From positions 1-63,434 of the IMG/VR virus record IMGVR_UViG_3300020424_000350: a DNA stretch of 63,434 nucleotides, one strand, 5' to 3'. The position numbers and the translations under genes were made by a program. The stretch comes from a virus. The notes beneath the pieces were generated by a model. That model saw only the letters and a program-made list of their open reading frames with translations. It did not search any database and was not told where the DNA came from. Numbering within the stretch: the first letter of the stretch is position 1; the number at the start of each line of letters is the position of its first letter. This document shows, in pieces, positions 1 to 63,434 of the stretch.

Positions 1-44
1 CAGGTAACGAAAAAATAAAAATAATTAGGTTTTATAAAAAATGA
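1..44 (+). CDS. 3' end of cupin-like gene (second copy of its C-terminus)
   Basis: The last 13 codons of the gene at 62572-63381 are read here in frame up to a TGA that overlaps the ATG of the Coq4-like gene. It is a fragment only because the window opens inside the gene; on the circular genome the gene is intact. Confidence 0.85.
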   Translation, partial: GNEKIKIIRFYKK

Positions 45-97
45 TAGAAAAAATTAAATACGAATCTAGCTTAGTTAAAAAATGGTTTGCACAAACT
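1..97. repeat. terminal direct repeat, left copy
   Basis: These 97 bases recur at 63338-63434 with only two differences (positions 17 and 21, both A here and T in the right copy). Both differences fall in the 3' end of the cupin-like gene: one is synonymous for Ile and the other is Ile versus Leu. The repeat marks circular closure or circular permutation of the genome rather than an internal repeat. Confidence 0.95.
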
Positions 98-931
98 GAA
101 TCAAATCAAAATATAAACGAGCCAGGAGTGATAGATATAGTTTTAGAACTTATGCACCACTTTGATATTAAATCAAATAAAAGACTTTTAAAAAGGTTTG
201 AAAAACTAAACTATGCAAAAACATTTTTTGAACAAGAAAGTCTTAGAGATGTAGTTTCTAAAGGTAAATTTTTAAAAGGAACTTTTGGTGCAGCTTTGAA
301 AGATTTTTGGGAGTCACCTGATTATGATAAAGATTTATTTAAAGATGGATTAAAAATAGCAAAAGAAAATAAAAAAGATTTTAAACTTACTGAAAAAGAA
401 AAGAAATTCTGGGCAGCTATATTTGCAGAACATGACTTAATACATTTCTTTTTTGATTTAAAAAACACAACTATGGGAGAAATATCTGTCATAACTTTTA
501 CCATTGCTAAAAGTTTTCGTAGAAGTTTTTTTACAATAATCTTTTTTGCTTTAGTAGGAGCCTTATTAGAGTTTTTAAGAAGTCCTACTGGATTAATTCG
601 TTTGAGATGGAATGTAAGAAAAGTACACTCATTAAAACTACATCATCATGATATTCTTAAAATAATATGGAAAGCATATAGAAATGGCAAAAGATGTCCT
701 TGGATGCTGTCAATAAATTGGCACGACAGATTGCATGAGCCATTACACATAGTTAAAGAAGAATTAGGTCTTGATGTAAATGCTGATTTTTCATTTTACC
801 GCAAGATGGACAAAGAATTAGAGAAACTTAATTGGTGGAAAGAATATGGTAAAAGAACTGCATTTCAACAACAGATATTAGTAGCTAGATTAGTAAAAAA
901 TAATGGTGTGCCTTTTAAAATACTTCCATGA
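41..931 (+). CDS. Coq4-family (ubiquinone biosynthesis) protein
   Basis: This 296-residue protein resembles Coq4, which in bacteria and mitochondria organises or catalyses late steps of ubiquinone ring modification. The diagnostic metal motif HDxxHx11E is complete (H131, D132, H135, E147). The C-terminal half has the family pattern of a helix with xxxAYRNGKR followed by a conserved Trp and PLxxVxEELG. The ATG overlaps the stop of the preceding cupin-like gene and the TGA overlaps the next ATG, so it belongs to the same operon. In a phage this would be an auxiliary metabolic gene acting on host membrane quinone synthesis. The family assignment rests on the motif and overall pattern; the actual substrate is not shown. 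Confidence 0.72.
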   Translation: MIEKIKYESSLVKKWFAQTESNQNINEPGVIDIVLELMHHFDIKSNKRLLKRFEKLNYAKTFFEQESLRDVVSKGKFLKGTFGAALKDFWESPDYDKDLFKDGLKIAKENKKDFKLTEKEKKFWAAIFAEHDLIHFFFDLKNTTMGEISVITFTIAKSFRRSFFTIIFFALVGALLEFLRSPTGLIRLRWNVRKVHSLKLHHHDILKIIWKAYRNGKRCPWMLSINWHDRLHEPLHIVKEELGLDVNADFSFYRKMDKELEKLNWWKEYGKRTAFQQQILVARLVKNNGVPFKILP

Positions 932-1443
932 TTTGGCGGTCAACTATAGATTTAACAGACACAGAAAGACTTGCCTTAAATATTTTTGCTAAACAATATG
1001 AAGGTTCATCAGAAGAAATAGTGCCTAATGCTTTGAGGCAGTTTCCTTCCGTTTTAGAAAAAGTTAATAATTTAATTGATAGTTATTTACCTAGAAAATA
1101 TAAAAAATATTTAGTGCAGTCTTGGTCAATAAATGTTGCTAAAGATACTGTCATTACTTCTAATCCTCATAATCATGGGTACTCTCATTTTAATTTTATA
1201 TTTTACACCGAGAGTGATGGAGAAAATTGTTTAGTACTGAGGGATGCGAATAATTTAGAATTTAAATTAAAATTAAAGACAAATGAATTTATAATATTAC
1301 CACCACAACAGATACATATGATAGAGATAGGTAAAATTAAATCAGACAGAATATCTTTTGTAGGAGACGTTATACTTACAGAAACAGAATATAAAAGCAG
1401 TATGTTTTTACCACCTGTAAATATTTGGCAAGAACTAGAGTAA
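928..1443 (+). CDS. putative 2OG-Fe(II) oxygenase / double-stranded beta-helix protein
   Basis: The 171-residue product has a central HNHGYSHFNF segment followed by beta strands and a late LPPQQIH segment. This is the spacing expected for the two metal-binding halves of a jelly-roll (2OG-Fe oxygenase or cupin) fold. It resembles small phage 2OG-type proteins with a W(x)nH-x-H pattern. The substrate is unknown. Translation is coupled to the Coq4-like gene by a 4-base overlap. A plain cupin without oxygenase activity is a realistic alternative. Confidence 0.5.
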   Translation: MIWRSTIDLTDTERLALNIFAKQYEGSSEEIVPNALRQFPSVLEKVNNLIDSYLPRKYKKYLVQSWSINVAKDTVITSNPHNHGYSHFNFIFYTESDGENCLVLRDANNLEFKLKLKTNEFIILPPQQIHMIEIGKIKSDRISFVGDVILTETEYKSSMFLPPVNIWQELE

Positions 1444-1452
1444 AATAAAACT

Positions 1453-2352
1453 ATGTTAGGATTTAAAACATTCGCAGAATCACCTATTTCTTCTTTAGCA
1501 AAGCTAGATGATGTAAATGTAGCCCCTACTGGTCAAGTGGGTACTGGTGCTGTAGGTTCTTTAAGTTTCTCACTAGAACTTAATTTTTTAGTGAGTCAAG
1601 ATACCGAAGAAGTAGCTGCGGCTACAACTGGTTTAGGCACACCAACCATAGTTATACCCAAGTCATTTAGTATTTCAGGACAAGTAGGTACTTCTGCTTT
1701 AGGAAGTGCAGTAGCTAAAGCAGATTCAGATGTCGCTGTTACAGGACAAGCAGCTACGACTGGACTATCTGGTATTGGTGTAAATGGTGGTGTAATAGCA
1801 ATCATACCCAGCTTATCAAGTAGTTTAGGTTCAGTTAGTGTAACTATTGATGCAGAAGCAAATGTATCAATACCTTTAGAAGATGAAGGAGAGGCAGAAC
1901 TAGGAACTCCATCAATTACAGCAAGTTCAATCAACGCTGTAGCAGGACAAGCTGGAACTTCCGCACTAGGAACTGTAGTTATACCTGTAACGATTGGTGG
2001 CGTATCTGCTACTTCTGCATTAGGCACGGCAGTAGCTAAAGCAGACGCAGATGTTTCTGTTTCTGGGTTCGGAATGACTACGGGCTTTGGCACAATTACG
2101 CAAAGAACATCAAACACTATAGTGCCAACAGGATATAGTATGACAGGTTCTGTAGGTGCGATAATTATCAATGCTAACGCTACAATTATTCTTAATTCTT
2201 TAGAAGTAACTACTAGTGTTGGAGCTCCGAATATTTGGACATTAGTAGATGATGACCAAACCGCAGGATACAGTACTATAGATACAACACAATCACCGAG
2301 TTACAGTAACATAAACGATACTCAAAACCCTAATTGGGATGAGGTAGCGTAA
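1453..2352 (+). CDS. repetitive virion protein (probable tail fibre/adhesin component)
   Basis: The 299-residue protein is low-complexity, rich in Ser, Thr, Gly, Ala and Val. It is built of recurring units of about 12-20 residues with the core pattern TGQxGTxALGxxxV, seen around residues 26-40, 75-90, 95-105, 165-180 and 183-200. Such short beta repeats are typical of marine phage fibre or decoration proteins. A related unit occurs in the structural gene at 58108. The C-terminus carries a second repeat (YSTID/YSNIN). There is no strong ribosome binding site and the start is the first ATG. The exact role is unassigned. Confidence 0.6.
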   Translation: MLGFKTFAESPISSLAKLDDVNVAPTGQVGTGAVGSLSFSLELNFLVSQDTEEVAAATTGLGTPTIVIPKSFSISGQVGTSALGSAVAKADSDVAVTGQAATTGLSGIGVNGGVIAIIPSLSSSLGSVSVTIDAEANVSIPLEDEGEAELGTPSITASSINAVAGQAGTSALGTVVIPVTIGGVSATSALGTAVAKADADVSVSGFGMTTGFGTITQRTSNTIVPTGYSMTGSVGAIIINANATIILNSLEVTTSVGAPNIWTLVDDDQTAGYSTIDTTQSPSYSNINDTQNPNWDEVA

Positions 2353-2382
2353 ACAGATTTTATTACATATAATTGAGGCACT

Positions 2383-3495
2383 ATGGCAAGTACATACGAA
2401 AATAATCTTAGATTAAATGAGATGGGTACTGGGGACCAGTCTGGTACTTGGGGAACGGTAACTAATACTAATTTAGAGTTAATCGCTGAAGCTTTTTCAT
2501 ATCAAACAGAAGCTACATTCAATAGTGATGGAGATAAAACCGCTACTATAGGGGACGGAGTAACTGATAAATACAGAGCGATGTATATTAAAGTTACATC
2601 GACAACTAGCTTATCTGCCACTAGAACATTAAATATAGCCCCTAATACGCTTTCTAAAATGTTTATTATAGAAAACGCTACTACAGGAGGACAATCAATA
2701 GCTGTATCACAAGGTTCAGGAGCTGATGTAACTATCGCTAACGGAACTTCTAAAATAGTATTTACTGATGGATTAGGCTCTGGTGCAGCAGTTTACGACG
2801 GTTTAGATAAAATAGCTTTATCTGCTAATACAACTATTGGCGGTAGTACTTTAGCTTCTCAAATAGCCAATTTTATAACCGCTTCGAGTACGACTACTTT
2901 GACTAATAAAACTTTTGATGCAAATGGCACAGGTAACAGCATATCTAATATAGAAAATGCGGATATAAGTGCTTCTGCAGCTATTGATTTTAGTAAAATG
3001 GCTAATCTAACCGTTAATAGAGCTTTAATTTCAGACAGTAATGGAGATGTTGTAGTAAGTAATGTTTTAGCAGATGAGATTAACCACCTTGACGGAGCTA
3101 CTTCTAATATACAACAACAACTAAATGACAGAGTTACTCCTAGTAGCTCCGCGACTTTTACTAATAAAGGCGGAAACATATCACAATGGACTAATAACTC
3201 AGGGTATATAACATCTTATACTACTAGTTATTCTCAAGGCTCAACTTCAGGATATATTAAATTTACTAATGGTATGCAAATGTGTTGGGCTAAAGTTTAT
3301 CACTCATATTATGGTACTACTTGGACTTATCCATTAAGTTTTTCTAATGCGGTTGTAAGTGCTTCTAAACACGATATTAGAAGTAACTCCTCGGGAGACG
3401 GTTCTAACTATGTTTATAATATAACTACAAGTAGTTTGGCATATACGGGTAGTGTTTATGCAGGTCATGCACTTTTAATGGCGATAGGATATTAA
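2383..3495 (+). CDS. tail fibre protein
   Basis: The 370-residue product begins with the marine-phage fibre signature MGTGDQSGTWGTVTNTNL (residues 14-31), continues as Ser/Thr/Ala-rich beta repeats, and ends in a Tyr-rich domain (about 285-370) that would form the receptor-binding tip. The N-terminus of such proteins attaches to the baseplate or tail hub. It is followed two bases later by a tail assembly gene, the usual fibre and chaperone pairing. Receptor specificity cannot be read from the sequence. Confidence 0.75.
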   Translation: MASTYENNLRLNEMGTGDQSGTWGTVTNTNLELIAEAFSYQTEATFNSDGDKTATIGDGVTDKYRAMYIKVTSTTSLSATRTLNIAPNTLSKMFIIENATTGGQSIAVSQGSGADVTIANGTSKIVFTDGLGSGAAVYDGLDKIALSANTTIGGSTLASQIANFITASSTTTLTNKTFDANGTGNSISNIENADISASAAIDFSKMANLTVNRALISDSNGDVVVSNVLADEINHLDGATSNIQQQLNDRVTPSSSATFTNKGGNISQWTNNSGYITSYTTSYSQGSTSGYIKFTNGMQMCWAKVYHSYYGTTWTYPLSFSNAVVSASKHDIRSNSSGDGSNYVYNITTSSLAYTGSVYAGHALLMAIGY

Positions 3496-3496
3496 A

Positions 3497-3835
3497 ATGT
3501 CAAAGAAATACGCACATATAGACGAAAATAACATTATAAAAGGTTGGTTTGATGATGAAGTTCATGATTCTATACCCGAACCTAATATAGAAGTTACAGA
3601 GCAACAATGGCAAAAAGCAACAGAAAATAATCACAATTACTGTGGCTCTGATGGTGTAACTAAAAATATAGATGTTGGAATAACTAAAGAACAACAATTA
3701 AGAGTCGCTCAAGCTTATCTATCTGAAACAGATTGGTATGTAATTAGAGAAGCAGACTCAGGTAAAGAAATGCCTAGTGAAATTAAAACTAAAAGAGCAG
3801 AAGCCCGAGAAACTATAAGCGATTTAGAGGAATAA
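3497..3835 (+). CDS. tail fibre assembly/chaperone-like protein
   Basis: This 112-residue protein has an N-terminal segment reading YAHIDENNIIKGW and a C-terminal SETDWYVIREADSGKE helix, matching the phage tail assembly chaperone (APC-type) pattern of xxTDW followed by basic and acidic residues. It lies immediately after the fibre gene with a 1-base gap. Its expected role is to help fold or attach the fibre. The assignment rests on the C-terminal pattern and position. Confidence 0.55.
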   Translation: MSKKYAHIDENNIIKGWFDDEVHDSIPEPNIEVTEQQWQKATENNHNYCGSDGVTKNIDVGITKEQQLRVAQAYLSETDWYVIREADSGKEMPSEIKTKRAEARETISDLEE

Positions 3836-3991
3836 ATGGAAACTTTACTTTGGATAATATTTATAACAGTAATTAGTAAAGCATTACTAAAAGCTGTTAG
3901 ACCTGATTTAAATAGAAAATTAAATAAAAGCGTTCAATCAGTAGGTAAAGCGATGAAAGCATATTACGACTACTGTAAGCAGTGGTGGTAA
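3836..3991 (+). CDS. small membrane protein, lysis cassette
   Basis: A 51-residue product starts at an ATG right after the preceding stop. Residues 1-22 are hydrophobic (METLLWIIFITVISKALLKAV) and the remainder is basic and amphipathic. Its TAA overlaps the ATG of the next membrane protein. A single N-terminal membrane segment just ahead of the endolysin suggests a holin, antiholin or lysis regulator, but no family is recognised. Confidence 0.55.
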   Translation: METLLWIIFITVISKALLKAVRPDLNRKLNKSVQSVGKAMKAYYDYCKQWW

Positions 3992-4200
3992 TGGCTAGAG
4001 CGACAGTAAACGAAGTAGATAAACGTTTAAGTGCTCATGAAGCAGCTTGTGACCAACGTTGGAAAGAAAATTATCGTAGATTAGATTCTATAGAAAATGG
4101 GATTTTATTAATTAATAAAACAATCAGGAATAGCTTAATATTTATTGTTACTATTTCCTTGACTGCTATAGGGTTTCTAGTAAGATACACTTTGTTTTAG
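3991..4200 (+). CDS. holin-like / XhlA-type membrane-anchored protein
   Basis: The preferred ATG at 3991 overlaps the upstream TAA and gives 69 residues. The first 45 residues are a polar coiled-coil-like helix (EVDKRLSAHEAACDQRW), followed by one C-terminal membrane segment (about 47-69). This order resembles XhlA or haemolysin-type lysis partners. A GTG at 3982 is possible but lacks support. The gene sits 9 bases before the endolysin and is probably a holin or lysis accessory. Confidence 0.55.
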   Translation: MARATVNEVDKRLSAHEAACDQRWKENYRRLDSIENGILLINKTIRNSLIFIVTISLTAIGFLVRYTLF

Positions 4201-4209
4201 GAGAGCCAA

Positions 4210-4677
4210 ATGGACTTTTCCTCAGAAACTAAATTATCAAAACACTTTAAATTAAAAGAGTTTGAAAAATCTCAAATGGCTTATCGTCTAGGTATTGATA
4301 ATAGAGTTACTGACAAAACAATATTTAATAATTTAAAAAATTTAAGTGAGGAAATACTTGAACCTATACGAAATCATTTCGGCAAACCTTTTACTCCTAA
4401 TTCTGGTTACCGCTGTTTGGAGCTCAATAGAAAGCTTGGCTCTCGTGACACTAGCCAACATACTTTAGGTCAAGCCGTAGATATAGAAATCGTTGGCATA
4501 GACAACGAGACGTTATTCGCATACATAAAAAATGAATTAGATTTTGACCAAGTCATTTTAGAATACTATGACGGAATAACTCCTGATAGTGGTTGGATTC
4601 ATGTATCATATGTAAGCCCTAAAGATAACAGAAAAAACAGTTTCGCATACGACGGAATAAATTATAGAGTAGTTTAA
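4210..4677 (+). CDS. M15-family peptidase endolysin
   Basis: This 155-residue enzyme has the M15A/VanY-type zinc site: SQHTLGQAVDIE (S-x-H-x6-D, about residues 93-104) and a late GWIHVS segment that gives the third metal ligand. An SGYRC motif precedes it. It should cleave peptide cross-links of host peptidoglycan at the end of infection. It has no signal peptide, so release needs a holin, consistent with the two membrane genes just upstream. The start is supported by GGAG six bases before the ATG. Confidence 0.85.
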   Translation: MDFSSETKLSKHFKLKEFEKSQMAYRLGIDNRVTDKTIFNNLKNLSEEILEPIRNHFGKPFTPNSGYRCLELNRKLGSRDTSQHTLGQAVDIEIVGIDNETLFAYIKNELDFDQVILEYYDGITPDSGWIHVSYVSPKDNRKNSFAYDGINYRVV

Positions 4678-6584
4678 TGCCCTTATTAAAATTACAATTT
4701 AAACCAGGAATCAACAGAGAAGGTACTAACTACAGTAATGAAGGCGGTTGGTTTGACGGCAACTTAATACGTTTTAACAAACAAAACGTAGAAAAAATAG
4801 GCGGTTGGAGAAAAGATAACAGTAATACTTTTTTAGGTAATTGTAGAAAATTACACGGTTGGACAGATTTAAACGGTACAAAATTTTTAGGATTAGGTAC
4901 AACTAGTAAATACTATATCGAAAAGGGTGGTTCATTTTATGACGTTACACCATTAAGGCAAACAACAGCCGCAGGTGACGTAACTTTTGCAGCAACTAAT
5001 GGCTCAAGCGTAGTCACTGTTACTGATACTAATCATGGATTAGGGGTAGGTGATTATGTAGCTTTTAGTGGTGCAACTAGTTTTGGCGGTAATATAACAG
5101 CGGCTGTAATAAATCAAACAGGAACAACATATTTAAATCAAATAGGTTTTATGGTCGCTTCTGTCGTAGACGCTAATAACTATACGATAACTGTACCAGT
5201 AACAGCTAATTCTTCTGACGCTGGTAGTAATAAAGGTGGGAGCAGTGTCATAGGGTACTATCAAATACAAGTAGGATTAGATAGTTATGTCTCAGGAACA
5301 GGTTGGGGAGCAGGAGCATGGGGAGAAAGCACTTGGGGAAGTACAAGTCCGTTAGCTTTCGCTAGTCAATTAAGATTATGGTCACATGATAATTACGGTG
5401 AAGATTTAATTATTAATCCTAGAAACGGTGGTATCTTTTTCTGGGACACTTCCGCAGGGGTAGAATGGGCTACTAATAATAATCACAATAGGGCTAAAGC
5501 GTTATCGGACCTCACAGGAGCTAATTTAGCCCCCACAGTAGGGTTATTTACCTTAGTATCTCAGGTAGATAAACACGCTATTATTTTAGGAGTAGACCCT
5601 ATTAATACAGCAGGAACAGCTAGAACAGGACAAATTGACCCAATGCTTATAGCATTTAGCGACCAAGATAATATTGTAGAGTGGGAGCCAAAATCTACTA
5701 ATACTGCAGGAGCATTAAGTTTATCTGAAGGTAGTACTATCGTAGGAGCAGTAAAGTCAAGACAAGAAATATTAGTCTGGACAGATACCTCTTTATACAG
5801 TATGCAATTTATTGGTCCACCTTTTACATTCGGTATAAATTTAATAAATAAAGAAACTGGATTAATTGGACCTAATGCTGCGATAGTAACTTCAAAAGGT
5901 GTTTTTTGGATGGCGGTAGATAATTTTTATGTTTACACAGGTACAGTACAAAAAGTTCCTTGTACAGTTTTAAGTTATGTTTTTGATGATATAAATGTTT
6001 CAGAAGTTTATAAATTTCATGCTTTTTTAAATGAAGAATTTAATGAAGTAGGCTGGTTCTATACTTCGAAAAACGGTAATGAGATTGATAGATATGTTTC
6101 TTATAACTATGACATAGGTGCATGGGCTTATGGAACATTAAGTAGAACAGCTTGGTTAGACTCGGGTACAGAACCTTACCCAAGAGCTACAAGTAGTAAT
6201 TATTTATACGAACATGAGTATGGTTACGATGACGACGGTAATCCTATGACTAATGTTTTTATAGAAAGTTCAGATATGGATTTAGATGAAGGAGAACAAT
6301 TCAGCCATATATCTAAATTAATACCTGATGTTAGATTTCTAAATAACGCGGCAGGACAAATAAATTTTGTTTTAAAAACTAGAAACTCTCCTGGAGAAAC
6401 ATTAACTACTAAAAGTACTAACGCTGTAACAAGCACTGCGGCTAAAGTAGATTTACGTTCTAGGTCAAGACAGGCAGCTTTTAGATTTGAATCAGATGAC
6501 GACGCTTCTTATCCTGGAAATACAAATACAGGTTGGCGATTAGGTAATAATAGAATAGAAATAAACCCTGACGGAAAACGTTAA
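4677..6584 (+). CDS. tail hub/nozzle-like virion protein
   Basis: The 635-residue protein starts with FKPGINREGTNYSNEGGWFDGNLIRF, the conserved opening of a marine podovirus structural protein thought to form the tail hub or stabilisation ring. The body is beta-rich with repeated WGxxxWG patterns (about 203-215) and ends with a segment resembling tail tube distal proteins. It overlaps the endolysin stop and the next structural gene start by one base each. The structural role is well supported, the precise position in the tail less so. Confidence 0.65.
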   Translation: MPLLKLQFKPGINREGTNYSNEGGWFDGNLIRFNKQNVEKIGGWRKDNSNTFLGNCRKLHGWTDLNGTKFLGLGTTSKYYIEKGGSFYDVTPLRQTTAAGDVTFAATNGSSVVTVTDTNHGLGVGDYVAFSGATSFGGNITAAVINQTGTTYLNQIGFMVASVVDANNYTITVPVTANSSDAGSNKGGSSVIGYYQIQVGLDSYVSGTGWGAGAWGESTWGSTSPLAFASQLRLWSHDNYGEDLIINPRNGGIFFWDTSAGVEWATNNNHNRAKALSDLTGANLAPTVGLFTLVSQVDKHAIILGVDPINTAGTARTGQIDPMLIAFSDQDNIVEWEPKSTNTAGALSLSEGSTIVGAVKSRQEILVWTDTSLYSMQFIGPPFTFGINLINKETGLIGPNAAIVTSKGVFWMAVDNFYVYTGTVQKVPCTVLSYVFDDINVSEVYKFHAFLNEEFNEVGWFYTSKNGNEIDRYVSYNYDIGAWAYGTLSRTAWLDSGTEPYPRATSSNYLYEHEYGYDDDGNPMTNVFIESSDMDLDEGEQFSHISKLIPDVRFLNNAAGQINFVLKTRNSPGETLTTKSTNAVTSTAAKVDLRSRSRQAAFRFESDDDASYPGNTNTGWRLGNNRIEINPDGKR

Positions 6585-6934
6585 TGGCTAAATTATTAAG
6601 AACTTCGCTACCGTTTAGTTCTGACGGTCAAGTAAACGGTGAGTTATATAATAGATTACTTAGAGTATTAGAATTAAATCTAGGAGAGTTTGACCCTGAT
6701 AATACTAGACAAATAACTACTGAGGAAAAATTAGATAATAAATTTAATTTAGGAGCAATCGTATTCGATACGACTTTAAGTAAGCTACAAGTATACGACG
6801 GAGATAATTGGCTTTCTATTGCTACTATACCCCTTGATGTATTTAGTGGACCACCCACCAATGGATTAGAAGCTCAATCTTCTTTAGGTACTTTGTCTGT
6901 TAGTGCTGGTGGGGACACTACAATTACATTATAA
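6584..6934 (+). CDS. small virion-associated protein
   Basis: A 116-residue acidic protein with a short beta motif near residues 61-79 (FDTTLSKLQVYDGDNW), a pattern common in tail fibre and virion accessory proteins, and a C-terminal SSLGTLSVSAGG unit like the beta repeats in the 1453 and 58108 genes. It is translationally coupled to the tail hub gene. No specific function is recognised. Confidence 0.5.
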   Translation: MAKLLRTSLPFSSDGQVNGELYNRLLRVLELNLGEFDPDNTRQITTEEKLDNKFNLGAIVFDTTLSKLQVYDGDNWLSIATIPLDVFSGPPTNGLEAQSSLGTLSVSAGGDTTITL

Positions 6935-6951
6935 ATATTTTCAAATATAAT
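6923..6951 (+). promoter_or_regulatory. candidate sigma70-like promoter for nuclease gene
   Basis: ATTACA (6923-6928) and TATAAT (6946-6951) are 17 nt apart just before the Cas4-like nuclease gene. The -35 overlaps the end of the structural gene. It lacks the tgcTTTACTtt form of the main promoter family, so support is moderate. Confidence 0.35.
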
Positions 6952-6969
6952 ACCCAAAAGGAGATTAAC

Positions 6970-7653
6970 ATGATAAATCAATGGTCGTATAGCCGTTTAA
7001 GTTGTTTTGAAAAATGTCCCAAACAAGCAGAATTTAAATTTGTTAAAAAATTAAAAGAGCCTGGAAGTCCAGCAATGGATAGAGGCAAACATATCCATAA
7101 ACTTTGTGAAGAGTATATTCGTGGGTTTCATCAAGAAATACCAGAAGAAATAAAAGGATTAGAAGATAATTTTAAAGAACTAAAAGAACTGCACGAAAGA
7201 GGACACGTGCTTTGTGAAGAAGATTGGGCTTGGGACGAAGAATGGAAACAAACAGGCTGGTTTGATTATAATACTTGGGGTAGAGCTAAAGTGGATGCTT
7301 TTGTATATGAAGAAGGTGTTTCTAAACAAGCTCGAGTTATTGATTTTAAAACAGGAAAGTTCGAAGGTAATGAAGAAGCTCATAGAGAACAGTGTGAATT
7401 ATACGGTTCTATAGCTTTAAAAAGGTTTCCAGAATTAGAAGAAATAGTTACTGAAATGTGGTATTTAGACCATAATAAAATAAGTAAGTTCGTTTACGAT
7501 ACACAAACAATAATTTTAAAAAGAGACCGTATAAACGCTAGAGCTATAAATATGACTACAGCTACAGAGTTTCCTGCTAATCCACATAAATGGAGATGTC
7601 GTTGGTGCCATTTTGGTAAAGAAGGGTTATGCGAAGAAAGAATTACAGATTAA
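6970..7653 (+). CDS. Cas4/RecB-like PD-(D/E)XK nuclease
   Basis: This 227-residue protein starts SYSRLSCFEKCP, the usual opening of PDDEXK_1 nucleases. It has the catalytic segment VIDFKTGK (about residues 122-129) followed by a QCELYG helix. Cysteines at the start (about 11 and 15) and end (CRWCHFGKEGLC) could hold a Fe-S cluster as in Cas4 and AddB. It probably acts as a 5'-3' or end-processing exonuclease in recombination, replication or host DNA breakdown. GGAG precedes the ATG by six bases. Confidence 0.8.
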   Translation: MINQWSYSRLSCFEKCPKQAEFKFVKKLKEPGSPAMDRGKHIHKLCEEYIRGFHQEIPEEIKGLEDNFKELKELHERGHVLCEEDWAWDEEWKQTGWFDYNTWGRAKVDAFVYEEGVSKQARVIDFKTGKFEGNEEAHREQCELYGSIALKRFPELEEIVTEMWYLDHNKISKFVYDTQTIILKRDRINARAINMTTATEFPANPHKWRCRWCHFGKEGLCEERITD

Positions 7654-7654
7654 T

Positions 7655-8251
7655 ATGAAACACCCATATTTTATACTTCCAGATGTTTTACCAGATATAG
7701 TGGTAGAAGATATAAAAAACATTGTTTTAAATTACGAAGAAATAGACGGTGGTGTGGGCGGTAATGTAACTCTGCAAGAAGAAGCCACAGTAGATAATGA
7801 AATAAGAAGATGTAAACAACGTTGGATTCCACCTAACGCAGAAGATACTAAAAAGATACATAATCTTTGTACAGAAATATTTGAAGAAGCAAACAGAAGA
7901 TGTTTTAGCGTAAATTTAGATAGGGTGTTTAATATGTTTTACGCTGAGTATCGAGCAGAGGATAATGGTTATTACGCTCAACATAAAGACTCTAATTTAG
8001 GTATTAACGGTGAACTGTACGATAGAAAACTTAGTATGACAATACAACTATCAGACTCTGCTGAATATGAGGGGGGTGATTTTGTTTTTTATGATGACCT
8101 ACATGGTTGGGCTCAACCCGACAAGGAACGTATTAGGAAAAAGGGTGCGGTGTTTGTTTTCCCTTCTTTTTTAGAACATGGTGTAAAACCTGTAACGAAA
8201 GGAATTAGAAAATGTTTCATAGCTTTTATCGAAGGACCCGCTTGGCGTTAA
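7655..8251 (+). CDS. 2OG-Fe(II) oxygenase (prolyl 4-hydroxylase-like)
   Basis: From the ATG at 7655 the product has 198 residues. The iron ligands are visible as QHKDS (H-x-D) and the distal FLEHGVKPVTKGIRK, where the Lys or Arg would bind 2-oxoglutarate. The GGDFVFYDD strand between them is typical of P4H domains. The longer reading frame from 7613 overlaps the nuclease in another frame and is not needed. Phage homologues are frequent in marine genomes; the substrate (protein, base or small molecule) is unknown. Confidence 0.8.
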   Translation: MKHPYFILPDVLPDIVVEDIKNIVLNYEEIDGGVGGNVTLQEEATVDNEIRRCKQRWIPPNAEDTKKIHNLCTEIFEEANRRCFSVNLDRVFNMFYAEYRAEDNGYYAQHKDSNLGINGELYDRKLSMTIQLSDSAEYEGGDFVFYDDLHGWAQPDKERIRKKGAVFVFPSFLEHGVKPVTKGIRKCFIAFIEGPAWR

Positions 8252-8305
8252 TGCATTAACAATCATCTAAAAATACTTTATTATTGTTCTCGGTAGGTGA
8301 TTATT

Positions 8306-8644
8306 ATGGAACAACCTAACGAAATCATAAAAACTGGGGAACCTCAAAAGGTTAAACTAGAATTAGAACTAGATACTACACAAAAGAAATACGAACCTAA
8401 TAAGTTTCAAACTTGGGTAGATTTAGCGGTAACTATAGACTCTTGGAGAATCTTCCCTAGATTATTTATTACAATTTACATAGTTTTATTATATAAAACT
8501 TGTGTATGGTTTATGGGCTTAGATACCCCTAGTTTAGAACAAAGTGGGTTTGTATCTATTGTTGTAGGAGCGGGAGCCGCTTGGTTTGGTTTATATGCTG
8601 GTACAGGCGGTGCAAGTAAAACTAAATTAAAACAATATGACTGA
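8306..8644 (+). CDS. two-TM membrane protein, holin candidate
   Basis: The ATG at 8306 gives 112 residues. A polar N-terminus of about 45 residues precedes two hydrophobic segments (about 50-72 and 82-102) separated by a short loop, and the C-terminus is basic. The size and topology fit a class II-like holin or an inner-membrane accessory. It begins a short operon with the 8637 gene and the MscS-like gene. Confidence 0.5.
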   Translation: MEQPNEIIKTGEPQKVKLELELDTTQKKYEPNKFQTWVDLAVTIDSWRIFPRLFITIYIVLLYKTCVWFMGLDTPSLEQSGFVSIVVGAGAAWFGLYAGTGGASKTKLKQYD

Positions 8645-8831
8645 TACCTTAAAAATCTATTTAACAGAGTTTGAATACAATGGAGTTACCTACGACGGAC
8701 CTAATATTGTAGCTAAAAATTTTAAGGAAGCTGTACGACATGCTGATGATTTAGGCATAATTGTTGTTGGAAAATTAGATACATTTATATCGTCATCTGG
8801 TGCTGAAAACCATAAAACAACGATACATTAA
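8637..8831 (+). CDS. hypothetical protein
   Basis: A 64-residue protein with no family that I recognise. It overlaps both neighbours by a few bases (8 upstream, 1 downstream), so it is translated as part of the membrane-protein operon. It contains a beta-alpha pattern (IYLTEFEYNGVTYDG, then a helix and a hydrophobic strand) and no membrane segment. Confidence 0.5.
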   Translation: MTDTLKIYLTEFEYNGVTYDGPNIVAKNFKEAVRHADDLGIIVVGKLDTFISSSGAENHKTTIH

Positions 8832-9214
8832 TGTATGATATGACTATGTTTGAACTTACGTTAAGCGATTTTTATATCGAGTTTATAGGATTTGTACTTA
8901 CTTTATTAGTAGGATTAGCTGTAAAAGATTATGCTGTAACTTTTGTAAAAGGAGCATTTTTTAGATTCTTTTCACCTTTTGATGAAGGTGATAAAGTAAT
9001 TCTAGACGGACAAACGGCTATGATAATAAAAATTGGTTTTTCGCAAACCGTGTTCGGTGTTTATAGCGAAGATGGATATACATGGAGGTATATCCCGAAC
9101 CAAAAATTAGATAATTTTAAGTTAGAAAAAGTAGTAGACGCTGAATTACACGCTGATACAGCTAAAGAAAAAGCTGAAAAAATACGAGCTATCTTAGAAG
9201 AAAAAGACGATTAG
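8831..9214 (+). CDS. minimal MscS-like mechanosensitive channel protein
   Basis: This 127-residue protein keeps only the pore helix and beta domain of MscS. Residues 16-46 match TM3 (FVLTLLVGLAVKDYAV, Gly/Ala-spaced), followed by FFSPFDEGDKVILDG, which parallels the MscS FRPFxxGDxVxxxG strand, and YIPNQKLDNF, which parallels the IPNxxL loop. MscS itself has about 286 residues with TM1-TM2, which are absent here, along with most of the C-terminal cage. It could form a small membrane pore or modify host channels; a lysis or osmotic role is inference from its holin-like neighbour. Confidence 0.65.
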   Translation: MYDMTMFELTLSDFYIEFIGFVLTLLVGLAVKDYAVTFVKGAFFRFFSPFDEGDKVILDGQTAMIIKIGFSQTVFGVYSEDGYTWRYIPNQKLDNFKLEKVVDAELHADTAKEKAEKIRAILEEKDD

Positions 9215-9251
9215 GGGCTATACAGCTTGTTAGTTCATAAAGTATAATCAC

Positions 9252-9281
9252 TTTACAGTTATATAGACTGCACCTTAGGAT
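9252..9281 (+). promoter_or_regulatory. weak candidate promoter before internal virion genes
   Basis: TTTACA (9252-9257) is followed after 18 nt by TAGGAT (9276-9281) in the 105-base gap before the 9320 gene. A separate TATAAT lies at about 9242-9247 without a clear -35. Either could start transcription of the ejection-protein block. Confidence 0.3.
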
Positions 9282-9319
9282 AGGCAAAAATCCGCATTTT
9301 AATTAAAATATATGAGTAT

Positions 9320-10021
9320 ATGAGTGCAGGAATAGCGATGGCAGTGATAGCGGGAGTACAAGCTCTCGATTCTATCCTTAATAAACCTAAAAAACAAATA
9401 CGTCCTGCCGATTCTAAAGTTTTGGGAGAAGACCAACAAGGAATAGCTAGTATCGAATTAGATACTATCGGTGATGAAACACTTAATGAAGCTGACGATA
9501 TTAAATTTAAAGAACTCGAAAAACCCGAAGATATAGAAATAACTGAAACATTAAATACACCAGAAGAAGGGTTAGCAAGTTTACTTAAACAATTACCTAT
9601 ACAACAGGCTGCCGAGGGAGAGGAAATAAATAGTGAAGGTGTGAGTGCTTCTGAAACCGAAGAATACATTAATATGGCATTTAGTATATTACAACTTTTA
9701 TTAGATAAAGATGAAAAACCTCCCATTGCTCCCGCAAGAGCTCCTAGTTTTTCTGTTGAAAGTCAGGGCATAGGTCCACTACAGACTATAGGAATGAATA
9801 CGGGAGGAGAACCTTCAAAAGTTTTAGCAAGACCTATGTTTAATGGTGACCCCGTAGTAGGTCCAGGAGGTCCAAAAGATGATATAATACCAGTACTCGC
9901 TAGTGATGGTGAGTTTATGTTATCAAAAGCAGCGGTAGACCATGCTGGTGGTGGTAATCACGAATTAGGTATCGCTAGATTAAAAGCATTTAATAATAAA
10001 GGTAATCAAAGATATGGCTAG
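9320..10021 (+). CDS. virion-associated protein with GPGG/DDI motif
   Basis: The 233-residue protein has a short hydrophobic N-terminus, an acidic middle, and a conserved C-terminal block VGPGGPKDDIIPVLASDGEF (about residues 175-194) followed by a Gly-rich turn. This block recurs in marine phage virion proteins and resembles the (P/S)GEF motif of tail and ejection proteins. It opens the internal-protein operon. No catalytic domain is seen. Confidence 0.5.
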   Translation: MSAGIAMAVIAGVQALDSILNKPKKQIRPADSKVLGEDQQGIASIELDTIGDETLNEADDIKFKELEKPEDIEITETLNTPEEGLASLLKQLPIQQAAEGEEINSEGVSASETEEYINMAFSILQLLLDKDEKPPIAPARAPSFSVESQGIGPLQTIGMNTGGEPSKVLARPMFNGDPVVGPGGPKDDIIPVLASDGEFMLSKAAVDHAGGGNHELGIARLKAFNNKGNQRYG

Positions 10022-11096
10022 TAGAGAAGAACGAGAATTTTCGTCCCAAGCCCCCGCACCACAGGTAGCGGATATATTAAATACTGGTATTTTTCCAGCG
10101 GCTAGTGGTTTGTTATCAAGAGGATTAGGAGACCCTAATGTTCCTGATAGTAATCCTTATTCTTATACTGGACAACGAATAGCTGATTTTGACCCTAGAG
10201 AACAAAGAGCATTTGGTTTAACTGACCAAGCTATAGGCAGCTATTTACCTTTTTTACAAACAGGAACAGATGTATTAGGTCAGAGTGCTGATGTATTTAG
10301 ACAAGGTATAGGGTCAAGATTTGACCCAACGAGCACTGATGAATTTTTTAATCCATTTTTAGATAGAGTTGCAGGTAGAGTTGAAGATAGAGTCGGTAAA
10401 TTTATTGCAGATAGAACTAATCAATTAAATTTAGGAGCGGCTAGGACAGGTAATCTTGGTAGTGCTAGACAAGGTATAGTAGAAGCAGATATTACTAAAC
10501 AAGGAATAGAAGGATTAACTGACGCGTTAGGTAGTTTATATTCTAAAGGATTTGATACAGCACAAAATTTAGCATTCACAGATTTCACTAGAGGTGCTGA
10601 TAGAGATAGAGCATTAGGTGCTTCATTAGCAGATATTTCAGGTAGAACGTTTAATGTAGCTAATCAATTACCTAATTTACAAAGACAAGATATTAGTTCT
10701 TTATTTTCTACAGGAGGATTAGGTAGAAATAGAGACCAATCTTTATTAGATTTAGATTACCAGAACTTTGTTGGTAGATATAATTTACCATTCCAAAATT
10801 TACAAAACGTTGGAAATATAATGGCGGCTCTTGGTCCGTTGGCAGGTGGTTTCGGTTATGCTGGAGCAATACCTGCAGCAGACGCAACAAACGCTACTGG
10901 TGCAAATCGTTTTGCTCCTGGAATCCCTGGAGTTATAACGAATAATATGGGTGGTTTAAATTACCAAAGTGGTATTATGGGTAGTAACGTAACTCCACCA
11001 ACGTTTGGAAATGTTCCGTTAAACCCTAGTGTATTTCCACAAGGTGTAGCTTCAATATATAACCCAACTAATAATACAGGTAGTTTCTATGGCTAA
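10014..11096 (+). CDS. internal virion / DNA ejection protein
   Basis: A 360-residue helical protein in which residues 60-240 are rich in Ala, Gly, Arg and Gln, with heptad-like spacing around FADRTNQLNLGAARTG. The C-terminus is Gly/Asn/Pro-rich. It overlaps the 9320 gene and the next gene by eight bases each. Similar proteins sit beside core proteins in marine podoviruses and are thought to be ejected with the DNA. Function is inferred from context. Confidence 0.5.
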   Translation: MASREEREFSSQAPAPQVADILNTGIFPAASGLLSRGLGDPNVPDSNPYSYTGQRIADFDPREQRAFGLTDQAIGSYLPFLQTGTDVLGQSADVFRQGIGSRFDPTSTDEFFNPFLDRVAGRVEDRVGKFIADRTNQLNLGAARTGNLGSARQGIVEADITKQGIEGLTDALGSLYSKGFDTAQNLAFTDFTRGADRDRALGASLADISGRTFNVANQLPNLQRQDISSLFSTGGLGRNRDQSLLDLDYQNFVGRYNLPFQNLQNVGNIMAALGPLAGGFGYAGAIPAADATNATGANRFAPGIPGVITNNMGGLNYQSGIMGSNVTPPTFGNVPLNPSVFPQGVASIYNPTNNTGSFYG

Positions 11097-12855
11097 CGGA
11101 ATAACTGGTCTTAGTCCTTTCCCAACTATGGGCGGTGGAAATCAAGGAGCTCCTGGAATCACTTCTGTAGAAATAACACCAACTAGAGTAAATTTTCCCA
11201 CAGCTAGAACTAGAACTCCTGCACCTGAATCTAATGAATTAACTGGTGCAGAAAAATATATTCCTGGAGTTTTAGGTATAGTAGGTTTAATAGATAATGC
11301 AGTAAATAGAAATAAATATAAAGTTACCACTGAAGGTTTTAAAAAAGAACAAGAAAGAATAAAAAAATTAAACGACGAAGGTTTAATATCTGACGAAGTA
11401 GCAGATGCTGAATTAAAAGCATACGCTATTTATGGTCCTGATAGAGATACAAGCGGAGTAGACGCTATGACTATAGCGGGTACTATAGGTACTTTATTTT
11501 CTGGTAGAACATCTGGAACATCAGCAGCTATAACTAATCAGTTTTTAAATAGAAAAAACACTGAAAACCTATCAATAAATACTAGTAAAAATCAATTTAA
11601 AAAAGAAAGTCTTAAAAAAGATTTCGGTCAAGTAAATATATTAGATTATGCAAACCTTACACAAGGACAAAAACCTAATATTACTTTAGGGATAAGTTCA
11701 GAAAATGATTTCGGCACAGACCTTTTTGTACCTACGGAAGCATTTAAAGGAGACGACCCAATATTAGAAAATGCAGTAACTATTGGTGGTAAAACTTATA
11801 TAAAAAATCCTGAAGGTTTTGTTAAATATACTGAAGGTATCGCAAGGTCTTTAGAAGCTGACGGTAGTTTTAATTTTGCTAGAAAAGACGCACTAAAAGA
11901 TTTAAGACAAAACGTTAATACTCAAAAAGAACAAGACGCTGCTACAGCCAAATTAGTAGGATTAGCAAACCCCGCATTACAAGAACTAAGAAAACAAGCC
12001 GCAGAAAATATGCCAGGAACTACTACAGTAGCTTCTTTCGCAAGTTTCGCAAATGATGTACGAGTAAACTTAAATCAAATTTTCGGTGACGGTAAGATAG
12101 AAAAGTTTTTTGAAGGAGGAGAAGGTGGGTTAGAACCAAATACTTTCGGTAAAAATGCTTCTTCAAAACGACTACTACAGGACCTTTTATCATTAGATGA
12201 AAATTCAGAAACTTATGCGGAAGATGTAAATAAAGCATTAGGTAATTTTATAGATACTGCTGATATAGATTCAAATTCTAGAAATTTCTTAAAAAATAAT
12301 GTACAACAATTAGCGATTAAAAATGCTAAAGTAGCTTCGTTATTTTTAAATATTGCTTATTATGCCGCAGGTACCGCAGGACAAACAGGTAGAACATTAT
12401 CAGATAAAGATTTAGCTAACTTTTTTAGAATTATCGGTGGTGAAGGAAGTCAAGACCCTGCAGTTAAACACGATATTTTATTAGATTTTATAAATAGAAC
12501 TATTAAAGCTAGAAACGATGAAACTGGTGGGGTATTTAGTTTAGCTGCTTTAAGTGAAAGAGACGGTATTTTTGGACCTTATGGTAATTTGAATTTAAAA
12601 AATAAAGAAACTAATGAAAAATTAGGATTATTAAGACCTTTTTACGATTGGGACCCTAATGCGGATGGCGAATACGATTATACAAAACCAAGTAGACAAA
12701 GAACTTTTTTTGAAAGAAATGCTACTGTGCCTAGTATAGTAGAATGGTTATCTAGTAATCAACAAAGATTAGGTGACGGCTTCGAAACATCTAGTGAAGA
12801 AACAGGCACTAAACTAGACACAGGAGACGACGAAAATCCTTTTGCAACCCCATGA
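11089..12855 (+). CDS. internal virion protein (core/ejection)
   Basis: This 588-residue protein has no recognised enzymatic domain. Residues 50-75 contain a short hydrophobic stretch (IPGVLGIVGLI), with a mixed alpha-helical body and an acidic C-terminus. It lies between two other large internal-protein genes and overlaps each by a few bases. Position and size resemble core or ejection proteins of podoviruses. No tape-measure repeats are visible. Confidence 0.5.
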   Translation: MANGITGLSPFPTMGGGNQGAPGITSVEITPTRVNFPTARTRTPAPESNELTGAEKYIPGVLGIVGLIDNAVNRNKYKVTTEGFKKEQERIKKLNDEGLISDEVADAELKAYAIYGPDRDTSGVDAMTIAGTIGTLFSGRTSGTSAAITNQFLNRKNTENLSINTSKNQFKKESLKKDFGQVNILDYANLTQGQKPNITLGISSENDFGTDLFVPTEAFKGDDPILENAVTIGGKTYIKNPEGFVKYTEGIARSLEADGSFNFARKDALKDLRQNVNTQKEQDAATAKLVGLANPALQELRKQAAENMPGTTTVASFASFANDVRVNLNQIFGDGKIEKFFEGGEGGLEPNTFGKNASSKRLLQDLLSLDENSETYAEDVNKALGNFIDTADIDSNSRNFLKNNVQQLAIKNAKVASLFLNIAYYAAGTAGQTGRTLSDKDLANFFRIIGGEGSQDPAVKHDILLDFINRTIKARNDETGGVFSLAALSERDGIFGPYGNLNLKNKETNEKLGLLRPFYDWDPNADGEYDYTKPSRQRTFFERNATVPSIVEWLSSNQQRLGDGFETSSEETGTKLDTGDDENPFATP

Positions 12856-15800
12856 GTACTTTTGCTGAACTACAAAATCAAGCAGTTGCAGAGTTAAAAA
12901 CTCAGCCTGTTTTAGATTTTTTTACAAACCAAACTTATCCTAATTTGTTATACGGTCAATTTCTTAATGATGAGCAACTAAAAAATTTAGCAATATTATC
13001 TAAAAGTAATGTTCAAAAATCATATTTAGAAAACAGAACTGAAAATGAACCTACTTTAGAAGAACTAAAAGAAAATTTTAAAAATGTAACATACCCACAA
13101 AGATTACAACCTTTTTTAAGACAACCTTTAGATTTAGATGTGAATGAATTTTTTCCACTTTATGCGGCTAGATTAAAACAATATGAAGAATCTTTAAAAA
13201 ATAGAGCAAACCCAGAAGAAATATTACAAAGACAACTCACGTATACACGAGGTAATTTTCCAGATAGCTTTGCTTCTGGTACAGAACCCATACCTGTCTC
13301 AACACCCATAGGTTACAAATACACTCAAGAATTAATAAATGCTGGTTACAATCCTGGAAATATTTTAGACGCTACTAGATTTAAATTAGCTATGAACTTT
13401 TTTGCAGGGTCTAATTATACTCCTGATACAGCTAATTATGCTGTAGAAAACGTAGGAGTAGCGGGTCCACGTAATAGTGATTTGATAAAAGCAACTGGAA
13501 TACCTAACCCAAAACTCTATAATTTAGAACCTAAATTCGCTTACGCTATTCCAAACAATCCTAATAATTCTATTGCATATTTTGCAGATATGAAAAACCC
13601 TCAAATACTAGACGCACCTTTTGTGTCAGGGTTAGATTTTTTAGAATTTGGAGCTGCAGAGGGATTGCCCATAATAGCAGAAATTCTTGCAGGTAATAAA
13701 ATAAATCAAAGTAAAAAATTAACTAATTTAATGCAATATGGTATAAAAGATGTAGGCAATATAAGAAAGGCAGCTGGTAAATTAGGTGAATATGGTTTCC
13801 TCGGTACTAGTGCAGCATTAACTTTATTTGGGCAAAGAGTGCTTGGTAAAATGAATGGTTATCATAATTATAGTGGTGAGCAAATGCTATATGAAACAGG
13901 ACTTTTAGCTGCTTTATCAGTGGGAGGACAAACAGTAATTGACGGATTTATGAAAGGTCTTCCACAGGTAGTTAGATTCTTATCAGGTGGTCGTACATTA
14001 GATACGAATGAAATGATAAAAATGAAACAACTACTAGATGAAAGAGCTAAACAATACAATGAGGGCGGTAAATATAAAGATGTATTCGAAGGTAAAGATA
14101 TATCTATAAAAGATATTAATGACGCTATTATTGATATAGCTGACGACGTACAAAGTAAAATAGGAAAATTTGACCCAACAGTAGCTCAAGCAACAAAAGA
14201 CGCATACTATGCAGATTTAGAAAAATTATTAAAAACGGAAGGAGCAACTAATTCAGAATATATAGATTGGTTTAAACAAACTTTAGCAGGTAATGCGGAA
14301 GTACGAGATAAATTTTTTAAAGCTATCTTCGATGGTTTAGATAATACAACAACGGGAGCTACTATAGCGGATGACGTAGGTGGAGCGATAAATAGTGAAA
14401 GGCAAGAATTTGTACAAAGAGGTCAACTTCTTATTAACGATTTTATTGAAGAGTTTGATTCTTTTAAACAAACGGGTGCTAGAAGTGCTGTTGAAGATGT
14501 TTATAGTGCTGATTATGCTACAGAAATAAGACCAGTTTTTCAAAAATTAATAACTGAAAGAACAAACGAATATAGAAAAGTTTTAAATGAACAAGATGTT
14601 GAATATTTAAATGCTTTAGGGTTAAGCGATGCTCCTATAAAAAGAGCTAACCCACAATTAAGAGCGGCAGCAGAGGCTTTAGACGCTGTTAATAATTTTG
14701 ATAATATTGTTAGTAGAGGATTGAGAGCAGGAGATAGAGCTGCTAAAAAAGAAATCGATGAAGTTTTTCCTGCAGACCTTAGAACTCAACTAACCGCATA
14801 CAATAACAATGATTTTACTATTCCAGAATTATTCGCTCTTAGAAAACAAATAGGACAATACCGAAATAGTTTAAATACAAAAATTCCTGCAGAACTTAAA
14901 TTAAATGATAAATTTTTAGCTTTAGAAAATTCTTTAGATAGTCAAATTTTAACAACCGCTAGAAGAGAGTTAAATCCAGCACAGTTTACAGAATTTAAAA
15001 TTTATCAAAGTGAAGCATTTAGAAAAATGTCTGATACTTATAACCCAGTTTTAACTGAAATAGCTAAAAAGAATCCAGAACAAATATTACCTTATTTTTT
15101 AAATCAAACTACTCCTGGAACATCTGTAAATACTCCGTTAAGAAATTTTGTAAAACATTTAGACCAATTAGGAGCTGAAGGTCAAAGTATAAAAAATAGT
15201 TTACAAAATGATTTAATAGATAATATACGATTTAATATTTTTAGTCCTGATAAAACTCCAGTAGAACAAAGCAAAGCATATTTTAGATTTATGCAAGATA
15301 ATAGAGCTTTAGTAAAAGAAATATTTCAAGAAGATAGTGTTTCTAAATTTGCTGACCCTAAGGTTTTTAGAGAAAAATTCTTACCAGAGATAGACGCATA
15401 CGAAGCTAGTCTTCGTAGACTAAACGATACTTTTGGAGAGGGCGATGCTTACAATATAGTAAGTAATATTTTTAATCAATTTGATAATACAGGTCAAGCG
15501 TTTAGTCAATTAGAACAATTAATGAATATTGTAAATTCAAGAGGAAGTAAAAAACTTAAAAAAGATATAACTCAAGTATTTAAAAAATATGTTTTAGACG
15601 CTTCGTCCACCGACGGAGCTTTTGATTTTAATAAATTTCGAAGTTTCGTAAATAACAGATTTACTCCTGATGAAGCTGCTGGTGCTAATTTATCTTTTAG
15701 AGGAGTAGCTAATTTAATTATGGGTAATGAAGCAGGAGATAAATTTGTAAGAAATATGAATGTTTTATCAGAAATGTCTGATAGATTAACACAAGGTTTT

Positions 15801-16268
15801 TTCGATTCTGATACTGCTATAATAAAAAATATGCAAGAAAGTTTTCAAAATCCTGAATTAAATTATTTAAAAAGATTTATTATCCCACCTTTAACTCAAT
15901 TAGGTAGACGAGTAACTGCATTCGAAAAAGCTCTAAGAGAAAGAAATGCTAATTTTTTAAGAACTTTAATTATGGACGCTTCTGAGACAGGTGGAGAACT
16001 TTTTAATAAATATGTAGATGGATTAGAAAATAATCGAGCGGCTCGTACTTTTTTAAAACTATATACTAATTATCAAATAAGAAGTGGTTCTGCATATAAT
16101 TTAACTAAAGATTTTGAACAAGGAAAATACACTACAAAAGAAAAAGATATAATAAAAAATAGACAAGAAGCAGAACAAAAAAGAATAAATGACCTTATAG
16201 GGCAAGAACAAGCAGATACTATAAAACAAATATTAGAGATAGCTAGAAAAGCAGGAGTAGAGTTATGA
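12852..16268 (+). CDS. large internal virion protein (core/ejection)
   Basis: At 1138 residues this is the largest product of the genome. It is predominantly helical, with long charged stretches between about 500 and 1100 and a hydrophobic Gly/Ala-rich region near 320-375 that could insert into a membrane. No lytic transglycosylase or peptidase motif is evident. It fits the largest internal core protein of a podovirus, forming the trans-envelope conduit during DNA entry. The start overlaps the upstream TGA. Confidence 0.55.
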   Translation: MSTFAELQNQAVAELKTQPVLDFFTNQTYPNLLYGQFLNDEQLKNLAILSKSNVQKSYLENRTENEPTLEELKENFKNVTYPQRLQPFLRQPLDLDVNEFFPLYAARLKQYEESLKNRANPEEILQRQLTYTRGNFPDSFASGTEPIPVSTPIGYKYTQELINAGYNPGNILDATRFKLAMNFFAGSNYTPDTANYAVENVGVAGPRNSDLIKATGIPNPKLYNLEPKFAYAIPNNPNNSIAYFADMKNPQILDAPFVSGLDFLEFGAAEGLPIIAEILAGNKINQSKKLTNLMQYGIKDVGNIRKAAGKLGEYGFLGTSAALTLFGQRVLGKMNGYHNYSGEQMLYETGLLAALSVGGQTVIDGFMKGLPQVVRFLSGGRTLDTNEMIKMKQLLDERAKQYNEGGKYKDVFEGKDISIKDINDAIIDIADDVQSKIGKFDPTVAQATKDAYYADLEKLLKTEGATNSEYIDWFKQTLAGNAEVRDKFFKAIFDGLDNTTTGATIADDVGGAINSERQEFVQRGQLLINDFIEEFDSFKQTGARSAVEDVYSADYATEIRPVFQKLITERTNEYRKVLNEQDVEYLNALGLSDAPIKRANPQLRAAAEALDAVNNFDNIVSRGLRAGDRAAKKEIDEVFPADLRTQLTAYNNNDFTIPELFALRKQIGQYRNSLNTKIPAELKLNDKFLALENSLDSQILTTARRELNPAQFTEFKIYQSEAFRKMSDTYNPVLTEIAKKNPEQILPYFLNQTTPGTSVNTPLRNFVKHLDQLGAEGQSIKNSLQNDLIDNIRFNIFSPDKTPVEQSKAYFRFMQDNRALVKEIFQEDSVSKFADPKVFREKFLPEIDAYEASLRRLNDTFGEGDAYNIVSNIFNQFDNTGQAFSQLEQLMNIVNSRGSKKLKKDITQVFKKYVLDASSTDGAFDFNKFRSFVNNRFTPDEAAGANLSFRGVANLIMGNEAGDKFVRNMNVLSEMSDRLTQGFFDSDTAIIKNMQESFQNPELNYLKRFIIPPLTQLGRRVTAFEKALRERNANFLRTLIMDASETGGELFNKYVDGLENNRAARTFLKLYTNYQIRSGSAYNLTKDFEQGKYTTKEKDIIKNRQEAEQKRINDLIGQEQADTIKQILEIARKAGVEL

Positions 16269-16591
16269 GTTTTTACGATGAAGTTTTTCAATATATTGAT
16301 ATGGAAAGAGATATGAAAAATTCTCCTCCGCCACGTAATCAGTACGAAGCAGACGTTTTAAAATATAAAAATAATTATATGAAAGGTATAACCACAGCTT
16401 TACCACAAAGAAGCCCTATAACTCAGTTTACAGTTCCAGTTGAAAATACACCGAAAAACGGTAATTTAGCAAAAGCTACCACTAACCAAAGTAAATTATA
16501 CTCAAATCCATTAGATAGAGGTATAATGACAAACGTAACGGATGTATTTCAAAATGGATTTAGACCGAATAAAACTACATACGGAGCATAA
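16265..16591 (+). CDS. small virion-block protein
   Basis: This 108-residue protein overlaps the stop of the large internal protein by four bases. It is Asn/Thr/Pro-rich in its C-terminal half with no recognised domain. Position makes it a likely minor virion or assembly component. Confidence 0.45.
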   Translation: MSFYDEVFQYIDMERDMKNSPPPRNQYEADVLKYKNNYMKGITTALPQRSPITQFTVPVENTPKNGNLAKATTNQSKLYSNPLDRGIMTNVTDVFQNGFRPNKTTYGA

Positions 16592-16593
16592 TT

Positions 16594-17427
16594 ATGCAAG
16601 GAATAGAGCAATTAACTAACATAATGACAGAGGGCGGTAGGTCAGATGTGCCTATGAGTATGAACTCCTCTCAAGGAATAGCAGGTATGATGCCACCGCA
16701 AGATATGGCGATGATGCAACAAGGACAAGTACCAAACCCTGCTGATTCTGCACCTCAGGGTATCGATATTAATAGCGACGCTGATATGTTAGCTTCAGCA
16801 GTGGTTGGTCGTACTAATGGAGATTTAGATGAGGCGGAGCAAGTATTAGAACAAAGTCTAATGTTAATTAAAACTGCTAAATCACAAACACAACAACCTA
16901 CAATGGCTGCTTACGGTAAACCTATTATGGCAGCAGAAGGTAAACCTATTCCTGACGGTAAAGAAGGAGCGGGTCTTAGAGCATTACCTAACGAAGTCGT
17001 AGAAAAAATGGGTTTTGTAAAAGCTTCAGAAGGTACAGAAATACCAACGCCAACAGAGGAACAACTCAGAGGAATGAGTCAAGCAGATTTTGATAGACTT
17101 TTTAATCTTTCACAAAGGGCTATTTCTGATATGGATAAAAATATATCTCCTAGTGAAAAACTACGTGAAGAAATGAGACGACTTATCATGGGTGCTATGG
17201 CAGCTAAAACACAAACTGGTCGCAGAGTTATGTCTGACAAAGATAGAGAAGTTATGTTAGAGGAACTAATTGTCAAACCCAGAGTAAAGCCAATGAGACC
17301 TAGTAACAAACTAGGAATGGCTTACGGTGGTGATGTTAAAAAAATGATGGGTGGCGGTCCGATGAAATATGCTGACGGTGGTGAAATGGAAGAATACGCG
17401 GGTGGCGGTTTAATCTATTTACCTTAA
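16594..17427 (+). CDS. Gly/Met-rich virion-associated protein
   Basis: The 277-residue protein has repeated short units such as AAYGKPIMAAEGKPI (about 107-122) and a C-terminus of GGDVKKMMGGGPMKYADGG-like glycine clusters ending GGGLIYLP. Such glycine/methionine tails are common in marine phage structural proteins adjoining ejection genes. Its TAA overlaps the stop codon of the convergent AlkB-like gene. Confidence 0.5.
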   Translation: MQGIEQLTNIMTEGGRSDVPMSMNSSQGIAGMMPPQDMAMMQQGQVPNPADSAPQGIDINSDADMLASAVVGRTNGDLDEAEQVLEQSLMLIKTAKSQTQQPTMAAYGKPIMAAEGKPIPDGKEGAGLRALPNEVVEKMGFVKASEGTEIPTPTEEQLRGMSQADFDRLFNLSQRAISDMDKNISPSEKLREEMRRLIMGAMAAKTQTGRRVMSDKDREVMLEELIVKPRVKPMRPSNKLGMAYGGDVKKMMGGGPMKYADGGEMEEYAGGGLIYLP

Positions 17428-18026
17428 ATACCAGTTCTAAAAGTTAAATTAACTCTTTCTCCCCCGCCTTCTACATCAGGTACACTATGAGTAGCGAACA
17501 TCTGTGAGTGTCCATCGAATATAAATAAATCCCCGTCTTCCATTAAATAATTAGTTTCTTTACGAGTGTCTGTAGTATAGATATTCGTTTTACTTGTATT
17601 AGTTTCTTTCTTTATATGATAACCATATTCATGCCATTGAAATATTCTAGGCGCACCAAAAGAAAGCGATACAACTAAATCATTATACGTAGGTACTGTA
17701 TCAGAATGGTGCGGTATACCTTTACCGTCAGTACCATAGTACCCACATAAACAAAATTTAAAATCAACTTCTATATCTAATTCTCTCCGTATAAAAGTTT
17801 CTAAATTACCTTTGATATATTTCATAGGTTGTGTCCAAGCGTCTGGATTATAACTTTTACCTGCATACGAAAATTTACTATCACCGAAACCTCTAGTTTT
17901 TCTACCTTCGATAGTTCTACCTTCGTAAATACGTTTAGTAGGTTTATCCCATTTATCTATAAGAGGGTCGTAACCCTTCATAGCTCCTTTATAAAATTTA
18001 AGCAATCCAATCTCTCCATTTTTCAT
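17424..18026 (-). CDS. AlkB-like 2OG-Fe(II) dioxygenase
   Basis: The product shows the AlkB arrangement: PHHSDTVP gives the H-x-D iron pair, SLSFGAPRIFQW the central strand, GDLFIFDG the turn, ATHSVP the distal His, and RVNLTFR the 2-oxoglutarate arginines. AlkB enzymes oxidatively remove alkyl groups from DNA or RNA bases. ATG 18026 (200 residues, or GTG 18029) overlaps the helicase stop by 29 bases. An ATG at 17981 is preceded by AAAGGAG but with only 2 nt spacing, so the longer form is kept. It pairs with the SNF2-like helicase in the only leftward operon. Confidence 0.85.
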   Translation of the reverse strand: MKNGEIGLLKFYKGAMKGYDPLIDKWDKPTKRIYEGRTIEGRKTRGFGDSKFSYAGKSYNPDAWTQPMKYIKGNLETFIRRELDIEVDFKFCLCGYYGTDGKGIPHHSDTVPTYNDLVVSLSFGAPRIFQWHEYGYHIKKETNTSKTNIYTTDTRKETNYLMEDGDLFIFDGHSQMFATHSVPDVEGGGERVNLTFRTGI

Positions 18027-19440
18027 CACCCAATACTTCTTGAGCTAGGTTTAATTTACTTCTTAATGCTTTTACTATCTTTTCATCAACAGTGCCTTTA
18101 GAAACTAAATCGATATATGTAACTTTATTGCTTTGTCCTATCCTATGAGCACGGTCTTCCGATTGTAATCTTTTTTCTAAATCATAGTTATTAGAATAAT
18201 AAACAACTGTATTAGCCGCAGTAAGTGTTATACCATACCCACCAGTTTGTACATTACTAATTAAATATTTCAGTTCTGAATCAGGGTCTTGAAATTTATT
18301 AATTATATTTTGTCTATCTTCCTCAGGAGTATCACCATAATAAGTAGCTACCGCTTCGACTCCTACAGTTTCTTCTAATACTTTTAATATTCTTCGTATA
18401 TCGTATTGATAATTAGCCCAAATAATAGTTTTACCTTGTACCTCTGCTAGTATATTTAATAATTCATCGACACGATTATTTTTTATTTCAACTTCCTCAC
18501 CTTTATCATGTTTTACAAAACCACATACAACTTGATGAAGTCTAAGTATTTGTGTAAGTACAGAAGTTACGCTTACAACTTCATTATCTTCTAGTTCTGC
18601 TAGAGCATAATCTTTTATTTCGTCATATACTTTCTTCTGCTCAGGGGTAAGTTCTACTTCCCTTCGCATATATACTTTATCAGGTAAGTCTAAACATTCT
18701 TTTTTGAGAACTCGGTACGAAAAGTTATTTACTTTATTACTAAGCTCATCTAAATGTTGATACCCTACAACTTGTCTAAAACTTCTTTGTCCCATAGCCC
18801 TATTTATAATTTGAGCATATCTATTTTGGAAAGAGTAATACGAACCATAGCCCAATAATGAAGGAGATAAAAACTCGCTTTGGCTAAATAAATCTAACGG
18901 TGATTGAGTAACTGGAAATCCAGTTAGTATTCTGCGATACTTACAATTTACCGCTAGTTTTAAAAGACTTTTGGTTCGTTGTGCTTTAGGATTTTTTATA
19001 GTCGTTGATTCGTCAACCGCTATCAGTGGGAAGTGGGTATTGATAAATTTATCAACAAACGTTACACCTTTCTTCGTGCTAAATGCTTCAACATTTATAA
19101 CTAATATTTTTAAATCTAAAGTACGGTCAAATAAACTTAATAACTTTTCTTTCTCTTTTTTAGTAGGGTTAGGGTTCCATACACCTACCCTATGTATTAC
19201 GTGGTCAGGTAAATGTGTAGGTATTTCTCTTTCTGACCAATTTTCATAAACACCTTTTGGTGCAATAATTATAGCCGCATTGATTTTACCCCTATCGTAA
19301 AGTACAGCTATATTATCAATAAGGACTTTAGATTTACCTGTCCCCATTTCCATAAAATATGCAAACTCCTCTTTATCCCAAGAGCGTTTTAATGCCTCTA
19401 ATTGATGACCGTAAGGTTCGGTCTTAAATTTATATTTCAT
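17998..19440 (-). CDS. SNF2/SWI2-family DNA helicase
   Basis: The 480-residue protein has all main SF2 Snf2 motifs: YGHQLEAL (Q-like), MEMGTGKS (motif I), AVDEST (motif II), LTGFPVTQ (motif III), then NVQTGGYGITLTAAN and DRAHRIGQ (V and VI). The C-terminal xSKGTVDEKIVKAL is also typical. It probably remodels or translocates along duplex DNA during replication, repair or recombination. It is transcribed leftward away from the replication block and precedes the AlkB-like gene, so the pair may act in alkylation or base repair. Confidence 0.9.
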   Translation of the reverse strand: MKYKFKTEPYGHQLEALKRSWDKEEFAYFMEMGTGKSKVLIDNIAVLYDRGKINAAIIIAPKGVYENWSEREIPTHLPDHVIHRVGVWNPNPTKKEKEKLLSLFDRTLDLKILVINVEAFSTKKGVTFVDKFINTHFPLIAVDESTTIKNPKAQRTKSLLKLAVNCKYRRILTGFPVTQSPLDLFSQSEFLSPSLLGYGSYYSFQNRYAQIINRAMGQRSFRQVVGYQHLDELSNKVNNFSYRVLKKECLDLPDKVYMRREVELTPEQKKVYDEIKDYALAELEDNEVVSVTSVLTQILRLHQVVCGFVKHDKGEEVEIKNNRVDELLNILAEVQGKTIIWANYQYDIRRILKVLEETVGVEAVATYYGDTPEEDRQNIINKFQDPDSELKYLISNVQTGGYGITLTAANTVVYYSNNYDLEKRLQSEDRAHRIGQSNKVTYIDLVSKGTVDEKIVKALRSKLNLAQEVLGDEKWRDWIA

Positions 19441-19676
19441 AGCTACTTTCTTATTTCTAAAGCGGATTATATATTATATTTAAATCAAAATATACTGGAG
19501 TAATAATATTTCTCCGTGCCCTCTAATAGATTTTAGCTAAAACTAATAGGGTACAAACCGTTATAAAAATTAAGTTTTTTAAAACAATCTATTAGTCTAT
19601 TAAAAATATTAGTAGTTCTAAAAACTTTTTTAGATTTAATTTTTTAAATCTGAAAATACTAATAAAAATAATATCC
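19441..19676. promoter_or_regulatory. divergent intergenic region with CTAATAG repeats
   Basis: This 236-base AT-rich gap separates the leftward helicase operon from the rightward replication block. It holds CTAATAG at 19523-19529 and 19543-19549, its complement CTATTAG at 19589-19595 and a variant at 19597-19603. The same element recurs at 42532, 42587 and 42672 in the other large intergenic region. Likely roles are regulator operators or replication-initiator sites; the leftward promoter should also lie here but no clear match is seen. Confidence 0.45.
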
Positions 19677-19705
19677 TTTACTTTGTCGTTTTAAATTAGT
19701 AAAGT
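19677..19705 (+). promoter_or_regulatory. phage promoter family member P1
   Basis: TTTACT (19677-19682), a 17-nt spacer, then TAAAGT (19700-19705). The flanking cTTTACTtt matches the repeated family. It drives the replication operon from 19734 and is followed by the extended ribosome binding box agAAAGGAGAAA. Confidence 0.75.
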
Positions 19706-19733
19706 AAGCCCTTAGAAATCAGAAAGGAGAAAC

Positions 19734-20054
19734 ATGACAGTATATGTTATACAAGAAGTCCCAGGACGAAACATCACGTCTGCTAGACAGTATGGTGATT
19801 TTGAAGTCTTGTTGCCTTCTAATACTAATATCATGTTAAGTGCTTCACCGTCTATAAAAAGGATGAAACAATCCTTACAAGACTTTAAAGATGAAGATTA
19901 CTTATTACTGATAGGAGACCCTGCCGCGATTGGTGTCGCGTGTTCGGTGGCTTCATATTATAATCGGGGTCGTTATAATATACTAAAGTGGGATAGGCAA
20001 GAAGGTACTTACTATCCTGTCAAAATAGACCTACACGAGAAAGGAGAAATATGA
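19734..20054 (+). CDS. conserved phage protein, first of replication operon
   Basis: A 106-residue protein with a predicted alpha/beta fold (VYVIQEVP, then LLIGDPAAIGVACSVASYYN and ILKWDRQ). Homologous short proteins commonly precede SSB-like genes in marine phages, but no function is assigned. It has a strong ribosome binding site (AAAGGAG) and lies directly behind promoter P1. It overlaps the next gene by four bases. Confidence 0.55.
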   Translation: MTVYVIQEVPGRNITSARQYGDFEVLLPSNTNIMLSASPSIKRMKQSLQDFKDEDYLLLIGDPAAIGVACSVASYYNRGRYNILKWDRQEGTYYPVKIDLHEKGEI

Positions 20055-20629
20055 CAGAAAATAAACCAACTTTTGAGCAACTAGTCGGAGAAGAAAATGT
20101 TTCGGATTGGGACAAAGATGTTTCTGACGGGGAGCTCTCAACTGTTTCTGCTTTAGCCAATAAACAGCTGAATCTAGAGAAAGAACTTAAAGATTTAGAA
20201 GAAGCTGTAAAGGTTAAAAAAGAAGAACTTAGATTAGTAGCTGAACAAGAACTTCCAGACGCTATGCAAACTGCAGGGCTAACGGAAATAATCTTGAGTA
20301 GCGGAGAAAAGATTACTATAGGAGATTACTATGGTGCTCATATTTCTAAAGCTAATCAAAAACTGGCTTATGACTGGCTTGTTCGTAACGGACATGAAGG
20401 ACTTATAAAAAATGAGGTACTTCTAAAGTTCGGTAGAGATGAAGACGTTGTAGTTAATGAAACTGTAGACGCTCTAAAATCTCGTGGACTAGCTCCAGAA
20501 ATACGTCAAAGCATTCACCCTAGTACTTTAAAAGCGTTCGTAAAAGAACAACTTAGTAATGGAGTGGATATTCCGAGTGAACCATTTGGTGTCTTTGTAG
20601 GCACTAAAGCAACTATAAAAAAGGTGTAA
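20051..20629 (+). CDS. coiled-coil protein of replication operon
   Basis: A 192-residue protein. Residues 30-70 form a coiled coil (LNLEKELKDLEEAVKVKKEE), followed by a compact domain with EIILSSGEKITIGDYYGAHIS and a helical end that predicts HPSTLKAFVKEQL. It lies between a conserved small gene and the SSB-like gene. The layout resembles a replisome accessory or nuclease inhibitor (Gam-like) protein, but no family is certain. Confidence 0.45.
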   Translation: MTENKPTFEQLVGEENVSDWDKDVSDGELSTVSALANKQLNLEKELKDLEEAVKVKKEELRLVAEQELPDAMQTAGLTEIILSSGEKITIGDYYGAHISKANQKLAYDWLVRNGHEGLIKNEVLLKFGRDEDVVVNETVDALKSRGLAPEIRQSIHPSTLKAFVKEQLSNGVDIPSEPFGVFVGTKATIKKV

Positions 20630-20630
20630 T

Positions 20631-21425
20631 ATGGCGAATACGCAAAACACAGAGGTCGCAGAGAAAAAGTCTACCGCAGTAGCGGCATATGATGATTCTT
20701 TGTTATCAGCGGGAACTGGCTTAGAGGAGGCTACAACAGAGGATTATGCTATCCCCTTTATACGTCTGCTCCAACCTATGTCCCCACAACTAAATAAGAA
20801 TAGTGGAAACTATATCGAAGGTGCTTCTGCTGGTGACCTGATAAATACGGTCAGTGGTGAGGTGTATGATGGAGAAAAAGGTATTTCAGTAGTACCTTGT
20901 GCCTACTCTAAAAAGTATATAGAGTGGATTCCTAGAGAAAAAGGTGGTGGATTAGTAGACGCTAATCACGATATGTCTATACTAAAGTCTTGTAAAAGGG
21001 ATGAACAAACTAGACGATATTACTTACAGAACGGTAATGAGATTGTAGAAACTGCACAGTTTTTCGTCTTAGTTACTGAGCCTGACCCACAACAAGCACT
21101 TATAACTATGACTTCTACCCAACTAGGTGTAGCTAGGAAATGGTTGACAATGCTAAGAATGGCTAGAGTGAAAAATAGTGCGGGGGCTTCTGTCCAAGCA
21201 CCTATGTTCGCGTTTACCTATAAATTAGGTACTAGTTCAATGTCTAATGATAAAGGTACATGGAATGTATTTACAGTAAACCAAGAAGGTCAAACTGATT
21301 TAGACACAGCTATGGTAGCTAAAGAGTTTATGTCTTCGGCAAAACAAGGTGATGTTGAAGTTAAACATGAACAAGACGGTACTGTATCAAAAACTAATGG
21401 AGAAGCTGAAGAAGCACCATTTTAA
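20631..21425 (+). CDS. single-stranded DNA-binding-like protein
   Basis: The 264-residue protein opens with an acidic, flexible N-terminus. Its core has IPFIRLLQPMSPQLNK, VVPCAYSKKYIEW, and a beta-rich central region with aromatic residues. The C-terminus is very acidic (EEAPF), as in phage SSBs that recruit partners. Position between a coiled-coil gene and a primase supports ssDNA binding. A direct OB-fold signature is not obvious, so the call depends on context and the acidic tail. Confidence 0.55.
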   Translation: MANTQNTEVAEKKSTAVAAYDDSLLSAGTGLEEATTEDYAIPFIRLLQPMSPQLNKNSGNYIEGASAGDLINTVSGEVYDGEKGISVVPCAYSKKYIEWIPREKGGGLVDANHDMSILKSCKRDEQTRRYYLQNGNEIVETAQFFVLVTEPDPQQALITMTSTQLGVARKWLTMLRMARVKNSAGASVQAPMFAFTYKLGTSSMSNDKGTWNVFTVNQEGQTDLDTAMVAKEFMSSAKQGDVEVKHEQDGTVSKTNGEAEEAPF

Positions 21426-21439
21426 CATAGGGGTAAATT

Positions 21440-22963
21440 ATGTCGTTGGCAGAGGAATTTGCCAAACGGTTTGCTGGACTTCGTCAAGCGTATGGGACTT
21501 TTACAGCCCTAAACGAAACTAGGGAAGACGGTAAGGCGAGTGGAAAAAATGTAACTATATCTAAAGAGCTATCCGATGAAGGACTGCTTAAACTTTGGGA
21601 GAACCATTTAAAAGGTAAACAAAGTATAGGAATCGTAGCCATTGATGAAAATAATCAATGTGTCTGGGGAGCTATAGATGTAGACGAATATCAACTAGAC
21701 TTAAAAGGACTAGCTAAAAAGATATCGAAACATAAACTACCACTTACCGTTTGTCGTAGTAAAAGCGGAGGAGCACATATTTATCTTTTCGTATCTGAGC
21801 CTGTCGAAGCTTCATTAATGCAACGTAAGTTAAGACAACTTGCTGCGTCAATAGGTTTCGGTCAGGCTGAGATATTTCCAAAACAAACACAACTATTATT
21901 AGATAGAGGGGACAGAGGTAGCACTCTGAATATGCCATATTTCGCAGGAGAGAACTCTACACGGTATGCATATAATGGAGAAGGACAAGCTATAAGTCCC
22001 GAAGAATTTTTAGAAAGAGCAGAAGAATTAATACTATCTCCCTCAGGGCTAGAGTCGTTAGAAGCTAGTCCTTTAAGTGAGGAGATAGATTGGATAGACC
22101 AATCACCCCCTTGCTTACAACATTTAGTCGTACAAGGGTTTCCTAAAGGTACAAGAAACTCGGGTCTGTTTAATTTAGGTGTATTCCTAAGAAAGAAATA
22201 TCCAGACGATTGGGAAAAGAGATTAGAAGAAGTAAATATAAAATATATGCAACCACCATTAGGTGCACAAGAAGTATTAACTATTGCAAAACAAGTAAAC
22301 AGAAAAGATTATTTCTATAAATGTAATGACCAACCTCTCGCGGGACACTGTAATAGTCCTCTTTGTAGAACTAGGAAGTATGGTATCGGAGCGGGAGGGG
22401 GGACACCATTGTTTAGTAATTTAACTAAACAAGATAGTGACCCGCCAATATGGTTTTTAGACGTAGAGGGCGGTAGGTTAGAACTAGAAACAGATGATTT
22501 ACTAAACCAAAATAGATTTCAGCGTAAGTGTATGGACGCTCTAAATAAAATACCACCGAAGGTAAAAGAAAACGTTTGGAGACAAATAATACAACAACTA
22601 CTAGACTCTTTAACGATTGTTGAAGTACCTAAAGAAGCGTCTACCGAAGGATTTTTCTTAGAGTTATTAGAAGCGTTTTGCACCGAAAGACCTGCGAGAG
22701 AACGTGATGAATTATTACTACATAAACCTTGGACGGATAAAGGCAAGACTTATTTTAGATTAGCAGACCTTATGGAGTATCTACATAGACATAACTTTAA
22801 AGAGTATCAAAGAAATAAATTAACTTCTAAATTAAAACAATTAAATGGAGAGCCATACTTTTTCAATATAAAAGGCAAAGGTGTAAACGTATGGCATATA
22901 GATGAATTTAAAGCTCAAGATGAGTCGCATGATTTACCTGAGTTTGATGATAACCCGATATGA
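21440..22963 (+). CDS. AEP-type primase (TOTE-primase-like)
   Basis: The 507-residue protein carries an archaeo-eukaryotic primase core. WGAIDVDEY (about residues 76-84) supplies the D-x-D catalytic pair, and SKSGGAHIYLF the S-x-H strand, followed by EIFPKQ. A central Cys cluster (CNDQPLAGHCNSPLC, about 293-307) could bind zinc. The C-terminal domain is helical. It would synthesise primers or polymerise DNA. It is transcribed with SSB-like and helicase genes. Confidence 0.75.
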   Translation: MSLAEEFAKRFAGLRQAYGTFTALNETREDGKASGKNVTISKELSDEGLLKLWENHLKGKQSIGIVAIDENNQCVWGAIDVDEYQLDLKGLAKKISKHKLPLTVCRSKSGGAHIYLFVSEPVEASLMQRKLRQLAASIGFGQAEIFPKQTQLLLDRGDRGSTLNMPYFAGENSTRYAYNGEGQAISPEEFLERAEELILSPSGLESLEASPLSEEIDWIDQSPPCLQHLVVQGFPKGTRNSGLFNLGVFLRKKYPDDWEKRLEEVNIKYMQPPLGAQEVLTIAKQVNRKDYFYKCNDQPLAGHCNSPLCRTRKYGIGAGGGTPLFSNLTKQDSDPPIWFLDVEGGRLELETDDLLNQNRFQRKCMDALNKIPPKVKENVWRQIIQQLLDSLTIVEVPKEASTEGFFLELLEAFCTERPARERDELLLHKPWTDKGKTYFRLADLMEYLHRHNFKEYQRNKLTSKLKQLNGEPYFFNIKGKGVNVWHIDEFKAQDESHDLPEFDDNPI

Positions 22964-24459
22964 CATTACCTAGTAAAACACAAGTTATTCTTGGACCGCC
23001 TGGAACTGGAAAGACGAGTACCTTACTTGGTCTTATAGAAGATGAATTAGAAAGTGGAACAGAACCTGATAAGATAGGGTTTTTTACCTTTACTAAAAAG
23101 GCGGTATCTGAGGGTAAAGATAGGGCTATAGCTAAGTTTGATAATATTTTAGATAAAGATTTACCTTATTTTAGGACTTTACATTCTCTAGCGTTTAGAC
23201 AACTAGGATTAAATAGAGAGAATGTTCTAGGTCGTAGGGATATATTAGATTTAAATGAAAAAATGAATTTAAAACTAACTGGGTCTAGTAATTCAGACGA
23301 CGGGCATTTATTTGCTATGACACATGATGATAGATTAGCGTTTATAGAAAACCTAGCACGTATGCGAGGGGTAGGTTTAAAAGACCAATGGCACGATGTA
23401 GAAGACGCTGTAGGTTGGTTTGAATTAGAGCGTTATGCGAAAGGATTAAATTTATTTAAACAAGATAGATTACTCGTAGATTACACAGATATGTTACAAG
23501 ACTTTCTTACTAAAGGAGAAATACCTAAGTTAGATGTTATGTATGTAGATGAAGCTCAAGACTTGTCCCCTTTACAGTGGTCGGTGGTGCGTAAGTTAGC
23601 AGAAAACTCTACTAGGGTTTATGTTGCAGGTGATGATGACCAAGCTATTTATAAGTGGGCGGGTGCTGATGTTGATTATTTAATTAGTAATTCTAAAGAC
23701 GCAATGATTTTAAAACAATCCTATCGTGTACCTTTTTCTGTGCATGATGTTGCTATGAGATGTATAAATCAGGTACGTTCTAGGGTACATAAAACATGGA
23801 ACCCTAGAGAACAAAAAGGTACAGTAAGGTGGGAACCAAACATAGATTTAGTAAACATGGAAAGCGGTGAATGGCTTGTATTAGCTCGGACAAACTACCT
23901 TTTAGAACAAGTAGATGAGTATTGCAGGAATGAAGGTTGGTTTTTTGAAGTGAAGGGTAGACCCAGTATTTCTGAAAAAAAGGTACAATCCGTGATAAAC
24001 TGGGAAAGACTTAGAGCAGGGGAAAAAGTAACTTTAGCTGAGTGTGTGAACATCATAAAACAGATTAAATTAAAAAATCCTAAAGTTATAGATACTATCG
24101 ATGAAAAAACGAAACTTGATATGAAAGATATGCTGTATTACTTTCCCGATATACCTCAAAGTGTTTGGTTTGACGCTTTTAGTTTATTAAGTGTAAAAGA
24201 AATCAGCTACATACGAGCCATGCTACGTAGAGGAGAAAAGATTACTAAAAAACCTAGAATAAAATTATCCACTATTCATGCCGCTAAAGGTGGTGAATGT
24301 GAGAATGTAGTATTGATTACAGATATTACTAATAGAGTTTATAAAAATTATCAGCAAAATCCTGATGATGAGAATAGAGTATTTTATGTTGCAGTTACGA
24401 GAACTAAAGAAAACTTGTACCTTATTGAACCTCAAAGTCCTCGCTGCTACCAAATGTAA
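22960..24459 (+). CDS. UvrD/Rep-family SF1 helicase
   Basis: The 499-residue protein contains GPPGTGKT (Walker A, about residues 13-20), FFTFTKKA (motif Ia), VDEAQDLSPLQW (motif II), AGDDDQAIYKWAGA (motif III), QSYRVP (motif IV), STIHAAKGGECENV (motif V) and YVAVTRTK (motif VI). It is therefore a 3'-5' SF1A DNA helicase for replication or repair. It overlaps the primase stop by four bases. Catalytic residues appear complete. Confidence 0.9.
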   Translation: MTLPSKTQVILGPPGTGKTSTLLGLIEDELESGTEPDKIGFFTFTKKAVSEGKDRAIAKFDNILDKDLPYFRTLHSLAFRQLGLNRENVLGRRDILDLNEKMNLKLTGSSNSDDGHLFAMTHDDRLAFIENLARMRGVGLKDQWHDVEDAVGWFELERYAKGLNLFKQDRLLVDYTDMLQDFLTKGEIPKLDVMYVDEAQDLSPLQWSVVRKLAENSTRVYVAGDDDQAIYKWAGADVDYLISNSKDAMILKQSYRVPFSVHDVAMRCINQVRSRVHKTWNPREQKGTVRWEPNIDLVNMESGEWLVLARTNYLLEQVDEYCRNEGWFFEVKGRPSISEKKVQSVINWERLRAGEKVTLAECVNIIKQIKLKNPKVIDTIDEKTKLDMKDMLYYFPDIPQSVWFDAFSLLSVKEISYIRAMLRRGEKITKKPRIKLSTIHAAKGGECENVVLITDITNRVYKNYQQNPDDENRVFYVAVTRTKENLYLIEPQSPRCYQM

Positions 24460-24466
24460 AAAGTCT

Positions 24467-24495
24467 TTTACTTTGTAATAAATATAAAGTAAACT
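24467..24495 (+). promoter_or_regulatory. phage promoter family member P2
   Basis: TTTACT (24467-24472), a 17-nt spacer, then TAAACT (24490-24495), directly after the UvrD-like gene. It drives the nucleotide-modification operon starting at 24518. Confidence 0.7.
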
Positions 24496-24517
24496 ACTAT
24501 AGGTAAAGGAGATTAAA

Positions 24518-24673
24518 ATGATAAATTGTGTTATTTGCGACCGTAAACGAGATGAGAAGTTCGGACATAACCCAAGTCCTGTGAAAGATGAGGGAAGGTG
24601 TTGTACCTTTTGCAATACCCATATTGTTATACCCGCACGTATATCTGAGTATATAAACAGAGAACGTGATTAA
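24518..24673 (+). CDS. small zinc-ribbon protein
   Basis: A 51-residue product has CVIC near the N-terminus and CCTFC in the middle, so four or five cysteines could bind zinc. It ends with a conserved IVIPARI segment, a pattern seen in short phage zinc-ribbon proteins. AAAGGAG precedes the ATG. It overlaps the next gene by one base and opens the modification operon. Function unknown. Confidence 0.65.
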   Translation: MINCVICDRKRDEKFGHNPSPVKDEGRCCTFCNTHIVIPARISEYINRERD

Positions 24674-24774
24674 TGGCTAATAAAACTATGACCATGAAGG
24701 AACACATGGAGATGATGGAGAGAATAAAAAATAAAGAAAAGAAACCACCGCGTAGGATAAAGGTAAAGAAATGA
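24673..24774 (+). CDS. tiny basic protein
   Basis: A 33-residue Met/Lys-rich peptide (MANKTMTMKEHMEMMERI at the start) with start and stop overlapping its neighbours (TAATG, ATGA). The tight coupling is the main evidence that it is translated. No function is recognised. Confidence 0.45.
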   Translation: MANKTMTMKEHMEMMERIKNKEKKPPRRIKVKK

Positions 24775-25256
24775 ATATATTTTATGTATCTAAAAGTCCT
24801 AAAGAAGCGGCAGAGTTTTTACCTGATAAACTGATAGTAAAAATGCCTTTAGAGTCTGCTCAGATGTTATGCACTGCTCATAGAATACATTCCGATGAAG
24901 ATTGGTGTGACGCTAATGGTATTTATAAAATAGCATATAAAAACCACCCATGTACGATATGGGCTAGAACTACTAGTGATAATTATTTTTGGCTATACAG
25001 TCATTTTATTGCTTTATGTTCTGAATATACTAGAAGATACGGCAAAGAACATTTAAGTTTTACAAAATTAGAAGAACCGCTTTCATATCTTCCCACTGAA
25101 ATAAAGTTAGGAGGATTAACGAAATTACCTCAGGCAATGCCTGATGAGTATAAACATGAGAACCCAGTTCTCGCTTACAGAGATTATGTTATACACGAAA
25201 AACATTATGCTAAGTGGGAAAAGGGTAGAGATAAACCAGATTGGTGGGAGGTGTAA
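24771..25256 (+). CDS. conserved phage protein of the modification operon
   Basis: The 161-residue protein starts MNIFYVSKSPKEAAEFLPDK and continues with the widespread phage family pattern of VKMPLESAQMLCTAHRI, NHPCTIWAR, FWLYSHFIALCSEYTRRYG and QAMPDEYK. This family occurs in many phages next to DNA polymerase and nucleotide genes, usually without assigned function. Conserved His, Glu and Trp residues suggest an enzyme. It is coupled by ATGA overlaps to its neighbours. Confidence 0.65.
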   Translation: MNIFYVSKSPKEAAEFLPDKLIVKMPLESAQMLCTAHRIHSDEDWCDANGIYKIAYKNHPCTIWARTTSDNYFWLYSHFIALCSEYTRRYGKEHLSFTKLEEPLSYLPTEIKLGGLTKLPQAMPDEYKHENPVLAYRDYVIHEKHYAKWEKGRDKPDWWEV

Positions 25257-26113
25257 TGTCATCAATAAGAAGAAAACTTACTGTCAATGAAAACGATAGT
25301 AAAAATACTAGAATGGACTTAGCGTCAGCAGGTATTCTAGGTAATTGGAGACCCGATGAGTTAGCTCATATGAGTCGTTTCGATAAAATAGCTTCACTAT
25401 GTATAGACGAAGCTAAAAGATTAGGTAGACCACTTAATACTTTTGAAGTTGGTTGTGGTGAGTGTTGGGCTTTGCGTTGTCTTTATAAGGCATATGTAAT
25501 AAAAAAGACTGACATAATCAGCTCTTATGTTGGATATGATATAGACCCTGCATGTGAGATGGAAAACCCTTATTGGTCTAATGCGGGTGGAGAACTAAAA
25601 GACTCTGCTTGGTTTAAAATATTTAATGGTGAAATACGTATACAAGATTTAACAGTAGACCCTATATTTAAATTAGACGATGAAAGTATAGATTTCTTTT
25701 GGTCTACGGAAGTTATAGAACACATGGGTAGGGAGTTTGTTCCTGCTTGGTTAGATGACGTTGCTAGGGTTATGAGACCAGGAGCATTAGGATATGTATC
25801 TACTCCTAACCATGATGGGTCTAATGATAAACTTCCCGAAGACCATGTATATGAGTGGGGTTTCGAAGAACTAAAAGAAGAACTAGAAAGAAACTTTGAG
25901 ATAGAAGCTGTTACTGGAACATTTATACAACTTCCTAGATTGAAAAAGTTTATGAATGACCCTGAGAATCACCATAGAGAATATGGAGGATGGACTCATA
26001 AACAATTTAGTATGCTAGAAGATAGATTCGGTAAGCAGTTTTTGAGAATGGCAGCAGCGACTTTTTATCCATCAGTAGCTAATAATTGTGCATGGAGAAT
26101 ACGTAAGAAGTAA
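25256..26113 (+). CDS. class I SAM-dependent methyltransferase
   Basis: The ATG at 25256, overlapping the preceding TAA, gives 285 residues; the upstream TTG would extend it by five residues. Motif I is FEVGCGECWALR, motif II YVGYDIDP, and motif IV-like FFWSTEVIEHMGREFVP, followed by MRPGALGYVSTP. This is a Rossmann methyltransferase of the UbiE/Methyltransf_11 type, not a canonical DNA methylase (no DPPY or PCQ). The target is unknown; the neighbours suggest a nucleotide or base-modifying step. Confidence 0.8.
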   Translation: MSSIRRKLTVNENDSKNTRMDLASAGILGNWRPDELAHMSRFDKIASLCIDEAKRLGRPLNTFEVGCGECWALRCLYKAYVIKKTDIISSYVGYDIDPACEMENPYWSNAGGELKDSAWFKIFNGEIRIQDLTVDPIFKLDDESIDFFWSTEVIEHMGREFVPAWLDDVARVMRPGALGYVSTPNHDGSNDKLPEDHVYEWGFEELKEELERNFEIEAVTGTFIQLPRLKKFMNDPENHHREYGGWTHKQFSMLEDRFGKQFLRMAAATFYPSVANNCAWRIRKK

Positions 26114-27057
26114 TGACCTTTATACCAGAACAAGTAGAACTTTATAAGTATTGGATTTCCGAAAGGGAAGGTATACGAGTGTGTAAAGAATACTATGAAG
26201 ATAAACCGCCTTGGACAGAAGACGAGATACTCAGAAAGTTTAAGTTTTGTCAGGTATATAGAGAAGATGATAGGACTACCCGTTGGTTAAGAACTCATAT
26301 AAGAGACCCATTAAAAGATAAGCCCGAAGTATTTATGGCTACGGTTATCTTTAGGTGGTTTAATCTTATAGAAACGGGTAGAACTCTATTAGATAACAAC
26401 TTACATATAGAATGGGATAGAGAAAAAGCTATAGAACTTATACGAGTACAACCTAAATGGATTACGGGTGCTTATATTATCAAGACACCTAACCGTATGG
26501 ATAAAGTTACAGGAGTCGCTGAGTCTATAACTCATATGTGGAACGCTAAAGATTATATTTTAGAACAACTCTATAAATATAAAGAGCAAGACGGTGGGTC
26601 ATTACAAAAAGCATGGGAACTTATAAAAGAGTATCCGTATATGGGTCCATTTATGGCATACGAGGTAGTCACAGATTTACGATTTACTCATTTGTTAAAC
26701 GAAGCTACAGATATTTGTTCGTGGGCTAACGCTGGTCCAGGTGCAATGAGAGGGCTAAATAGGTTGACAGGTAGAGAACTAACTTTTTCAAAACGAAGTC
26801 ATGACTGGAACTCTGAAATGCAAGAGCTCTACGACATAGTAAAAGTTAATAACCATAATTGGTGGGTATTGAATAAAGGTATGTACGACTTAAAACATAA
26901 CTTCGAAATGAGAGAAGTAGAAGGAGGACTTTGTGAGTTCGATAAGTATTCTCGTATATTAAACGAGGAAGGAAGAACAAGGTCTATTTATAAACATAAT
27001 AAACATCTTCCTATAGTGGAAGACATAAAAGAAGGAGAAAGCATATGGGCAAAATGA
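26113..27057 (+). CDS. 5-hmdU kinase helical-domain / aGPT-pyrophosphorylase-like protein
   Basis: The 314-residue protein matches the family that Pfam calls the 5-hmdU DNA kinase helical domain, which includes alpha-glutamyl/putrescinyl-thymine pyrophosphorylases. Visible signatures are YREDDRTTRW (49-58), FRWFN (80-84), a YPYMGPFMAYEVVTDLR segment (174-190, HhH-like) and ANAGPGAMRGLNRL (205-218). In characterised phages such enzymes replace the pyrophosphate of pyrophosphorylated 5-hydroxymethyl-dU in DNA with an amine or amino acid. No Walker motif is present here, so the kinase half is missing from this protein. It is coupled to the methyltransferase by a one-base overlap. Confidence 0.75.
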   Translation: MTFIPEQVELYKYWISEREGIRVCKEYYEDKPPWTEDEILRKFKFCQVYREDDRTTRWLRTHIRDPLKDKPEVFMATVIFRWFNLIETGRTLLDNNLHIEWDREKAIELIRVQPKWITGAYIIKTPNRMDKVTGVAESITHMWNAKDYILEQLYKYKEQDGGSLQKAWELIKEYPYMGPFMAYEVVTDLRFTHLLNEATDICSWANAGPGAMRGLNRLTGRELTFSKRSHDWNSEMQELYDIVKVNNHNWWVLNKGMYDLKHNFEMREVEGGLCEFDKYSRILNEEGRTRSIYKHNKHLPIVEDIKEGESIWAK

Positions 27058-27266
27058 GTGATTTAGCCATAGAGCTCTTAGATACGTGGGGTGAGGAAGT
27101 CGATAAATACTATACTCAGTTCGTAGAAGTAGCGTATTTTCTAAACGTACCTGCAGATTATACTCAAGCGGTAGAGTTTATAAAAAGGAAGATACCCGTA
27201 CTTACAGACTCAGAGATAGGGTTTCTTATAGACGAAATAACAGGAATGCATAACTCACCAGTATGA
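27045..27266 (+). CDS. small hypothetical protein in modification operon
   Basis: The 73-residue helical protein lies between the pyrophosphorylase-like and thymidylate-synthase-like genes, overlapping both. GGAG seven bases before the ATG at 27045 favours that start over ATG 27054. It is acidic with no family that I recognise. Tight coupling suggests a partner of one of the two enzymes. Confidence 0.55.
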   Translation: MGKMSDLAIELLDTWGEEVDKYYTQFVEVAYFLNVPADYTQAVEFIKRKIPVLTDSEIGFLIDEITGMHNSPV

Positions 27267-28324
27267 ATACGTTAAAGGTAAGGAATGTAAATGAAGCCCT
27301 AGAAAGAGGGATTGATTTATTTTGTTTTCCAGATAATTATATAGAACAAGATAGTAGAAACGGTAAAACATTAGAACTAAATGAACCATTAACTACTGTT
27401 TATCAGAACCCTTGGGAACGAGTTTTATTTTGTACTAAACGAGATGCTAACCCATTTTTTCATTTTATAGAAAGTCTATGGATGTTGAATGGTAATAATG
27501 ATTTAGCACCACTTACATATTTTGTAAAATCTATGAAAGATTTTTCTGATGACGGTAGGACTTTAAATGCTGCTTATGGTAATAGGTGGAGAAGTTATTT
27601 TGGTGAAGACCAGATAGAACAAATTATAGATATATTAATTAAAAACCCTGACGATAGACGTGCAGTTTTACAGATGTGGGGTATAAAAGATTTAGCGGAT
27701 AAGTCTTTAGATGTGCCTTGTAATACGAATATTTATTTTAAAATCAGAAACGGAAAATTAAATATGACAGTCTGTAATCGCTCTAACGATATGGTGTGGG
27801 GGGCTTATGGTGCTAATGCAGTACATATGTCTATCCTTCAAGAATATATTGCTTTAGCTATAGGAGTCGATATAGGAGTCTATACACAGATTAGCGATAG
27901 CTTACACGTTTATCAGAATAAAGTTTGGGATAGAATAAAAGGAGCAGAACTTGACCCTTTAACATATAGACATTTAAGTTCTGATTACTGTGACGGTTAT
28001 GAGTATAGTCCACTCTATACGGATAAAGAAATATTCGATAAAGAATTACGAATATTTTTTAGTCCTTTTAATTTATGGTGGCTTGATATAGATGATGTTC
28101 CAGAACATACAGAAAAGAAAATAGATTTATCTAACTATAATTTTAATGAGCCTACTTTCAAAGACATAGCTATGCCTATGGTGAAAGCGTTTAGTGCTCA
28201 TAAAGAAAGAGATTACGATAAAGCGTATGAGTATGTATCTAAAATTACTGCTCAAGATTGGATGGTAGCTTGTTTCAATTGGATAACTAAGAGGGATAAG
28301 CTACATAATTTAAATAATAAATAA
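27263..28324 (+). CDS. thymidylate synthase family (candidate dUMP hydroxymethylase)
   Basis: The 353-residue protein has thymidylate-synthase signatures: FFHFIESLWMLNG at the start, RRAVLQMW, catalytic Cys153 in DVPCNTN, CNRSNDMVWGAYGANAVHMS for dUMP binding, and QISDSLHVY. The Cys is followed by Asn rather than the usual His of PCH. This GAYGANAVH form is typical of phage TS homologues, some of which make 5-hydroxymethyl-dUMP. It lies beside the aGPT-type gene, so a hydroxymethylating role is attractive; ordinary dTMP synthesis cannot be excluded. Confidence 0.85.
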   Translation: MNTLKVRNVNEALERGIDLFCFPDNYIEQDSRNGKTLELNEPLTTVYQNPWERVLFCTKRDANPFFHFIESLWMLNGNNDLAPLTYFVKSMKDFSDDGRTLNAAYGNRWRSYFGEDQIEQIIDILIKNPDDRRAVLQMWGIKDLADKSLDVPCNTNIYFKIRNGKLNMTVCNRSNDMVWGAYGANAVHMSILQEYIALAIGVDIGVYTQISDSLHVYQNKVWDRIKGAELDPLTYRHLSSDYCDGYEYSPLYTDKEIFDKELRIFFSPFNLWWLDIDDVPEHTEKKIDLSNYNFNEPTFKDIAMPMVKAFSAHKERDYDKAYEYVSKITAQDWMVACFNWITKRDKLHNLNNK

Positions 28325-28333
28325 GGAGTACTT

Positions 28334-28690
28334 ATGACAAGTAAGTGGGAAGCTATGAAAGATATAGCACAGAGAGACCTTGAAGCGTTAAAGAAAGCAG
28401 AAACTTCGTACGGAGATTCTTGGAAACGTAGAGGAGGTGTAGGAGCTTTTATGATGTTAGCTCGTAAGTTCGATAGGATAGAACACCAATCAGAAAAACA
28501 TGGTTGGGATATCTTTGAAGCTGGAGAAGCATTTAAAGGTGAAGCAGGTCTACTAGATGATATACGTGATTTACGTAGATATTTGTTACTTTGTGAACAG
28601 GAGATATTGGCACAGTCCGACCCTGAAACCATAGAGGAAATGTTTAGTACAACTATAATACAGGAGAGTCAAAATGACGATAATAGCTAA
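28334..28690 (+). CDS. Nmad1-like nucleotide-modification-associated protein
   Basis: The 118-residue helical protein contains SYGDSWKRRGGVGAFMMLAR and a KFDRIEH segment, the pattern of the nucleotide modification associated domain 1 family (formerly DUF1599). Members occur in phage base-modification loci and may resemble MazG-type nucleotide hydrolases. AAGGAG precedes the ATG. It follows the thymidylate-synthase homologue by nine bases, which supports a joint role. Confidence 0.6.
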   Translation: MTSKWEAMKDIAQRDLEALKKAETSYGDSWKRRGGVGAFMMLARKFDRIEHQSEKHGWDIFEAGEAFKGEAGLLDDIRDLRRYLLLCEQEILAQSDPETIEEMFSTTIIQESQNDDNS

Positions 28691-28886
28691 AGTTCTTAAA
28701 TTTTTTAAGAAAAACGATAAAATCGATGAAGCGTTAGATGAAGCAGCAGTCGATTTACCTAAGTTCGAGGAAAAGAAACATAGACCTAAAGCACCAGAAA
28801 AAACTCAACAAGTTGGTGTAGTTAGGGCTAAAGGTAAGAAACCTAGAGCTAAAAAGACTAAGATACAAACTAAAAATAAAAAGTGA
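28674..28886 (+). CDS. small Lys-rich protein upstream of DNA polymerase
   Basis: A 70-residue protein with an amphipathic N-terminus (IIAKVLKFFKKNDKIDEAL) and a basic, Lys/Pro-rich C-terminus. It overlaps the upstream gene by 17 bases and the polymerase GTG by four. Basic tails like this may contact DNA or polymerase, but no family is recognised. Confidence 0.5.
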   Translation: MTIIAKVLKFFKKNDKIDEALDEAAVDLPKFEEKKHRPKAPEKTQQVGVVRAKGKKPRAKKTKIQTKNKK

Positions 28887-30742
28887 TTCAAGAACCTATG
28901 TTCGCACCTAAGAGTAATTGGGAAGTACCTGAGTTATTTCCTAATATACCTGAGACGAAAACTATCGCGGTAGATTTAGAAACCTGTGACCCTAACTTAT
29001 TAGTTAAGGGTCCAGGTTGGGCTACAGGTGACGGTTATGTTATAGGTGTGGGTATAGCTACTGAAGATTGGAAAGGTTATTTTCCTTTTAGACATCAAGG
29101 CGGGGGCAACTTAGACGAGGGGTTAGTCCTCAAATGGCTGTCTAAAACTCTTTCATCTAATAAACGTGACGTGGTCTTTCATAACTCATTGTACGATGTT
29201 GGGTGGTTAAAAAGAGAAGGTGTAGAGGTGTGTGGGAATATAGTAGATACTATGTTCGCAGCACCTCTCATCGATGAAAACAGACGTTCGTACTCACTAG
29301 ACTCATTGGGTGAGAGTTATTGTAATAATAAAAAAGATGAGTCTTTATTACAAGACGCGGCACTTGCTTATGGTATAAATCCTAAATCAGAAATGTATAA
29401 ACTACATTCTAAATATGTTGGACCTTATGGTGAACAAGACGCGGCACTTACATTAAAAGTTTGGGACAAATTAAAACAAGAAATAAAAAGTCAAGACTTA
29501 TCAAAGATATATGAATTAGAAACTAGTTTGATACCTCTACTTATAGAAATGAGGTGGCGAGGTGTAAGAGTAGATGAAGAAAAAGCTCACTCTATCTCGA
29601 AAGAACTATCTAAAAAAGAACAAAAGATTCAAGTAGAAATAAAAAGGAAGTACGGTTCGGAAGTCAATCTATGGGCTAATGCTTCTCTACAAGACATATT
29701 CGATAAAAATAAATTATTCTATCCTAGAACTGAAAAAGGTATGGCTTCTTTTCAAAGACAGTGGTTAGAAAGCCATACTCATGAACTACCTAGACTAATT
29801 GTAGAAGCTAGAAAATTAAATAAAGCTAGGACTACTTTTATAGATAAAATGATATTAGAACATTCACACGAAGGTCGTATACATGCAGAAGCTCATCCAT
29901 TACGTAGTGATAGAGGGGGCACGGTCAGTGGTCGGTTCAGCTATAGTAATCCTAATCTACAACAAGTACCTGCAAGAGACCCAGAGATTGGAGATATGAT
30001 ACGCTCTATCTTCATACCTGAAGAAGATTGTGAATGGGGTGTATTTGATTACTCACAACAAGAACCTAGATTAACTGTACATTATGCTGATAAAATGAAT
30101 TTAGCGGGAGCTAAAGAGGCAGTTGTAGAGTATACCGAAAGAAATGCAGACTTTCATCAGATAGTTGCAGATATGGCTAATATACCACGTAAACAAGCTA
30201 AGACGATAAATCTAGGACTTAGTTATGGAATGGGTAAAGAAAAATTAATTAATGAGTTAGGTCTAGATGATAACGAAGCACAGAAGCTATTCGACCAGTA
30301 CCATGAAAAAGTACCTTTTATAAAAGGACTACAAGACCAATGTACTCGAATAGCTACGGATAGGGGATATATAAAGACTTTAGGGGGTAGACGATGTAGG
30401 TTCGATTTATGGGAGAGTAGGTTTGAAAGAACTACACCTCTACCATTAGAAGAAGCTAAAAGTGAATATGGTGAAAGTCTAAAAAGGTCTTTCACTTATA
30501 AAGCTCTGAATAGATTGATTCAGGGTTCAGCGGCAGATATGACTAAGTTAGCTATGCTGGAGTTGTGGAAGGAAGGAATTATTCCACATCTACAAATACA
30601 TGATGAAGTTGATATATCTGTGAAAGATAAAACCGAAGCTAAGAAGGTGTGTGAGATTATGCGAGATTGTGTAGACTTAGTTGTACCTTTATTAGTTGAC
30701 TATGAACTTGGTCCATCATGGGGTCAAACGGAGGAGCAATAA
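28883..30742 (+). CDS. family A DNA polymerase with 3'-5' exonuclease
   Basis: The 619-residue replicative polymerase has exonuclease motifs AVDLETCD (I), VFHNSLYDVGWL (II) and YGEQDAALT (III). The polymerase motifs are VFDYSQQEPR (A), RKQAKTINLGLSYG (B) and LQIHDEVD (C). In motif B the residue equivalent to E. coli Phe762 is Leu444, a change that affects rate and fidelity and is frequent in marine phages. The GTG at 28883 overlaps the upstream stop; ATG 28898 is the alternative start. It should replicate the genome with the AEP primase. Confidence 0.95.
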   Translation: MIQEPMFAPKSNWEVPELFPNIPETKTIAVDLETCDPNLLVKGPGWATGDGYVIGVGIATEDWKGYFPFRHQGGGNLDEGLVLKWLSKTLSSNKRDVVFHNSLYDVGWLKREGVEVCGNIVDTMFAAPLIDENRRSYSLDSLGESYCNNKKDESLLQDAALAYGINPKSEMYKLHSKYVGPYGEQDAALTLKVWDKLKQEIKSQDLSKIYELETSLIPLLIEMRWRGVRVDEEKAHSISKELSKKEQKIQVEIKRKYGSEVNLWANASLQDIFDKNKLFYPRTEKGMASFQRQWLESHTHELPRLIVEARKLNKARTTFIDKMILEHSHEGRIHAEAHPLRSDRGGTVSGRFSYSNPNLQQVPARDPEIGDMIRSIFIPEEDCEWGVFDYSQQEPRLTVHYADKMNLAGAKEAVVEYTERNADFHQIVADMANIPRKQAKTINLGLSYGMGKEKLINELGLDDNEAQKLFDQYHEKVPFIKGLQDQCTRIATDRGYIKTLGGRRCRFDLWESRFERTTPLPLEEAKSEYGESLKRSFTYKALNRLIQGSAADMTKLAMLELWKEGIIPHLQIHDEVDISVKDKTEAKKVCEIMRDCVDLVVPLLVDYELGPSWGQTEEQ

Positions 30743-31080
30743 TGCAAGGAATAAACCACCAGAAAGCTAAAGAAAATGATGTACGTTATAGAGGTATCTA
30801 TCAAGAGTGGAGAAAAAATAAGTCTACTCTACGAGAAATAGGTCTACGACATAACATAACTAAACAAAGAGTTCATCAAATAATTACTCGATGTAAATTA
30901 GGAGACGGAGACTATTACAATGGTAATAAAATAGCAAAAGAAAAATGGTTAGAATTTGTAAAAGTTTGTGATGATAAAGAAAAAGCTAGAGAACTATTTA
31001 ATACATGGTTAGCAGATAAAGACGTAAAACTAGCCGCAGATAATAAAAAACTAGCCCCACACACGGGTATAGAGGTCTAG
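30742..31080 (+). CDS. HTH protein resembling sigma factor region 4
   Basis: From the ATG at 30742, after GGAGGAGC and overlapping the polymerase stop, the product has 112 residues. Residues about 28-50 (STLREIGLRHNITKQRVHQI) match the helix-turn-helix of sigma70 region 4 (LREIGxxxxxxxxRVHQI). The C-terminal half is basic and helical. It may bind promoter DNA or modulate host RNA polymerase. There is no region 2, so it is not a full sigma factor. Confidence 0.6.
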   Translation: MQGINHQKAKENDVRYRGIYQEWRKNKSTLREIGLRHNITKQRVHQIITRCKLGDGDYYNGNKIAKEKWLEFVKVCDDKEKARELFNTWLADKDVKLAADNKKLAPHTGIEV

Positions 31081-31475
31081 TGGCTAGAGAAAAAGACCTG
31101 TGGCTTCTGTTAAAAAATAATTTAACGGATATACATTTTCAAAGAATAGAAACTGGATTGACAGGTTCGGGTGTACCTGACGTAAATGGTTGTGCTAAAG
31201 GCAAAGAGTTTTGGATAGAATTAAAAGAGATACATAGAGGTAAGTCGCTTACTCTACGACCAATGCAAGTAGCATGGATGGCTAAGAGGTCAGCGGTGGG
31301 TGGTCAGGTGTTCGTACTAGCTAGAAAGCAAGATGTAATTAAACTCTACCATGTTGATGGGTTAAGTGGTGCAAAAGAGTTACAAGAAAACCCTAAAGGT
31401 TTTTATCAAAAGTCTCTAGTAACTCTTATAAAACCATACGAATGGGGTAATCTATATAGTGCTTTACTTTCTTAG
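31080..31475 (+). CDS. VRR-NUC-family nuclease
   Basis: A 131-residue protein begins at a GTG that overlaps the preceding TAG. It has GSGVPDVN and EFWIELKEIHRG, giving the D and E-x-K catalytic residues of a PD-(D/E)XK fold, followed by RPMQVAWM. The size and pattern fit the VRR-NUC family of stand-alone phage resolvases. It probably processes branched DNA. It ends inside promoter P3. Confidence 0.8.
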   Translation: MAREKDLWLLLKNNLTDIHFQRIETGLTGSGVPDVNGCAKGKEFWIELKEIHRGKSLTLRPMQVAWMAKRSAVGGQVFVLARKQDVIKLYHVDGLSGAKELQENPKGFYQKSLVTLIKPYEWGNLYSALLS

Positions 31476-31491
31476 GTTTGACGCGTAAAGT
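31463..31491 (+). promoter_or_regulatory. phage promoter family member P3
   Basis: tgcTTTACTtt at 31463-31468, 17 nt, then TAAAGT (31486-31491), overlapping the end of the nuclease gene. The leader that follows contains the inverted pair CCTTTTA/TAAAAGG inside ATGTC/GACAT, and then the extended ribosome binding site before 31558. Confidence 0.8.
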
Positions 31492-31557
31492 ACCGCTTAT
31501 GTCCTTTTATATTATTAAAAGGTTAATTAACGTGACATTTATAGAAAGGAGAAATAT

Positions 31558-32592
31558 ATGGCACATCAAATAGAAACTATGGCGTGGGCGGGTGAAAAAC
31601 CTTGGCACCGACTAGGTGTAGAGGTAGACTCTAACCTCACTCCATGGCAAATGCAGGAGGCGGCAAAGCTAGACTGGACAGTTAGTAAACGTCCAAGCTA
31701 TACGCTTGACGCACCTGAGTGGGGCGAAGATGTAGGTCTTATCCAAGCGGAGAATACCTTCCACATCGTTCGCGATTCTGATAACCAAGTTCTAAGCCAT
31801 TGCGGTAGGGACTATATACCTATACAAAACGAGCAAGTTTTTGAGTTCTTCAAACGCTTTACAGAAGCGGGTGCAATGACTATGGAAACTGCAGGTAGTT
31901 TAAAAGGTGGTAAAGAGATTTGGGGTTTAGCCAAAATCTCTGAAGACTTTGAACTAGCGGGGCATGATGAAATTAAAGGTTATCTTTTAATTAATCAGCC
32001 ACATATAGTTGGTAAGTCGATGACTATAAAGCTAACACCTATTAGAGTTGTTTGTAACAATACTCTAACGTTCGCTTTAAGTCATGGCGGCACAGCTTCA
32101 TTCCGTATGCCACACGTCAGAGCGTTTAACGAAGACGTTATGGAAGCGGCACAAGAAGCATTAGGTTTGTCCGCTCAGACTATGGCTGACTTTAAGAACA
32201 AGGCTCAGTTCCTTGCTCAGAAGAAAGCTAAACACTCTAATGTATTAGAGTTTATTAGTGAGGTTTATCAACCTAGCTTACTCGAAGAGTTTCGTCAAGA
32301 GATGAAACAAAAAGAGGAAGGCAAACTAGTCGGAGATATTGTTCCTATTAAAGATAGGTTTAACAAATATCCTGCTCTAGTTGTTGAAGCTCTAGAACGT
32401 CAGCCAGGAGCTGAACTTAAATCGTCTAAAGGTACATGGTGGGGAGCACTAAATGCTGTCACCTATGTAGAAGACCACTTACGTGAGTCTAATGACGAAG
32501 GTAACAATCTACATAGTGCGTGGTTCGGTGCAGGTGCTAATAGAAAAGCACGTGCTCTAGACCTTGCTGTTAAATATGCAGAGGCAGCCTAG
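31558..32592 (+). CDS. DUF932/TIGR03299-family phage protein
   Basis: The 344-residue protein opens with AHQIETMAWAGEKPWHRLG, characteristic of the phage/plasmid DUF932 (TIGR03299) family. Further matches are VRDSDNQVLSHCGRDYIPIQN and TPIRVVCNNTLTFAL. Family members are widespread and abundant in phages but of unknown function. This gene uses more CGT and GGT codons than the structural genes and has its own strong promoter, which suggests high expression. Confidence 0.85.
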   Translation: MAHQIETMAWAGEKPWHRLGVEVDSNLTPWQMQEAAKLDWTVSKRPSYTLDAPEWGEDVGLIQAENTFHIVRDSDNQVLSHCGRDYIPIQNEQVFEFFKRFTEAGAMTMETAGSLKGGKEIWGLAKISEDFELAGHDEIKGYLLINQPHIVGKSMTIKLTPIRVVCNNTLTFALSHGGTASFRMPHVRAFNEDVMEAAQEALGLSAQTMADFKNKAQFLAQKKAKHSNVLEFISEVYQPSLLEEFRQEMKQKEEGKLVGDIVPIKDRFNKYPALVVEALERQPGAELKSSKGTWWGALNAVTYVEDHLRESNDEGNNLHSAWFGAGANRKARALDLAVKYAEAA

Positions 32593-32856
32593 TTGGGTGA
32601 TAAATACGATAACCCTAGCCACTTTCAGCTTAGTCCTGAAGTGGCGGGGGCTATTTGGATAGCGTTGCAGGAATCCGAGTGTACCGAACTCGCTGAATCA
32701 CTATCCGAAACTATGATAAATCAAGGGTGTCAAGAATTAGTAGACGCTTCTGGTGAAGCAGTACAAGACCCTCTACTAATATTGATGTTTTGGAAAAACT
32801 TTCTGGAAGAAAAAGACTTAGTACATTTTAATCCAGATAAAAATAAGGTGAACTAA
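32593..32856 (+). CDS. hypothetical acidic protein
   Basis: An 87-residue acidic protein begins at TTG right after the upstream TAG. A LSPEVAGAIWIALQESE segment resembles the QLSPETNHLIWL segment of the protein at 35664. It overlaps the next gene by one base. The unusual TTG start and tight spacing suggest translational coupling. Function unknown. Confidence 0.5.
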   Translation: MGDKYDNPSHFQLSPEVAGAIWIALQESECTELAESLSETMINQGCQELVDASGEAVQDPLLILMFWKNFLEEKDLVHFNPDKNKVN

Positions 32857-33134
32857 TGGAAGAACTAGATATTCAAATAGATTCCGATATACCTTTACCC
32901 GATGATACAAGGTCTAGGAATAGATATCCATTCGGTAAGATGAATGTAGGTGACTCTATATTTATACCTATGGAGCCTGAAGATAATGTTACTCGTATGA
33001 AGAACAGATTATCTCAAGCGTGTAGAACTTTTGGTCAAAAACATGACCCAGAGTGGAAATTTATTATTAGGCAACGTTTAGAACAAGTAAAAGGTTCTGA
33101 AGTATCAGGGGTGCGTATATGGAGAAAAAGTTGA
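32856..33134 (+). CDS. hypothetical protein with RYPFGKM motif
   Basis: This 92-residue protein contains RYPFGKMNVGDSIFIPME, a pattern found in many short phage proteins just before basic WRK(x)nRQRLEQV sequences, and it ends with GVRIWRKS. Such proteins are of unknown role but recur in marine phages. It overlaps the following gene by 16 bases. Confidence 0.6.
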   Translation: MEELDIQIDSDIPLPDDTRSRNRYPFGKMNVGDSIFIPMEPEDNVTRMKNRLSQACRTFGQKHDPEWKFIIRQRLEQVKGSEVSGVRIWRKS

Positions 33135-33364
33135 ATACTGAACTCTACATAAAAGATTTAGAAACTAGAGTGACTGACCTCGCTCAAGAAGTTAAATCTT
33201 GGAAAAAGAAAAACTGGCACTTACATACTCTACTAGAAGAACTTGTGACTCATGTAGAACAAGATGTTAGTAGAACGGAAGGTAGTAGACATCTATGGGA
33301 AACTGTAGATGAGGTCAACGATTTATTGTCTGGAGCAACAGGAGATTATGTTAATCAAGACTAA
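33119..33364 (+). CDS. small coiled-coil protein
   Basis: An 81-residue acidic protein with a probable coiled coil (YIKDLETRVTDLAQEVKSW) in the first half. It overlaps the 32856 gene in a different frame. The gene ends 20 bases before promoter P4. No family is recognised. Confidence 0.45.
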   Translation: MEKKLNTELYIKDLETRVTDLAQEVKSWKKKNWHLHTLLEELVTHVEQDVSRTEGSRHLWETVDEVNDLLSGATGDYVNQD

Positions 33365-33384
33365 ATCTAGCTCTCGTATACTGC

Positions 33385-33413
33385 TTTACTTTCCGTTAAT
33401 TCGTAAGTATAGT
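33385..33413 (+). promoter_or_regulatory. phage promoter family member P4
   Basis: tgcTTTACTtt at 33385-33390, 17 nt, then TATAGT (33408-33413). The leader has a weaker stem CGGCAC (33426-33431) with GTGTCCG (33447-33453), before the conserved TAGAAAGGAGAAA box and the 33488 gene. Confidence 0.8.
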
Positions 33414-33487
33414 TTAGTTATGTTGCGGCACATTATAAAGCCGAAGGTGTCCGAAAGGGCGGTAATTAATTTAGAAAGGAGAAAGTT

Positions 33488-33832
33488 ATGCAAACCTCTA
33501 CTTCAGTATCAAGCTCTGTAAAAAGAGCTCCTAAGAAGAAGGCAGCAGTTAGTATCCCTAAACCTACGACAGCTTCGAAAGGGGCTTCTAGGACTTTATA
33601 TAAGGTCTCAGACTTAGGTTTTAAGGATATTAAAACTCCTCAGATGAAAGCGTTAGTTAAAACCGTGAAAGAAGCTAAGAAAGATGAACTTGATTCATCT
33701 AGCTTCACAGCACAGGACTTGGTGTCCCTAGCGGTGAAGAAAAAGGAATTGTCTACTAGACAAGACCCTTTGAGAATCTTCAGGTTTTACGCTAAAAGAC
33801 TTACTGATGAGGGCTACTTCATTAAGGTGTAA
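33488..33832 (+). CDS. small basic protein, possible winged-helix regulator
   Basis: The 114-residue protein has a Ser/Lys/Ala-rich N-terminal tail (about 1-30), then a helical domain that ends in RIFRFYAKRLTDEGYFIKV. The end resembles the recognition-helix and wing of winged-helix proteins. The proteins at 43449 and 44031 have the same layout (flexible N-terminus, IW/FWxHYxxxLxxxNLV-type end). A DNA-binding regulator is a fair guess; alternatives include nucleoid or host-inhibitor proteins. Confidence 0.5.
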   Translation: MQTSTSVSSSVKRAPKKKAAVSIPKPTTASKGASRTLYKVSDLGFKDIKTPQMKALVKTVKEAKKDELDSSSFTAQDLVSLAVKKKELSTRQDPLRIFRFYAKRLTDEGYFIKV

Positions 33833-33840
33833 TGAACATT

Positions 33841-33903
33841 GGGTGGTATAGACCAGCAAGTCCCCTATACCACCCTCTCATTAACTTGGGACTTAGAAAG
33901 GAG
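33841..33903 (+). promoter_or_regulatory. pseudoknot leader before 33909 gene
   Basis: GGGTGGTATAG (33841-33851) pairs perfectly with CTATACCACCC (33865-33875), an 11-bp stem. The 3' part of the 13-nt loop, AAGTCCC (33858-33864), is exactly complementary to GGGACTT (33888-33894), seven bases that end just before the AAAGGAG ribosome binding site. Together these would form an H-type pseudoknot next to the SD. There is no T-run, so it does not look like a terminator. Confidence 0.65.
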
Positions 33904-33908
33904 AAAGC

Positions 33909-34151
33909 ATGGAACAACCAGCATATGACCCCGAGACTGAGTATCTGGAAACAGTACTGAGGTTTAAGGTGTATAGACAATATGTAGGTGCTGACGCAAG
34001 AGATGATGAGCCTTGGAGCTTGTGGATGTCTTGCTCAACTCATGAAGGGGCGAAGATTCATGTTCGTAATGATAAAAAACGAACTGATATTTTCGCGTAT
34101 AAAATAATTGACAATAAAGAGCAATCTTTTATTGTCCGTGAACAATGGTAG
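33909..34151 (+). CDS. hypothetical acidic protein
   Basis: An 80-residue protein of alternating charged and aromatic residues (YLETVLRFKVYRQYV, SLWMSC) with no recognised domain. It has a strong ribosome binding site (AAAGGAG) and follows the pseudoknot leader, so it is a candidate target of that regulation. Confidence 0.55.
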   Translation: MEQPAYDPETEYLETVLRFKVYRQYVGADARDDEPWSLWMSCSTHEGAKIHVRNDKKRTDIFAYKIIDNKEQSFIVREQW

Positions 34152-34160
34152 GAGAAAGAT

Positions 34161-34625
34161 ATGCCAAATCACTGTAGTAATAGAGTAGAAATATATTCTG
34201 ATAATACATTTTTACTCGATGAAATAAGGAAGAACTTGAAGGGCGAAGACACTGAGTTCGATTTTAACAAAATACTTCCACAGCCCGACTGGAAGAAAAC
34301 TCCACTAACTGGAGAAGAAAAATCTTGGTTAGGTAGCGACGAAATACTAGGAGACGTAGGAGAACTTCCTAATGAAGAAGGTATTTTCGAAAGCACAGGA
34401 AAACAAGACTCAAGGTGGTACGATTGGAATATATCTAATTGGGACACTAAATGGAACTCGTACGACGTACAAACAGAACATGACGATGATTGTCTTATGT
34501 ACTTTTTTACAACGGCTTGGAGTCCGCCTGAAGGTGTTATACATGAACTAAGACGAATGTACCCTGACGCTTCGATAACTGCGTTTTACGATGAGCCAGG
34601 AGTAGGAATTGCGGGGTATTTATAA
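34161..34625 (+). CDS. Api92-like / DUF1281 ferredoxin-fold protein
   Basis: The 154-residue protein starts MPNHCSNRVEIYSD and contains YDWNISNWDTKWNSYD and FTTAWSPPEGVIHELRRMYP, hallmarks of the Api92-like family with a ferredoxin-like C-terminal domain (DUF1281). Such proteins are common on phages and plasmids with no known biochemical role. It uses a good ribosome binding site (GGAG). It overlaps the next gene by one base. Confidence 0.8.
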   Translation: MPNHCSNRVEIYSDNTFLLDEIRKNLKGEDTEFDFNKILPQPDWKKTPLTGEEKSWLGSDEILGDVGELPNEEGIFESTGKQDSRWYDWNISNWDTKWNSYDVQTEHDDDCLMYFFTTAWSPPEGVIHELRRMYPDASITAFYDEPGVGIAGYL

Positions 34626-34774
34626 TGGATGAGTATTTCGAATTTTTAGAAGACTTACGAGAGTCTGGTGAGATGAATGTATTCGAAGCTCCTAGAGCAC
34701 TTAGAGAAGCATTCGATTTAGATAAACGAGAAGCTGTGAAAATATTTACAGCTTGGACTAAACAAAAGAGGTAA
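34625..34774 (+). CDS. small helical protein
   Basis: A 49-residue product coupled to the Api92-like gene by a TAATG overlap and ending two bases before the next start. The sequence is an acidic helix pair (DEYFEFLEDLRESGEMN, then FEAPRALREAFDLD) that looks like a short HTH or protein-interaction unit. Function unknown. Confidence 0.55.
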   Translation: MDEYFEFLEDLRESGEMNVFEAPRALREAFDLDKREAVKIFTAWTKQKR

Positions 34775-34776
34775 TC

Positions 34777-35199
34777 ATGGGTTTAGATTGTTATATTGTA
34801 AAAGGTAATCGTGACGAGGTGTTCAAAGATGAACGCCTCGAAAATTGCACTCTAGTAGGTGGTATGTTTAGTGGTCATGGTAATGGCTCATTTAGAGGTA
34901 AATGTTATGAATCATTTGTAGCTTCTTTAGTTGGAGAACAAGACGGTTTTTGGCACCTTGACGAAGATGAAACTATACCGTCTGACGAATTAGAACGGTA
35001 TGCCAATGTTCTAGATGAATATATAGAACAGAATCTATCAGAGCTTCCTGACGATGAAGAAGTGGAGTGGCAAAAGTTCTATGCTGGTCATCCAGACGGT
35101 GGACCTATCTACCACTATACAGTTAAAGAAATAAAAGACTTAGCACTTATGTTTAGAGTCGCTGCAGAACATAAATGCGTTATGGAAGCTTGGTGGTAG
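34777..35199 (+). CDS. conserved phage hypothetical protein (MGLD family)
   Basis: The 140-residue protein starts MGLDCYIVKGNRDEVF and contains GHGNGSFRGKCYESFV and GHPDGGPIYHYT. The family occurs in many phages near DUF1281-like genes, with unknown role. It is acidic and without membrane segments. AGAGG precedes the start by five bases. Confidence 0.65.
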   Translation: MGLDCYIVKGNRDEVFKDERLENCTLVGGMFSGHGNGSFRGKCYESFVASLVGEQDGFWHLDEDETIPSDELERYANVLDEYIEQNLSELPDDEEVEWQKFYAGHPDGGPIYHYTVKEIKDLALMFRVAAEHKCVMEAWW

Positions 35200-35202
35200 T
35201 GC

Positions 35203-35231
35203 TTTACTTTGCTAAGTCTCTAAGGTAAAAT
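35203..35231 (+). promoter_or_regulatory. phage promoter family member P5
   Basis: tgcTTTACTtt at 35203-35208, 17 nt, then TAAAAT (35226-35231). It immediately follows the stop of the 34777 gene and precedes a structured leader. Confidence 0.8.
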
Positions 35232-35251
35232 GGTTTTATATTTAATAAGTA

Positions 35252-35302
35252 GGGCTGATGGGTTGTGCACAGAAGCAGGAGAAATAGCCCCCTGCACAGT
35301 CC
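35252..35302 (+). promoter_or_regulatory. structured leader with possible pseudoknot before 35326 gene
   Basis: GGGTTGTGCA (35260-35269) pairs with TGCACAGTCC (35293-35302), ten pairs including two G-T wobbles. The loop sequence AGCCC (35286-35290) is complementary to GGGCT (35252-35256) upstream of the stem, giving a possible pseudoknot. An alternative local helix GCAGG/CCTGC lies inside the loop. The ribosome binding site follows at 35314. Confidence 0.5.
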
Positions 35303-35325
35303 TACACCACTAGAGAGGAGAAAGT

Positions 35326-35655
35326 ATGGCGATATTAAATTATGTAGGTTCATTGAGATATGACACTAAAGGGAAGAAACGAAAAACTAAAAGTCTTAAA
35401 CAAGCTAGGAAGACGAAGACCAGTGCTTCGACTACCCAAGCTGTTCAGTCGGTATATAAAAAGTATGAGCAGCAAGAAAAAGCTAGGCAAGACTTCTTCG
35501 ATAGAATGCGTAACGCAGTGGGCGATACTACAAGAAAAGCAGACGATAGGTATAAACAAGATATCAGTTCAGATTACTCGATTGGTGTTGCTTATAATAA
35601 AGGAGCATATCAAGTTATACCACGTTCCGATATTAAACACATAGGTCGAAAGTAG
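35326..35655 (+). CDS. hypothetical basic protein
   Basis: The 109-residue protein is Lys/Arg-rich in its first half (KGKKRKTKSLKQARKTKT) with a helical segment at about 45-75. No domain is recognised. A competing reading frame in the +1 frame (35360 onward) is long but lacks a ribosome binding site. It starts after GAGAGGAG and is probably real. Confidence 0.5.
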   Translation: MAILNYVGSLRYDTKGKKRKTKSLKQARKTKTSASTTQAVQSVYKKYEQQEKARQDFFDRMRNAVGDTTRKADDRYKQDISSDYSIGVAYNKGAYQVIPRSDIKHIGRK

Positions 35656-35663
35656 GAGGTACT

Positions 35664-36032
35664 ATGGCACTTAGTTGGGATTTAAATAAAGTAAAAGATT
35701 GTGACGATACTTGTTACATAAAAGTGGGTAAGGAGGGGCAACAAAACTATCAGCTATCTCCTGAAACTAATCATCTAATATGGCTTACGATGACAGTAGG
35801 TATCAATAAAATTACCGAAAGTAATTGGAAAGATTTTTATGTACGAGTTATCCATGCTCAGAGGGCTAGAGGTAATGAAAGCTACGGCATAACTGCACAA
35901 GATGTATATAACCATATCGGATTATGTACGAATGCTCAAACTAAAACTAAACGACAGTTTTTAGATAATATCTTCAATGTATTAGAAATAAATACGAAGA
36001 AGTATGAAATATCTGAGGTAAAACATACCTGA
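35664..36032 (+). CDS. hypothetical protein
   Basis: A 122-residue mixed-charge protein starting after AGGAGG. Residues 28-42 (NYQLSPETNHLIWLT) resemble a segment in the 32593 gene product. The C-terminal half is helical. It overlaps the next gene by one base. No function assigned. Confidence 0.55.
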   Translation: MALSWDLNKVKDCDDTCYIKVGKEGQQNYQLSPETNHLIWLTMTVGINKITESNWKDFYVRVIHAQRARGNESYGITAQDVYNHIGLCTNAQTKTKRQFLDNIFNVLEINTKKYEISEVKHT

Positions 36033-36220
36033 TGAATTCGAAAAAAGCGAAAGTATTAAGAAAAAGTTTAAGGGCTGGAGGGGTAGACCCTACTCAACGC
36101 GAGTACGTCCAAAAAAAGATTGGTGAGGAGCTCCAGCCCACGATTTATTTGAAACAAGGTTGCGGTAGATTTATCTATAAAAATGCCAAAACTATCTATA
36201 AAAATGGCGGTATCGGGTAG
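36032..36220 (+). CDS. small basic hypothetical protein
   Basis: A 62-residue product that overlaps the upstream stop. The DNA contains a perfect 9-base inverted pair GGGCTGGAG (36072-36080) and CTCCAGCCC (36131-36139), which could fold the mRNA inside the coding region. The protein itself is basic with no recognised fold. Confidence 0.45.
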   Translation: MNSKKAKVLRKSLRAGGVDPTQREYVQKKIGEELQPTIYLKQGCGRFIYKNAKTIYKNGGIG

Positions 36221-36223
36221 TGC

Positions 36224-36252
36224 TTTACTTTCTAAATATTCGCCTTTAGTAT
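36224..36252 (+). promoter_or_regulatory. phage promoter family member P6
   Basis: tgcTTTACTtt at 36224-36229, 17 nt, then TAGTAT (36247-36252). It is followed by a long structured leader of about 160 nt before the 36423 gene. Confidence 0.7.
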
Positions 36253-36285
36253 ATTAATATGTATTTAAAACAAAACACGACTATT

Positions 36286-36399
36286 TCAGACAGGGTTTTT
36301 ATTTTTTGTTTTGTCCCTGTCGACGAGAGGGAGTAAGTCTGATAGTATGCGAATCGATGTCAGTATGCGTGAACAGAGGACATACTTCTACTCCCTCTC
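36286..36399 (+). promoter_or_regulatory. switch-like leader RNA before 36423 gene
   Basis: Two strong helices are visible: GACAGGG (36289-36295) with CCCTGTC (36315-36321), and GAGAGGGAGTA (36325-36335) with TACTCCCTCTC (36389-36399), the latter an 11-bp perfect stem. TCAGAC (36286-36291), which overlaps the first helix, can instead pair with GTCTGA (36337-36342) in the second loop. Two copies of AGTATGCG (36344, 36362) compete for CATACT (36381-36386). The leader ends before the SD at about 36413. Confidence 0.6.
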
Positions 36400-36422
36400 A
36401 CCTATACTAGAAAGGAGAAAGT

Positions 36423-36647
36423 ATGGTAGACAAAAATACAGAAATGATAGGTAAACTCTTAGATGTTTGTAAAAAACTAAAAGAGACTATTGAAAGTCAA
36501 TCTTCTGTCATCTTTAAACTACATGCACAAATGCAGTCACAAGACGACAGAATTAAAGACCTCGAGTTTGCGTTGACAGGTAATCCTGATAAATATCAGA
36601 GCGTATCTAACGATAATGAAGATTACTTAGTACAACCTAATGATTAA
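36423..36647 (+). CDS. small coiled-coil protein
   Basis: The 74-residue protein is mostly a coiled coil (EMIGKLLDVCKKLKETIESQ; KLHAQMQSQDDRIKDLEF). It follows a strong ribosome binding site (AAAGGAG) and the structured leader. It resembles DNA- or membrane-associated helical proteins, but no family is certain. Confidence 0.5.
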   Translation: MVDKNTEMIGKLLDVCKKLKETIESQSSVIFKLHAQMQSQDDRIKDLEFALTGNPDKYQSVSNDNEDYLVQPND

Positions 36648-36801
36648 CGAAAAGTTATATTTTAAACGACGAGCGGCATTAAAAAGTGCCGCGACTCGTG
36701 CGAAGGGGTTAGATTTCCGATTAATATTCGTTCGGAAACTAACAGAACTAGATAGTTTATATAAAAAACAACAAAGGCAAAAAAATGTACAAACTAAATA
36801 A
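36640..36801 (+). CDS. small basic protein
   Basis: A 53-residue product overlapping the preceding gene by eight bases in another frame. It is rich in Arg and Lys (FKRRAALKSAATRAKG) and may bind nucleic acid. Its end overlaps the next start. Nested overlaps of this kind support translation. Confidence 0.5.
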   Translation: MINEKLYFKRRAALKSAATRAKGLDFRLIFVRKLTELDSLYKKQQRQKNVQTK

Positions 36802-36943
36802 AGAGAAAAAATGTATCAAGATAGGTATAGCAATCTATGATGAGCAGGGAGATAAGTTTCTAACTCAACATAGCCACCTAGCCCTATCAGATAAAACGAT
36901 AAACAAAATATATAAGGAGATTCAGGATGGCAAGAAAGTCTAA
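36785..36943 (+). CDS. small hypothetical protein
   Basis: A 52-residue product coupled to its neighbours by overlaps of 17 bases on each side. A short alpha/beta pattern is visible (KIGIAIYDEQGDKF, then LSDKTINKIYKEI). No family recognised. Confidence 0.45.
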   Translation: MYKLNKEKKCIKIGIAIYDEQGDKFLTQHSHLALSDKTINKIYKEIQDGKKV

Positions 36944-37061
36944 ACAATTCAATGAGTTACGAGCGTTACGACGAACTATTCGTAAGAAAACTTCGATAGG
37001 TAAACGAAACCTAGCGACTAGTACGATGAATAAACATAAACGCAGGAGATTGGGTCTATGA
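36927..37061 (+). CDS. small Arg-rich protein
   Basis: A 44-residue protein that is about one third Arg and Lys (RALRRTIRKK, KHKRRRLGL). The ATG is inside the previous gene and the TGA overlaps the next ATG. Strong positive charge suggests RNA or DNA binding. Confidence 0.5.
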   Translation: MARKSKQFNELRALRRTIRKKTSIGKRNLATSTMNKHKRRRLGL

Positions 37062-37237
37062 CAATTTACATAGTTTGGTTTTACGATAGTTATGGTAATA
37101 GAGATTTAGTCGCTATTACAAATGAACCTATGAAATGGTTGAAAGAAAATAATGAACAAAGAGTTAATGACGGGGAAGAACCAGAAGAAATCGATGACTT
37201 TGAAATTGAAGCACATGGAGCGTATATCTATGACTAA
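37058..37237 (+). CDS. small acidic protein
   Basis: A 59-residue acidic protein (MTIYIVWFYDSYGNRD at the start, then DGEEPEEIDDFEIEAHG). Start and stop both overlap neighbours (ATGA, then eight bases downstream). No family recognised. Confidence 0.5.
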   Translation: MTIYIVWFYDSYGNRDLVAITNEPMKWLKENNEQRVNDGEEPEEIDDFEIEAHGAYIYD

Positions 37238-37682
37238 TAAATTTACATGGAACGAAAAAGAACAAACATACTTTCAAAAAAATTATCCTAAAGGGTGGTG
37301 TGTAAGTATAGGTATTTCACCTTATGGTAAAAGTCCTGAGTATCAAGTATCAGATGGAATAGAAAGGACTACAAGTTATGATTTTTATTGTTTAGATGAA
37401 GCTTTAGAAGAATGTGCAAGATTAAATAAATATGACGATTGGTTTAAACGAGCCCCTAAACACCCTGACTTAAAAGCAGGGTATATTTTAGATATATGGG
37501 CTGAACTAGGATATGAACAATCTATATCAGAAAAAGGTAATCACGAGCGTAGTAATTTCGAAGACGAACTCTACGATAGATTTGGTCTAGAGTGCGAGAA
37601 CTGGGGAGAAATAATTTGTACAACCCGAGACGGCTACGAAAAAGTGATAAACGAGATAAAGGCAGCGATAGAAAATGTATGA
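37230..37682 (+). CDS. hypothetical protein
   Basis: The ATG at 37230, overlapping the previous stop, gives 150 residues; the longer in-frame reading from 37152 would overlap that gene fully and is rejected. It has aromatic-rich segments (WNEKEQTYFQKNYPKGWCVSI) and a helical C-terminus. Function unknown. Confidence 0.55.
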   Translation: MTNKFTWNEKEQTYFQKNYPKGWCVSIGISPYGKSPEYQVSDGIERTTSYDFYCLDEALEECARLNKYDDWFKRAPKHPDLKAGYILDIWAELGYEQSISEKGNHERSNFEDELYDRFGLECENWGEIICTTRDGYEKVINEIKAAIENV

Positions 37683-37708
37683 AAGCGTTCTACTATTCTT
37701 TATACTGC

Positions 37709-37737
37709 TTTACTTTGCGTACTTTCGTAGGTAAAAT
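37709..37737 (+). promoter_or_regulatory. phage promoter family member P7
   Basis: tgcTTTACTtt at 37709-37714, 17 nt, then TAAAAT (37732-37737). The leader is short and ends in AAAGGAG before the 37773 gene. Confidence 0.8.
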
Positions 37738-37772
37738 GGTTTTATATTTATTAATTAAAGGAGAATTATCAG

Positions 37773-38030
37773 ATGTCAAAACAATACAGTAGCTTTGCCA
37801 TTTGGCTAACTCACCCGAACGGTAGGAAACAACTAGTTTGGGAGAAAACAGTCGAGGGTGATACTTTACTAGATAAAGATATGGATAGGTGTGTCGAGCA
37901 ACTTACAGACGCAGGTCATAATGTTGTCGGCAAAAGAGTAATCTTCGGTTCGGAGGGTTTATATCATAATTTAGATGATAGGCTCGGCAAACCGAAACAA
38001 GTTTCAATGGAGGATATATATGAAGGATAA
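37773..38030 (+). CDS. hypothetical protein
   Basis: The 85-residue protein begins MSKQYSSFAIWLTHPNGRK and is mixed alpha/beta with no recognised domain. AAAGGAG precedes it by nine bases. It overlaps the next gene by 11 bases, so the two are probably coupled. Confidence 0.55.
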   Translation: MSKQYSSFAIWLTHPNGRKQLVWEKTVEGDTLLDKDMDRCVEQLTDAGHNVVGKRVIFGSEGLYHNLDDRLGKPKQVSMEDIYEG

Positions 38031-38379
38031 AAACGATTTGTATGTACTTTATATACGATTTAACGAAGAAGCTAACGGTACAGACGGTGAGACTAAACGA
38101 ATGGCTAAGTTTGTTACACTAGACCAAGCCGCAGAAATTGTCGAGCATTATGTAGAGTTATGGCGATTAGTTATGGACTCGCCTGTCGAAAACCAGACTA
38201 AAGCAACTATCGATTATTACGGTGCAGATATATGGACTGAGGACGATATATTACTCGGCTACGAAAGTGGTACTATTTATGCTCGACCCGTGTTCGACAC
38301 CGAGAGACCTACAATGTATTATAAAGGTGAAGACTATCATACTGATACTGTCTGGGCACCTGTGGATTGGGACGAATAA
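38020..38379 (+). CDS. hypothetical acidic protein
   Basis: The ATG at 38020, after GGAGG, gives 119 residues. The protein is acidic and rich in Tyr and Trp (YVLYIRFNEE, WAPVDWDE). The stop overlaps the following start. No family is recognised. Confidence 0.55.
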   Translation: MKDKNDLYVLYIRFNEEANGTDGETKRMAKFVTLDQAAEIVEHYVELWRLVMDSPVENQTKATIDYYGADIWTEDDILLGYESGTIYARPVFDTERPTMYYKGEDYHTDTVWAPVDWDE

Positions 38380-38537
38380 TGGAACTTATAGTTTGGGAAA
38401 AAGGAGTACAAGATATTAAGTATCTTTGCGATAGGTGTAAGAAACAAGTTTCAGAGGATGACGGTTTATGGCAAGTACGCGAAGGTTCGTATTGCCGAAC
38501 GTGTTTTGGAATAAAGAGGAGGAGACCAAATGGCTAA
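38379..38537 (+). CDS. small zinc-ribbon protein
   Basis: A 52-residue product with CDRC (about residues 17-20) and CRTC (39-42), the classic four-cysteine zinc ribbon. It overlaps neighbours on both sides. Phages use such small ribbons for protein or nucleic acid contacts; the partner is unknown. Confidence 0.6.
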   Translation: MELIVWEKGVQDIKYLCDRCKKQVSEDDGLWQVREGSYCRTCFGIKRRRPNG

Positions 38538-38721
38538 TTTTGTAGAGGAGAAAGAACTTTTTGCAAATATGAATATCGAACATAAATTAGAGGAAGTTAT
38601 AGAATGGATTACTAATGATTGTTGGCATGAATTATCACCACAAAGTAAAAAACGAATAATAAGACAGTTAGGATTTATGGGCTATCCTACTGACGATTTA
38701 AAGGAGAATAATAATGAGTAA
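38530..38721 (+). CDS. hypothetical helical protein
   Basis: A 63-residue acidic helical protein starting after GGAGGAG. It contains LEEVIEWITNDCWHELSPQSKKRI and resembles small phage regulators. It overlaps both neighbouring zinc-ribbon genes. Confidence 0.5.
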   Translation: MANFVEEKELFANMNIEHKLEEVIEWITNDCWHELSPQSKKRIIRQLGFMGYPTDDLKENNNE

Positions 38722-38854
38722 TATACGATGTGACGAATGCGGGAAACCCGCGATAGTTAAAGAAGACGGACTATTTCTTTGTGGTCTGTGTTCCGCTATC
38801 ATAGCTAGAGATACTGATAAACTATTGAACAATGAGTGTACCAGTGAGATATAA
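38714..38854 (+). CDS. small zinc-ribbon protein
   Basis: A 46-residue product with CDEC (6-9) and CGLC (23-26), forming a four-cysteine zinc ribbon. It is the second such protein in this operon. A helix follows the ribbon. Function unknown. Confidence 0.6.
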   Translation: MSNIRCDECGKPAIVKEDGLFLCGLCSAIIARDTDKLLNNECTSEI

Positions 38855-38990
38855 ATACGAGAAAGATATCGAGTATGGCTACGATAGAACAGGAGCGTTA
38901 GTACAAATACATATTATCACTAACGAAGACGATAGGAGAAAAAGACAAATACAATTATTAAAGGAGGGTTCATTAGACCTAAGTACTTAG
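38832..38990 (+). CDS. small hypothetical protein
   Basis: A 52-residue product overlapping the zinc-ribbon gene by 23 bases. It contains YEKDIEYGYDRTGALVQIHI, likely a small beta hairpin followed by a basic helix. It ends just before the structured leader at 38997. Confidence 0.45.
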   Translation: MSVPVRYKYEKDIEYGYDRTGALVQIHIITNEDDRRKRQIQLLKEGSLDLST

Positions 38991-38996
38991 ATTTAC

Positions 38997-39069
38997 GAGG
39001 CGGGTGCATATCTCTTCAAAAAAGCGATAATTCTCCCCTTAGTGCACTCGCCTCACCAACAGAGAGAAG
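38997..39069 (+). promoter_or_regulatory. hairpin leader with loop complementary to the ribosome binding site
   Basis: GAGGCGGGTGCA (38997-39008) pairs with TGCACTCGCCTC (39043-39054), 12 pairs with one G-T. The 34-nt loop holds pyrimidine tracts TCTCT (39011-39015) and TTCTC (39031-39035) complementary to AGAGA (39061-39065) and GAGAA (39064-39068) in the SD region AGAGAGAAG. A pseudoknot that hides the ribosome binding site is possible. No promoter of the main family lies here, so it is probably an intercistronic element. Confidence 0.5.
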
Positions 39070-39070
39070 A

Positions 39071-39385
39071 ATGACTAAATTAAAGACAAGAAGTTTTTTT
39101 ACAATGATGAGTGTAGAAAAACTATTAGAAGCTGATACTTTCGAAGTAATTATGGCAGACCATTATGACGAAACTTTGATAGGTATCATTAAAGATAAAT
39201 TCGATAATACCAAACCCTTGCTAAAAGAAGTTGAGCGTATAATAGATGATTATATGTATGATGAAGAAGGCAACCTTGTCAATGGTGAGGGCGGATTTCC
39301 GATTATTAAAACAGATAATGTAAAACTTATAGACCTTGGGAGTGGCTATGAACTTTGTACTCAATTACCTCCGATTAGAGGATAA
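39071..39385 (+). CDS. hypothetical protein
   Basis: The 104-residue protein starts after AGAGAGAAG. It is acidic and helical with no recognised domain. Its last 38 bases overlap the next gene in another frame. It is the likely target of the leader hairpin. Confidence 0.5.
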   Translation: MTKLKTRSFFTMMSVEKLLEADTFEVIMADHYDETLIGIIKDKFDNTKPLLKEVERIIDDYMYDEEGNLVNGEGGFPIIKTDNVKLIDLGSGYELCTQLPPIRG

Positions 39386-39968
39386 AAGACCCGAAAACAT
39401 TCGATTACCGTACGAATGTGAGTGGTGCGGTGATAACTATGGCGGACGAAAAAGAAAGTATTGTTCAGCAAAATGTAGAGAAGAAGAACATATACATCTA
39501 CTAAGAGAACGTACTCGCCAAAGAGCTATAAAACGACAACAAAAAAGACTAGCCCTAGAAAAAGAAAAACGCGATAAACGAATGGCTGCTTTAGAAAAAG
39601 AAATGCAGCGTCTACTCGCTAACGAGTTTTATTGTCTACAGTGTGATAAAAAACTAGAAGGTTCTAAACGAAAGTTTTGCAGTAGTAAATGCGATACTCT
39701 ATATAGAAATTCATTAATTAACAAACAAGTTTCTAAAACTGATGTTAGTAAAGAAGAGGGTAGCAGACAAGTCTACATCGACCCGAAAGAATATGGTCAT
39801 TGTAATCTAGGAGTTATAGAACCAAATAATCCATTTGTAGTCTACGATTTAAATGACGGTCTACCTCAAGAAGATATATACGCATTGAAAACTTCGATGA
39901 GGTTAGGCATAGAAGACGCTAAAAAAATAGAAGCTAAGAGGTTGCGAAAATCCCTTGTAAAATCCTAG
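39348..39968 (+). CDS. double zinc-finger, coiled-coil protein
   Basis: From ATG 39348 the product has 206 residues. Two similar Cys clusters flank a charged coiled coil: CEWCGDNYGGRKRKYCSAKC (about 24-43) and CLQCDKKLEGSKRKFCSSKC (about 101-120). Both are of the CxxC(x)nRKxCSxKC type found in MYM/FCS-like zinc fingers. The coiled coil (LALEKEKRDKRMAALEKEMQ) is Lys/Glu-rich. It could be a nucleic-acid-binding or scaffold protein; function is unknown. Confidence 0.65.
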   Translation: MNFVLNYLRLEDKRPENIRLPYECEWCGDNYGGRKRKYCSAKCREEEHIHLLRERTRQRAIKRQQKRLALEKEKRDKRMAALEKEMQRLLANEFYCLQCDKKLEGSKRKFCSSKCDTLYRNSLINKQVSKTDVSKEEGSRQVYIDPKEYGHCNLGVIEPNNPFVVYDLNDGLPQEDIYALKTSMRLGIEDAKKIEAKRLRKSLVKS

Positions 39969-39997
39969 TATCGTAAATTCGCGGTTTCTAGTACTGC

Positions 39998-40026
39998 TTT
40001 ACTATCGCTTTGTTCGTACTTATAAT
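39998..40026 (+). promoter_or_regulatory. phage promoter family member P8
   Basis: tgcTTTACT at 39998-40003, 17 nt, then consensus TATAAT (40021-40026). The spacer differs from P9 at one position, showing recent duplication. It drives the 40060 gene. Confidence 0.85.
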
Positions 40027-40059
40027 TTTAGGGTATTATAAATATAAAGGAGAATTATT

Positions 40060-40338
40060 ATGACTGATACAAATTGTGAAAAGGTAGAATGTTGGCAGAA
40101 AGACTGTCGATGTGAAGATAAATGGATAGAGCTAAAAAATGGTGGACAGATATATGAGGGAGATGACGCTTCTGATATGCCTGAGGCACCGTTAGGCGAT
40201 GAGATAGGTAGATACGAAAGTGACAAAGAATTTATAGTCACCCATATCACCGAAGACGATAACTATACTTATATCACCCATAGATTCCCTGGAGGTGCGG
40301 GTGATACAGGCATAGTAATTAGATTGGAGAAATGTTAG
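40060..40338 (+). CDS. hypothetical acidic protein with Cys-rich start
   Basis: The 92-residue protein starts after AAAGGAG. Four cysteines lie in the first 23 residues (CEKVECWQKDCRC), a possible metal site or disulfide cluster. A GG-rich end (FPGGAGDTG) is present. No family is known. Confidence 0.5.
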   Translation: MTDTNCEKVECWQKDCRCEDKWIELKNGGQIYEGDDASDMPEAPLGDEIGRYESDKEFIVTHITEDDNYTYITHRFPGGAGDTGIVIRLEKC

Positions 40339-40354
40339 AGCAATCTACTACTGC

Positions 40355-40383
40355 TTTACTATCGCTTTGTTCGTACCTATAAT
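40355..40383 (+). promoter_or_regulatory. phage promoter family member P9
   Basis: tgcTTTACT at 40355-40360, 17 nt, then TATAAT (40378-40383). The sequence is nearly identical to P8, and the downstream leader matches that of P10. Confidence 0.85.
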
Positions 40384-40393
40384 TATATTAAGC

Positions 40394-40415
40394 GTTTAAG
40401 AATTAACTTAGACCC
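40394..40415 (+). repeat. repeated leader element (copy 1)
   Basis: This 22-base segment beginning GTTTAAGAATTAACTTAG is identical at 41644-41665. Both copies lie between a promoter of the same family and a GTG start preceded by a similar purine-rich ribosome binding region. The leaders were probably duplicated as a unit. Confidence 0.75.
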
Positions 40416-40433
40416 TACGAAAAGGAGATTATC

Positions 40434-40703
40434 GTGGAAATAAAAAACAATATTAGAGATACCGAGTTTTACGACGTTTTCTTATACTTCGGAGACACCC
40501 GTGCAAAGACTATGTTTGGCGAAGGACGATTTATAGGAAAAATGGCTGTAGATTCGATAATTTTTATAAGTTTTGAGCCGATTAGTAAGATATTACTAAG
40601 GGACTCGAAAGATAGATGGTTCAATTATGTAGAGCCCATGGAAATGAGTTATATGTTAGAGCCGATTGATAAACCTACATTTATTAAGGGAGAAATAAAA
40701 TGA
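40434..40703 (+). CDS. hypothetical protein with GTG start
   Basis: The 89-residue protein begins with GTG after AAAAGGAGA, in the same leader context as the 41691 gene. It is acidic and mixed alpha/beta (VFLYFGDTRAKTMFGEG, then IFISFEPISKILL). The stop overlaps the next start. No family recognised. Confidence 0.55.
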   Translation: MEIKNNIRDTEFYDVFLYFGDTRAKTMFGEGRFIGKMAVDSIIFISFEPISKILLRDSKDRWFNYVEPMEMSYMLEPIDKPTFIKGEIK

Positions 40704-40954
40704 GTGTAAAAGAAATAACTATAGACTTAACCAATAAAAGCGATTGGTATAGAGTAGTTGACGGGGTCGAATGTGTTGGAACATTCGATAGAAATGAAGT
40801 TATCAGTATTGGATATCAAGACGAGATAGGTGAAGGAATGGAAGATTTCTTCCATATATCTGACGACGAGGTGACTTGTTGGCAGTCATTGATAGACCAC
40901 ATAAGGGAGACTTTACCTTGTGGATTTACTTTAGATACAATCGAGGTGGGCTAA
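40700..40954 (+). CDS. hypothetical acidic protein
   Basis: An 84-residue acidic protein coupled to the upstream gene by four bases, with GGAG before the ATG. It is mixed alpha/beta and ends LPCGFTLDTIEVG. No family is recognised. Confidence 0.5.
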   Translation: MSVKEITIDLTNKSDWYRVVDGVECVGTFDRNEVISIGYQDEIGEGMEDFFHISDDEVTCWQSLIDHIRETLPCGFTLDTIEVG

Positions 40955-41286
40955 TGGCGACTATTAGATTTGATAAAGCGGGAGTGTTCTCATGGGAGGA
41001 CACTATTGACGAGTTCATGCAAGAAGCAGTAGACGACCCAAGCGATATAGCGATAGTTATAAGTAACACGATAGATTCTGCAGCAGAGGAAAAGCAAGAA
41101 CAGATACAAGGACAGTATGCAGGTGACGTTCACGGAGCTATGGGACCAGTCGGACTCTACATTTATACGATGGAAGATGACGACTGGATATATGTGGCAC
41201 ATTTTATTTACGAGGTAGAACACCAATGTTTTTTACACAGACATAGAAAATGGATTAATCCAAAACAAGGAGAAAATAATGGCTAG
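40954..41286 (+). CDS. hypothetical acidic protein
   Basis: The ATG at 40954 overlaps the upstream TAA and gives 110 residues. The sequence is acidic (TIDEFMQEAVDDPSDIAI) and carries an aromatic C-terminal half (WIYVAHFIYEVEHQCF). It overlaps the following small basic gene by eight bases. Confidence 0.55.
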   Translation: MATIRFDKAGVFSWEDTIDEFMQEAVDDPSDIAIVISNTIDSAAEEKQEQIQGQYAGDVHGAMGPVGLYIYTMEDDDWIYVAHFIYEVEHQCFLHRHRKWINPKQGENNG

Positions 41287-41428
41287 TGTAGATAAAAAGA
41301 TTGGTCGATTAAAGGCGAAAACTTGGGGACGTACGACGGGTGGATATAGTCCGAAGTACGCGAAACTAGCAAAACGTAGAGGCTCTAAAGGTTCTCGGAG
41401 GGTAGCAAAACAAGAATTAAAGATTTAA
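41279..41428 (+). CDS. small basic protein
   Basis: A 49-residue Lys/Arg-rich protein (KIGRLKAKTWGRTTGGYS and KLAKRRGSKGSRRVAKQ). GGAG precedes the start. The -1 frame stays open for about 27 further codons after it (see finding). It could bind nucleic acids. Confidence 0.55.
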   Translation: MASVDKKIGRLKAKTWGRTTGGYSPKYAKLAKRRGSKGSRRVAKQELKI

Positions 41429-41536
41429 AACAGGAACTGCATTTTAGGCATACTCTACAAAAACGAGAGCAATTGACTCTACAGGCTAAGAAGCCAAGAT
41501 AATAAATAGAGCACCTAAGACCAGTACCAAAATTCG

Positions 41537-41573
41537 AAGCCCCGACTATCCCCCCTGTCGGGGTTTCCTTTTA
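41537..41573 (+). terminator. rho-independent terminator
   Basis: CCCCGAC (41540-41546) pairs with GTCGGGG (41557-41563), extended by A-T and G-T pairs, followed by a T-rich tail. It ends the 40434-41428 operon. The 110 bases before it carry no convincing gene. Confidence 0.75.
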
Positions 41574-41604
41574 TGCGGTAATCGCTTGGCGGCTCGTGGG
41601 CTGC

Positions 41605-41633
41605 GGTACTTTCTAAAAAATCTACTTTATAAT
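41605..41633 (+). promoter_or_regulatory. phage promoter family member P10 (degenerate -35)
   Basis: ctgcGGTACTtt at 41605-41610, 17 nt, then TATAAT (41628-41633). The -35 is altered relative to the family, but the flanks and spacing agree. It is followed by the second copy of the 22-base leader repeat (41644-41665). Confidence 0.7.
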
Positions 41634-41643
41634 AATAGGTAAG

Positions 41644-41665
41644 GTTTAAGAATTAACTTAGACCC
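41644..41665 (+). repeat. repeated leader element (copy 2)
   Basis: Identical to 40394-40415. It lies between promoter P10 and the GTG start of the 41691 gene. Confidence 0.75.
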
Positions 41666-41690
41666 GTAAACGAAAAATGGAGAATTTATC

Positions 41691-42401
41691 GTGAAAGAAA
41701 CAAAAATAAACCAAAATACTAAACTATTAGGAGACATAGAACTGTTTATTACTAAGAGTTTAGGATTAGTTAAGGAGTTAGAGAAATCTAACGAATTCGT
41801 ACATTACTGGCTCAACTGTTATGACTCTGAGCGTTTCGATGCTGTGGACCTGTTCCATGCTGTCGTTTTCGATGAGTCGTTAAACTTCGAGCCGTCCGAC
41901 TTGTATCATAATACTTGGGGTCGTAGTACTAATCTTGCTGGTAATGACTTTTGTTATGAGTGGTCGTCGTCAACGTCTCACTCTCGTAGGGGTATTAATA
42001 CTAAAAAAATAAATGTACCTAGTAAGTTTAATGCTGGTCCTATCCATCTGAGTTTGGGTCATCATGAGACTGATTCTAAGGATGTTTTGTTTATACCTAC
42101 TGAGTGTCTGATGGCTGGTCGTAATCGTGAGTTGTATCCTACTTTAAAAAGGTTGACTCCTAGGGGTTCGTTCCCTTCGGAGTTTTATAGTGAATCTATA
42201 AGTGGTGCGTATAATCGTATGCGTTCGGAAATTAGTCATGCGGTGGTAGTGTATCGCGTCGACCAAAACGGTGACCAGGATGTTTCGGTTCGTTGGTACT
42301 CTAGCCATGTTTCGAATAAGTATTGGAGTGATTTTTTCTCTCTTAATGATGTTTTCGACCATCTATGGGAGGGTCTCCAAATCTATCCGTATGGCTACTA
42401 A
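41691..42401 (+). CDS. hypothetical protein with GTG start, distinct codon use
   Basis: The 236-residue protein has no recognised family. It begins at GTG after TGGAGAA. The middle of the gene uses GTT, GTC, CGT, TCG and GAC codons far more than its neighbours, suggesting transfer or high expression. Features include FDAVDLFHAVVFDESLNF, YEWSSSTSHSRRG and a Trp/Tyr-rich end. It is the last gene before the terminator at 42418. Confidence 0.6.
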   Translation: MKETKINQNTKLLGDIELFITKSLGLVKELEKSNEFVHYWLNCYDSERFDAVDLFHAVVFDESLNFEPSDLYHNTWGRSTNLAGNDFCYEWSSSTSHSRRGINTKKINVPSKFNAGPIHLSLGHHETDSKDVLFIPTECLMAGRNRELYPTLKRLTPRGSFPSEFYSESISGAYNRMRSEISHAVVVYRVDQNGDQDVSVRWYSSHVSNKYWSDFFSLNDVFDHLWEGLQIYPYGY

Positions 42402-42417
42402 GTAGTTTTCTACTAAA

Positions 42418-42460
42418 TACCCTCGTTCCGCTGTCCGTGGTTCGGGGGTATTATTTTATT
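42418..42460 (+). terminator. probable rho-independent terminator
   Basis: TACCCTCG (42418-42425) pairs with CGGGGGTA (42443-42450) with one G-T, a 17-nt loop, and is followed by a T-rich tract. It ends the 41691 transcription unit. Confidence 0.6.
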
Positions 42461-42708
42461 CGTATTAGTGTTTTTAAAAATAAAATCTTTTACTCGAAGA
42501 AATGTTAAAAACTACTAATATCTCTAATATTCTAATAGAATCGAGCTAGAGTACAGTATTTTATTGGATTTCTTGATTTAGCAAAACTAATAGATTTCGT
42601 ATTAGTTATTAGAAACTAATGGTAAGATTTACCAGAGGGCATGAGAATTTGTTTTTATTTGATAATAAAATCTAATAGAATAATAACACTACTGGAGCGA
42701 GGTATTAT
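42461..42708. promoter_or_regulatory. AT-rich intergenic region with CTAATAG repeats
   Basis: With the terminator this forms a 307-base gap before the small terminase gene. CTAATAG occurs at 42532-42538, 42587-42593 and 42672-42678, with near-copies elsewhere. The stretch around 42577-42595 resembles 19531-19550. No promoter of the main family is seen. The repeats may be binding sites for a phage regulator or replication initiator. Confidence 0.45.
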
Positions 42709-43227
42709 ATGAAACAACTGACTTACACACCGTTACAACCTACAGAAGACGGTAAAGGTTTCATCGATGAGAAGGGTAAGATTTGGCAACCATTAAATTC
42801 TAAACAAAAGAAATTTTGTAGGGAATATTTCAAAGGGCAAACAGCAACGGAAGCCGCGATAAAAGCAGGATATACAAAGGATAGGAAGGGGGCTAAGACT
42901 CAAGGCAGTGTACTACTGAATCATAACCCACTAGTAAAGAATTATCTCATTGACTTGGAAATAGCAGCTGCGGAACGCGACCAGATTTCCTTAGAGAATC
43001 ATCTCGGGACTCTACACGACCTCAGGGAAGAAGCCAAGGACCAAGGACAGATATCCGCTGCCATCACAGCAGAAGTACATCGAGGCAAAGCGGGTGGACT
43101 CTACATCGATAGACGCGAAGTACTGACCGCGAAGATTGATTTGATGTCCAAAGATGATATACTCACTCGACTCGAACAATTAATAGAGAAACGTACAGGC
43201 GGTCGAGTCATCGAAAATGAATCTTAG
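42709..43227 (+). CDS. terminase small subunit-like protein
   Basis: The 172-residue protein contains LNSKQKKFCREYFKGQTATE and IKAGYTKDR, then QGSVLLNHNPLVKNYLIDLE, the pattern of terminase small subunits of the Terminase_2 family. It should bind the packaging signal and recruit the large terminase. It lies 5.5 kb from the large terminase gene, unlike the usual adjacency. The start has GGAG and GAGG upstream. Confidence 0.8.
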   Translation: MKQLTYTPLQPTEDGKGFIDEKGKIWQPLNSKQKKFCREYFKGQTATEAAIKAGYTKDRKGAKTQGSVLLNHNPLVKNYLIDLEIAAAERDQISLENHLGTLHDLREEAKDQGQISAAITAEVHRGKAGGLYIDRREVLTAKIDLMSKDDILTRLEQLIEKRTGGRVIENES

Positions 43228-43365
43228 TCTACTCTATCGCTCTACTCTATCTATCGGTCCATCTATCCCTCGGTCCGTCAGTCTTTTCCACTAACACATC
43301 TACGAGTCCTAGAATCCACGAGTCCTAGATTTTACAAGGGACTAATCTGGTAGTCTTTTTAGTGC
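43228..43365. repeat. pyrimidine-rich low-complexity intergenic region
   Basis: Repeats of TCTACTCTA and TCTATC with CGGTCC occur here, plus a direct pair of acGAGTCCTAGA. The same TCTACTC units recur at 43788-43870, on the other side of the 43449 gene. The strand bias (T and C) is strong. Position beside the small terminase gene is suggestive of a packaging site. Confidence 0.5.
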
Positions 43366-43394
43366 TTTACTTTCTTTGCAATCCAAGCAATAAT
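43366..43394 (+). promoter_or_regulatory. phage promoter family member P11
   Basis: tgcTTTACTtt at 43366-43371, 17 nt, then AATAAT (43389-43394). It drives the 43449 gene, which is closed by a terminator at 43760, a monocistronic unit. Confidence 0.75.
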
Positions 43395-43401
43395 ATAGGT
43401 A

Positions 43402-43423
43402 GATAGTAAAAGGGTTTACTATC
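43402..43423 (+). promoter_or_regulatory. 5' leader hairpin before 43449 gene
   Basis: GATAGTAAA (43402-43410) pairs perfectly with TTTACTATC (43415-43423) around a 4-nt loop, close to the expected transcript 5' end. It could stabilise the message. The ribosome binding site is further downstream (AAAAGGA). Confidence 0.55.
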
Positions 43424-43448
43424 ATTAACTAAAACAAAAAGGAAAATT

Positions 43449-43745
43449 ATGAAAATAAATCCAAACTTTAAAGCAGGTGCCCAAAAGGGTTCGACTAACT
43501 ATAACGAAAGAGTAACTTTAATAGCTACTCCTGAGGGAAAATTCCCGCCCCAAGCTGGGAAAATAATCGAGGCATTACTAGCCGCTAAAGATTATACTTT
43601 GACTGTGGGCGAGTTAGTTGGATTCGATGGCAGTAAAGAGTCCGAGTTAGAAAAGGTGGGACTGGAAACAGTTCAAACTCCGATAGCTATTTGGAATCAT
43701 TACAAACCTAGATTACTAAAAGAAAATCTAGTAAAAATCGGTTAA
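43449..43745 (+). CDS. small winged-helix-like regulator candidate
   Basis: The 98-residue protein has a short flexible start and a helical core (GKIIEALLAAKDYTLTVGEL) ending IWNHYKPRLLKENLVKIG. The proteins at 33488 and 44031 share this ending style. The gene is monocistronic with its own promoter and a UUCG terminator, indicating abundant, independent expression. A DNA-binding regulator is inferred. Confidence 0.5.
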   Translation: MKINPNFKAGAQKGSTNYNERVTLIATPEGKFPPQAGKIIEALLAAKDYTLTVGELVGFDGSKESELEKVGLETVQTPIAIWNHYKPRLLKENLVKIG

Positions 43746-43759
43746 TCTTTAATCGTCTT

Positions 43760-43787
43760 AAAAGGGTGGCTTCGGTCGCCCTTTTTT
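43760..43787 (+). terminator. rho-independent terminator with UUCG loop
   Basis: AAAAGGGTGGC (43760-43770) pairs with GTCGCCCTTTT (43775-43785) around a TTCG tetraloop closed by C-G, followed by a short T-run. It ends the 43449 gene and is one of the clearest terminators in the window. Confidence 0.9.
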
Positions 43788-43945
43788 GTGCTCTACTCTA
43801 GTCTACTCTATCCGTCGCTCTACTCTACTCTATCGCTCGGTCTACTCTACACTACTACTTACTCTACACTCACACTACCACCCACAGATTATATAGAGGG
43901 AGCGAACGACAGACGGACGGACGGAGGGACGGACGGATAGATTTT
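43788..43945. repeat. TCTACTC and GACG tandem repeat region
   Basis: Multiple TCTACTCTA units (43793-43870) are followed by tandem GACG units (about 43910-43940, GACGGACGGACGG-type). This 158-base stretch carries no gene and has opposite strand bias in its two halves. It lies upstream of the AT-rich promoter of the 44031 gene. Confidence 0.6.
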
Positions 43946-44005
43946 TTATGGAAAATATTTAAGTATTTATATAGTTAAATATATATATAGTTTTACTTGT
44001 ATATA

Positions 44006-44024
44006 TATAGTATTGCTGTAATAT
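44006..44024 (+). promoter_or_regulatory. promoter region of probably leaderless 44031 gene
   Basis: A TATAGT (44006-44011) and a TAATAT (44019-44024) lie just before ATG 44031. If the second is the -10, transcription would start at or near the A of the ATG. There is no purine-rich ribosome binding site upstream. Confidence 0.4.
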
Positions 44025-44030
44025 GTACTT

Positions 44031-44486
44031 ATGGAAAAACAAAAAACAGGTGCGGCAACGCCTTCTAAGGTTGCCAACAAGGGTGCTCCATTAGGTCCTA
44101 AAGCTACTAAGAAAGTTAGTGCGCCTAGTGGTCGCGGTGGTAGTAATATTAACTTAAATACTAGGGTATGGGTTAGTGAGGACTCAGAAAGTAGTGGCTT
44201 ACTAGCTGCCTTACCCCCTCAGTTAGCTAAAGCACTAGAAATAGTTGTTAATGACTTTGAGGGTAATTGTACTTTAGGTCAATTAGATGAAGCATGGCAA
44301 AAGTCTAATAACTTAGATGTTAATGGTGGTCCTTACACTCAAGGCATTAAAGCTAGACCTGGTCAAAATTCTTTTTGGACTCACTACATTAGTGGTACTA
44401 GTTTCAAAAATAATTTGACTAAGCGTAAGCCAATAGTTGCTTTTGGTATTGATAATATATCTAAGTACTTTAAGTTAGCTAATTAA
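44031..44486 (+). CDS. basic regulator-like protein
   Basis: The 151-residue protein has a Lys/Ala/Pro/Gly-rich flexible N-terminus (about 1-40), then LLAALPPQLAKALEIVVNDF and a FWTHYISGTSFKNNL segment resembling the end of the 43449 protein. It is rich in GGT and CGT codons and is flanked by its own promoter and a strong terminator. No ribosome binding site is visible. It may be a DNA-binding regulator, but no family is certain. Confidence 0.55.
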   Translation: MEKQKTGAATPSKVANKGAPLGPKATKKVSAPSGRGGSNINLNTRVWVSEDSESSGLLAALPPQLAKALEIVVNDFEGNCTLGQLDEAWQKSNNLDVNGGPYTQGIKARPGQNSFWTHYISGTSFKNNLTKRKPIVAFGIDNISKYFKLAN

Positions 44487-44500
44487 TTAACCTTTAACCG

Positions 44501-44535
44501 AAAAGGGCTAGTGTGAGGTACTAGCCCTTTTTTTA
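44501..44535 (+). terminator. rho-independent terminator
   Basis: AAAAGGGCTAGT (44501-44512) pairs with ACTAGCCCTTTT (44520-44531), 12 bp with a 7-nt loop, followed by T residues. It closes the 44031 gene. Confidence 0.9.
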
Positions 44536-44566
44536 TGTCTACAATAAATCAAAAAGATCTTTTTAA

Positions 44567-44640
44567 TGGTTAATTATTAACCACCCACACTAACACTTAT
44601 ACTACTGGTTAAATATTAACCAATGGTTAAATATTAACCA
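44567..44640. repeat. three 17-bp palindromes (operator-like)
   Basis: TGGTTAATTATTAACCA (44567-44583), TGGTTAAATATTAACCA (44606-44622) and the same again at 44624-44640. Each is a palindrome that differs only at the centre. Centre spacing is 39 and 18 bases. Such arrays are bound by dimeric regulators or initiators. No gene lies in 44536-44832 apart from the promoter for the spanin gene. Confidence 0.65.
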
Positions 44641-44798
44641 CTAAAACAACTATACCATTTAGTTATATATCTAGCTATTTATATAACTATAAAGTCTATA
44701 CCCCCCCTTGACAAAAATTCCCCCTGCCCTGCGTCCTCACCTTAGGTTCGCACCCTTAATCGGAAGTAGTTTACAAATAAGTCCCTATGAAAAAAATT

Positions 44799-44826
44799 TT
44801 GCGAAAAAATTTTTGCAGATTATACT
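44799..44826 (+). promoter_or_regulatory. promoter for spanin operon, likely leaderless start
   Basis: TTGCGA (44799-44804), a 16-nt spacer, then TATACT (44821-44826). The ATG at 44833 is exactly seven bases after the -10 box, where transcription would start. No ribosome binding site is visible. A perfect TTGACA at 44708 has no matching -10. Confidence 0.5.
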
Positions 44827-44832
44827 TTCGGC

Positions 44833-45237
44833 ATGGGTTTTAAGATGAGCTTAATTTTAGGAGTCCTATTGGTAGCTACTGTGGCGGGGTCAGCAGGGTA
44901 TATAAAATACTTACATGAACAACTTGCTATTGCCTTAGGTAATCAGATAGTATTAGAATCTAAAATAGAGGAGCAGAACGAATCTATAGATAGATATATA
45001 GAAAACCAAAAAATTACGCAAACTAAAATAAATATGTTAGAACGAGAAAAAGCAGAAGCAGGGAAAGAAGTAAAACGTTTACGTAAGATTTTTAGCGAAC
45101 ATGACTTAGGTAATTTAGCTTTAAATAAACCAAAGCTAATAGAAAATATAATTAATAAAGGAACTAAAGCAGCTATGGACAAATTAGTCAATCTCTCCTC
45201 ACCAAAGTATGAAAATACTGATAATCTCCTTGACTAG
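44833..45237 (+). CDS. i-spanin (inner membrane, Rz-like)
   Basis: The 134-residue protein has an N-terminal membrane anchor (about residues 5-26, LILGVLLVATVAGSAGYI) followed by a long periplasmic coiled coil (IEEQNESIDRYIENQKITQT). This is the layout of an i-spanin, which fuses inner and outer membranes in lysis of Gram-negative hosts. The outer partner gene overlaps its end. It appears to be translated from a leaderless message. Confidence 0.7.
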   Translation: MGFKMSLILGVLLVATVAGSAGYIKYLHEQLAIALGNQIVLESKIEEQNESIDRYIENQKITQTKINMLEREKAEAGKEVKRLRKIFSEHDLGNLALNKPKLIENIINKGTKAAMDKLVNLSSPKYENTDNLLD

Positions 45238-45580
45238 TTTGTTTGTCTTCGGAGGCTGTACATTGCTTCCGAAGACCCCAGTACAAGTAAAAACTATTGC
45301 TAAACCTGCACCTTTGTATCATCCTCCGTTACCGTCTGAAATAGAAATATTACCTGTCAACTGGAAAGTTATGACACCAGAACTTATGGAGGAATATTTA
45401 GAACTTTTTAAAAAAGGCGAAGCTCCTGCTGTTCCGTATTATTCTTTAACGACTCAGCAGTATGAGAACTTGTCGTCTAACGTCGCGGATATTACCAGAT
45501 ACATTGAGAATATTTTAAGTATAATAAAATATTACAGGAGTTTAGATGAGGAAAAGCAAAAGGACGGAGGAGCCGAGTAA
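45209..45580 (+). CDS. o-spanin lipoprotein (Rz1-like)
   Basis: The 123-residue protein has a lipoprotein signal MKILIISLTSLFVFGGC with a lipobox ending in Cys17. The mature part is Pro-rich and then helical (YENLSSNVADITRYIENI). It overlaps the i-spanin gene by 29 bases in another frame, the classic Rz/Rz1 layout. The outer membrane lipoprotein pairs with the i-spanin in the final lysis step. Confidence 0.75.
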   Translation: MKILIISLTSLFVFGGCTLLPKTPVQVKTIAKPAPLYHPPLPSEIEILPVNWKVMTPELMEEYLELFKKGEAPAVPYYSLTTQQYENLSSNVADITRYIENILSIIKYYRSLDEEKQKDGGAE

Positions 45581-45836
45581 TCAATATTTAGAAGTTATTA
45601 ATAATAAATATTGTTACTTTGGACCTGATTACAAATTTACCCTTACAGATGAGAAATACCATAACTATGCAACGTTAGTTATAAATCCTTCGCATATAAA
45701 AATTGTTAAAAACGAAACTAGCAAAAGTAACCAAGAATTAAAAGAACAAATAGTTAATGATTGGTTTATAGAAGAAAACGAAAGTACTAGAGATAGGAAT
45801 AACCGTAAAGCTAGAGAAAAAAGGAATGGGAACTAA
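45546..45836 (+). CDS. hypothetical protein
   Basis: The 96-residue basic protein starts after GGAG and overlaps the spanin gene by 35 bases and the HNH gene by 11. It is mixed alpha/beta with a Lys/Arg-rich end (NRKAREKRNGN). No family recognised. Confidence 0.5.
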   Translation: MRKSKRTEEPSNQYLEVINNKYCYFGPDYKFTLTDEKYHNYATLVINPSHIKIVKNETSKSNQELKEQIVNDWFIEENESTRDRNNRKAREKRNGN

Positions 45837-46314
45837 AACTTGTATATCTTGTGGTAAAGCTAGAAATACTAATAAGTTTTCTCAAAATTTTAAGTTAAAG
45901 AACGGTCAGCCTGGATTTCGTAACGTATGTAGAGATTGCGATTCGTTACGTAAAAACAAATTTATAAGTAGTACTCCATATACTTATTTAACTAAAGTAC
46001 ATACTCAATCTAAAAGTAAACGTTCCAAAGATATGGAATGGTCAATAACTGCGGAAGACTTACATGATTTATGGGATGAACAAGGTGGGCGGTGCGCTCT
46101 CAGTGGTGTATTTATGACGTATGGTAAAGACGGGAACGGTAGTAAAGAATTTAACGCGTCCATTGATAGGATTGATTCGACGAAACCTATATATACACGG
46201 ACCAACGTACAACTGGTCACGTACCGCGTAAATATCATGAAGCACACACTGACCGAGGACCTCTTACTTTGGTGGTGCCGTAATCTAATAGCCAAACACG
46301 ACAAAATCGATTAA
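45826..46314 (+). CDS. HNH endonuclease with N-terminal zinc ribbon
   Basis: The 162-residue protein begins with CISCGKARNTNKF and VCRDCD, a zinc ribbon. Its C-terminal half has RCALSGVFM and ASIDRIDSTKPIYTRTNVQL, matching phage HNH homing endonucleases (CALSG...SIDRID...NVQLV). The DNA from about 46080 is more GC-rich than its surroundings, suggesting recent transfer. It may be a free-standing homing endonuclease or packaging-associated nuclease. Confidence 0.8.
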   Translation: MGTKTCISCGKARNTNKFSQNFKLKNGQPGFRNVCRDCDSLRKNKFISSTPYTYLTKVHTQSKSKRSKDMEWSITAEDLHDLWDEQGGRCALSGVFMTYGKDGNGSKEFNASIDRIDSTKPIYTRTNVQLVTYRVNIMKHTLTEDLLLWWCRNLIAKHDKID

Positions 46315-46361
46315 TATAAATCGCGACATTAACACCACCTAAGTGTTAAAGTACTTTACTT

Positions 46362-47417
46362 ATGGCTGAACCACAATTTAAACCAGCGAGACCACCTATA
46401 GAACAATTTATATCAGATGTTCGTGGTCAGGGGATATTACAAACTTTAAACCCTAATTTAAAAAACGACCCCGTATTTCAAAAGGTTTCTTCAGCTTTAG
46501 ATTTTATAATACCAGACCCCGACAACCCGTTGGACTTTCTCGGTCCTGGTGGTAAAGTAGCTGCTGGATTTTTTAGTAATTTACCTTTACCGTTAGCTAG
46601 AAAAATAAAAGCTACGATGAAGAAAATAGAAGATTTAGAATTAAAAGTAAAAAGAGAACGAGCAGCTAGAAAATCCGATGGACCAGCCGCTTCTACAGCT
46701 TTAGAGAAAGCGGAAAACTCATTAAAAGCACAAAACGAAAAATTAGATAAACTGTTTGAAGAGGGTGGTGTAAAAGGTCCTCCTCGAGTAATTAAAAATA
46801 AAGAAGAACAATTAGCCGAAACATTAAGTAAAGATAATGTATATCACGGTGGCATAGCAGGATTAAAAACTGAAGCGGGTGAACAATTTTTAAAAAGACC
46901 ACCAGCAGCTACAGATGATGCAGGAGTAGCTCAATCAACGGGAGGTATTTATTCAGTATTAAATGTTGATGACCCTAGATTTTTTAATTTCTCTGGTAGA
47001 AATATCGACCCTAAAAAATCAGGTTACATAGTTTCACCTGAGTTAAGAAGAACGGTAGACGCGGCAGATATGCCAAAAGATTTACAAAACAAACTATACG
47101 ATAGATTGTCTGAATTACAACAAGTCGATGACTTTGGAGGATTAACTCCTTTAGAAAGATATACTTACTTTAATATTTCTAAAATCTTAGGTAAAGAACC
47201 GATTAAAAATTCAGGATTAGTTCCAGGAGTGTTTCAAAAAGAAACTGGAGATATTTTCAGACAAGAAGGATTCGATTCTATATTATTCCCCAGACGACCT
47301 AACTTCAAAGGTGAGGGTAAAACTTTGATATCTGTTGCTGACGACAACTTGCGTATAGCGGATGAAATAAAGTATGATGAGGTCGCTGATTTTATTAGAA
47401 AAATGAGTGGAAAATAA
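46362..47417 (+). CDS. virion-block protein with ADP-ribosyltransferase-like C-terminal domain
   Basis: The 351-residue protein has a helical N-terminal half. Its C-terminal half contains VYHGG (about 165-169), GGIYSVLNVDD, and GFDSILFPRRPN followed by TLISVADDNLRIA. These echo the YHGT...GYDG...VFDPxxIR layout of phage-encoded ART-like domains. If so it could modify host proteins or be ejected with DNA. No ribosome binding site precedes the ATG. The ART call is tentative. Confidence 0.4.
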   Translation: MAEPQFKPARPPIEQFISDVRGQGILQTLNPNLKNDPVFQKVSSALDFIIPDPDNPLDFLGPGGKVAAGFFSNLPLPLARKIKATMKKIEDLELKVKRERAARKSDGPAASTALEKAENSLKAQNEKLDKLFEEGGVKGPPRVIKNKEEQLAETLSKDNVYHGGIAGLKTEAGEQFLKRPPAATDDAGVAQSTGGIYSVLNVDDPRFFNFSGRNIDPKKSGYIVSPELRRTVDAADMPKDLQNKLYDRLSELQQVDDFGGLTPLERYTYFNISKILGKEPIKNSGLVPGVFQKETGDIFRQEGFDSILFPRRPNFKGEGKTLISVADDNLRIADEIKYDEVADFIRKMSGK

Positions 47418-47418
47418 A

Positions 47419-47712
47419 ATGCCAAGGAAAAAAGAAAAATCAATTAGACGTACCACAGGTAAAGGCGGTAATTATAGACCGACTAAAGCTGGTGCGGGAA
47501 TGACTAAAAAAGGTGTTGCTGCCTATAGACGTAAAAATCCTGGAAGTAAATTAAAAACTGCTGTTACAGGTAAAGTCAAAAAAGGTAGTAAAGCTGCAAA
47601 AAGAAGAAAGTCATACTGTGCTCGTTCTGCAGGACAGATGAAAAAGTTTCCGAAGGCAGCAAAAAATCCTAATTCTAGGTTGAGACAAGCAAGACGAAGA
47701 TGGAAGTGTTAA
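47419..47712 (+). CDS. small basic phage protein
   Basis: The ATG at 47419 gives 97 residues rich in Lys, Arg and Gly. A conserved block AAYRRKNPGSKLKTAVTGKV and a KRRKSYCARSAGQMKK segment recur in marine phages and viruses with unknown function. It probably binds DNA or is packaged. The longer reading from GTG 47407 overlaps the previous gene and is not preferred. Confidence 0.65.
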   Translation: MPRKKEKSIRRTTGKGGNYRPTKAGAGMTKKGVAAYRRKNPGSKLKTAVTGKVKKGSKAAKRRKSYCARSAGQMKKFPKAAKNPNSRLRQARRRWKC

Positions 47713-47892
47713 ATGCCAAAACATAGTAAAAAAGGTAAAAGTAAACGTCCAGGATTATGGGCGAATATTCATGCAAAACGTAAACGTATAAAAGCTGGTA
47801 GTGGTGAACGTATGCGTAAACCAGGAAGTAAAGGTGCCCCAACTAAAAAGAATTTTAAACAAGCAAGGTCAACATCTAAGAGAAGGAGGTAG
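47713..47892 (+). CDS. small Lys/Arg-rich protein
   Basis: A 59-residue protein directly after the preceding stop. The segment GLWANIHAKRKRIKAGSGER recurs in short phage proteins. It is strongly basic. A GGAGGT follows its end and serves the next gene. Confidence 0.6.
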   Translation: MPKHSKKGKSKRPGLWANIHAKRKRIKAGSGERMRKPGSKGAPTKKNFKQARSTSKRRR

Positions 47893-47894
47893 GT

Positions 47895-48086
47895 ATGGCT
47901 GAAAAAAGAGCAAAGAGAAAGAAAAAAGCTGCTAAGAGAGGTGGTGCTAAACCAACTAACCCAGCTTTGTATGCTAGAGTAAAAGCAGAAGCTAAACGTA
48001 AATTTAAAGTTTACCCTTCAGCTTATGCTAATGGTTGGTTAGTAAGAGAATATAAAAAACGTGGTGGAGGTTATCGTAGTTCATAA
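47895..48086 (+). CDS. conserved small basic phage protein
   Basis: The 63-residue protein contains KPTNPALYARVKAEAKRKFK and YPSAYANGWLVREYKKRGG, a conserved block found in marine phages and larger viruses with unknown function. AGGAGG precedes the start. It overlaps the next ATG. Confidence 0.7.
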   Translation: MAEKRAKRKKKAAKRGGAKPTNPALYARVKAEAKRKFKVYPSAYANGWLVREYKKRGGGYRSS

Positions 48087-48262
48087 TGGAATTTATTTGG
48101 TTTCCACTTGTGTTATGTTGTATCGTCGCTATGATTGGAGAACACTCTAACCCTAGAGGTATGAATATTTTTTGGTATAAAGTAACTATAAAAACTAGAG
48201 AATATACAAAAGCATTAACAGAATATGACTCTGGTAATAACGATGGAAACGGACCTAGATAA
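48086..48262 (+). CDS. small membrane protein
   Basis: A 58-residue product with a hydrophobic N-terminus (MEFIWFPLVLCCIVAMI) and a polar, acidic tail. Start and stop overlap neighbours. Could anchor to the host membrane; function unknown. Confidence 0.5.
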   Translation: MEFIWFPLVLCCIVAMIGEHSNPRGMNIFWYKVTIKTREYTKALTEYDSGNNDGNGPR

Positions 48263-48570
48263 TGGCTAAACCTAAAGGTGGATTAACTGCTTGGTTCGGT
48301 AAAGGACCAAAAGGTGATTGGGTAGATATAGGAGCACCTAAGAAAAAAGGTAAGTTCCAAAAATGCGGTCGTAAATCTGCTAAAGGTAAATCTAAAAGGA
48401 AATACCCTAAATGTGTTCCACGAGCTAAAGCTAGAACTATGACAGCCGCACAAAGAAGAAGTGCTGTGCGTAGAAAAAGAGCAGCAGGGAATCCAGGAGG
48501 CAAACCTACAAACGTAAGAACTATTGTTAAAAAGAGGAAAACCAATGGCAGAAAAAAGAAAAAAGCGTAG
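48262..48570 (+). CDS. conserved basic phage protein
   Basis: The 102-residue protein contains GGLTAWFGKGPKGDWVDIGA and KFQKCGRKSAKG, a block recurring in marine phages and large viruses with unknown function. Its C-terminal half is very basic. It overlaps the next gene in another frame. Confidence 0.65.
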   Translation: MAKPKGGLTAWFGKGPKGDWVDIGAPKKKGKFQKCGRKSAKGKSKRKYPKCVPRAKARTMTAAQRRSAVRRKRAAGNPGGKPTNVRTIVKKRKTNGRKKKKA

Positions 48571-48727
48571 TAAGTTAAAACAACTAACGCAAAGACAAAA
48601 AGATACTTTAAAAAAGCATAGTAAACATCACACGGCTAAACATATGACCGAAATGAGAAAAATGATGAAAGCGGGTAAAACTTTTACCCAAGCTCATAAA
48701 GGTGCTATGAAAAAAGTAGGAAAATAA
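48545..48727 (+). CDS. small basic protein
   Basis: From ATG 48545 the product has 60 residues, rich in Lys and His (LKKHSKHHTAKHMTEMRKMM), and recurs beside terminase genes in marine phages. The upstream in-frame start at 48524 is not needed. It overlaps the previous gene by 26 bases. Confidence 0.55.
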   Translation: MAEKRKKRSKLKQLTQRQKDTLKKHSKHHTAKHMTEMRKMMKAGKTFTQAHKGAMKKVGK

Positions 48728-48728
48728 A

Positions 48729-50258
48729 TTGTCTGAAAACTTTAGAGAAAGACTTCAGGCTCTAAAAGAAATTGATATTTCTAGTTTTTCCACAACGGAA
48801 GCAAAAGAATTTACACTGCTTTTAGAACAACTAGAAAAAAGAGAACATCAAGAAAACTCCACTAAAGATTTTTTAGGTTTTGTAAAAGCAATCTGGAAAG
48901 ATTTTATTTCTGGAGACCACCACGTAAAAATGGCAAAAGCATTTGACGATATCGCTACGGGTAAATTAAAAAGATTAATTATTAATATGCCCCCTAGACA
49001 TACTAAATCTGAATTTGCTTCGCATTTATTTCCAGCTTACTTATTAGGTAAAAATCCTAAACTAAAAATTATTGAGGCAACACACACCGCTGACCTCGCA
49101 GTAAATTTTGGTAGAAAAGTTAGGGACTTAATTGACGGTGAAGATTATGCAGAACTTTTTCCTGAAACAGAACTAAAAGCAGATAGTAGAAGTGCAGGAA
49201 AATGGCTTACTAATAAAGGCGGTGAGTATTATGCCGCAGGTATTGGAGGTGCTTTAGCAGGAAGGGGAGCAGATTTGTTTATTATTGATGACCCACATTC
49301 GGAACAAGACGCTATGTCAGATAAAGCATTAGAGGAAGCATACGAATGGTATATGTCTGGACCACGACAAAGGTTACAGCCTGGAGGTGCAATAGTAATA
49401 GTTATGACTCGTTGGAATAAAAAAGATTTAACGGGTAGATTAATTAAGAAAATGGCACAAGAAAAAGGAGCTGACCAATGGGAAGTTATTGAGTTTCCTG
49501 CGATTTTACCTTCAGGAAAACCATTATGGAAAGAATTTTGGAAATTAGAAGAACTTGAAGGCATAAAAGCTTCAGTAAGTCCTTCTAAATGGGCGGCACA
49601 ATACATGCAAAGACCTACGGGTGAGGGTATTTCTATTATTCCTAAAGATTGGTTTAACGTTTGGGAAGAATTAAAACCACCAAAATGTGATTATTTAATA
49701 CAGAGTTACGATACTGCGTTTTTAAAAAGCGAAAGGTCAGACTTTACAGCTATAACAACGTGGGGAGTTTTTTATCCAGAGGGTAAAATAGGCGAAGAAA
49801 CGTATTCTGGAGAAGAAGCTCACTTGATTTTAGTAGATTGTATAAAAGAAAGGTTTGATTTTCCAGAATTAAAAAACGAAGCGTTACGTTTATACGAATA
49901 TTGGCAACCTGATACAGTAATTATTGAAGCAAAAGCATCAGGTATACCTTTGGTACAAGAACTTAGACGTATAGGTATACCCGTAAATACATTTTCTCCA
50001 GGAAAAGGTCAAGATAAAATAGCAAGATTAAATTCTGTATCACCTATTTTTCAAGACGGCAGAGTTTGGGTACCTGATAATAGGTTTGGTGAAGAACTTA
50101 TGGAAGAAGTTAGTGATTTTCCAGCAGGAGAAAATGATGATTTAGTAGACGCTACAACTTTAGCACTTGCTAGATTTAGAGAAGGTGGCTTTTTGAAGTT
50201 ATCAAGTGATTATTATGACGATGAGGATTACTTTCCTACTTCAAGGGTTTATTATTAA
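48729..50258 (+). CDS. terminase large subunit
   Basis: The 509-residue protein starts with TTG just after the preceding stop. The ATPase has the Walker A variant NMPPRHTKSE and Walker B LFIIDDPHSE. The C-terminal RNase H-like nuclease has SYDTAF, IIEAKASG and ENDDLVDATT supplying the acidic residues. It cuts and pumps DNA into the procapsid. Neighbouring portal and capsid genes agree. The small subunit candidate is at 42709. Confidence 0.9.
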   Translation: MSENFRERLQALKEIDISSFSTTEAKEFTLLLEQLEKREHQENSTKDFLGFVKAIWKDFISGDHHVKMAKAFDDIATGKLKRLIINMPPRHTKSEFASHLFPAYLLGKNPKLKIIEATHTADLAVNFGRKVRDLIDGEDYAELFPETELKADSRSAGKWLTNKGGEYYAAGIGGALAGRGADLFIIDDPHSEQDAMSDKALEEAYEWYMSGPRQRLQPGGAIVIVMTRWNKKDLTGRLIKKMAQEKGADQWEVIEFPAILPSGKPLWKEFWKLEELEGIKASVSPSKWAAQYMQRPTGEGISIIPKDWFNVWEELKPPKCDYLIQSYDTAFLKSERSDFTAITTWGVFYPEGKIGEETYSGEEAHLILVDCIKERFDFPELKNEALRLYEYWQPDTVIIEAKASGIPLVQELRRIGIPVNTFSPGKGQDKIARLNSVSPIFQDGRVWVPDNRFGEELMEEVSDFPAGENDDLVDATTLALARFREGGFLKLSSDYYDDEDYFPTSRVYY

Positions 50259-50284
50259 GTAAATAAAGATTATGATTTCGGACT

Positions 50285-52690
50285 ATGGCTATTGAAAAAT
50301 CCCCTTTAGAGTCATCTATGGAAGATGAAACTCCTATCGAGATAGAATTAGAACAAAGTTTAGGAGAACCTGACGGTAGTAAAACTTTTTTAGTACAAGA
50401 AGACGGTTCTTTTTTAGACGCTGACGAATTTGAAGAACAAAGTACGATTGAGTTCGGTGAAAATATAGCAGAATCACTAGACGAAAGTGAACTAAACGAA
50501 ATAGCTTCAGAATTAACTTCACTTTTTGAAGAAGATTTAGAATCTAGAGACGATTGGTTTCAAACTTTTACAAAAGGATTAGATTTATTAGGTATAAACG
50601 GAGAAGATAGGTCAGAACCTTTCGTTGGAGCGTCTGGAGTTCATCATCCAATACTAGCAGAGGCAGTTACACAGTTCCAAGCACAAGCATATAAAGAATT
50701 ACTCCCCGCAGGAGGACCTGTAGACGTAGAAATTTTAGGAAAAACGGATGATAACAAAGTTTCTAGGGGAAATAGAGTAAAAAACTTTATGAATTACCAA
50801 ATTACGTGTCGAATGGAAGAATACGACCCAGAAATGGACCAATTATTGTTTTATTTACCGCTTTCTGGTTCAGCTTTTAAGAAAATTTACTACGACCCCG
50901 CTTTAGGACGTGCTTCAGCTAGATTTATTAAAGCAGAAGACCTTGTTGTACCTTATTATGCGGTAGATTTACTTACAAGCCCAAGAATTACTCACGTAAT
51001 CAACATGACTGAAAACGAATTACGTAAAATGCAACTTTCTGGCTTTTATAGGGACGTAGATTTAGGAAATCCAGGAGCAGACGTAGGTTCTAACGAAGTA
51101 GATGATAAAATTGATGAAATACAAGGTATTAGTAAAACAATTAGTGAAGAAGAATACACTTTACTAGAAGTTCATGTTGATTTAGACATAGAGGGTTACG
51201 AAGATACGGATAAAAATGGTGAACCGACAGGATTAGCGTTACCTTACATAGTAACTATCTGCAAAGATATGAATAAAGTTTTATCTATAAGGGCTAATTA
51301 CGATAAAGAAGACCCAATGCGTAAAAAGATAGAACACTTTACACATTACAAGTTTCTTCCAGGATTAGGTTTCTATGGTTTCGGACTTATACACATGATG
51401 GGTGGATTAACTAAATCTGTTACTGCAATATTAAGACAACTAATAGACGCAGGAACTTTATCTAATTTACCAGCAGGTTTTAAATCTAGAGGATTAAATA
51501 TTCAAAGAATGGACGACCCATTACAGCCTGGAGAATGGAGAGACGTTGACGCTCCTGGTGGTAGACTGACAGATTCGTTTATGACGCTGCCATATAAAGA
51601 ACCTTCGGGAACTTTAGCTAATTTATTAGGTGCTTTAGTAACTTCTGGAAAACAATTCGCTTCTACTATAGAAAATCCGACTGGAGACGGAAATTCTGAA
51701 GCACCAGTAGGTACAACCGTAGCTCTTTTAGAAAAGGGTCAACGTATTATGTCCGCAATACATAAAAGATTACATTATGCTCAAAAAACTGAATTTAAAA
51801 TTTTAAAAAGAATATTTGGTGAATATTTACCAGATGAGTACCCTTACGAAGTACAAGGTGCTTCTTCTACAGTTTTTAAACAAGATTTTGATGATAGTGT
51901 AGATATTATTCCTGTAAGTGACCCTAATATCTTTAGTACAACACAAAGAATCACATTAGCACAAACACAATTACAATTAGCACAATCAGCACCTGAACTA
52001 CACGACTTACGAGAAGCATATCGTAAAATGTATTTAGCGTTGAACGTGAAAAATATAGAAGCGTTATTACCTGAGGTAGAAGAACTACCACCAAGAGACC
52101 CTATTAGTGAACAACAAGCAGCACTAACAGGTAATCCTATAAAAGCGTTTGATTTTCAAAACCACGAAGCATATATAGCAGCACATAGTGCTTTTTTACA
52201 AAACCCAATGGTTGCTCAAAACCCTACAGCTGTACAAGTTATAGGAGCTAATATACAAGAAAGACAAGCTATGCTTTACAGACAACAAATACAACAAGCG
52301 TTAGGTAGAGAGCTACCACCTGTTGGAGAAGAAATGTCTCCAGAGGTTATGAATGAAATAGCAGTAGCAGCAGCTCAAGCAACACAAGTAGTAACAGGTC
52401 AAGCACAAGCTATGGCAGAAGCACAAGCTAGAGCACAAACAGACCCACAAAGAGAGATGTTTGAAAAACAATTAGACTTCGAAAAACAACAATTAGCTCA
52501 AAAAGAAAATGAGGATATAAGAGATAAAGAAGTAGAATTAGCTAAAGCTCAATTAAGTGCTAATTTAGAATTAGAAAAGCTAGATACTCAAACAGCTATA
52601 GATATTCAAAAGCTAGAAGCACAAACTCAAAAGGATTTAGATAAAGATTTTATAGAAACAGTAAAAGTTTTAAAAGACATGGATAGATAA
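50285..52690 (+). CDS. portal protein
   Basis: The 801-residue protein lies immediately after the large terminase, and its size fits podovirus portals. Typical stretches include FVGASGVHHPILAEAV, FKKIYYDPALGRASAR and GLIHMMGGLTKSVTAI, followed by a Gln/Ala-rich helical C-terminus (AQARAQTDPQ) which would form a barrel. It forms the dodecameric DNA entry ring. Confidence 0.8.
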   Translation: MAIEKSPLESSMEDETPIEIELEQSLGEPDGSKTFLVQEDGSFLDADEFEEQSTIEFGENIAESLDESELNEIASELTSLFEEDLESRDDWFQTFTKGLDLLGINGEDRSEPFVGASGVHHPILAEAVTQFQAQAYKELLPAGGPVDVEILGKTDDNKVSRGNRVKNFMNYQITCRMEEYDPEMDQLLFYLPLSGSAFKKIYYDPALGRASARFIKAEDLVVPYYAVDLLTSPRITHVINMTENELRKMQLSGFYRDVDLGNPGADVGSNEVDDKIDEIQGISKTISEEEYTLLEVHVDLDIEGYEDTDKNGEPTGLALPYIVTICKDMNKVLSIRANYDKEDPMRKKIEHFTHYKFLPGLGFYGFGLIHMMGGLTKSVTAILRQLIDAGTLSNLPAGFKSRGLNIQRMDDPLQPGEWRDVDAPGGRLTDSFMTLPYKEPSGTLANLLGALVTSGKQFASTIENPTGDGNSEAPVGTTVALLEKGQRIMSAIHKRLHYAQKTEFKILKRIFGEYLPDEYPYEVQGASSTVFKQDFDDSVDIIPVSDPNIFSTTQRITLAQTQLQLAQSAPELHDLREAYRKMYLALNVKNIEALLPEVEELPPRDPISEQQAALTGNPIKAFDFQNHEAYIAAHSAFLQNPMVAQNPTAVQVIGANIQERQAMLYRQQIQQALGRELPPVGEEMSPEVMNEIAVAAAQATQVVTGQAQAMAEAQARAQTDPQREMFEKQLDFEKQQLAQKENEDIRDKEVELAKAQLSANLELEKLDTQTAIDIQKLEAQTQKDLDKDFIETVKVLKDMDR

Positions 52691-52740
52691 TGGCATATCA
52701 TAAAAAGAAAAAGAAAAAGAAAAAGAAGACTAGTAAATAA
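52690..52740 (+). CDS. tiny Lys-rich peptide
   Basis: A 16-residue peptide (MAYHKKKKKKKKKTSK) starts at an ATG that overlaps the portal stop. Similar poly-Lys peptides after portals occur in other phages. Whether it is translated cannot be judged from the sequence alone. Confidence 0.3.
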   Translation: MAYHKKKKKKKKKTSK

Positions 52741-52769
52741 TCAAAAGATTAACATATAATACACGGATT

Positions 52770-52907
52770 ATGGAAAATAAGATAAAAGAAGTAAAGCAAT
52801 CAAAGCTGATTACTGATTCCGAAGGGAAAGTTGTAGGTGAGGAAATTCAAATAAAAGGCTCAGGTGCAGCGACAAAAGGAAACAAGTTTTATAGATACAT
52901 TAAGTAA
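52770..52907 (+). CDS. small hypothetical protein
   Basis: A 45-residue product preceded by TATAAT (52755-52760) but no good ribosome binding site. It contains DSEGKVVGEEIQIKGSGAAT and looks like a short beta unit. It lies between portal and co-chaperonin genes. Possible virion or assembly accessory. Confidence 0.45.
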   Translation: MENKIKEVKQSKLITDSEGKVVGEEIQIKGSGAATKGNKFYRYIK

Positions 52908-52910
52908 TTA

Positions 52911-53108
52911 ATGGATTTTATAATGGGTACGGAGTATTTACTCCGTAAAGTGCGAGAGAGACGCGAAGCTCTTTCGCAGACACTTGCTGTTGGAGGTGTT
53001 GAAGACTTTAATCAATACCAGAAGATAGTAGGGCAAATCGCAGGATTGAATTTCATTGAACAGGAAATTCAAGACCTACATTCTAATATGGAGGATGTTA
53101 ATGACTAA
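52911..53108 (+). CDS. small helical protein
   Basis: The 65-residue protein (ATG 52911 or 52923) is a helical hairpin with YLLRKVRERREALSQTL and QIAGLNFIEQEIQDL. It overlaps the co-chaperonin gene by eight bases. Related small helical proteins lie beside portal genes in podoviruses. Function unknown. Confidence 0.55.
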   Translation: MDFIMGTEYLLRKVRERREALSQTLAVGGVEDFNQYQKIVGQIAGLNFIEQEIQDLHSNMEDVND

Positions 53109-53532
53109 TACTGTTCCCGACCGAGTAGAAAATTTCGGTAGCGATAAAACTCCTGTTCCTCAGGAGTCAAAAATCACTCACGAAAATTTAGACTCGCATA
53201 AAGAGCGATTACCCAAACCAACGGGTTATCGAATTTTAATATTACCTTTCACTATGTCTAGTATAACTAAGGGTGGAATACACTTAGCTTCACAGACTGT
53301 AGATAAAGAAAGGTTAGCAACCGTTGTTGGATATGTCGTATCTCTTGGACCTGACGCTTATGGTGATTTAGGAAAATTTCCTGATGGAGCTTGGTGTAAG
53401 GAAGGAGATTGGGTTATATTCGGTAGATATGCTGGTGCTCGTTTTCAAATTGATGGTGGCGATATGCGACTGTTAAATGATGACGAAATATTAGCAGTTA
53501 TCGATAATCCAGAAGACATACTATCATCATAA
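53101..53532 (+). CDS. GroES-like co-chaperonin
   Basis: From ATG 53101 the product has 143 residues. It contains TGYRILILPF, ITKGGIHLASQTVDKERLAT, VGYVVSLGPDAY, EGDWVIFGRYAGARF and LLNDDEILAVI, the GroES fold including a mobile-loop region. Phage co-chaperonins work with host GroEL to fold capsid proteins. It sits between portal and scaffold genes, which fits that role. Confidence 0.8.
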   Translation: MTNTVPDRVENFGSDKTPVPQESKITHENLDSHKERLPKPTGYRILILPFTMSSITKGGIHLASQTVDKERLATVVGYVVSLGPDAYGDLGKFPDGAWCKEGDWVIFGRYAGARFQIDGGDMRLLNDDEILAVIDNPEDILSS

Positions 53533-53548
53533 TCATGGAGGAGGTACC

Positions 53549-54433
53549 ATGCAACAAGAAGAAGAAACAATAGAACTAGAACTTCCTGAAGGGGAAGTTG
53601 ATATAAGGGAGGCTGATGTAGACGATACTATCGTTGATGAGCCTGAACAAGAACCAGAAGTAGTAGAAACTAAAGATGAATTAGATTCTATAAGTGAATC
53701 AGTACAAAAACGTATTGATAAACTAACTTATAAAATGCGTGAGGCAGAACGTCAAAGAGACGAGGCTGTAAAATACGCTGAAACTTTAAATAGTGCTAAT
53801 TCTGATTTAAAAAGTAAATTAAAAAGTTCTGACTCATCCCTTTTCAAAGAGTATGAAAATAGGATACAATCTGACCTCGAAAGAGCCAAAATTGAGCTCA
53901 GAGAAGCAAATGAAGCACAAAATGCAGAAGCGATTACAATCGCTACAGAAAATTTATCTAGAGCAGCCGCTGAAGCTGAAAACTTTAGAAGGTTATCTGC
54001 ACAACAACAGCTTAGAGAAGAAAATGAAGAAAAAGTTGAAACTGAGTACACTGCTCCACAGCAGTATTCTCAACCTCAACCACAACCTGACCCTAAAGCT
54101 GAAGAATGGGCTTCTAAAAACAAATGGTTCGGAGAAGACCAAACCATGACGTTTACTGCTTTTGGATTACATAAAGAATTAGTGGATTCAGGTGTTGACC
54201 CACAATCTGATGAATATTATGAAAAAATAGATTCAGGTATGAGAGATATCTATCCAAACAAGTTTTCAGAAGAGCAACCTAAACCCGTGCAACAAGTTGC
54301 CGCCTCTAGCAGAGGTGCTAGTGGCAGAAAAGCGTCACGCAAGGTCAAGCTGACACCGAGTCAAGTAGCAATAGCTAAAAGACTTAATGTCCCGCTTGAA
54401 GAATATGCTAAACACATAGAAAAAGGAGTATAA
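53549..54433 (+). CDS. capsid scaffolding protein
   Basis: The 294-residue acidic protein is largely coiled coil (KLTYKMREAERQRDEAVKYA, then ELREANEAQNAEAITIATEN). It lies between portal and capsid genes and is of the size of phage scaffolds. The Lys/Arg-rich end (GRKASRKVKLTPSQ) could bind the capsid. GGAGG precedes the start. Confidence 0.75.
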   Translation: MQQEEETIELELPEGEVDIREADVDDTIVDEPEQEPEVVETKDELDSISESVQKRIDKLTYKMREAERQRDEAVKYAETLNSANSDLKSKLKSSDSSLFKEYENRIQSDLERAKIELREANEAQNAEAITIATENLSRAAAEAENFRRLSAQQQLREENEEKVETEYTAPQQYSQPQPQPDPKAEEWASKNKWFGEDQTMTFTAFGLHKELVDSGVDPQSDEYYEKIDSGMRDIYPNKFSEEQPKPVQQVAASSRGASGRKASRKVKLTPSQVAIAKRLNVPLEEYAKHIEKGV

Positions 54434-54434
54434 A

Positions 54435-54935
54435 ATGACAGATGATATTAAAAACCCAGAAGTCAGCCCAGAGCGAAACTCACGTTCTGCAGAGACACGA
54501 GAATCTCAAACTCGCAGAAGACCTTGGCAACCCCCGTCCATGTTGGACGCACCCGAAGCACCTCCTGGATATCAGTTCAGGTGGATTCGTGAATCTACAA
54601 GAGGAAGCGACGATAAATCTAATATGTCTAAACGTATTAGAGAAGGATATGAACCTGTGAGAGCAGAAGATTATCCTAATTTTGAAGCACCTACCGTAGA
54701 GAACGGAGCTAATAAAGGAGTAATAGGAGTTGGAGGTTTAATACTTGCAAAAGTTCCAGTCGAAACTGCAAACGAGCGTAACGCTTACTTTAATAATCAA
54801 GCTAGAGACGCTATGAGCGGTGTAGACCAAAACTTCTTGCGAGAAAGCGACCCTAAAATGCCTTTGAAAGATAGTGATATCCAAAGGTCATCTAAAGTCG
54901 CATTTGGTAGTAGGAAAAATTCCGAAAGTGATTAA
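54435..54935 (+). CDS. virion assembly-associated protein
   Basis: The 166-residue protein has a basic, Arg/Ser-rich N-terminus and a conserved segment APPGYQFRWIRESTRG. Homologues follow scaffold genes in marine podoviruses and are thought to be minor virion proteins. No fold is assigned. Confidence 0.5.
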   Translation: MTDDIKNPEVSPERNSRSAETRESQTRRRPWQPPSMLDAPEAPPGYQFRWIRESTRGSDDKSNMSKRIREGYEPVRAEDYPNFEAPTVENGANKGVIGVGGLILAKVPVETANERNAYFNNQARDAMSGVDQNFLRESDPKMPLKDSDIQRSSKVAFGSRKNSESD

Positions 54936-54966
54936 TTTGTATTTAATATAAAGAGGTAAGAAAAAA

Positions 54967-55506
54967 ATGGCAAATACAGACGCACCTAATGGATTTACTC
55001 CCGCATATCACATCTATGGTGGTACTATCAGACCTGCTGAAATGAGAATTGCTAGTGGAACCAGCACTTCTATTTTTAGCGGTGACGTAGTAACTTTATC
55101 AAGTGGTTATGTAACACAAGCAGGAGCCACTGATACACCTATAGGTGTTTTTTACGGAGTATTCTTTACAGCAACGGATGGAACTCCTACGTTTTCTAAA
55201 GTATGGACAGGAAGCACAGCTACTCAAGGTAGTGCTGACGCCAAAGCTCTTGTATACAATGACCCTGGAATCGTATACGAAGCTCAATTTACAGCGGGAA
55301 CTCCTGCAGTAAGTTTTATTGGTAACAAATACACTTTATCAACTACTGCTGGTAGTACACTAAACGGCAGAAGTAAAGAAGGTGTAACAGCAACTACTTC
55401 AAGTGGTGTAGCTTTATGTGTAGGGTTTAATCTAGCACCAAGCAACTCAATAGGAGCTAATGCTAGAGCTTACTTTACTTTCCCAACTAACACATTCGCA
55501 GTCTAA
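54967..55506 (+). CDS. capsid decoration or head protein
   Basis: The 179-residue Thr/Ser/Gly-rich protein is beta-rich with no signal peptide. It immediately precedes the major capsid gene and starts after AAGAGG, both as in decoration or head-fibre proteins. It contains ANTDAPNGFTPAYHIYGG, a pattern common before capsid proteins in marine phages. Confidence 0.55.
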   Translation: MANTDAPNGFTPAYHIYGGTIRPAEMRIASGTSTSIFSGDVVTLSSGYVTQAGATDTPIGVFYGVFFTATDGTPTFSKVWTGSTATQGSADAKALVYNDPGIVYEAQFTAGTPAVSFIGNKYTLSTTAGSTLNGRSKEGVTATTSSGVALCVGFNLAPSNSIGANARAYFTFPTNTFAV

Positions 55507-55519
55507 TTAGGAGGACATC

Positions 55520-56428
55520 ATGGCAATAAATAGAGCCCAACTCGTAAAAGAGTTAGTTCCTGGTCTACATGCTCTCTTTGGATTAGAGTATGACCGTTAT
55601 GAAAACCAACACGAAGCTATCTTCGACACAGAAAACTCTGATAGAGCTTTTGAAGAAGAAGTTATGCTTTCTGGTTTTGGTCAAGCAACCGTAAAAGGTG
55701 AAGGTGCAGCTGTTAGTTATGATACTGCTCAGGAAGCGTGGACCAGTCGTTACACACATGAAACAGTAGCATTAGCTTTTGCATTGACAGAAGAAGCTAT
55801 CGAAGATAATCTCTACGATACTCTTTCTTCTAGATACACAAGAGCTTTAGCTAGGTCAATGTCAACAACTAAACAAGTAAAAGCAGCTAACGTATTAAAC
55901 AATGCGTTTAGTTCTTCTTTTGTTGGTGGTGACGGAAAAGAACTGTGTGCAACAGACCATCCAACAGTTGGTGCAGGTGATTTGAGAAATGAACTTGCAA
56001 CAGCAGCAGACCTTAACGAAACTTCTTTAGAACAAGCATTGATTGACATTGCTGATTTTAAAGATGAAAGAGGATTAAAGGTTAATGCACAAGCAGTAAG
56101 ACTAATAATTCCACCTGCTCTACAATTCGTAGCAGACAGACTAATGGAATCTCAAGGTCGTGTCGGAACTTCAGATAATGACATCAACGCTATTAGAAAT
56201 CTAGGAATGATTTCTGGTGGTTACACTGTCAACAATTATCTAACTGACACAGACGCTTTCTTCATTAAAACTGATGTTCCTAACGGATTAAAACATTTCG
56301 TTAGAACTCCAGTTTCAACCAGCATGGAAGGAGACTTCGAAACTGGTAATGTAAGATACAAAGCTAGAGAACGTTACAGTTTTGGTTTCAGTGACTGGAG
56401 AGGAATCTTCGGTTCACCTGGAGCTTAA
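55520..56428 (+). CDS. major capsid protein (HK97 fold)
   Basis: The 302-residue protein is in the usual position after scaffold and before a strong terminator. It contains AINRAQLVKELVPGLHALFG and RYTHETVALAFALTEEAIED, with LRNELATAADLNETSLEQALIDI, and ends YKARERYSFGFSDWRG. This is the gpT/Mu-like capsid family in podovirus-type phages. GGAGG precedes the start. Confidence 0.85.
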   Translation: MAINRAQLVKELVPGLHALFGLEYDRYENQHEAIFDTENSDRAFEEEVMLSGFGQATVKGEGAAVSYDTAQEAWTSRYTHETVALAFALTEEAIEDNLYDTLSSRYTRALARSMSTTKQVKAANVLNNAFSSSFVGGDGKELCATDHPTVGAGDLRNELATAADLNETSLEQALIDIADFKDERGLKVNAQAVRLIIPPALQFVADRLMESQGRVGTSDNDINAIRNLGMISGGYTVNNYLTDTDAFFIKTDVPNGLKHFVRTPVSTSMEGDFETGNVRYKARERYSFGFSDWRGIFGSPGA

Positions 56429-56444
56429 TCTTAAACGATTAGTA

Positions 56445-56475
56445 GGAAGGGGAACTTCGGTTCCCCTTTCTTTTT
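56445..56475 (+). terminator. rho-independent terminator after capsid
   Basis: GGAAGGGGAAC (56445-56455) pairs with GTTCCCCTTTC (56460-56470) around a TTCG tetraloop, followed by TTTTT. It resembles the terminator at 43760. Confidence 0.9.
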
Positions 56476-56494
56476 GGTAAAAAACAAGATAGAC

Positions 56495-56524
56495 TTTACC
56501 AAACTAGGTAATAACTTATTCTAT
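56495..56524 (+). promoter_or_regulatory. weak candidate promoter for tail block
   Basis: TTTACC (56495-56500) followed after 16-18 nt by TATTCT or TTCTAT (56517-56524). Position just after the capsid terminator suits a new transcript start, but the match is partial. Confidence 0.35.
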
Positions 56525-56581
56525 AGACTGACCTAGCAGACAAGCCAAGACTATAGAGTATTTTTCTTTTAGGAGGAAAAA

Positions 56582-57088
56582 ATGGCAAAATCAACATTTT
56601 CAGGTCCAGTAAGGTCACTTGCTGGTTTTATTTCCGCAGGAAATGCAAACGCAGTTAGCTTAACAGCTGACACAACTTTAACAGTAGACGCTCACGCAGG
56701 TAAAATCTTGTTGTGTAACGACGCTGACGGTAAATTCACTTTACCTAGTATCGTAGCAACAGCTCCTGGACGTGATGACGACCCAAACCAAACTAATAAC
56801 TTAGGTGCTACTTTTACTTTCGTAGTAGAAACAGCAGCTACTGATTTAGATATATTGACCGACGGAACAGATAAATTCGTTGGAGGGTTATACACAGGTG
56901 TAAATAATGCAACTGGAAAAACTTTTATATCTGGAGCAACTAATGATGTTATTACTTTAAACGGTACTACTAAAGGTGGTCTTGCAGGAAGTATAATAAC
57001 AGTAACAGCTATAGCTTCTGCTAAATATGCCGTAGAAGGTATTATTTTAGGTTCAGGAACTTTAGTAACTCCATTTGCTGACGCGTAA
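56582..57088 (+). CDS. capsid/virion structural protein
   Basis: The 168-residue beta-rich protein is Thr/Gly/Ala-rich with LTADTTLTVDAHAGKI at its start and VVETAATDLDILTDGTDKFVG in the middle. GGAGG precedes it. It is probably a decoration or head-tail protein. No family is certain. Confidence 0.5.
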   Translation: MAKSTFSGPVRSLAGFISAGNANAVSLTADTTLTVDAHAGKILLCNDADGKFTLPSIVATAPGRDDDPNQTNNLGATFTFVVETAATDLDILTDGTDKFVGGLYTGVNNATGKTFISGATNDVITLNGTTKGGLAGSIITVTAIASAKYAVEGIILGSGTLVTPFADA

Positions 57089-57105
57089 TAATTTAGGAGC
57101 TTAAA

Positions 57106-57432
57106 ATGCATTCATCAGATGTAAAAGTAACAGTCCCTTTAACGAGTTCAGGACAACTTCAAGGATATATAGGTAGTGGTGCAGGTAGTGCTACAAACTT
57201 AGGTCCTATAAGAATTAAGTCCATTCAAGCTCAGACAAGTGCGGCTGACGCTAGTATAAAAATATATGATGGCACTAGTGCTTCTGGAACTAAATTATTA
57301 ATAGAGTTTAAATTTGGTAGTGCGGCAAATGAATCATTTGACCAAAGATTACCAAGCGACGGAGTTAGATTTAGTACTGGAGCTTATGTCGTATTAGCAA
57401 ACTGCGACTTTTTTGTAGCATACGTTTCTTAA
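57106..57432 (+). CDS. small structural protein
   Basis: The 108-residue beta-rich protein contains IRIKSIQAQTSAADASIKIYDG, a jelly-roll-like pattern found in marine phage structural proteins. GGAG precedes the start. It overlaps nothing but lies in the tail block. Confidence 0.5.
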   Translation: MHSSDVKVTVPLTSSGQLQGYIGSGAGSATNLGPIRIKSIQAQTSAADASIKIYDGTSASGTKLLIEFKFGSAANESFDQRLPSDGVRFSTGAYVVLANCDFFVAYVS

Positions 57433-57433
57433 T

Positions 57434-58108
57434 ATGGCAACTTCTGGAACTAGAGCATTTAGTTTAGATGTAGCAACCGCTATCGAAGAGGCTTACGAAC
57501 TTGCAGGTATGGAAGTTCGTACCTCTTACGACGCGGTTACTGCACGACGTTCAATGAATATAATGTTTGCCGATTGGTCAAACAGAGGTATTCAAATGTG
57601 GGAAGTATCTAAAGTTACCCAAGACTTAACACAAGGCACTAATGAATACACAATAAACTCATACGATATAGATATATTAGACGCTTACATTAGTAGAACT
57701 GATTATGGCGGAGTAACTACTGACCATAATATGGAGCGTATAGATAGAAACGAATATATTAGAATACCACAAAAATCAACTCAAGCTAGACCAACACAGT
57801 TTTGGTTAGAAAGAGTTAAAACACCAGTAATTCACGTTTATCCAACACCAGAGAATTCAACCGACAAACTCATTTACTATGTTTGGAGAAGAATAGAAGA
57901 TTCTACTGCTTCTGTAAATGATGTAGATATACCAAGTAGATTTATGCCTTGTTTAGCTTCTGGCTTAGCATATTACTTATGCTTAAAAAAGAATATACAA
58001 AAGGCACCTTTAATAAAACAACAATACGAACAAGATTTACAGAATGCCTTAAAATATGATGAAGATAGGTCTTCTGTTAGGATAGTACCGAAACAACAAT
58101 ATATCTAA
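57434..58108 (+). CDS. head-tail adaptor/tail tube-like protein
   Basis: The 224-residue protein contains MFADWSNRGIQMWEVSKVTQ and IPSRFMPCLASGLAYYLCLK, typical of podovirus connector or tail tube A proteins. It is helical at both ends. It overlaps the next gene by one base. Confidence 0.6.
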   Translation: MATSGTRAFSLDVATAIEEAYELAGMEVRTSYDAVTARRSMNIMFADWSNRGIQMWEVSKVTQDLTQGTNEYTINSYDIDILDAYISRTDYGGVTTDHNMERIDRNEYIRIPQKSTQARPTQFWLERVKTPVIHVYPTPENSTDKLIYYVWRRIEDSTASVNDVDIPSRFMPCLASGLAYYLCLKKNIQKAPLIKQQYEQDLQNALKYDEDRSSVRIVPKQQYI

Positions 58109-58932
58109 TGGCTTACGCTTCTGGTAAATATGCAAAATTCATATGTGATACTTGCGGTTTTGCATACCCATATACAACAGCAAAAGTAACTTGGAAAGGT
58201 AACAGAGTTTGTGAGGAGTGTTACGAGCCTAAACACCCACAAAATGACCCTCCATTCTTAACAGTAGACGCAGAGGCTTTGTTCCAACCAAGAACAGAAG
58301 TACCTTTACCTCAAGCACAATTAGGTAAAGTTTTTACTGATAATCCAGGAAACGTCAACCCTGATGAAGACTTAATAGGAACTAAATTTTCTCTATACGC
58401 TGTAACAAGCTCTGTAGGCGATGTAACTATCTCCACTACAGATGGAAGTATAACAATAAGTGCTAACTCCCTTTCACTATCCTCAGCTTTAGGAAGTATT
58501 ACAATAAGCGGAGACGTAACTTCTACTTATCAAGTAACTGGTCAAGCAGCTACGTCTTATTTAGGCACACCAACTATTAACACTAATTATACAGAATATT
58601 CTGTGACTGTAGCTGCTGGAACTAATTCATACGGTTACGGTAATAAATTCTATATAGACGGAGTAGTAAGTCCAACATTATCTTTAACTGAAGGTAATAC
58701 ATATAGATTTGACCAATCCAATAGTAGTAATGCTACACACCCTTTAAGATTCTCAACAACGGCAAACGGAACTCATGGTGGAGGAAGTGAATACACAACG
58801 GGAGTAACTACAAACGGCACTCCTGGAAGTTCTGGAGCGTACACACAAATAGTGGTTGCGGTAGGAGCTCCAACCCTTTATTATTACTGTACGAACCATT
58901 CTGGTATGGGAGGACAAGCGAATACTCCATAA
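58108..58932 (+). CDS. virion protein with zinc ribbon and cupredoxin-like domain
   Basis: The 274-residue protein starts with a zinc ribbon (CDTC and CEEC, residues 12-38). The middle has SxxxSSALGSITISG and TGQAATSYLGTP repeats resembling those of the 1453 gene. The last 110 residues look like a cupredoxin, with ATHPLRFS and LYYYCTNHSGMGG supplying H, C-x2-H-x2-M, the type 1 copper ligand spacing of amicyanin. The domain is common in marine phages; copper binding is inferred. Confidence 0.65.
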   Translation: MAYASGKYAKFICDTCGFAYPYTTAKVTWKGNRVCEECYEPKHPQNDPPFLTVDAEALFQPRTEVPLPQAQLGKVFTDNPGNVNPDEDLIGTKFSLYAVTSSVGDVTISTTDGSITISANSLSLSSALGSITISGDVTSTYQVTGQAATSYLGTPTINTNYTEYSVTVAAGTNSYGYGNKFYIDGVVSPTLSLTEGNTYRFDQSNSSNATHPLRFSTTANGTHGGGSEYTTGVTTNGTPGSSGAYTQIVVAVGAPTLYYYCTNHSGMGGQANTP

Positions 58933-58950
58933 TCAGAGTATAATTTAATT

Positions 58951-59619
58951 ATGAGTTTTACTTACGCACAATTAAAAACAGCTATTCAGGATTATTCTGA
59001 TTATTCTGAAACTTCTTTCGTAAATAACTTAGATAATTTTATAAAAACAGCAGAAGAAAGAATTTTAAAAACTGTGCAATTACCTGTTTTTAGAAAAAAT
59101 GTAACGGGTACAGCTACTTCTAGTAATACTTATTTAGCCACCCCTAGTGATTTTTTATCACCTTATAGTTTAGCTTTAATAGACTCAAGTAATAATTATA
59201 ATTATTTATTACTAAAACACGTCTCGTTTATAAGGGATTATACTCCAAACGCTAGTACTACTGGAGAACCCCTTTACTATGGTTTATTTGATGATAATAC
59301 TTTTATTCTAGGTCCAACCCCTAATTCTAATTATACATTCGAGCTACATTACTATTATAGACCTTCTTCTTTAACAGCAGGATTAGATAATGGTGTTACA
59401 TGGCTTTCAGATAATGCTCCTAACGCTATTTTATATGGAGCATTAGTTGAAGCAGCAGTATATATGAAACAAGACCCTAATACGATTGGATTATACGAAA
59501 GTAAATTTCAAGAAGCATTAGTTTTATTAAAATCATTAGGAGAGTTTAAAAATATGAGAGATGAATCTAGAAACGATAGTATAAAATTAACACCACCAGT
59601 AAACCAATCAAATGTTTGA
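58951..59619 (+). CDS. head-tail connector-like protein
   Basis: The 222-residue protein contains SFTYAQLKTAIQDYSDYSET and NLDNFIKTAEERILKTVQLP, a pattern common to connector or adaptor proteins of marine podoviruses. It is helical with a beta region at 80-130. It overlaps the next gene by eight bases. Confidence 0.6.
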   Translation: MSFTYAQLKTAIQDYSDYSETSFVNNLDNFIKTAEERILKTVQLPVFRKNVTGTATSSNTYLATPSDFLSPYSLALIDSSNNYNYLLLKHVSFIRDYTPNASTTGEPLYYGLFDDNTFILGPTPNSNYTFELHYYYRPSSLTAGLDNGVTWLSDNAPNAILYGALVEAAVYMKQDPNTIGLYESKFQEALVLLKSLGEFKNMRDESRNDSIKLTPPVNQSNV

Positions 59620-59902
59620 AATAGAAGTTACTAGTAATATAGGAGATATTTCTGTAGCAACTGAAAATAACAAAGGACATTCTTCAGATTATTGGGCTCA
59701 AAGATGTGCTGATAAAATCTGCGGTATTTCTGAAAATGCTACACCTGAAGTCAGGCAACAAGCTGAAGCATTCAAGGTAGCTATTTATCAGACAATACTT
59801 TATTATATGAACCAAGCTATAACTAGTGATAGAACAACTGTAACCCAGATGTTAAGTAAACAAGGTCACGGTGATTTAGCAAAAATTATAAAGGAGCTTT
59901 GA
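59612..59902 (+). CDS. small helical protein of tail block
   Basis: The 96-residue helical protein contains DYWAQRCADKICG and TILYYMNQAITSDRTTVTQM and resembles short phage proteins encoded beside connectors. It is coupled to the 58951 gene. Function unknown. Confidence 0.5.
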   Translation: MFEIEVTSNIGDISVATENNKGHSSDYWAQRCADKICGISENATPEVRQQAEAFKVAIYQTILYYMNQAITSDRTTVTQMLSKQGHGDLAKIIKEL

Positions 59903-59903
59903 C

Positions 59904-60332
59904 ATGGCAATAACTTCAACTTTGACAACTAGTTTTAAAACTGAGCTTTTAACTGGTACTCATAACTTTACTAACAGTAGTGGAGATACTTTTAAATTAG
60001 CACTTTTTACAAGTTCTGCTACTTTAGGGGCTTCAACTACAGCTTTTGGAACTACTAATGAAGTTTCTGGTACTGGTTATACTTCAGGTGGAGGAACTCT
60101 TACTAACGTTACTCCGTCAGCTGATGGAACCACTGCAATCACAGATTTTGCAGACTTAACTTTTAGTAGTGCCACAATAACCGCTAGAGGTTGTTTAATT
60201 TATAATAGTTCTGATTCTAATAAATCAGTAGCTAGTATAGATTTTGGTGGTGATAAAACATCTACTAACGGTGACTTTACTATTCAGTTTCCAGCAGCAG
60301 CAGCTAGTACAGCTATTATAAGAATAGCGTAG
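59904..60332 (+). CDS. beta-rich structural protein
   Basis: The 142-residue Thr/Ser/Gly-rich protein contains FKLALFTSSATLGASTTAFG and YTSGGGTLTN, a pattern found in many marine phage virion proteins. GGAG precedes the start by six bases. It sits before the S74 fibre. Confidence 0.55.
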   Translation: MAITSTLTTSFKTELLTGTHNFTNSSGDTFKLALFTSSATLGASTTAFGTTNEVSGTGYTSGGGTLTNVTPSADGTTAITDFADLTFSSATITARGCLIYNSSDSNKSVASIDFGGDKTSTNGDFTIQFPAAAASTAIIRIA

Positions 60333-60341
60333 GAGGAGAGC

Positions 60342-61583
60342 ATGGCTCTTGTCCTAAACGATAGGGTAAAAGAAACTACCACTTCTACTGGTACAGGCAC
60401 CATAAATTTAGCAGGTGCTGAAACTGGTTTTGAAACTTTCGTAGCGGGAATAGGTAATTCTAATACTACCTATTACGCTATTGTTCATACAAGTGCAAAC
60501 GAGTTCGAAGTCGGATTAGGCACGGTTACTGACGCTTCTCCAGATACATTATCTAGAACTACAATCATAAGTAGCACTAACTCTGACTCTGCAGTAGATT
60601 TTTCTGCAGGAACTAAAAACGTATTTTGTACGTTACCTGCTAGTAAAGCTGTAGTTATACCCACTTCGGGAGATATGACTGTTGATGTTCCAGGAGATAT
60701 TATTTTTGATGCAGATGGTGGGGATATATTATTTAAAGACGCTGGAACTTTGGTTGGAACTATTGGTGGATTTGCAGGTAATAATGTAACCATTAAATCA
60801 GAGGTATCTGATGGGGATGTAATTTTTCAAGGTAATGATGGCGGCTCTGGAATAACTGCTCTTACTCTTGATATGTCAGAGCAAGGAAATGCAACTTTTA
60901 ATAAAAATGTAATATTCGGAGATAACGGTAAAGCTCTGTTTGGTGCAGGTACAGATTTAGCAATATTTAGTGATGGTACAGATGGAAAGATAGAAGCTAG
61001 TGGAACTCTTATTCTTGATGCTGATGGCACAACTATATCTTTAAGAGATGGCGGTACAGAAAATAGTCAGATTGGATTAGATAGTGCAGGTCTTGTTTTC
61101 ACAGTAGTAGGTGCAGACAAAGACTTTTTTATATCAGGAAATGATGGTGGTTCAGCAATCACGGGAGTTAGAGTGGATTTTTCTGATGCTGGTGCAATAA
61201 TTTGTAATGGCAATATTACAGCTTTTGGAAACACGTCAGATATAAAGTTAAAAGAAAATATTGAAGTTATTTCTGATGCCCTAGATAAAGTAAAAAAGTT
61301 AAAAGGAATAACTTTTAATTACAAAAAAGATGGAAAAAGAAGTACAGGACTTATAGCACAAGACTTAGAAAAAGTATTACCAGAGGCTGTTTATGAATCT
61401 TCTGATATAGACAATGATGAAGATAAACACTTAGCTATTCGTTATGGCAACACAGTAGGTTTATTAGTAGAAGCTATTAAAGAACAACAAAAAGAAATAG
61501 ATACTTTAAATGACTATGTGAAATTACAGTCAGCTACCATCATGGACATGGAAAGAAGATTGAATGAATTAGAGGATAAATAA
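60342..61583 (+). CDS. tail spike/fibre with C-terminal peptidase S74 chaperone
   Basis: The 413-residue protein has a Gly/Ser/Thr/Asp-rich repetitive shaft. Its C-terminal domain of about 110 residues starts SDIKLKENIEVISDALDKVK and contains GLIAQDLEKVLPEAV, the intramolecular chaperone autoprocessing domain (peptidase S74). Cleavage would normally occur before SDIKLK. The trimeric fibre would recognise the host. GGAGGAG precedes it. Confidence 0.85.
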   Translation: MALVLNDRVKETTTSTGTGTINLAGAETGFETFVAGIGNSNTTYYAIVHTSANEFEVGLGTVTDASPDTLSRTTIISSTNSDSAVDFSAGTKNVFCTLPASKAVVIPTSGDMTVDVPGDIIFDADGGDILFKDAGTLVGTIGGFAGNNVTIKSEVSDGDVIFQGNDGGSGITALTLDMSEQGNATFNKNVIFGDNGKALFGAGTDLAIFSDGTDGKIEASGTLILDADGTTISLRDGGTENSQIGLDSAGLVFTVVGADKDFFISGNDGGSAITGVRVDFSDAGAIICNGNITAFGNTSDIKLKENIEVISDALDKVKKLKGITFNYKKDGKRSTGLIAQDLEKVLPEAVYESSDIDNDEDKHLAIRYGNTVGLLVEAIKEQQKEIDTLNDYVKLQSATIMDMERRLNELEDK

Positions 61584-62353
61584 TGGCTTTATCAAGTTCA
61601 GGTTCACTATCCATGAGTCAAATACAATCTGAGTGGGGCGGTAGTAACCCTATAGGTCTTAATGAGTATTATTTAGGAAGTTTATCTAACGCTACTAATC
61701 AAAGCTCAGTCGCTGTAACTCCTTCTATAAGTTCATCTAGTTCAAGTGTATACACACCTGGAACTAAACTAATTGGTGCCTATACTACTTATTATTACAC
61801 TGCTGGATTTAGAAACTCAAACCTCTCTACTAGTTCGAATTTTCCTGCTTTGGGTTCTAGTTCACAAGGTGTTTCAAGAACAATAAACGCAGATAGTTCA
61901 GGTAACGCAGGAACTATACCCTCTTCAGGAGCAATCTCATTCAACCATTTTAGAGGCACAGCAAAAGGCACAACATCAACATTTACTGTTTATGGTTGGG
62001 TTACTGAACAATATAGTGGCGGTCTAACTGGTGGTTTTAGTCCTGGTTTTTTATATTTATATTTAGGAGGTCACTGGGGAGGTGCTTCAGAGGGCGGTCC
62101 GAGTGGAGGAGCTTGGACAGGTACACCATTTAATTATTTTACTACAAATGCAGTAGGAAACAATGTACAAATGCCCGCAACTACTTGGTATGCAGGAACT
62201 AATACAGTAAATGGAGCTAATGGTAACCAATGGACTAAGACTCATAAAACTTATCCTAATATTGGCAGTGTTACTGAGTTCACATGGGCTTTGACTGGTA
62301 GCAATGCTTTTGGGGGGTTTAGTGGTACAGTAACTATGACCTTCACATATTAA
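61583..62353 (+). CDS. tail fibre/tip protein
   Basis: The 256-residue protein starts MALSSSGSLSMSQIQSEWGG, the typical opening of marine phage fibre proteins. The middle is Gly/Ser/Tyr-rich and the last part contains FTWALTGSNAFGG, likely beta. It overlaps the previous stop by one base. Role inferred from position next to the S74 fibre. Confidence 0.6.
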   Translation: MALSSSGSLSMSQIQSEWGGSNPIGLNEYYLGSLSNATNQSSVAVTPSISSSSSSVYTPGTKLIGAYTTYYYTAGFRNSNLSTSSNFPALGSSSQGVSRTINADSSGNAGTIPSSGAISFNHFRGTAKGTTSTFTVYGWVTEQYSGGLTGGFSPGFLYLYLGGHWGGASEGGPSGGAWTGTPFNYFTTNAVGNNVQMPATTWYAGTNTVNGANGNQWTKTHKTYPNIGSVTEFTWALTGSNAFGGFSGTVTMTFTY

Positions 62354-62356
62354 TGA

Positions 62357-62572
62357 ATGAAACCAGAGGATTTATATCTTTACTACAGCTCTATAGAGGG
62401 AGAAGAATTTGTGCACACATATTGGAATGGTGTTAAAGTTAGTGTTAGAAAAGAAAATAAAACAGAACAACAAATAAGAGAAGACCTTTTAGATAGAATA
62501 AACAGTGAAGACATACAAGAAATTAACAAACTTTTAAACAACCCACCACCCATGGACATTGAGGAGATATAA
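62357..62572 (+). CDS. small acidic protein
   Basis: A 71-residue acidic protein with EEFVHTYWNGVKVSVRKENK and a helical C-terminus. It overlaps the start of the next gene by one base. No family recognised. Confidence 0.5.
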   Translation: MKPEDLYLYYSSIEGEEFVHTYWNGVKVSVRKENKTEQQIREDLLDRINSEDIQEINKLLNNPPPMDIEEI

Positions 62573-63381
62573 TGGCATCAGAACATGATTTAGAAGGAGA
62601 CATTCTAGGGACAATATTTGATTTTAAAGGTGTAGAAGGTGCTCCACAACACACTATAGATAATCAATTTCAACTTTCAGTTATAGTCGGAAATAAAGGA
62701 GATAGAATAGGTCGTAGAAGTTTAAACGTACTTAATCACGACTACATGGATTATCACCCAGAGTCAGATAAACTAATTAAATCACTGCACTGTTGGTTTT
62801 ATTGTTCTGGAGCATTTAAATCCTATTCCGATTTAAGAGGTCAAGGTATAACTGTAGAAGATTGGAGAGTTTACTTAGGTCTTCAACCCCCAGCACACCC
62901 TGAAATAGCAAATCTAGTAGACAATTATCCACCGCCAGATTTACCAGATAATATTTCTGACGAAGCTCTAGAAGCATGTGAAGAAACTTATGGAAGTATT
63001 TATTGGAAAGACCAAGAAACACCTGAGTGGACAAAGTCAGTTATGGAATATGAATGGAAAGTAGACTACAGTTATTTTGAAGCAATAGAAGACAATACAA
63101 TATTTATTTGTTTTTTACCCTTACAGTCGAGGTGGAGAGCAGGGTGGGAAGTAGAGCAACTTATATTACATCCAGGAGAAATGAAACCTACCGATAAAAA
63201 AGGACAACTGTGTTATTTATTTACATCTGGTGATTGCGAAGTTATAGACTCAGGTAATGGTACACCTAACATCACACATTATTTTAAACAGTGGGATTGT
63301 AAAAAACTTACTAAAGAGCATTACTTAGTAAAAAATACAGGTAACGAAAAAATTAAATTAATTAGGTTTTATAAAAAATGA
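62572..63381 (+). CDS. cupin-like/2OG-type auxiliary protein
   Basis: The 269-residue protein ends with GQLCYLFTSGDCEVID and EHYLVKNTGNEKIKL, a pattern resembling a cupin or double-stranded beta-helix. The N-terminal part contains SLHCWFYCSGAFKSYSDLRG. It overlaps the Coq4-like gene start on the circular genome, linking it to the next auxiliary genes. No clear metal triad is seen, so function is open. Confidence 0.45.
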   Translation: MASEHDLEGDILGTIFDFKGVEGAPQHTIDNQFQLSVIVGNKGDRIGRRSLNVLNHDYMDYHPESDKLIKSLHCWFYCSGAFKSYSDLRGQGITVEDWRVYLGLQPPAHPEIANLVDNYPPPDLPDNISDEALEACEETYGSIYWKDQETPEWTKSVMEYEWKVDYSYFEAIEDNTIFICFLPLQSRWRAGWEVEQLILHPGEMKPTDKKGQLCYLFTSGDCEVIDSGNGTPNITHYFKQWDCKKLTKEHYLVKNTGNEKIKLIRFYKK

Positions 63382-63434
63382 TAGAAAAAATTAAATACGA
63401 ATCTAGCTTAGTTAAAAAATGGTTTGCACAAACT
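63338..63434. repeat. terminal direct repeat, right copy
   Basis: The counterpart of 1-97, with T at 63354 and 63358 where the left copy has A. It supports a circular map. Confidence 0.95.
63378..63434 (+). CDS. 5' end of Coq4-like gene (second copy)
   Basis: The first 19 codons of the Coq4-like gene recur here in frame, cut by the end of the window. It is the same gene as 41-931. Confidence 0.9.
   Translation, partial: MIEKIKYESSLVKKWFAQT

Follow-up and report, generated by a model that had tools for sequence, protein, structure and literature searches.

A methyltransferase in the place of the kinase in a thymidine-modification cassette of a pelagiphage-like virus

Introduction

The DNA of phages M6, ViI, and phiW-14 contains decorated thymidine, whereas SPO1 and SP8 carry bare, undecorated 5-hydroxymethyl-dU (5-hmdU). 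The HMUDK_hel family, for which aG/PT-PPlase1 is an older name, is carried by M6, ViI, and phiW-14. It was not found in SPO1 or SP8, and neither was the PF18748 kinase, although these two phages have the dUMP hydroxymethylase residue set described below. In the M6/Epa5/ViI pathway, HMUDK_hel is accompanied by a hydroxymethylase-type thymidylate-synthase homologue (TS), and in the M6 and Epa5 types the two genes lie near each other in the vicinity of DNA polymerase A (what is said here of the M6 enzymes is based on PMC6449724 and annotation). Pelagiphages of clades V, VIII, and IX have also been described as carrying TS and aG/PT-PPlase1 as a pair near PolA, which was interpreted in terms of thymidine hypermodification (PMC9599517); the main text of that paper mentions neither a methyltransferase nor a missing kinase. 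Other cassettes combine HMUDK_hel and TS, mostly without a kinase, with a glycosyltransferase that is either TAGT or a group-1 enzyme with FkbM. Among the transformations of 5-hydroxymethyl-dU or -dC, a 2025 paper lists glycosylation, amination, and carbamoylation but not methylation (PMC12783734).

Here we analyzed a 63,434-base virus record, referred to as the window, in which a thymidine-modification cassette lies between a helicase gene and the DNA polymerase A gene. As judged from sequence, this cassette lacks the defining kinase and transferase of the M6/ViI pathway and yet shares its hydroxymethylase and HMUDK_hel. In contrast to M6, Epa5, and ViI, the window is without the P-loop kinase, the amino-acid:DNA transferase (ADDT), and the PLP, flavin, and radical SAM tailoring enzymes, and the position of the kinase is taken by a class-I SAM methyltransferase (MT). 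It also has no glycosyltransferase, the decorator of the cassettes named above. The pelagiphage pair comes from the same phage group and comprises the same two genes, to which we add the exchange of HMUDK_hel partners (PMC9599517). The phage enzyme CmoX likewise belongs to a SAM family and builds a new DNA base, but it is homologous to cytosine-C5 methyltransferases and modifies cytosine using carboxy-SAM (PMC12783734), whereas MT is of the Methyltransf_23/11 type and lies beside an hmdU pathway.

Locus layout

The window has a GC content of 35.7%, and its terminal 97 bases match at both ends with 2 mismatches, which fits a genome that is complete or nearly so. The portal protein shares 46-56% identity with its counterparts in 023Pt_psg01 and in the Pelagibacter phages HTVC023P and HTVC027P, and on this homology we assign the window to a pelagiphage-like HTVC023P type. 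Just two small genes lie between helicase and polymerase in 023Pt_psg01, and searches of the 023Pt_psg01 and HTVC023P genomes gave no HMUDK_hel and no MT. The genes of the region are as follows.

22960-24459, helicase, upstream flank of the cassette
24771-25256, + strand, pyrimidine-dimer glycosylase homologue, T4 endonuclease V-like (PF03013, E 3e-9; PHROG_624, E 1e-55)
25256(25241)-26113, + strand, class-I SAM methyltransferase, MT (PF13489/PF08241, Methyltransf_23/11, E 1.5e-6)
26113-27057, + strand, HMUDK_hel (PF18723, E 9e-43, 147 bits against a curated cut-off of 25; PHROG_2396)
27045-27266, + strand, 73-aa protein, no Pfam or PHROG match, overlapping the HMUDK_hel and TS genes
27263-28324, + strand, thymidylate-synthase homologue, TS (PF00303, E 3e-25; PHROG_5131, E 4e-106)
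28334-28690, + strand, 118-aa conserved protein, no Pfam family
28674-28886, + strand, small basic ORF
28883-30742, DNA polymerase A, downstream flank of the cassette

Adjacent cassette genes share a few bases at their junctions (TAATG for MT/HMUDK_hel, 13 nt between HMUDK_hel and the 27045 ORF, and ATGA between that ORF and TS), the exception being a short gap 3' of TS. For MT, family conservation favors the ATG at 25256, while the longest ORF begins with a TTG at 25241. The first-pass annotation had described positions 24771 to 28690 as four adjacent, translationally coupled genes with a methyltransferase, an HMUDK_hel protein, a TS, and an Nmad1-like protein. Its methyltransferase call agrees with the Methyltransf_23/11 match, and the profile check that we ran makes the HMUDK_hel identity certain. 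The genes do overlap or abut, but the 73-aa ORF intervenes between HMUDK_hel and TS, and the first gene of that interval, which the annotation had left unnamed, is the pyrimidine-dimer glycosylase homologue. The glycosylase occurs in part of the related loci only, and in L080 and L081 it lies elsewhere on the opposite strand; it is a neighbour rather than a constant cassette member. The 73-aa protein is found in many related loci but not all.

The thymidylate-synthase homologue

The window TS was aligned with E. coli ThyA, T4 dCMP hydroxymethylase, SPO1 gp29, and the SP8 enzyme. In ThyA numbering, it has Met80, Asp143, Asn147, Asn165, and Asn177, the same residue set as SPO1 gp29, which is annotated as a dUMP hydroxymethylase, and the SP8 enzyme; ThyA instead has W, L, H, Q, and N. 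Thus W80, L143, and H147 of ThyA are lost and the uracil-type Asn177 is kept, as is expected of a dUMP hydroxymethylase. In this family, an Asn177 such as the window TS retains fits a uracil substrate. Because its residues are those of SPO1 gp29 and SP8, the TS is very probably a dUMP hydroxymethylase, with 5-hmdUMP as its most likely product. The Asn after the catalytic Cys, to which attention had been drawn earlier, is real in this alignment, and the PF00303 and PHROG_5131 matches make the family assignment certain.

Partners of HMUDK_hel

Loci were collected by HMUDK_hel sequence alone, so that their neighbours were unselected. Clustering at 95% identity gave 132 HMUDK_hel lineages, 127 of which are accompanied by TS, and 115 lineages have at least 2.5 kb of sequence on each side. 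A decorator gene was present within 7 kb in every one of these 115: MT in 60, a P-loop kinase in 27, and a glycosyltransferase without kinase in 28, counts that are not natural frequencies because the sample is weighted toward the window's relatives and those of L081. MT and kinase were found together in no case. The counts depend on which collections were searched and on the score thresholds, and a small number of decorator assignments close to threshold could be wrong. The glycosyltransferase loci are of three types: those with TAGT (PF20691; e.g., L231, L232, and L240), those with a group-1 glycosyltransferase and an FkbM methyltransferase (L079-L081), and those with a cytidylyltransferase-like protein, a radical SAM enzyme, and a glycosyltransferase-like protein that has no Pfam match and is so labeled from a reading of its sequence (L184, L198, and L201). 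A maximum-likelihood phylogeny built from 87 HMUDK_hel proteins shows at least 11 changes of decorator label.

The position of MT is equally regular. In each of 63 clusters, MT is the gene immediately upstream of HMUDK_hel and shares its strand, and a scan anchored on MT, many contigs of which are shared with the HMUDK_hel survey, placed HMUDK_hel immediately downstream in 80 of 80 loci, with kinase, ADDT, and glycosyltransferase absent from all 80. The gene order in PAC6 (M6 type) is ADDT, PLP enzyme, radical SAM, P-loop kinase, HMUDK_hel, Nmad5, and TS, and that in Epa5 is ADDT, flavin enzyme, acetyltransferase, kinase, HMUDK_hel, and TS; in both, the kinase is upstream of HMUDK_hel, the same position as MT here. 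Given this adjacency and the absence of the kinase from 22 MT-type genomes, MT occupies the slot held by the kinase in M6-type phages and Epa5. The arrangement, with MT beside HMUDK_hel in 60 distinct well-flanked lineages, is far beyond chance. These data establish that the thymidine-modification cassette is real and that METHYLTRANSFERASE (MT) is one of its members. The MT-type contigs are metagenomic. Named phage records gave no MT relatives and no near DNA relatives, and the phage collection gave no isolate with MT.

The search for a kinase or another decorator

With PF18748 and with kinase profiles built in this work, the window gave no match to a P-loop 5-hmdU kinase at a cut-off as permissive as E<=10, and a kinase was found in 0 of 22 related MT-type genomes of 56-84 kb. 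The same search recovered the kinase in 4 of 4 kinase-type controls at E<1e-60. ADDT (PF18724) likewise had no window match at E<=10, which makes an M6/ViI-type amino product unlikely. A P-loop pattern scan for a hidden kinase gave the helicase as the only convincing P-loop, and profiles for other decorators (glycosyltransferase, FkbM, TAGT, radical SAM, PLP, and flavin) gave no match in the window at E<=10.

A conventional route could nevertheless operate if 5-hmdU in DNA were phosphorylated by a kinase of the host or by a phage kinase that goes unrecognised, with HMUDK_hel serving that step and MT modifying a later intermediate. HMUDK_hel is named after the kinase and adjoins it in M6-type phages, and the exclusion reaches only recognisable kinase families. 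However, the window and the 22 related genomes gave no kinase match, and the window is without an amino-acid:DNA transferase to use the phosphorylated intermediate. We consider this route distinctly unlikely. Nor is HMUDK_hel evidence of a kinase step, since it also accompanies glycosyltransferases or MT. The earlier reading was that no kinase is visible, so that a different route or partner may be used, and that MT could add a further step; the absence of a recognisable kinase is borne out, and MT looks like a replacement of the kinase rather than a step after it.

HMUDK_hel conservation and fold

Forty-five HMUDK_hel positions are kept in at least 90% of the members of each class (MT, kinase, and glycosyltransferase), and no class-specific position was found among the three. 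The many invariant polar residues include R50, D53, R81, N84, K131, D188, D200, R213, R217, E275, D277, and K278. No solved relatives were found by sequence, and a profile comparison with ADDT gave a probability of 7%. The predicted model is all-helical (pLDDT 93). Its best solved match is 8z2n, the Pseudomonas-phage 5-PmdU glycinyltransferase PUGT (probability 0.96, E 0.066, TM ~0.4), followed by HhH-GPD DNA glycosylases, among them AlkA, OGG1, and endonuclease III; the E-values are weak throughout. A DNA-binding, base-flipping architecture is plausible from this model.

The many invariant polar residues, from R50 to K278, resemble an active site, and Pfam's name for the family also fits the view that HMUDK_hel has a catalytic activity of its own toward 5-hmdU, as a kinase or some other activating enzyme, after which the kinase, glycosyltransferase, or MT would act. 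Against this view, kinase-type phages have a separate P-loop kinase, no single activation would obviously serve phosphorylation, glycosylation, and methylation alike, and the fold is nearest to DNA-binding glycosylases and a transferase. We regard an enzymatic HMUDK_hel as unlikely. The exchange of partners, the 45 conserved residues, and the presence of the protein in phages with decorated thymidine and its absence from those with bare hmdU together indicate a role on hmdU in DNA that is independent of the decorator's chemistry. Our best reading is that HMUDK_hel is a partner-independent protein that handles hmdU DNA and has a predicted DNA-glycosylase-like fold. On the other side, the fold matches are weak, the Pfam name ties the family to the kinase, and M6 kinase preparations were reported to be active on hmdU DNA (PMC6449724), so that HMUDK_hel may not be needed there.

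The methyltransferase

The SAM-site residues of MT are invariant. Among the 50 solved matches listed for its predicted model (pLDDT 82), which very many class-I enzymes match, the closest are small-molecule methyltransferases, for example SpnF, TleD, AtmM, and RebM. These 50 include no DNA-base methyltransferase, and Pfam gives general Methyltransf families only. Motif IV reads STEVIEHM, without a [DNS]PP[YFW] or Pro-Cys motif. By Pfam family, by the listed fold matches, and by motif IV, MT does not resemble a DNA-base methyltransferase of the m6A, m4C, or m5C type.

Because class-I methyltransferases act on many substrates, the acceptor of MT is not fixed by its neighbourhood alone. SPO1 and SP8 are known to live with bare hmdU, and the type to which MT belongs, that of small-molecule methyltransferases, is broad; the DNA might then carry bare, or partly bare, 5-hmdU while MT acts on protein, RNA, or a small molecule. 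This is quite unlikely in our judgment, for MT always adjoins HMUDK_hel, which is absent from SPO1 and SP8. That MT and HMUDK_hel instead act together on hmdU in DNA is probable.

Two segments of MT, one N-terminal and one reading STPNHDGSNDK, are unusual and strongly conserved, partly with low model confidence. The first 29 residues combine strong conservation with low confidence in the model, and they may fold on a partner or on DNA. These unusual segments, together with the use of carboxy-SAM on cytosine by phage CmoX (PMC12783734), would also suit an enzyme that transfers a non-methyl group from SAM or a SAM derivative (e.g., aminocarboxypropyl or carboxymethyl) to hmdU, yielding a bulkier base. 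We think such a transfer very unlikely: no CmoA-like partner was noticed beside MT, and plain methylation, which we prefer, requires host SAM only.

Proposed pathway

In the first step, TS would hydroxymethylate dUMP to 5-hmdUMP, as its active-site residues suggest. By analogy with the known pathway, 5-hmdUMP would be converted to the triphosphate and built into DNA as 5-hmdU by the polymerase. HMUDK_hel would then recognise 5-hmdU in DNA and present it to whichever decorator is encoded, a role to which partner exchange, conservation, and fold point. In the clade of the window, this decorator would be the class-I MT. The simplest chemistry would be O-methylation of the hydroxymethyl group, with 5-(methoxymethyl)-2'-deoxyuridine as the end product, and other groups or sites may be involved. 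The benefit expected is protection against restriction enzymes, as in known hypermodified phages (PMC6449724).

Taken whole, our best explanation, that thymine in the phage DNA becomes modified with no phosphorylation step, has in our estimate an even chance of being correct. The naming of 5-methoxymethyl-dU as the exact product falls somewhat below that and is tentative. More speculative again is the broadest form of the proposal, in which HMUDK_hel is universal and partner independent, presents 5-hmdU in DNA to interchangeable decorators, and in marine MT-type phages leads to an undescribed 5-methoxymethyl-dU. The phage literature yielded nothing relevant on 5-methoxymethyl-dU; the primary papers of the field were outside the scope of this search, and a prior mention of an MT-type cassette in them is possible. 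The occurrence of a widespread marine phage group with MT in place of the kinase suggests a DNA base that has not yet been described, and the earlier proposal of a thymidine-hypermodification cassette whose methyltransferase could give such a modification gains support.

If the proposal is right, a large marine phage group decorates thymine without a kinase, and methylation joins the chemistries that use the hydroxymethyl-pyrimidine handle (PMC12783734). The name HMUDK_hel would then mislead, the protein being a shared DNA-side component of several pathways, and combining one HMUDK_hel with several decorators in turn would give a direct test of its function.

The 118-aa protein

The gene at 28334-28690 had been called Nmad1-like. 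No Nmad match was found at E<=1 for 20 members (this protein and 19 relatives), and profile hits were weak and unrelated only, so that the Nmad1 identity was dropped. The protein has the motif SYGxSWxxRGGxGAFMMLARKxDRIE, which is common to MT-type and glycosyltransferase-type loci.

The N-terminal segment of the methyltransferase

The class I SAM methyltransferase encoded directly upstream of HMUDK_hel, the PF18723 protein proposed to handle 5-hydroxymethyl-dU (hmdU) DNA, begins with a segment, MSSIRRKLTVNENDSKNTRMD (residues 1 to 29; window 25256-25340), that is almost invariant across the methyltransferase family. In the predicted structure, model confidence for these residues is low. The segment behaves as if it might fold on DNA, SAM, or a partner.

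Other HMUDK_hel cassettes

In loci L079 to L081 and L168 to L174, the P-loop 5-hmdU DNA kinase is replaced by an FkbM methyltransferase and a group 1 glycosyltransferase. The presence of these two genes in the place of the kinase suggests that hmdU is glycosylated, and perhaps also methylated, in cassettes of this type. In L184, L190, L198, and L201, the stretch between HMUDK_hel and the thymidylate synthase homologue encodes a radical SAM enzyme (PF04055) together with a glycosyltransferase-like protein; all of these loci except L190 additionally encode a cytidylyltransferase-like protein (PF01467) there. In L231, L232, L240, and L243, HMUDK_hel and the thymidylate synthase homologue flank a TAGT glycosyltransferase (PF20691). 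Directly upstream of HMUDK_hel in L231, L232, and L240 is an endonuclease V-like gene, which occupies the position held by the methyltransferase or the kinase in other cassette types.

Two P-loop kinase genes stand in tandem upstream of HMUDK_hel in L267 to L271, where an amino acid:DNA transferase is also encoded; two successive phosphorylations may be possible in these loci.

Contigs assigned to bacterial or archaeal genome bins (L274 to L282) carry HMUDK_hel cassettes as well, which may represent prophages or viral contamination. In one phage record, the HMUDK_hel match (PP931173.1, 14790-15638) is annotated as "terminase small subunit," a label that is probably wrong.

Other features of the window

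1-97 and 63338-63434, direct terminal repeat of 97 bases with 2 mismatches, at the record ends
7613-8251 (+), 2OG-Fe(II) oxygenase
17424-18029 (-), 2OG-Fe(II) oxygenase
47407-48727, series of small, very Lys/Arg-rich open reading frames, ahead of a terminase-like gene

One of the two oxygenases is AlkB-like (PF13532) and the other belongs to PF13640; such genes are reported to be common in the phage group of the window (PMC9599517).

Follow-up and report, generated by a model that had tools for sequence, protein, structure and literature searches.

The Intercistronic Element and Its Setting

The window, that is, the whole stretch of DNA analyzed, is a 63-kb virus record (63,434 nucleotides) from an uncultured phage with marine relatives. 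Its DNA polymerase is nearest to those of 023Pt_psg01 (55%) and Pelagibacter phage HTVC023P (49%); these cultured relatives resemble it in the DNA polymerase only, and the ribosome-binding box described below is absent from the 25 kb examined of each. The structured element considered here is intercistronic, lying between two small genes on the plus strand (Table 1), and its first helix (S1) starts 8 nt past the upstream stop codon, a TAA at 33830-33832. An earlier note on this DNA had wrongly given the structure a promoter on its 5' side and a ribosome-binding site on its 3' side. In a consensus scan, the sole plus-strand promoter-like site in the scanned region upstream stands before the preceding gene, and none was found between 33413 and 33841, directly upstream of the element. 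Promoter-like sites of the form CTTTACTTT-17-TATAAT are found at window positions 33385, 35203, 36224, and 37690 and at many loci, and in several relatives an inverted repeat, CTTTACTTT...AAAGTAAAG, extends over both promoter hexamers and is a possible operator.

Table 1. Features of the intercistronic region and its surroundings (window coordinates).
Feature	Coordinates	Strand	Remarks
Promoter-like site, TTTACT-17-TATAGT	33385..33413	+	Consensus scan; in front of preceding gene
Upstream cistron, 114 aa	33488..33832	+	Lys-rich disordered N-terminus and three-helix, winged-helix-like C-terminal domain (modest-confidence model)
Overlapping 42-codon frame	33832..33960	+	Predicted only; begins at TAATG (shares upstream stop), spans whole hairpin into ORF 33909
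S1 5' arm, GGGTGGTATAG	33841..33851	+	Coordinate check, gap shuffles
L1, ACCAGC	33852..33857	+	Crosses S2; invariant in seven contigs
S2 5' arm, AAGTCCC	33858..33864	+	Adjoins S1 3' arm, with room for coaxial stacking
S1 3' arm, CTATACCACCC	33865..33875	+	No U-run after
L3, TCTCATTAACTT	33876..33887	+	Crosses S1; first 5 nt can alternatively pair with UGGGA (33887-33891)
S2 3' arm, GGGACTT	33888..33894	+	GGGGCTT in L004 and L005, pairing kept
Ribosome-binding box, AGAAAGGAGAAA	33895..33906	+	AAGGAG at 33898-33903; box recurs in the phage group
Downstream cistron, 80-aa orphan	33909..34151	+	Model: one helix and four-stranded sheet

The product of the upstream gene is predicted, at modest confidence, to be a basic, winged-helix-like protein, and its Foldseek matches were not significant. 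For the 80-aa product downstream, Pfam, PHROG, and fold searches returned no recognizable RNA-binding, nucleic-acid-binding, or ligand-related fold. The 42-codon frame that overlaps the gap is preceded by an SD-like AAGG upstream of its ATG at 33832 and is open in all relatives carrying the element, although in L006 the contig end cuts it. Stop-codon read-through and frameshifting were rejected, with an in-frame TGA directly after the TAA and a TAG at 33849 in the +1 frame.

Architecture, Chance, and Predicted Folds

Every coordinate that the earlier note gave for an 11-bp perfect stem was verified, as was its exact match between the end of the loop and the segment just 5' of the Shine-Dalgarno (SD) sequence. 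S1 consists of 11 Watson-Crick pairs closing a 13-nt loop, ACCAGCAAGTCCC, the last seven bases of which can form seven further Watson-Crick pairs (S2) with the segment before the SD. The layout is that of an H-type pseudoknot with sterically possible loops and, because loops L1, L2, and L3 measure 6, 0, and 12 nt, S1 and S2 are able to stack end to end. On the 3' side of S2 the sequence reads AGAAAGGAGAAAGC-ATG, with AAGGAG 3 nt after the end of S2.

The combination had been called unlikely by chance, and shuffling bears this out. An 11-bp stem was reached in 12 of 20,000 shuffles of the 62-nt gap itself and, given S1, a 7-bp S2 anywhere arose in 0.45% of loop/downstream shuffles (P = 0.0045), a test run on a case already selected by the earlier note. 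S2 in its exact geometry, joining the loop end to the segment at the ribosome-binding box, arose in 0.055% of shuffles (P = 0.00055), the geometry having been picked after the element was seen. No 11-bp stem with a nearby 7-nt loop match occurred in 60 dinucleotide-shuffled windows, and under a simple stacking model the focal pseudoknot scored best of 101 leaders in the phage group, with none of 40 shuffles equaling it.

The predicted energies are -18.1 kcal/mol for the S1 hairpin and -9.6 kcal/mol for the S2 duplex. In the pseudoknot-free ensemble the 3' arm of S2 is predicted to pair locally instead (UCUCA/UGGGA), S2 being predicted much stronger than this UCUC/GGGA alternative. The SD lies outside both S1 and S2, and the pseudoknot-free ensemble pairs it only in part; as modeled, it is firmly sequestered in neither predicted fold. 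With the gene start included, the region has a modest MFE z-score (-1.44).

Loop-to-pre-SD pairing was significant only in the focal leader among 16 leaders of the group tested, with a nominal P of 0.004 that becomes about 0.06 after correction, and a family-wide pseudoknot class at the box is accordingly rejected (1/16 leaders significant). A family-wide scan giving 31 versus 1.5 SD-adjacent pseudoknots was set aside as inflated by relatedness, overlapping hits, and promoter palindromes. One further candidate, L114:2651-2720, has an 11-bp stem and a loop TAGTTT matching AAACTA before the same box (a 6-bp S2), and was not counted (P = 0.20 alone, relatives invariant).

Close Copies of the Element

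The same stem-loop occurs in six further contigs, identical over 35 nt, making seven near-identical contigs in total, in all of which the element precedes the one orphan gene. Four-fold sites of the neighboring genes diverge by about 12% among the seven. Within the stem-loop there are no changes, and within the 76-nt gap there are three polymorphic sites: 33879 in L3, 33891 in S2 (A to G, turning a U-A pair into U-G), and 33908 outside the structure. No pair is broken; S1 is invariant and S2 carries the single U-A to U-G change, which is too little variation for covariation. The low variation of the gap relative to the four-fold sites indicates constraint. Two of the three polymorphisms (33879 and 33891) are also synonymous in the 42-codon frame.

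Searches by stem-loop, by the S1 3' arm with the pre-SD segment, and by protein recovered the same contigs only, with no more distant copies; the focal loop did not recur on other stems in the DNA searched, and Rfam 15 gave no match, either at gathering thresholds or at E<=5.

Positional Homologues After the Upstream Gene

Of the two flanking genes the upstream one is the better conserved, with homologues in 14 further distinct loci, the divergent ones at 51-68% identity. Hairpins were scored after the stop codon of these genes as significant against shuffles (P<=0.04) and starting within 20 nt of the stop. Such a hairpin follows the same stop in 12/14 divergent relatives, or 13/15 with the focal lineage, as compared with 53 of 200 other post-gene gaps (26%); the Fisher P is about 5e-6 or less, for 15 positional homologues that are related to one another and not fully independent. 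The significant hairpins start +7 to +17 nt from the stop and have stems of 7-15 bp. In L020, which did not score as significant, a long loop is closed by a 10-bp stem (GTGAGACTGT/ACAGTCTCAC).

The sequences of these hairpins are mostly unrelated between loci, and the downstream genes differ. Where stems are comparable (L036/L022, L090/L021, and L028/L031), all seven changed pairs are still paired, two of them having changed on both sides, and G-U changes are tolerated. A U-run follows the hairpin in L022, L023, L028, and L041, and is lacking at the other loci including the focal one. S2 is absent from the positional homologues, the loop-to-leader helix being found in the focal sublineage only. 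TAATG is likewise present in few of them, most reading TAATTT, TAATTA, TAAACT, or similar. Applied to these positional homologues, the covariation check that the earlier note had proposed for both helices supports S1-type hairpins and not S2.

The recurrence of the hairpin in position, together with the pair-preserving changes, identifies S1 as an example of a hairpin conserved in position and acting at the RNA level, and S1 is very probably a functional RNA hairpin. Hairpins of this type go with the 3' side of the upstream gene no less than with the next gene's leader.

Recurring Signals and Other Structured RNAs of the Phage Group

A promoter of the form CTTTACTTT...TATAAT and a ribosome-binding box, AGAAAGGAGAAAG, recur many times per genome, and a hairpin often precedes the box. 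The leader hairpins preceding the box of the DUF932-like gene likewise change in sequence and keep their stem, so that the placement of hairpins beside the box is a habit of the group.

Several further structured RNAs were observed. One, at window 35246-35307 and in L004, L152, L153, and L154, has an invariant core, GATGGGTTGTRYACAGAA(N)GCAGGAGAAATAGCCCCCTGCA, enclosed by an outer stem that varies in sequence and remains complementary in four contexts (GTAGG/CCTAC; AAGGT/ACCTT; GATGATAGTAGG/CCTACTATCATC; GGTGGTAGTAAA/TTTACTGCCACC). Its loop AGCCC can pair with an upstream GGGUU, forming a candidate pseudoknot. It has no Rfam match, is absent from the genome contigs searched, and is possibly more interesting than the focal element. 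A second RNA, ATAAGGTTAGCGGAAAAGTGGATAGCTATTAAAG...AAATCC...(variable hairpin)...GAACAACGCCTTAT, spans roughly 80-150 nt and recurs in L090, L096, L102, L138, L141, and L152, placed after the post-stop hairpin or after a GATGGGTTGT element, and had no Rfam match in the loci scanned. The loop motif AAAAnCCTAGATTnAATTCGGGG is carried on different stems in the L132 leader at 11753 (-), in L153 at about 430-480, in the L039 gap at 4198, and in L096 at about 17100 (-); in one case this hairpin is the post-stop hairpin of a 33488-type gene. Long leaders sharing GAATTAGGGATARG...CCATACCCGAACTA occur in L107 before 17107 and in L022 at about 6080-6230, with differing outer stems (GTGATTAG/CTAATCAC versus GTGTGGTTAG/CTAGCCACAC). 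Lastly, the leader at window 36300-36405, before ORF 36423, has relatives in L009, L064, and L068 with compensatory stem changes (GACAGGG/CCCTGTC versus GACAGGC/GCCTGTC; GAGAGGGAGTA/TACTCCCTCTC versus GAGGGGAGGT/ACCTCCCCTC).

Comparison With Known Systems

Very few regulatory pseudoknots have been documented in phage mRNAs, and a 2010 review considered that of T4 gene 32 perhaps the only viral pseudoknot in translational autoregulation (PMC3014915). In T4 the pseudoknot is positioned 67 nt ahead of the start, with AU-rich repeats, coated by gp32, on its 3' side (PMC3014915). The gene 32 leaders of T4, T2, and RB69 resemble the focal element in being H-type pseudoknots with adjoining stems, located in phage mRNA 5' of the ribosome-binding site. 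They differ in that the focal S2 ends 3 nt before AAGGAG with no AU-rich unstructured repeats between, and in that the focal 80-aa product has no Pfam, PHROG, or fold match to a cooperative single-stranded nucleic-acid-binding protein. The T4 pseudoknot is, by analogy, the closest functional counterpart, with these two of its defining features lacking at the focal site.

In organization, the closest analogue is the PeSLs of T4-like phages, cassettes of early promoter plus stem-loop between small genes (PMC4503421), minus the promoter. Both comprise stem-loops with sequence turnover in gaps between small, variable phage genes (PMC4503421), whereas the focal gap has no promoter and part of its structure pairs with the flank of the ribosome-binding site. 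A role in mediating recombination is unsupported for the focal gap.

Intrinsic terminators and 3' stabilizing hairpins of bacterial and phage operons share with the element a strong hairpin placed a few nucleotides behind a stop codon and, in several positional homologues, a U-run; at the focal site the U-run is missing, and the hairpin loop is able to form a second helix with the next leader. Among riboswitches, preQ1-I/II and SAM-II are small classes built on an H-type pseudoknot, compact and next to the SD. The focal element differs from these in having its SD in no helix, no aptamer conserved across gene families, and no Rfam match, and the alternative folds hiding or exposing the SD that characterize translational riboswitches were not found at the focal site.

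A Proposed Boundary Element With a Probable Pseudoknot

The preferred reading takes the stem, its conserved position, the pair-preserving changes, the pairing potential of S2, and the open SD, all observed by computation, as features of an intercistronic RNA boundary or stability element; for this mechanism as a whole the chances seem about even. S1 would be the local version of a hairpin kept by the phage group right after the stop of 33488-type genes, conserved in structure and place while its sequence turns over. In a polycistronic mRNA such a hairpin may keep exonucleases off the upstream message at its 3' end and, were the RNA cut at the gap, provide a folded 5' flank for the downstream message; in the relatives with a U-run, the same hairpin probably terminates part of transcription. 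In the focal sublineage the loop would also pair with the segment just before the next ribosome-binding site, giving a probable H-type pseudoknot that stacks against, not over, the SD, so that the site stays open. We infer a nuclease-related or processing role and constitutive rather than regulated action. That the pseudoknot forms in the cell is somewhat favored over its not forming. Counting against this reading are the confinement of S2 to one sublineage, its borderline P after correction, the modest MFE z-score, the incomplete independence of the positional homologues, and a conservation of the loop, L1 included, that exceeds the need of a pure stability hairpin.

The H-type pseudoknot proposed in the earlier note was borne out insofar as it is sterically and energetically plausible and its S2 is found in 7/7 contigs; the further step to riboswitches and autoregulatory operators is unsupported, the SD lying outside both helices. 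The same applies to the suggestion of a ligand or protein controlling the 33909 gene, for which neither an Rfam match nor a suitable fold in the product was found. Hairpins of unrelated sequence at the same spot in relatives favor an ordinary boundary element of the RNA over a switch that senses a ligand. Should the element be regulated, a protein would be the likeliest agent, restarting ribosomes the next, and a ligand the least likely. The likelihoods attached to the alternatives below are not mutually exclusive, and the first of them overlaps with the boundary model.

It is conceivable, though doubtful, that S1 is real and the 7-nt S2 match coincidental, the pre-SD segment pairing weakly with the UCUC beside S1. 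The absence of loop-to-pre-SD pairing from every other leader of the family, the lack of S2 in positional homologues, and a pseudoknot-free ensemble that already pairs GGGA with UCUC would fit such a coincidence; they must be set against the rarity of S2 among shuffles given S1, and more so in the focal geometry, its retention in all seven contigs with a sole change that keeps pairing, and a predicted strength far above that of the local alternative.

Translational control, in which a phage protein, or ribosomes that restart at TAATG, would open or lock a pseudoknot docked at an exposed ribosome-binding site and so couple the cistrons, is unlikely; on that account the second helix would have been added in evolution to a pre-existing post-stop hairpin. 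Slightly less likely still is an operator bound by the 33909 product, or by some other protein of phage or host, with the result that the neighboring ribosome-binding site is blocked in the manner of T4 gp32 on its own leader. The pseudoknot does adjoin the box AGAAAGGAG, L1 is invariant beyond the needs of pairing, T4 provides a precedent (PMC3014915), and the upstream product is predicted to be basic and winged-helix-like. The 80-aa product nevertheless has neither a nucleic-acid-binding signature nor a significant fold match, no AU-rich spreading sequence leads from the pseudoknot to the SD, and same-place hairpins of unrelated sequence before different genes are a poor fit to a conserved operator for a conserved protein.

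A translation-sensing switch seems improbable. Ribosomes ending at the TAA would restart at TAATG and read 42 codons through S1 and S2, unfolding them and tuning access to the 33909 start. The TAATG overlap and the open frame are present wherever the element is complete, two of three polymorphisms are synonymous in that frame, and an SD-like AAGG precedes its ATG. However, few positional homologues have TAATG, open frames of 42 codons are not unusual, the changes, three in all, are too small a sample, and the frame overlaps the 33909 start and would occlude it. Just as improbable is a DNA-level inverted repeat (an operator) or intrinsic terminator in place of an RNA structure: while S1 is a perfect 11-bp palindrome and some positional homologues are terminator-like, a U-run is missing from both strands at the focal hairpin, which also has no neighboring promoter, no terminator-like site was called there (the tail reads TCTCATTAACTT), stems differ wholly between relatives despite a well-conserved upstream protein, and G-U changes are tolerated in them. 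A metabolite-binding riboswitch, suggested by a compact H-type pseudoknot beside the SD as in the small riboswitch classes, is highly improbable for an element without an Rfam match that precedes one gene without assigned function in seven near-identical contigs and leaves the SD outside both helices.

A hairpin with a lasting place and pairing and a replaced sequence represents an RNA boundary kept between fast-evolving small phage genes, and the pseudoknot shows how a post-stop hairpin could become a regulator. Its several further structured RNAs lacking an Rfam match make this phage group a good place to look for new RNA elements.
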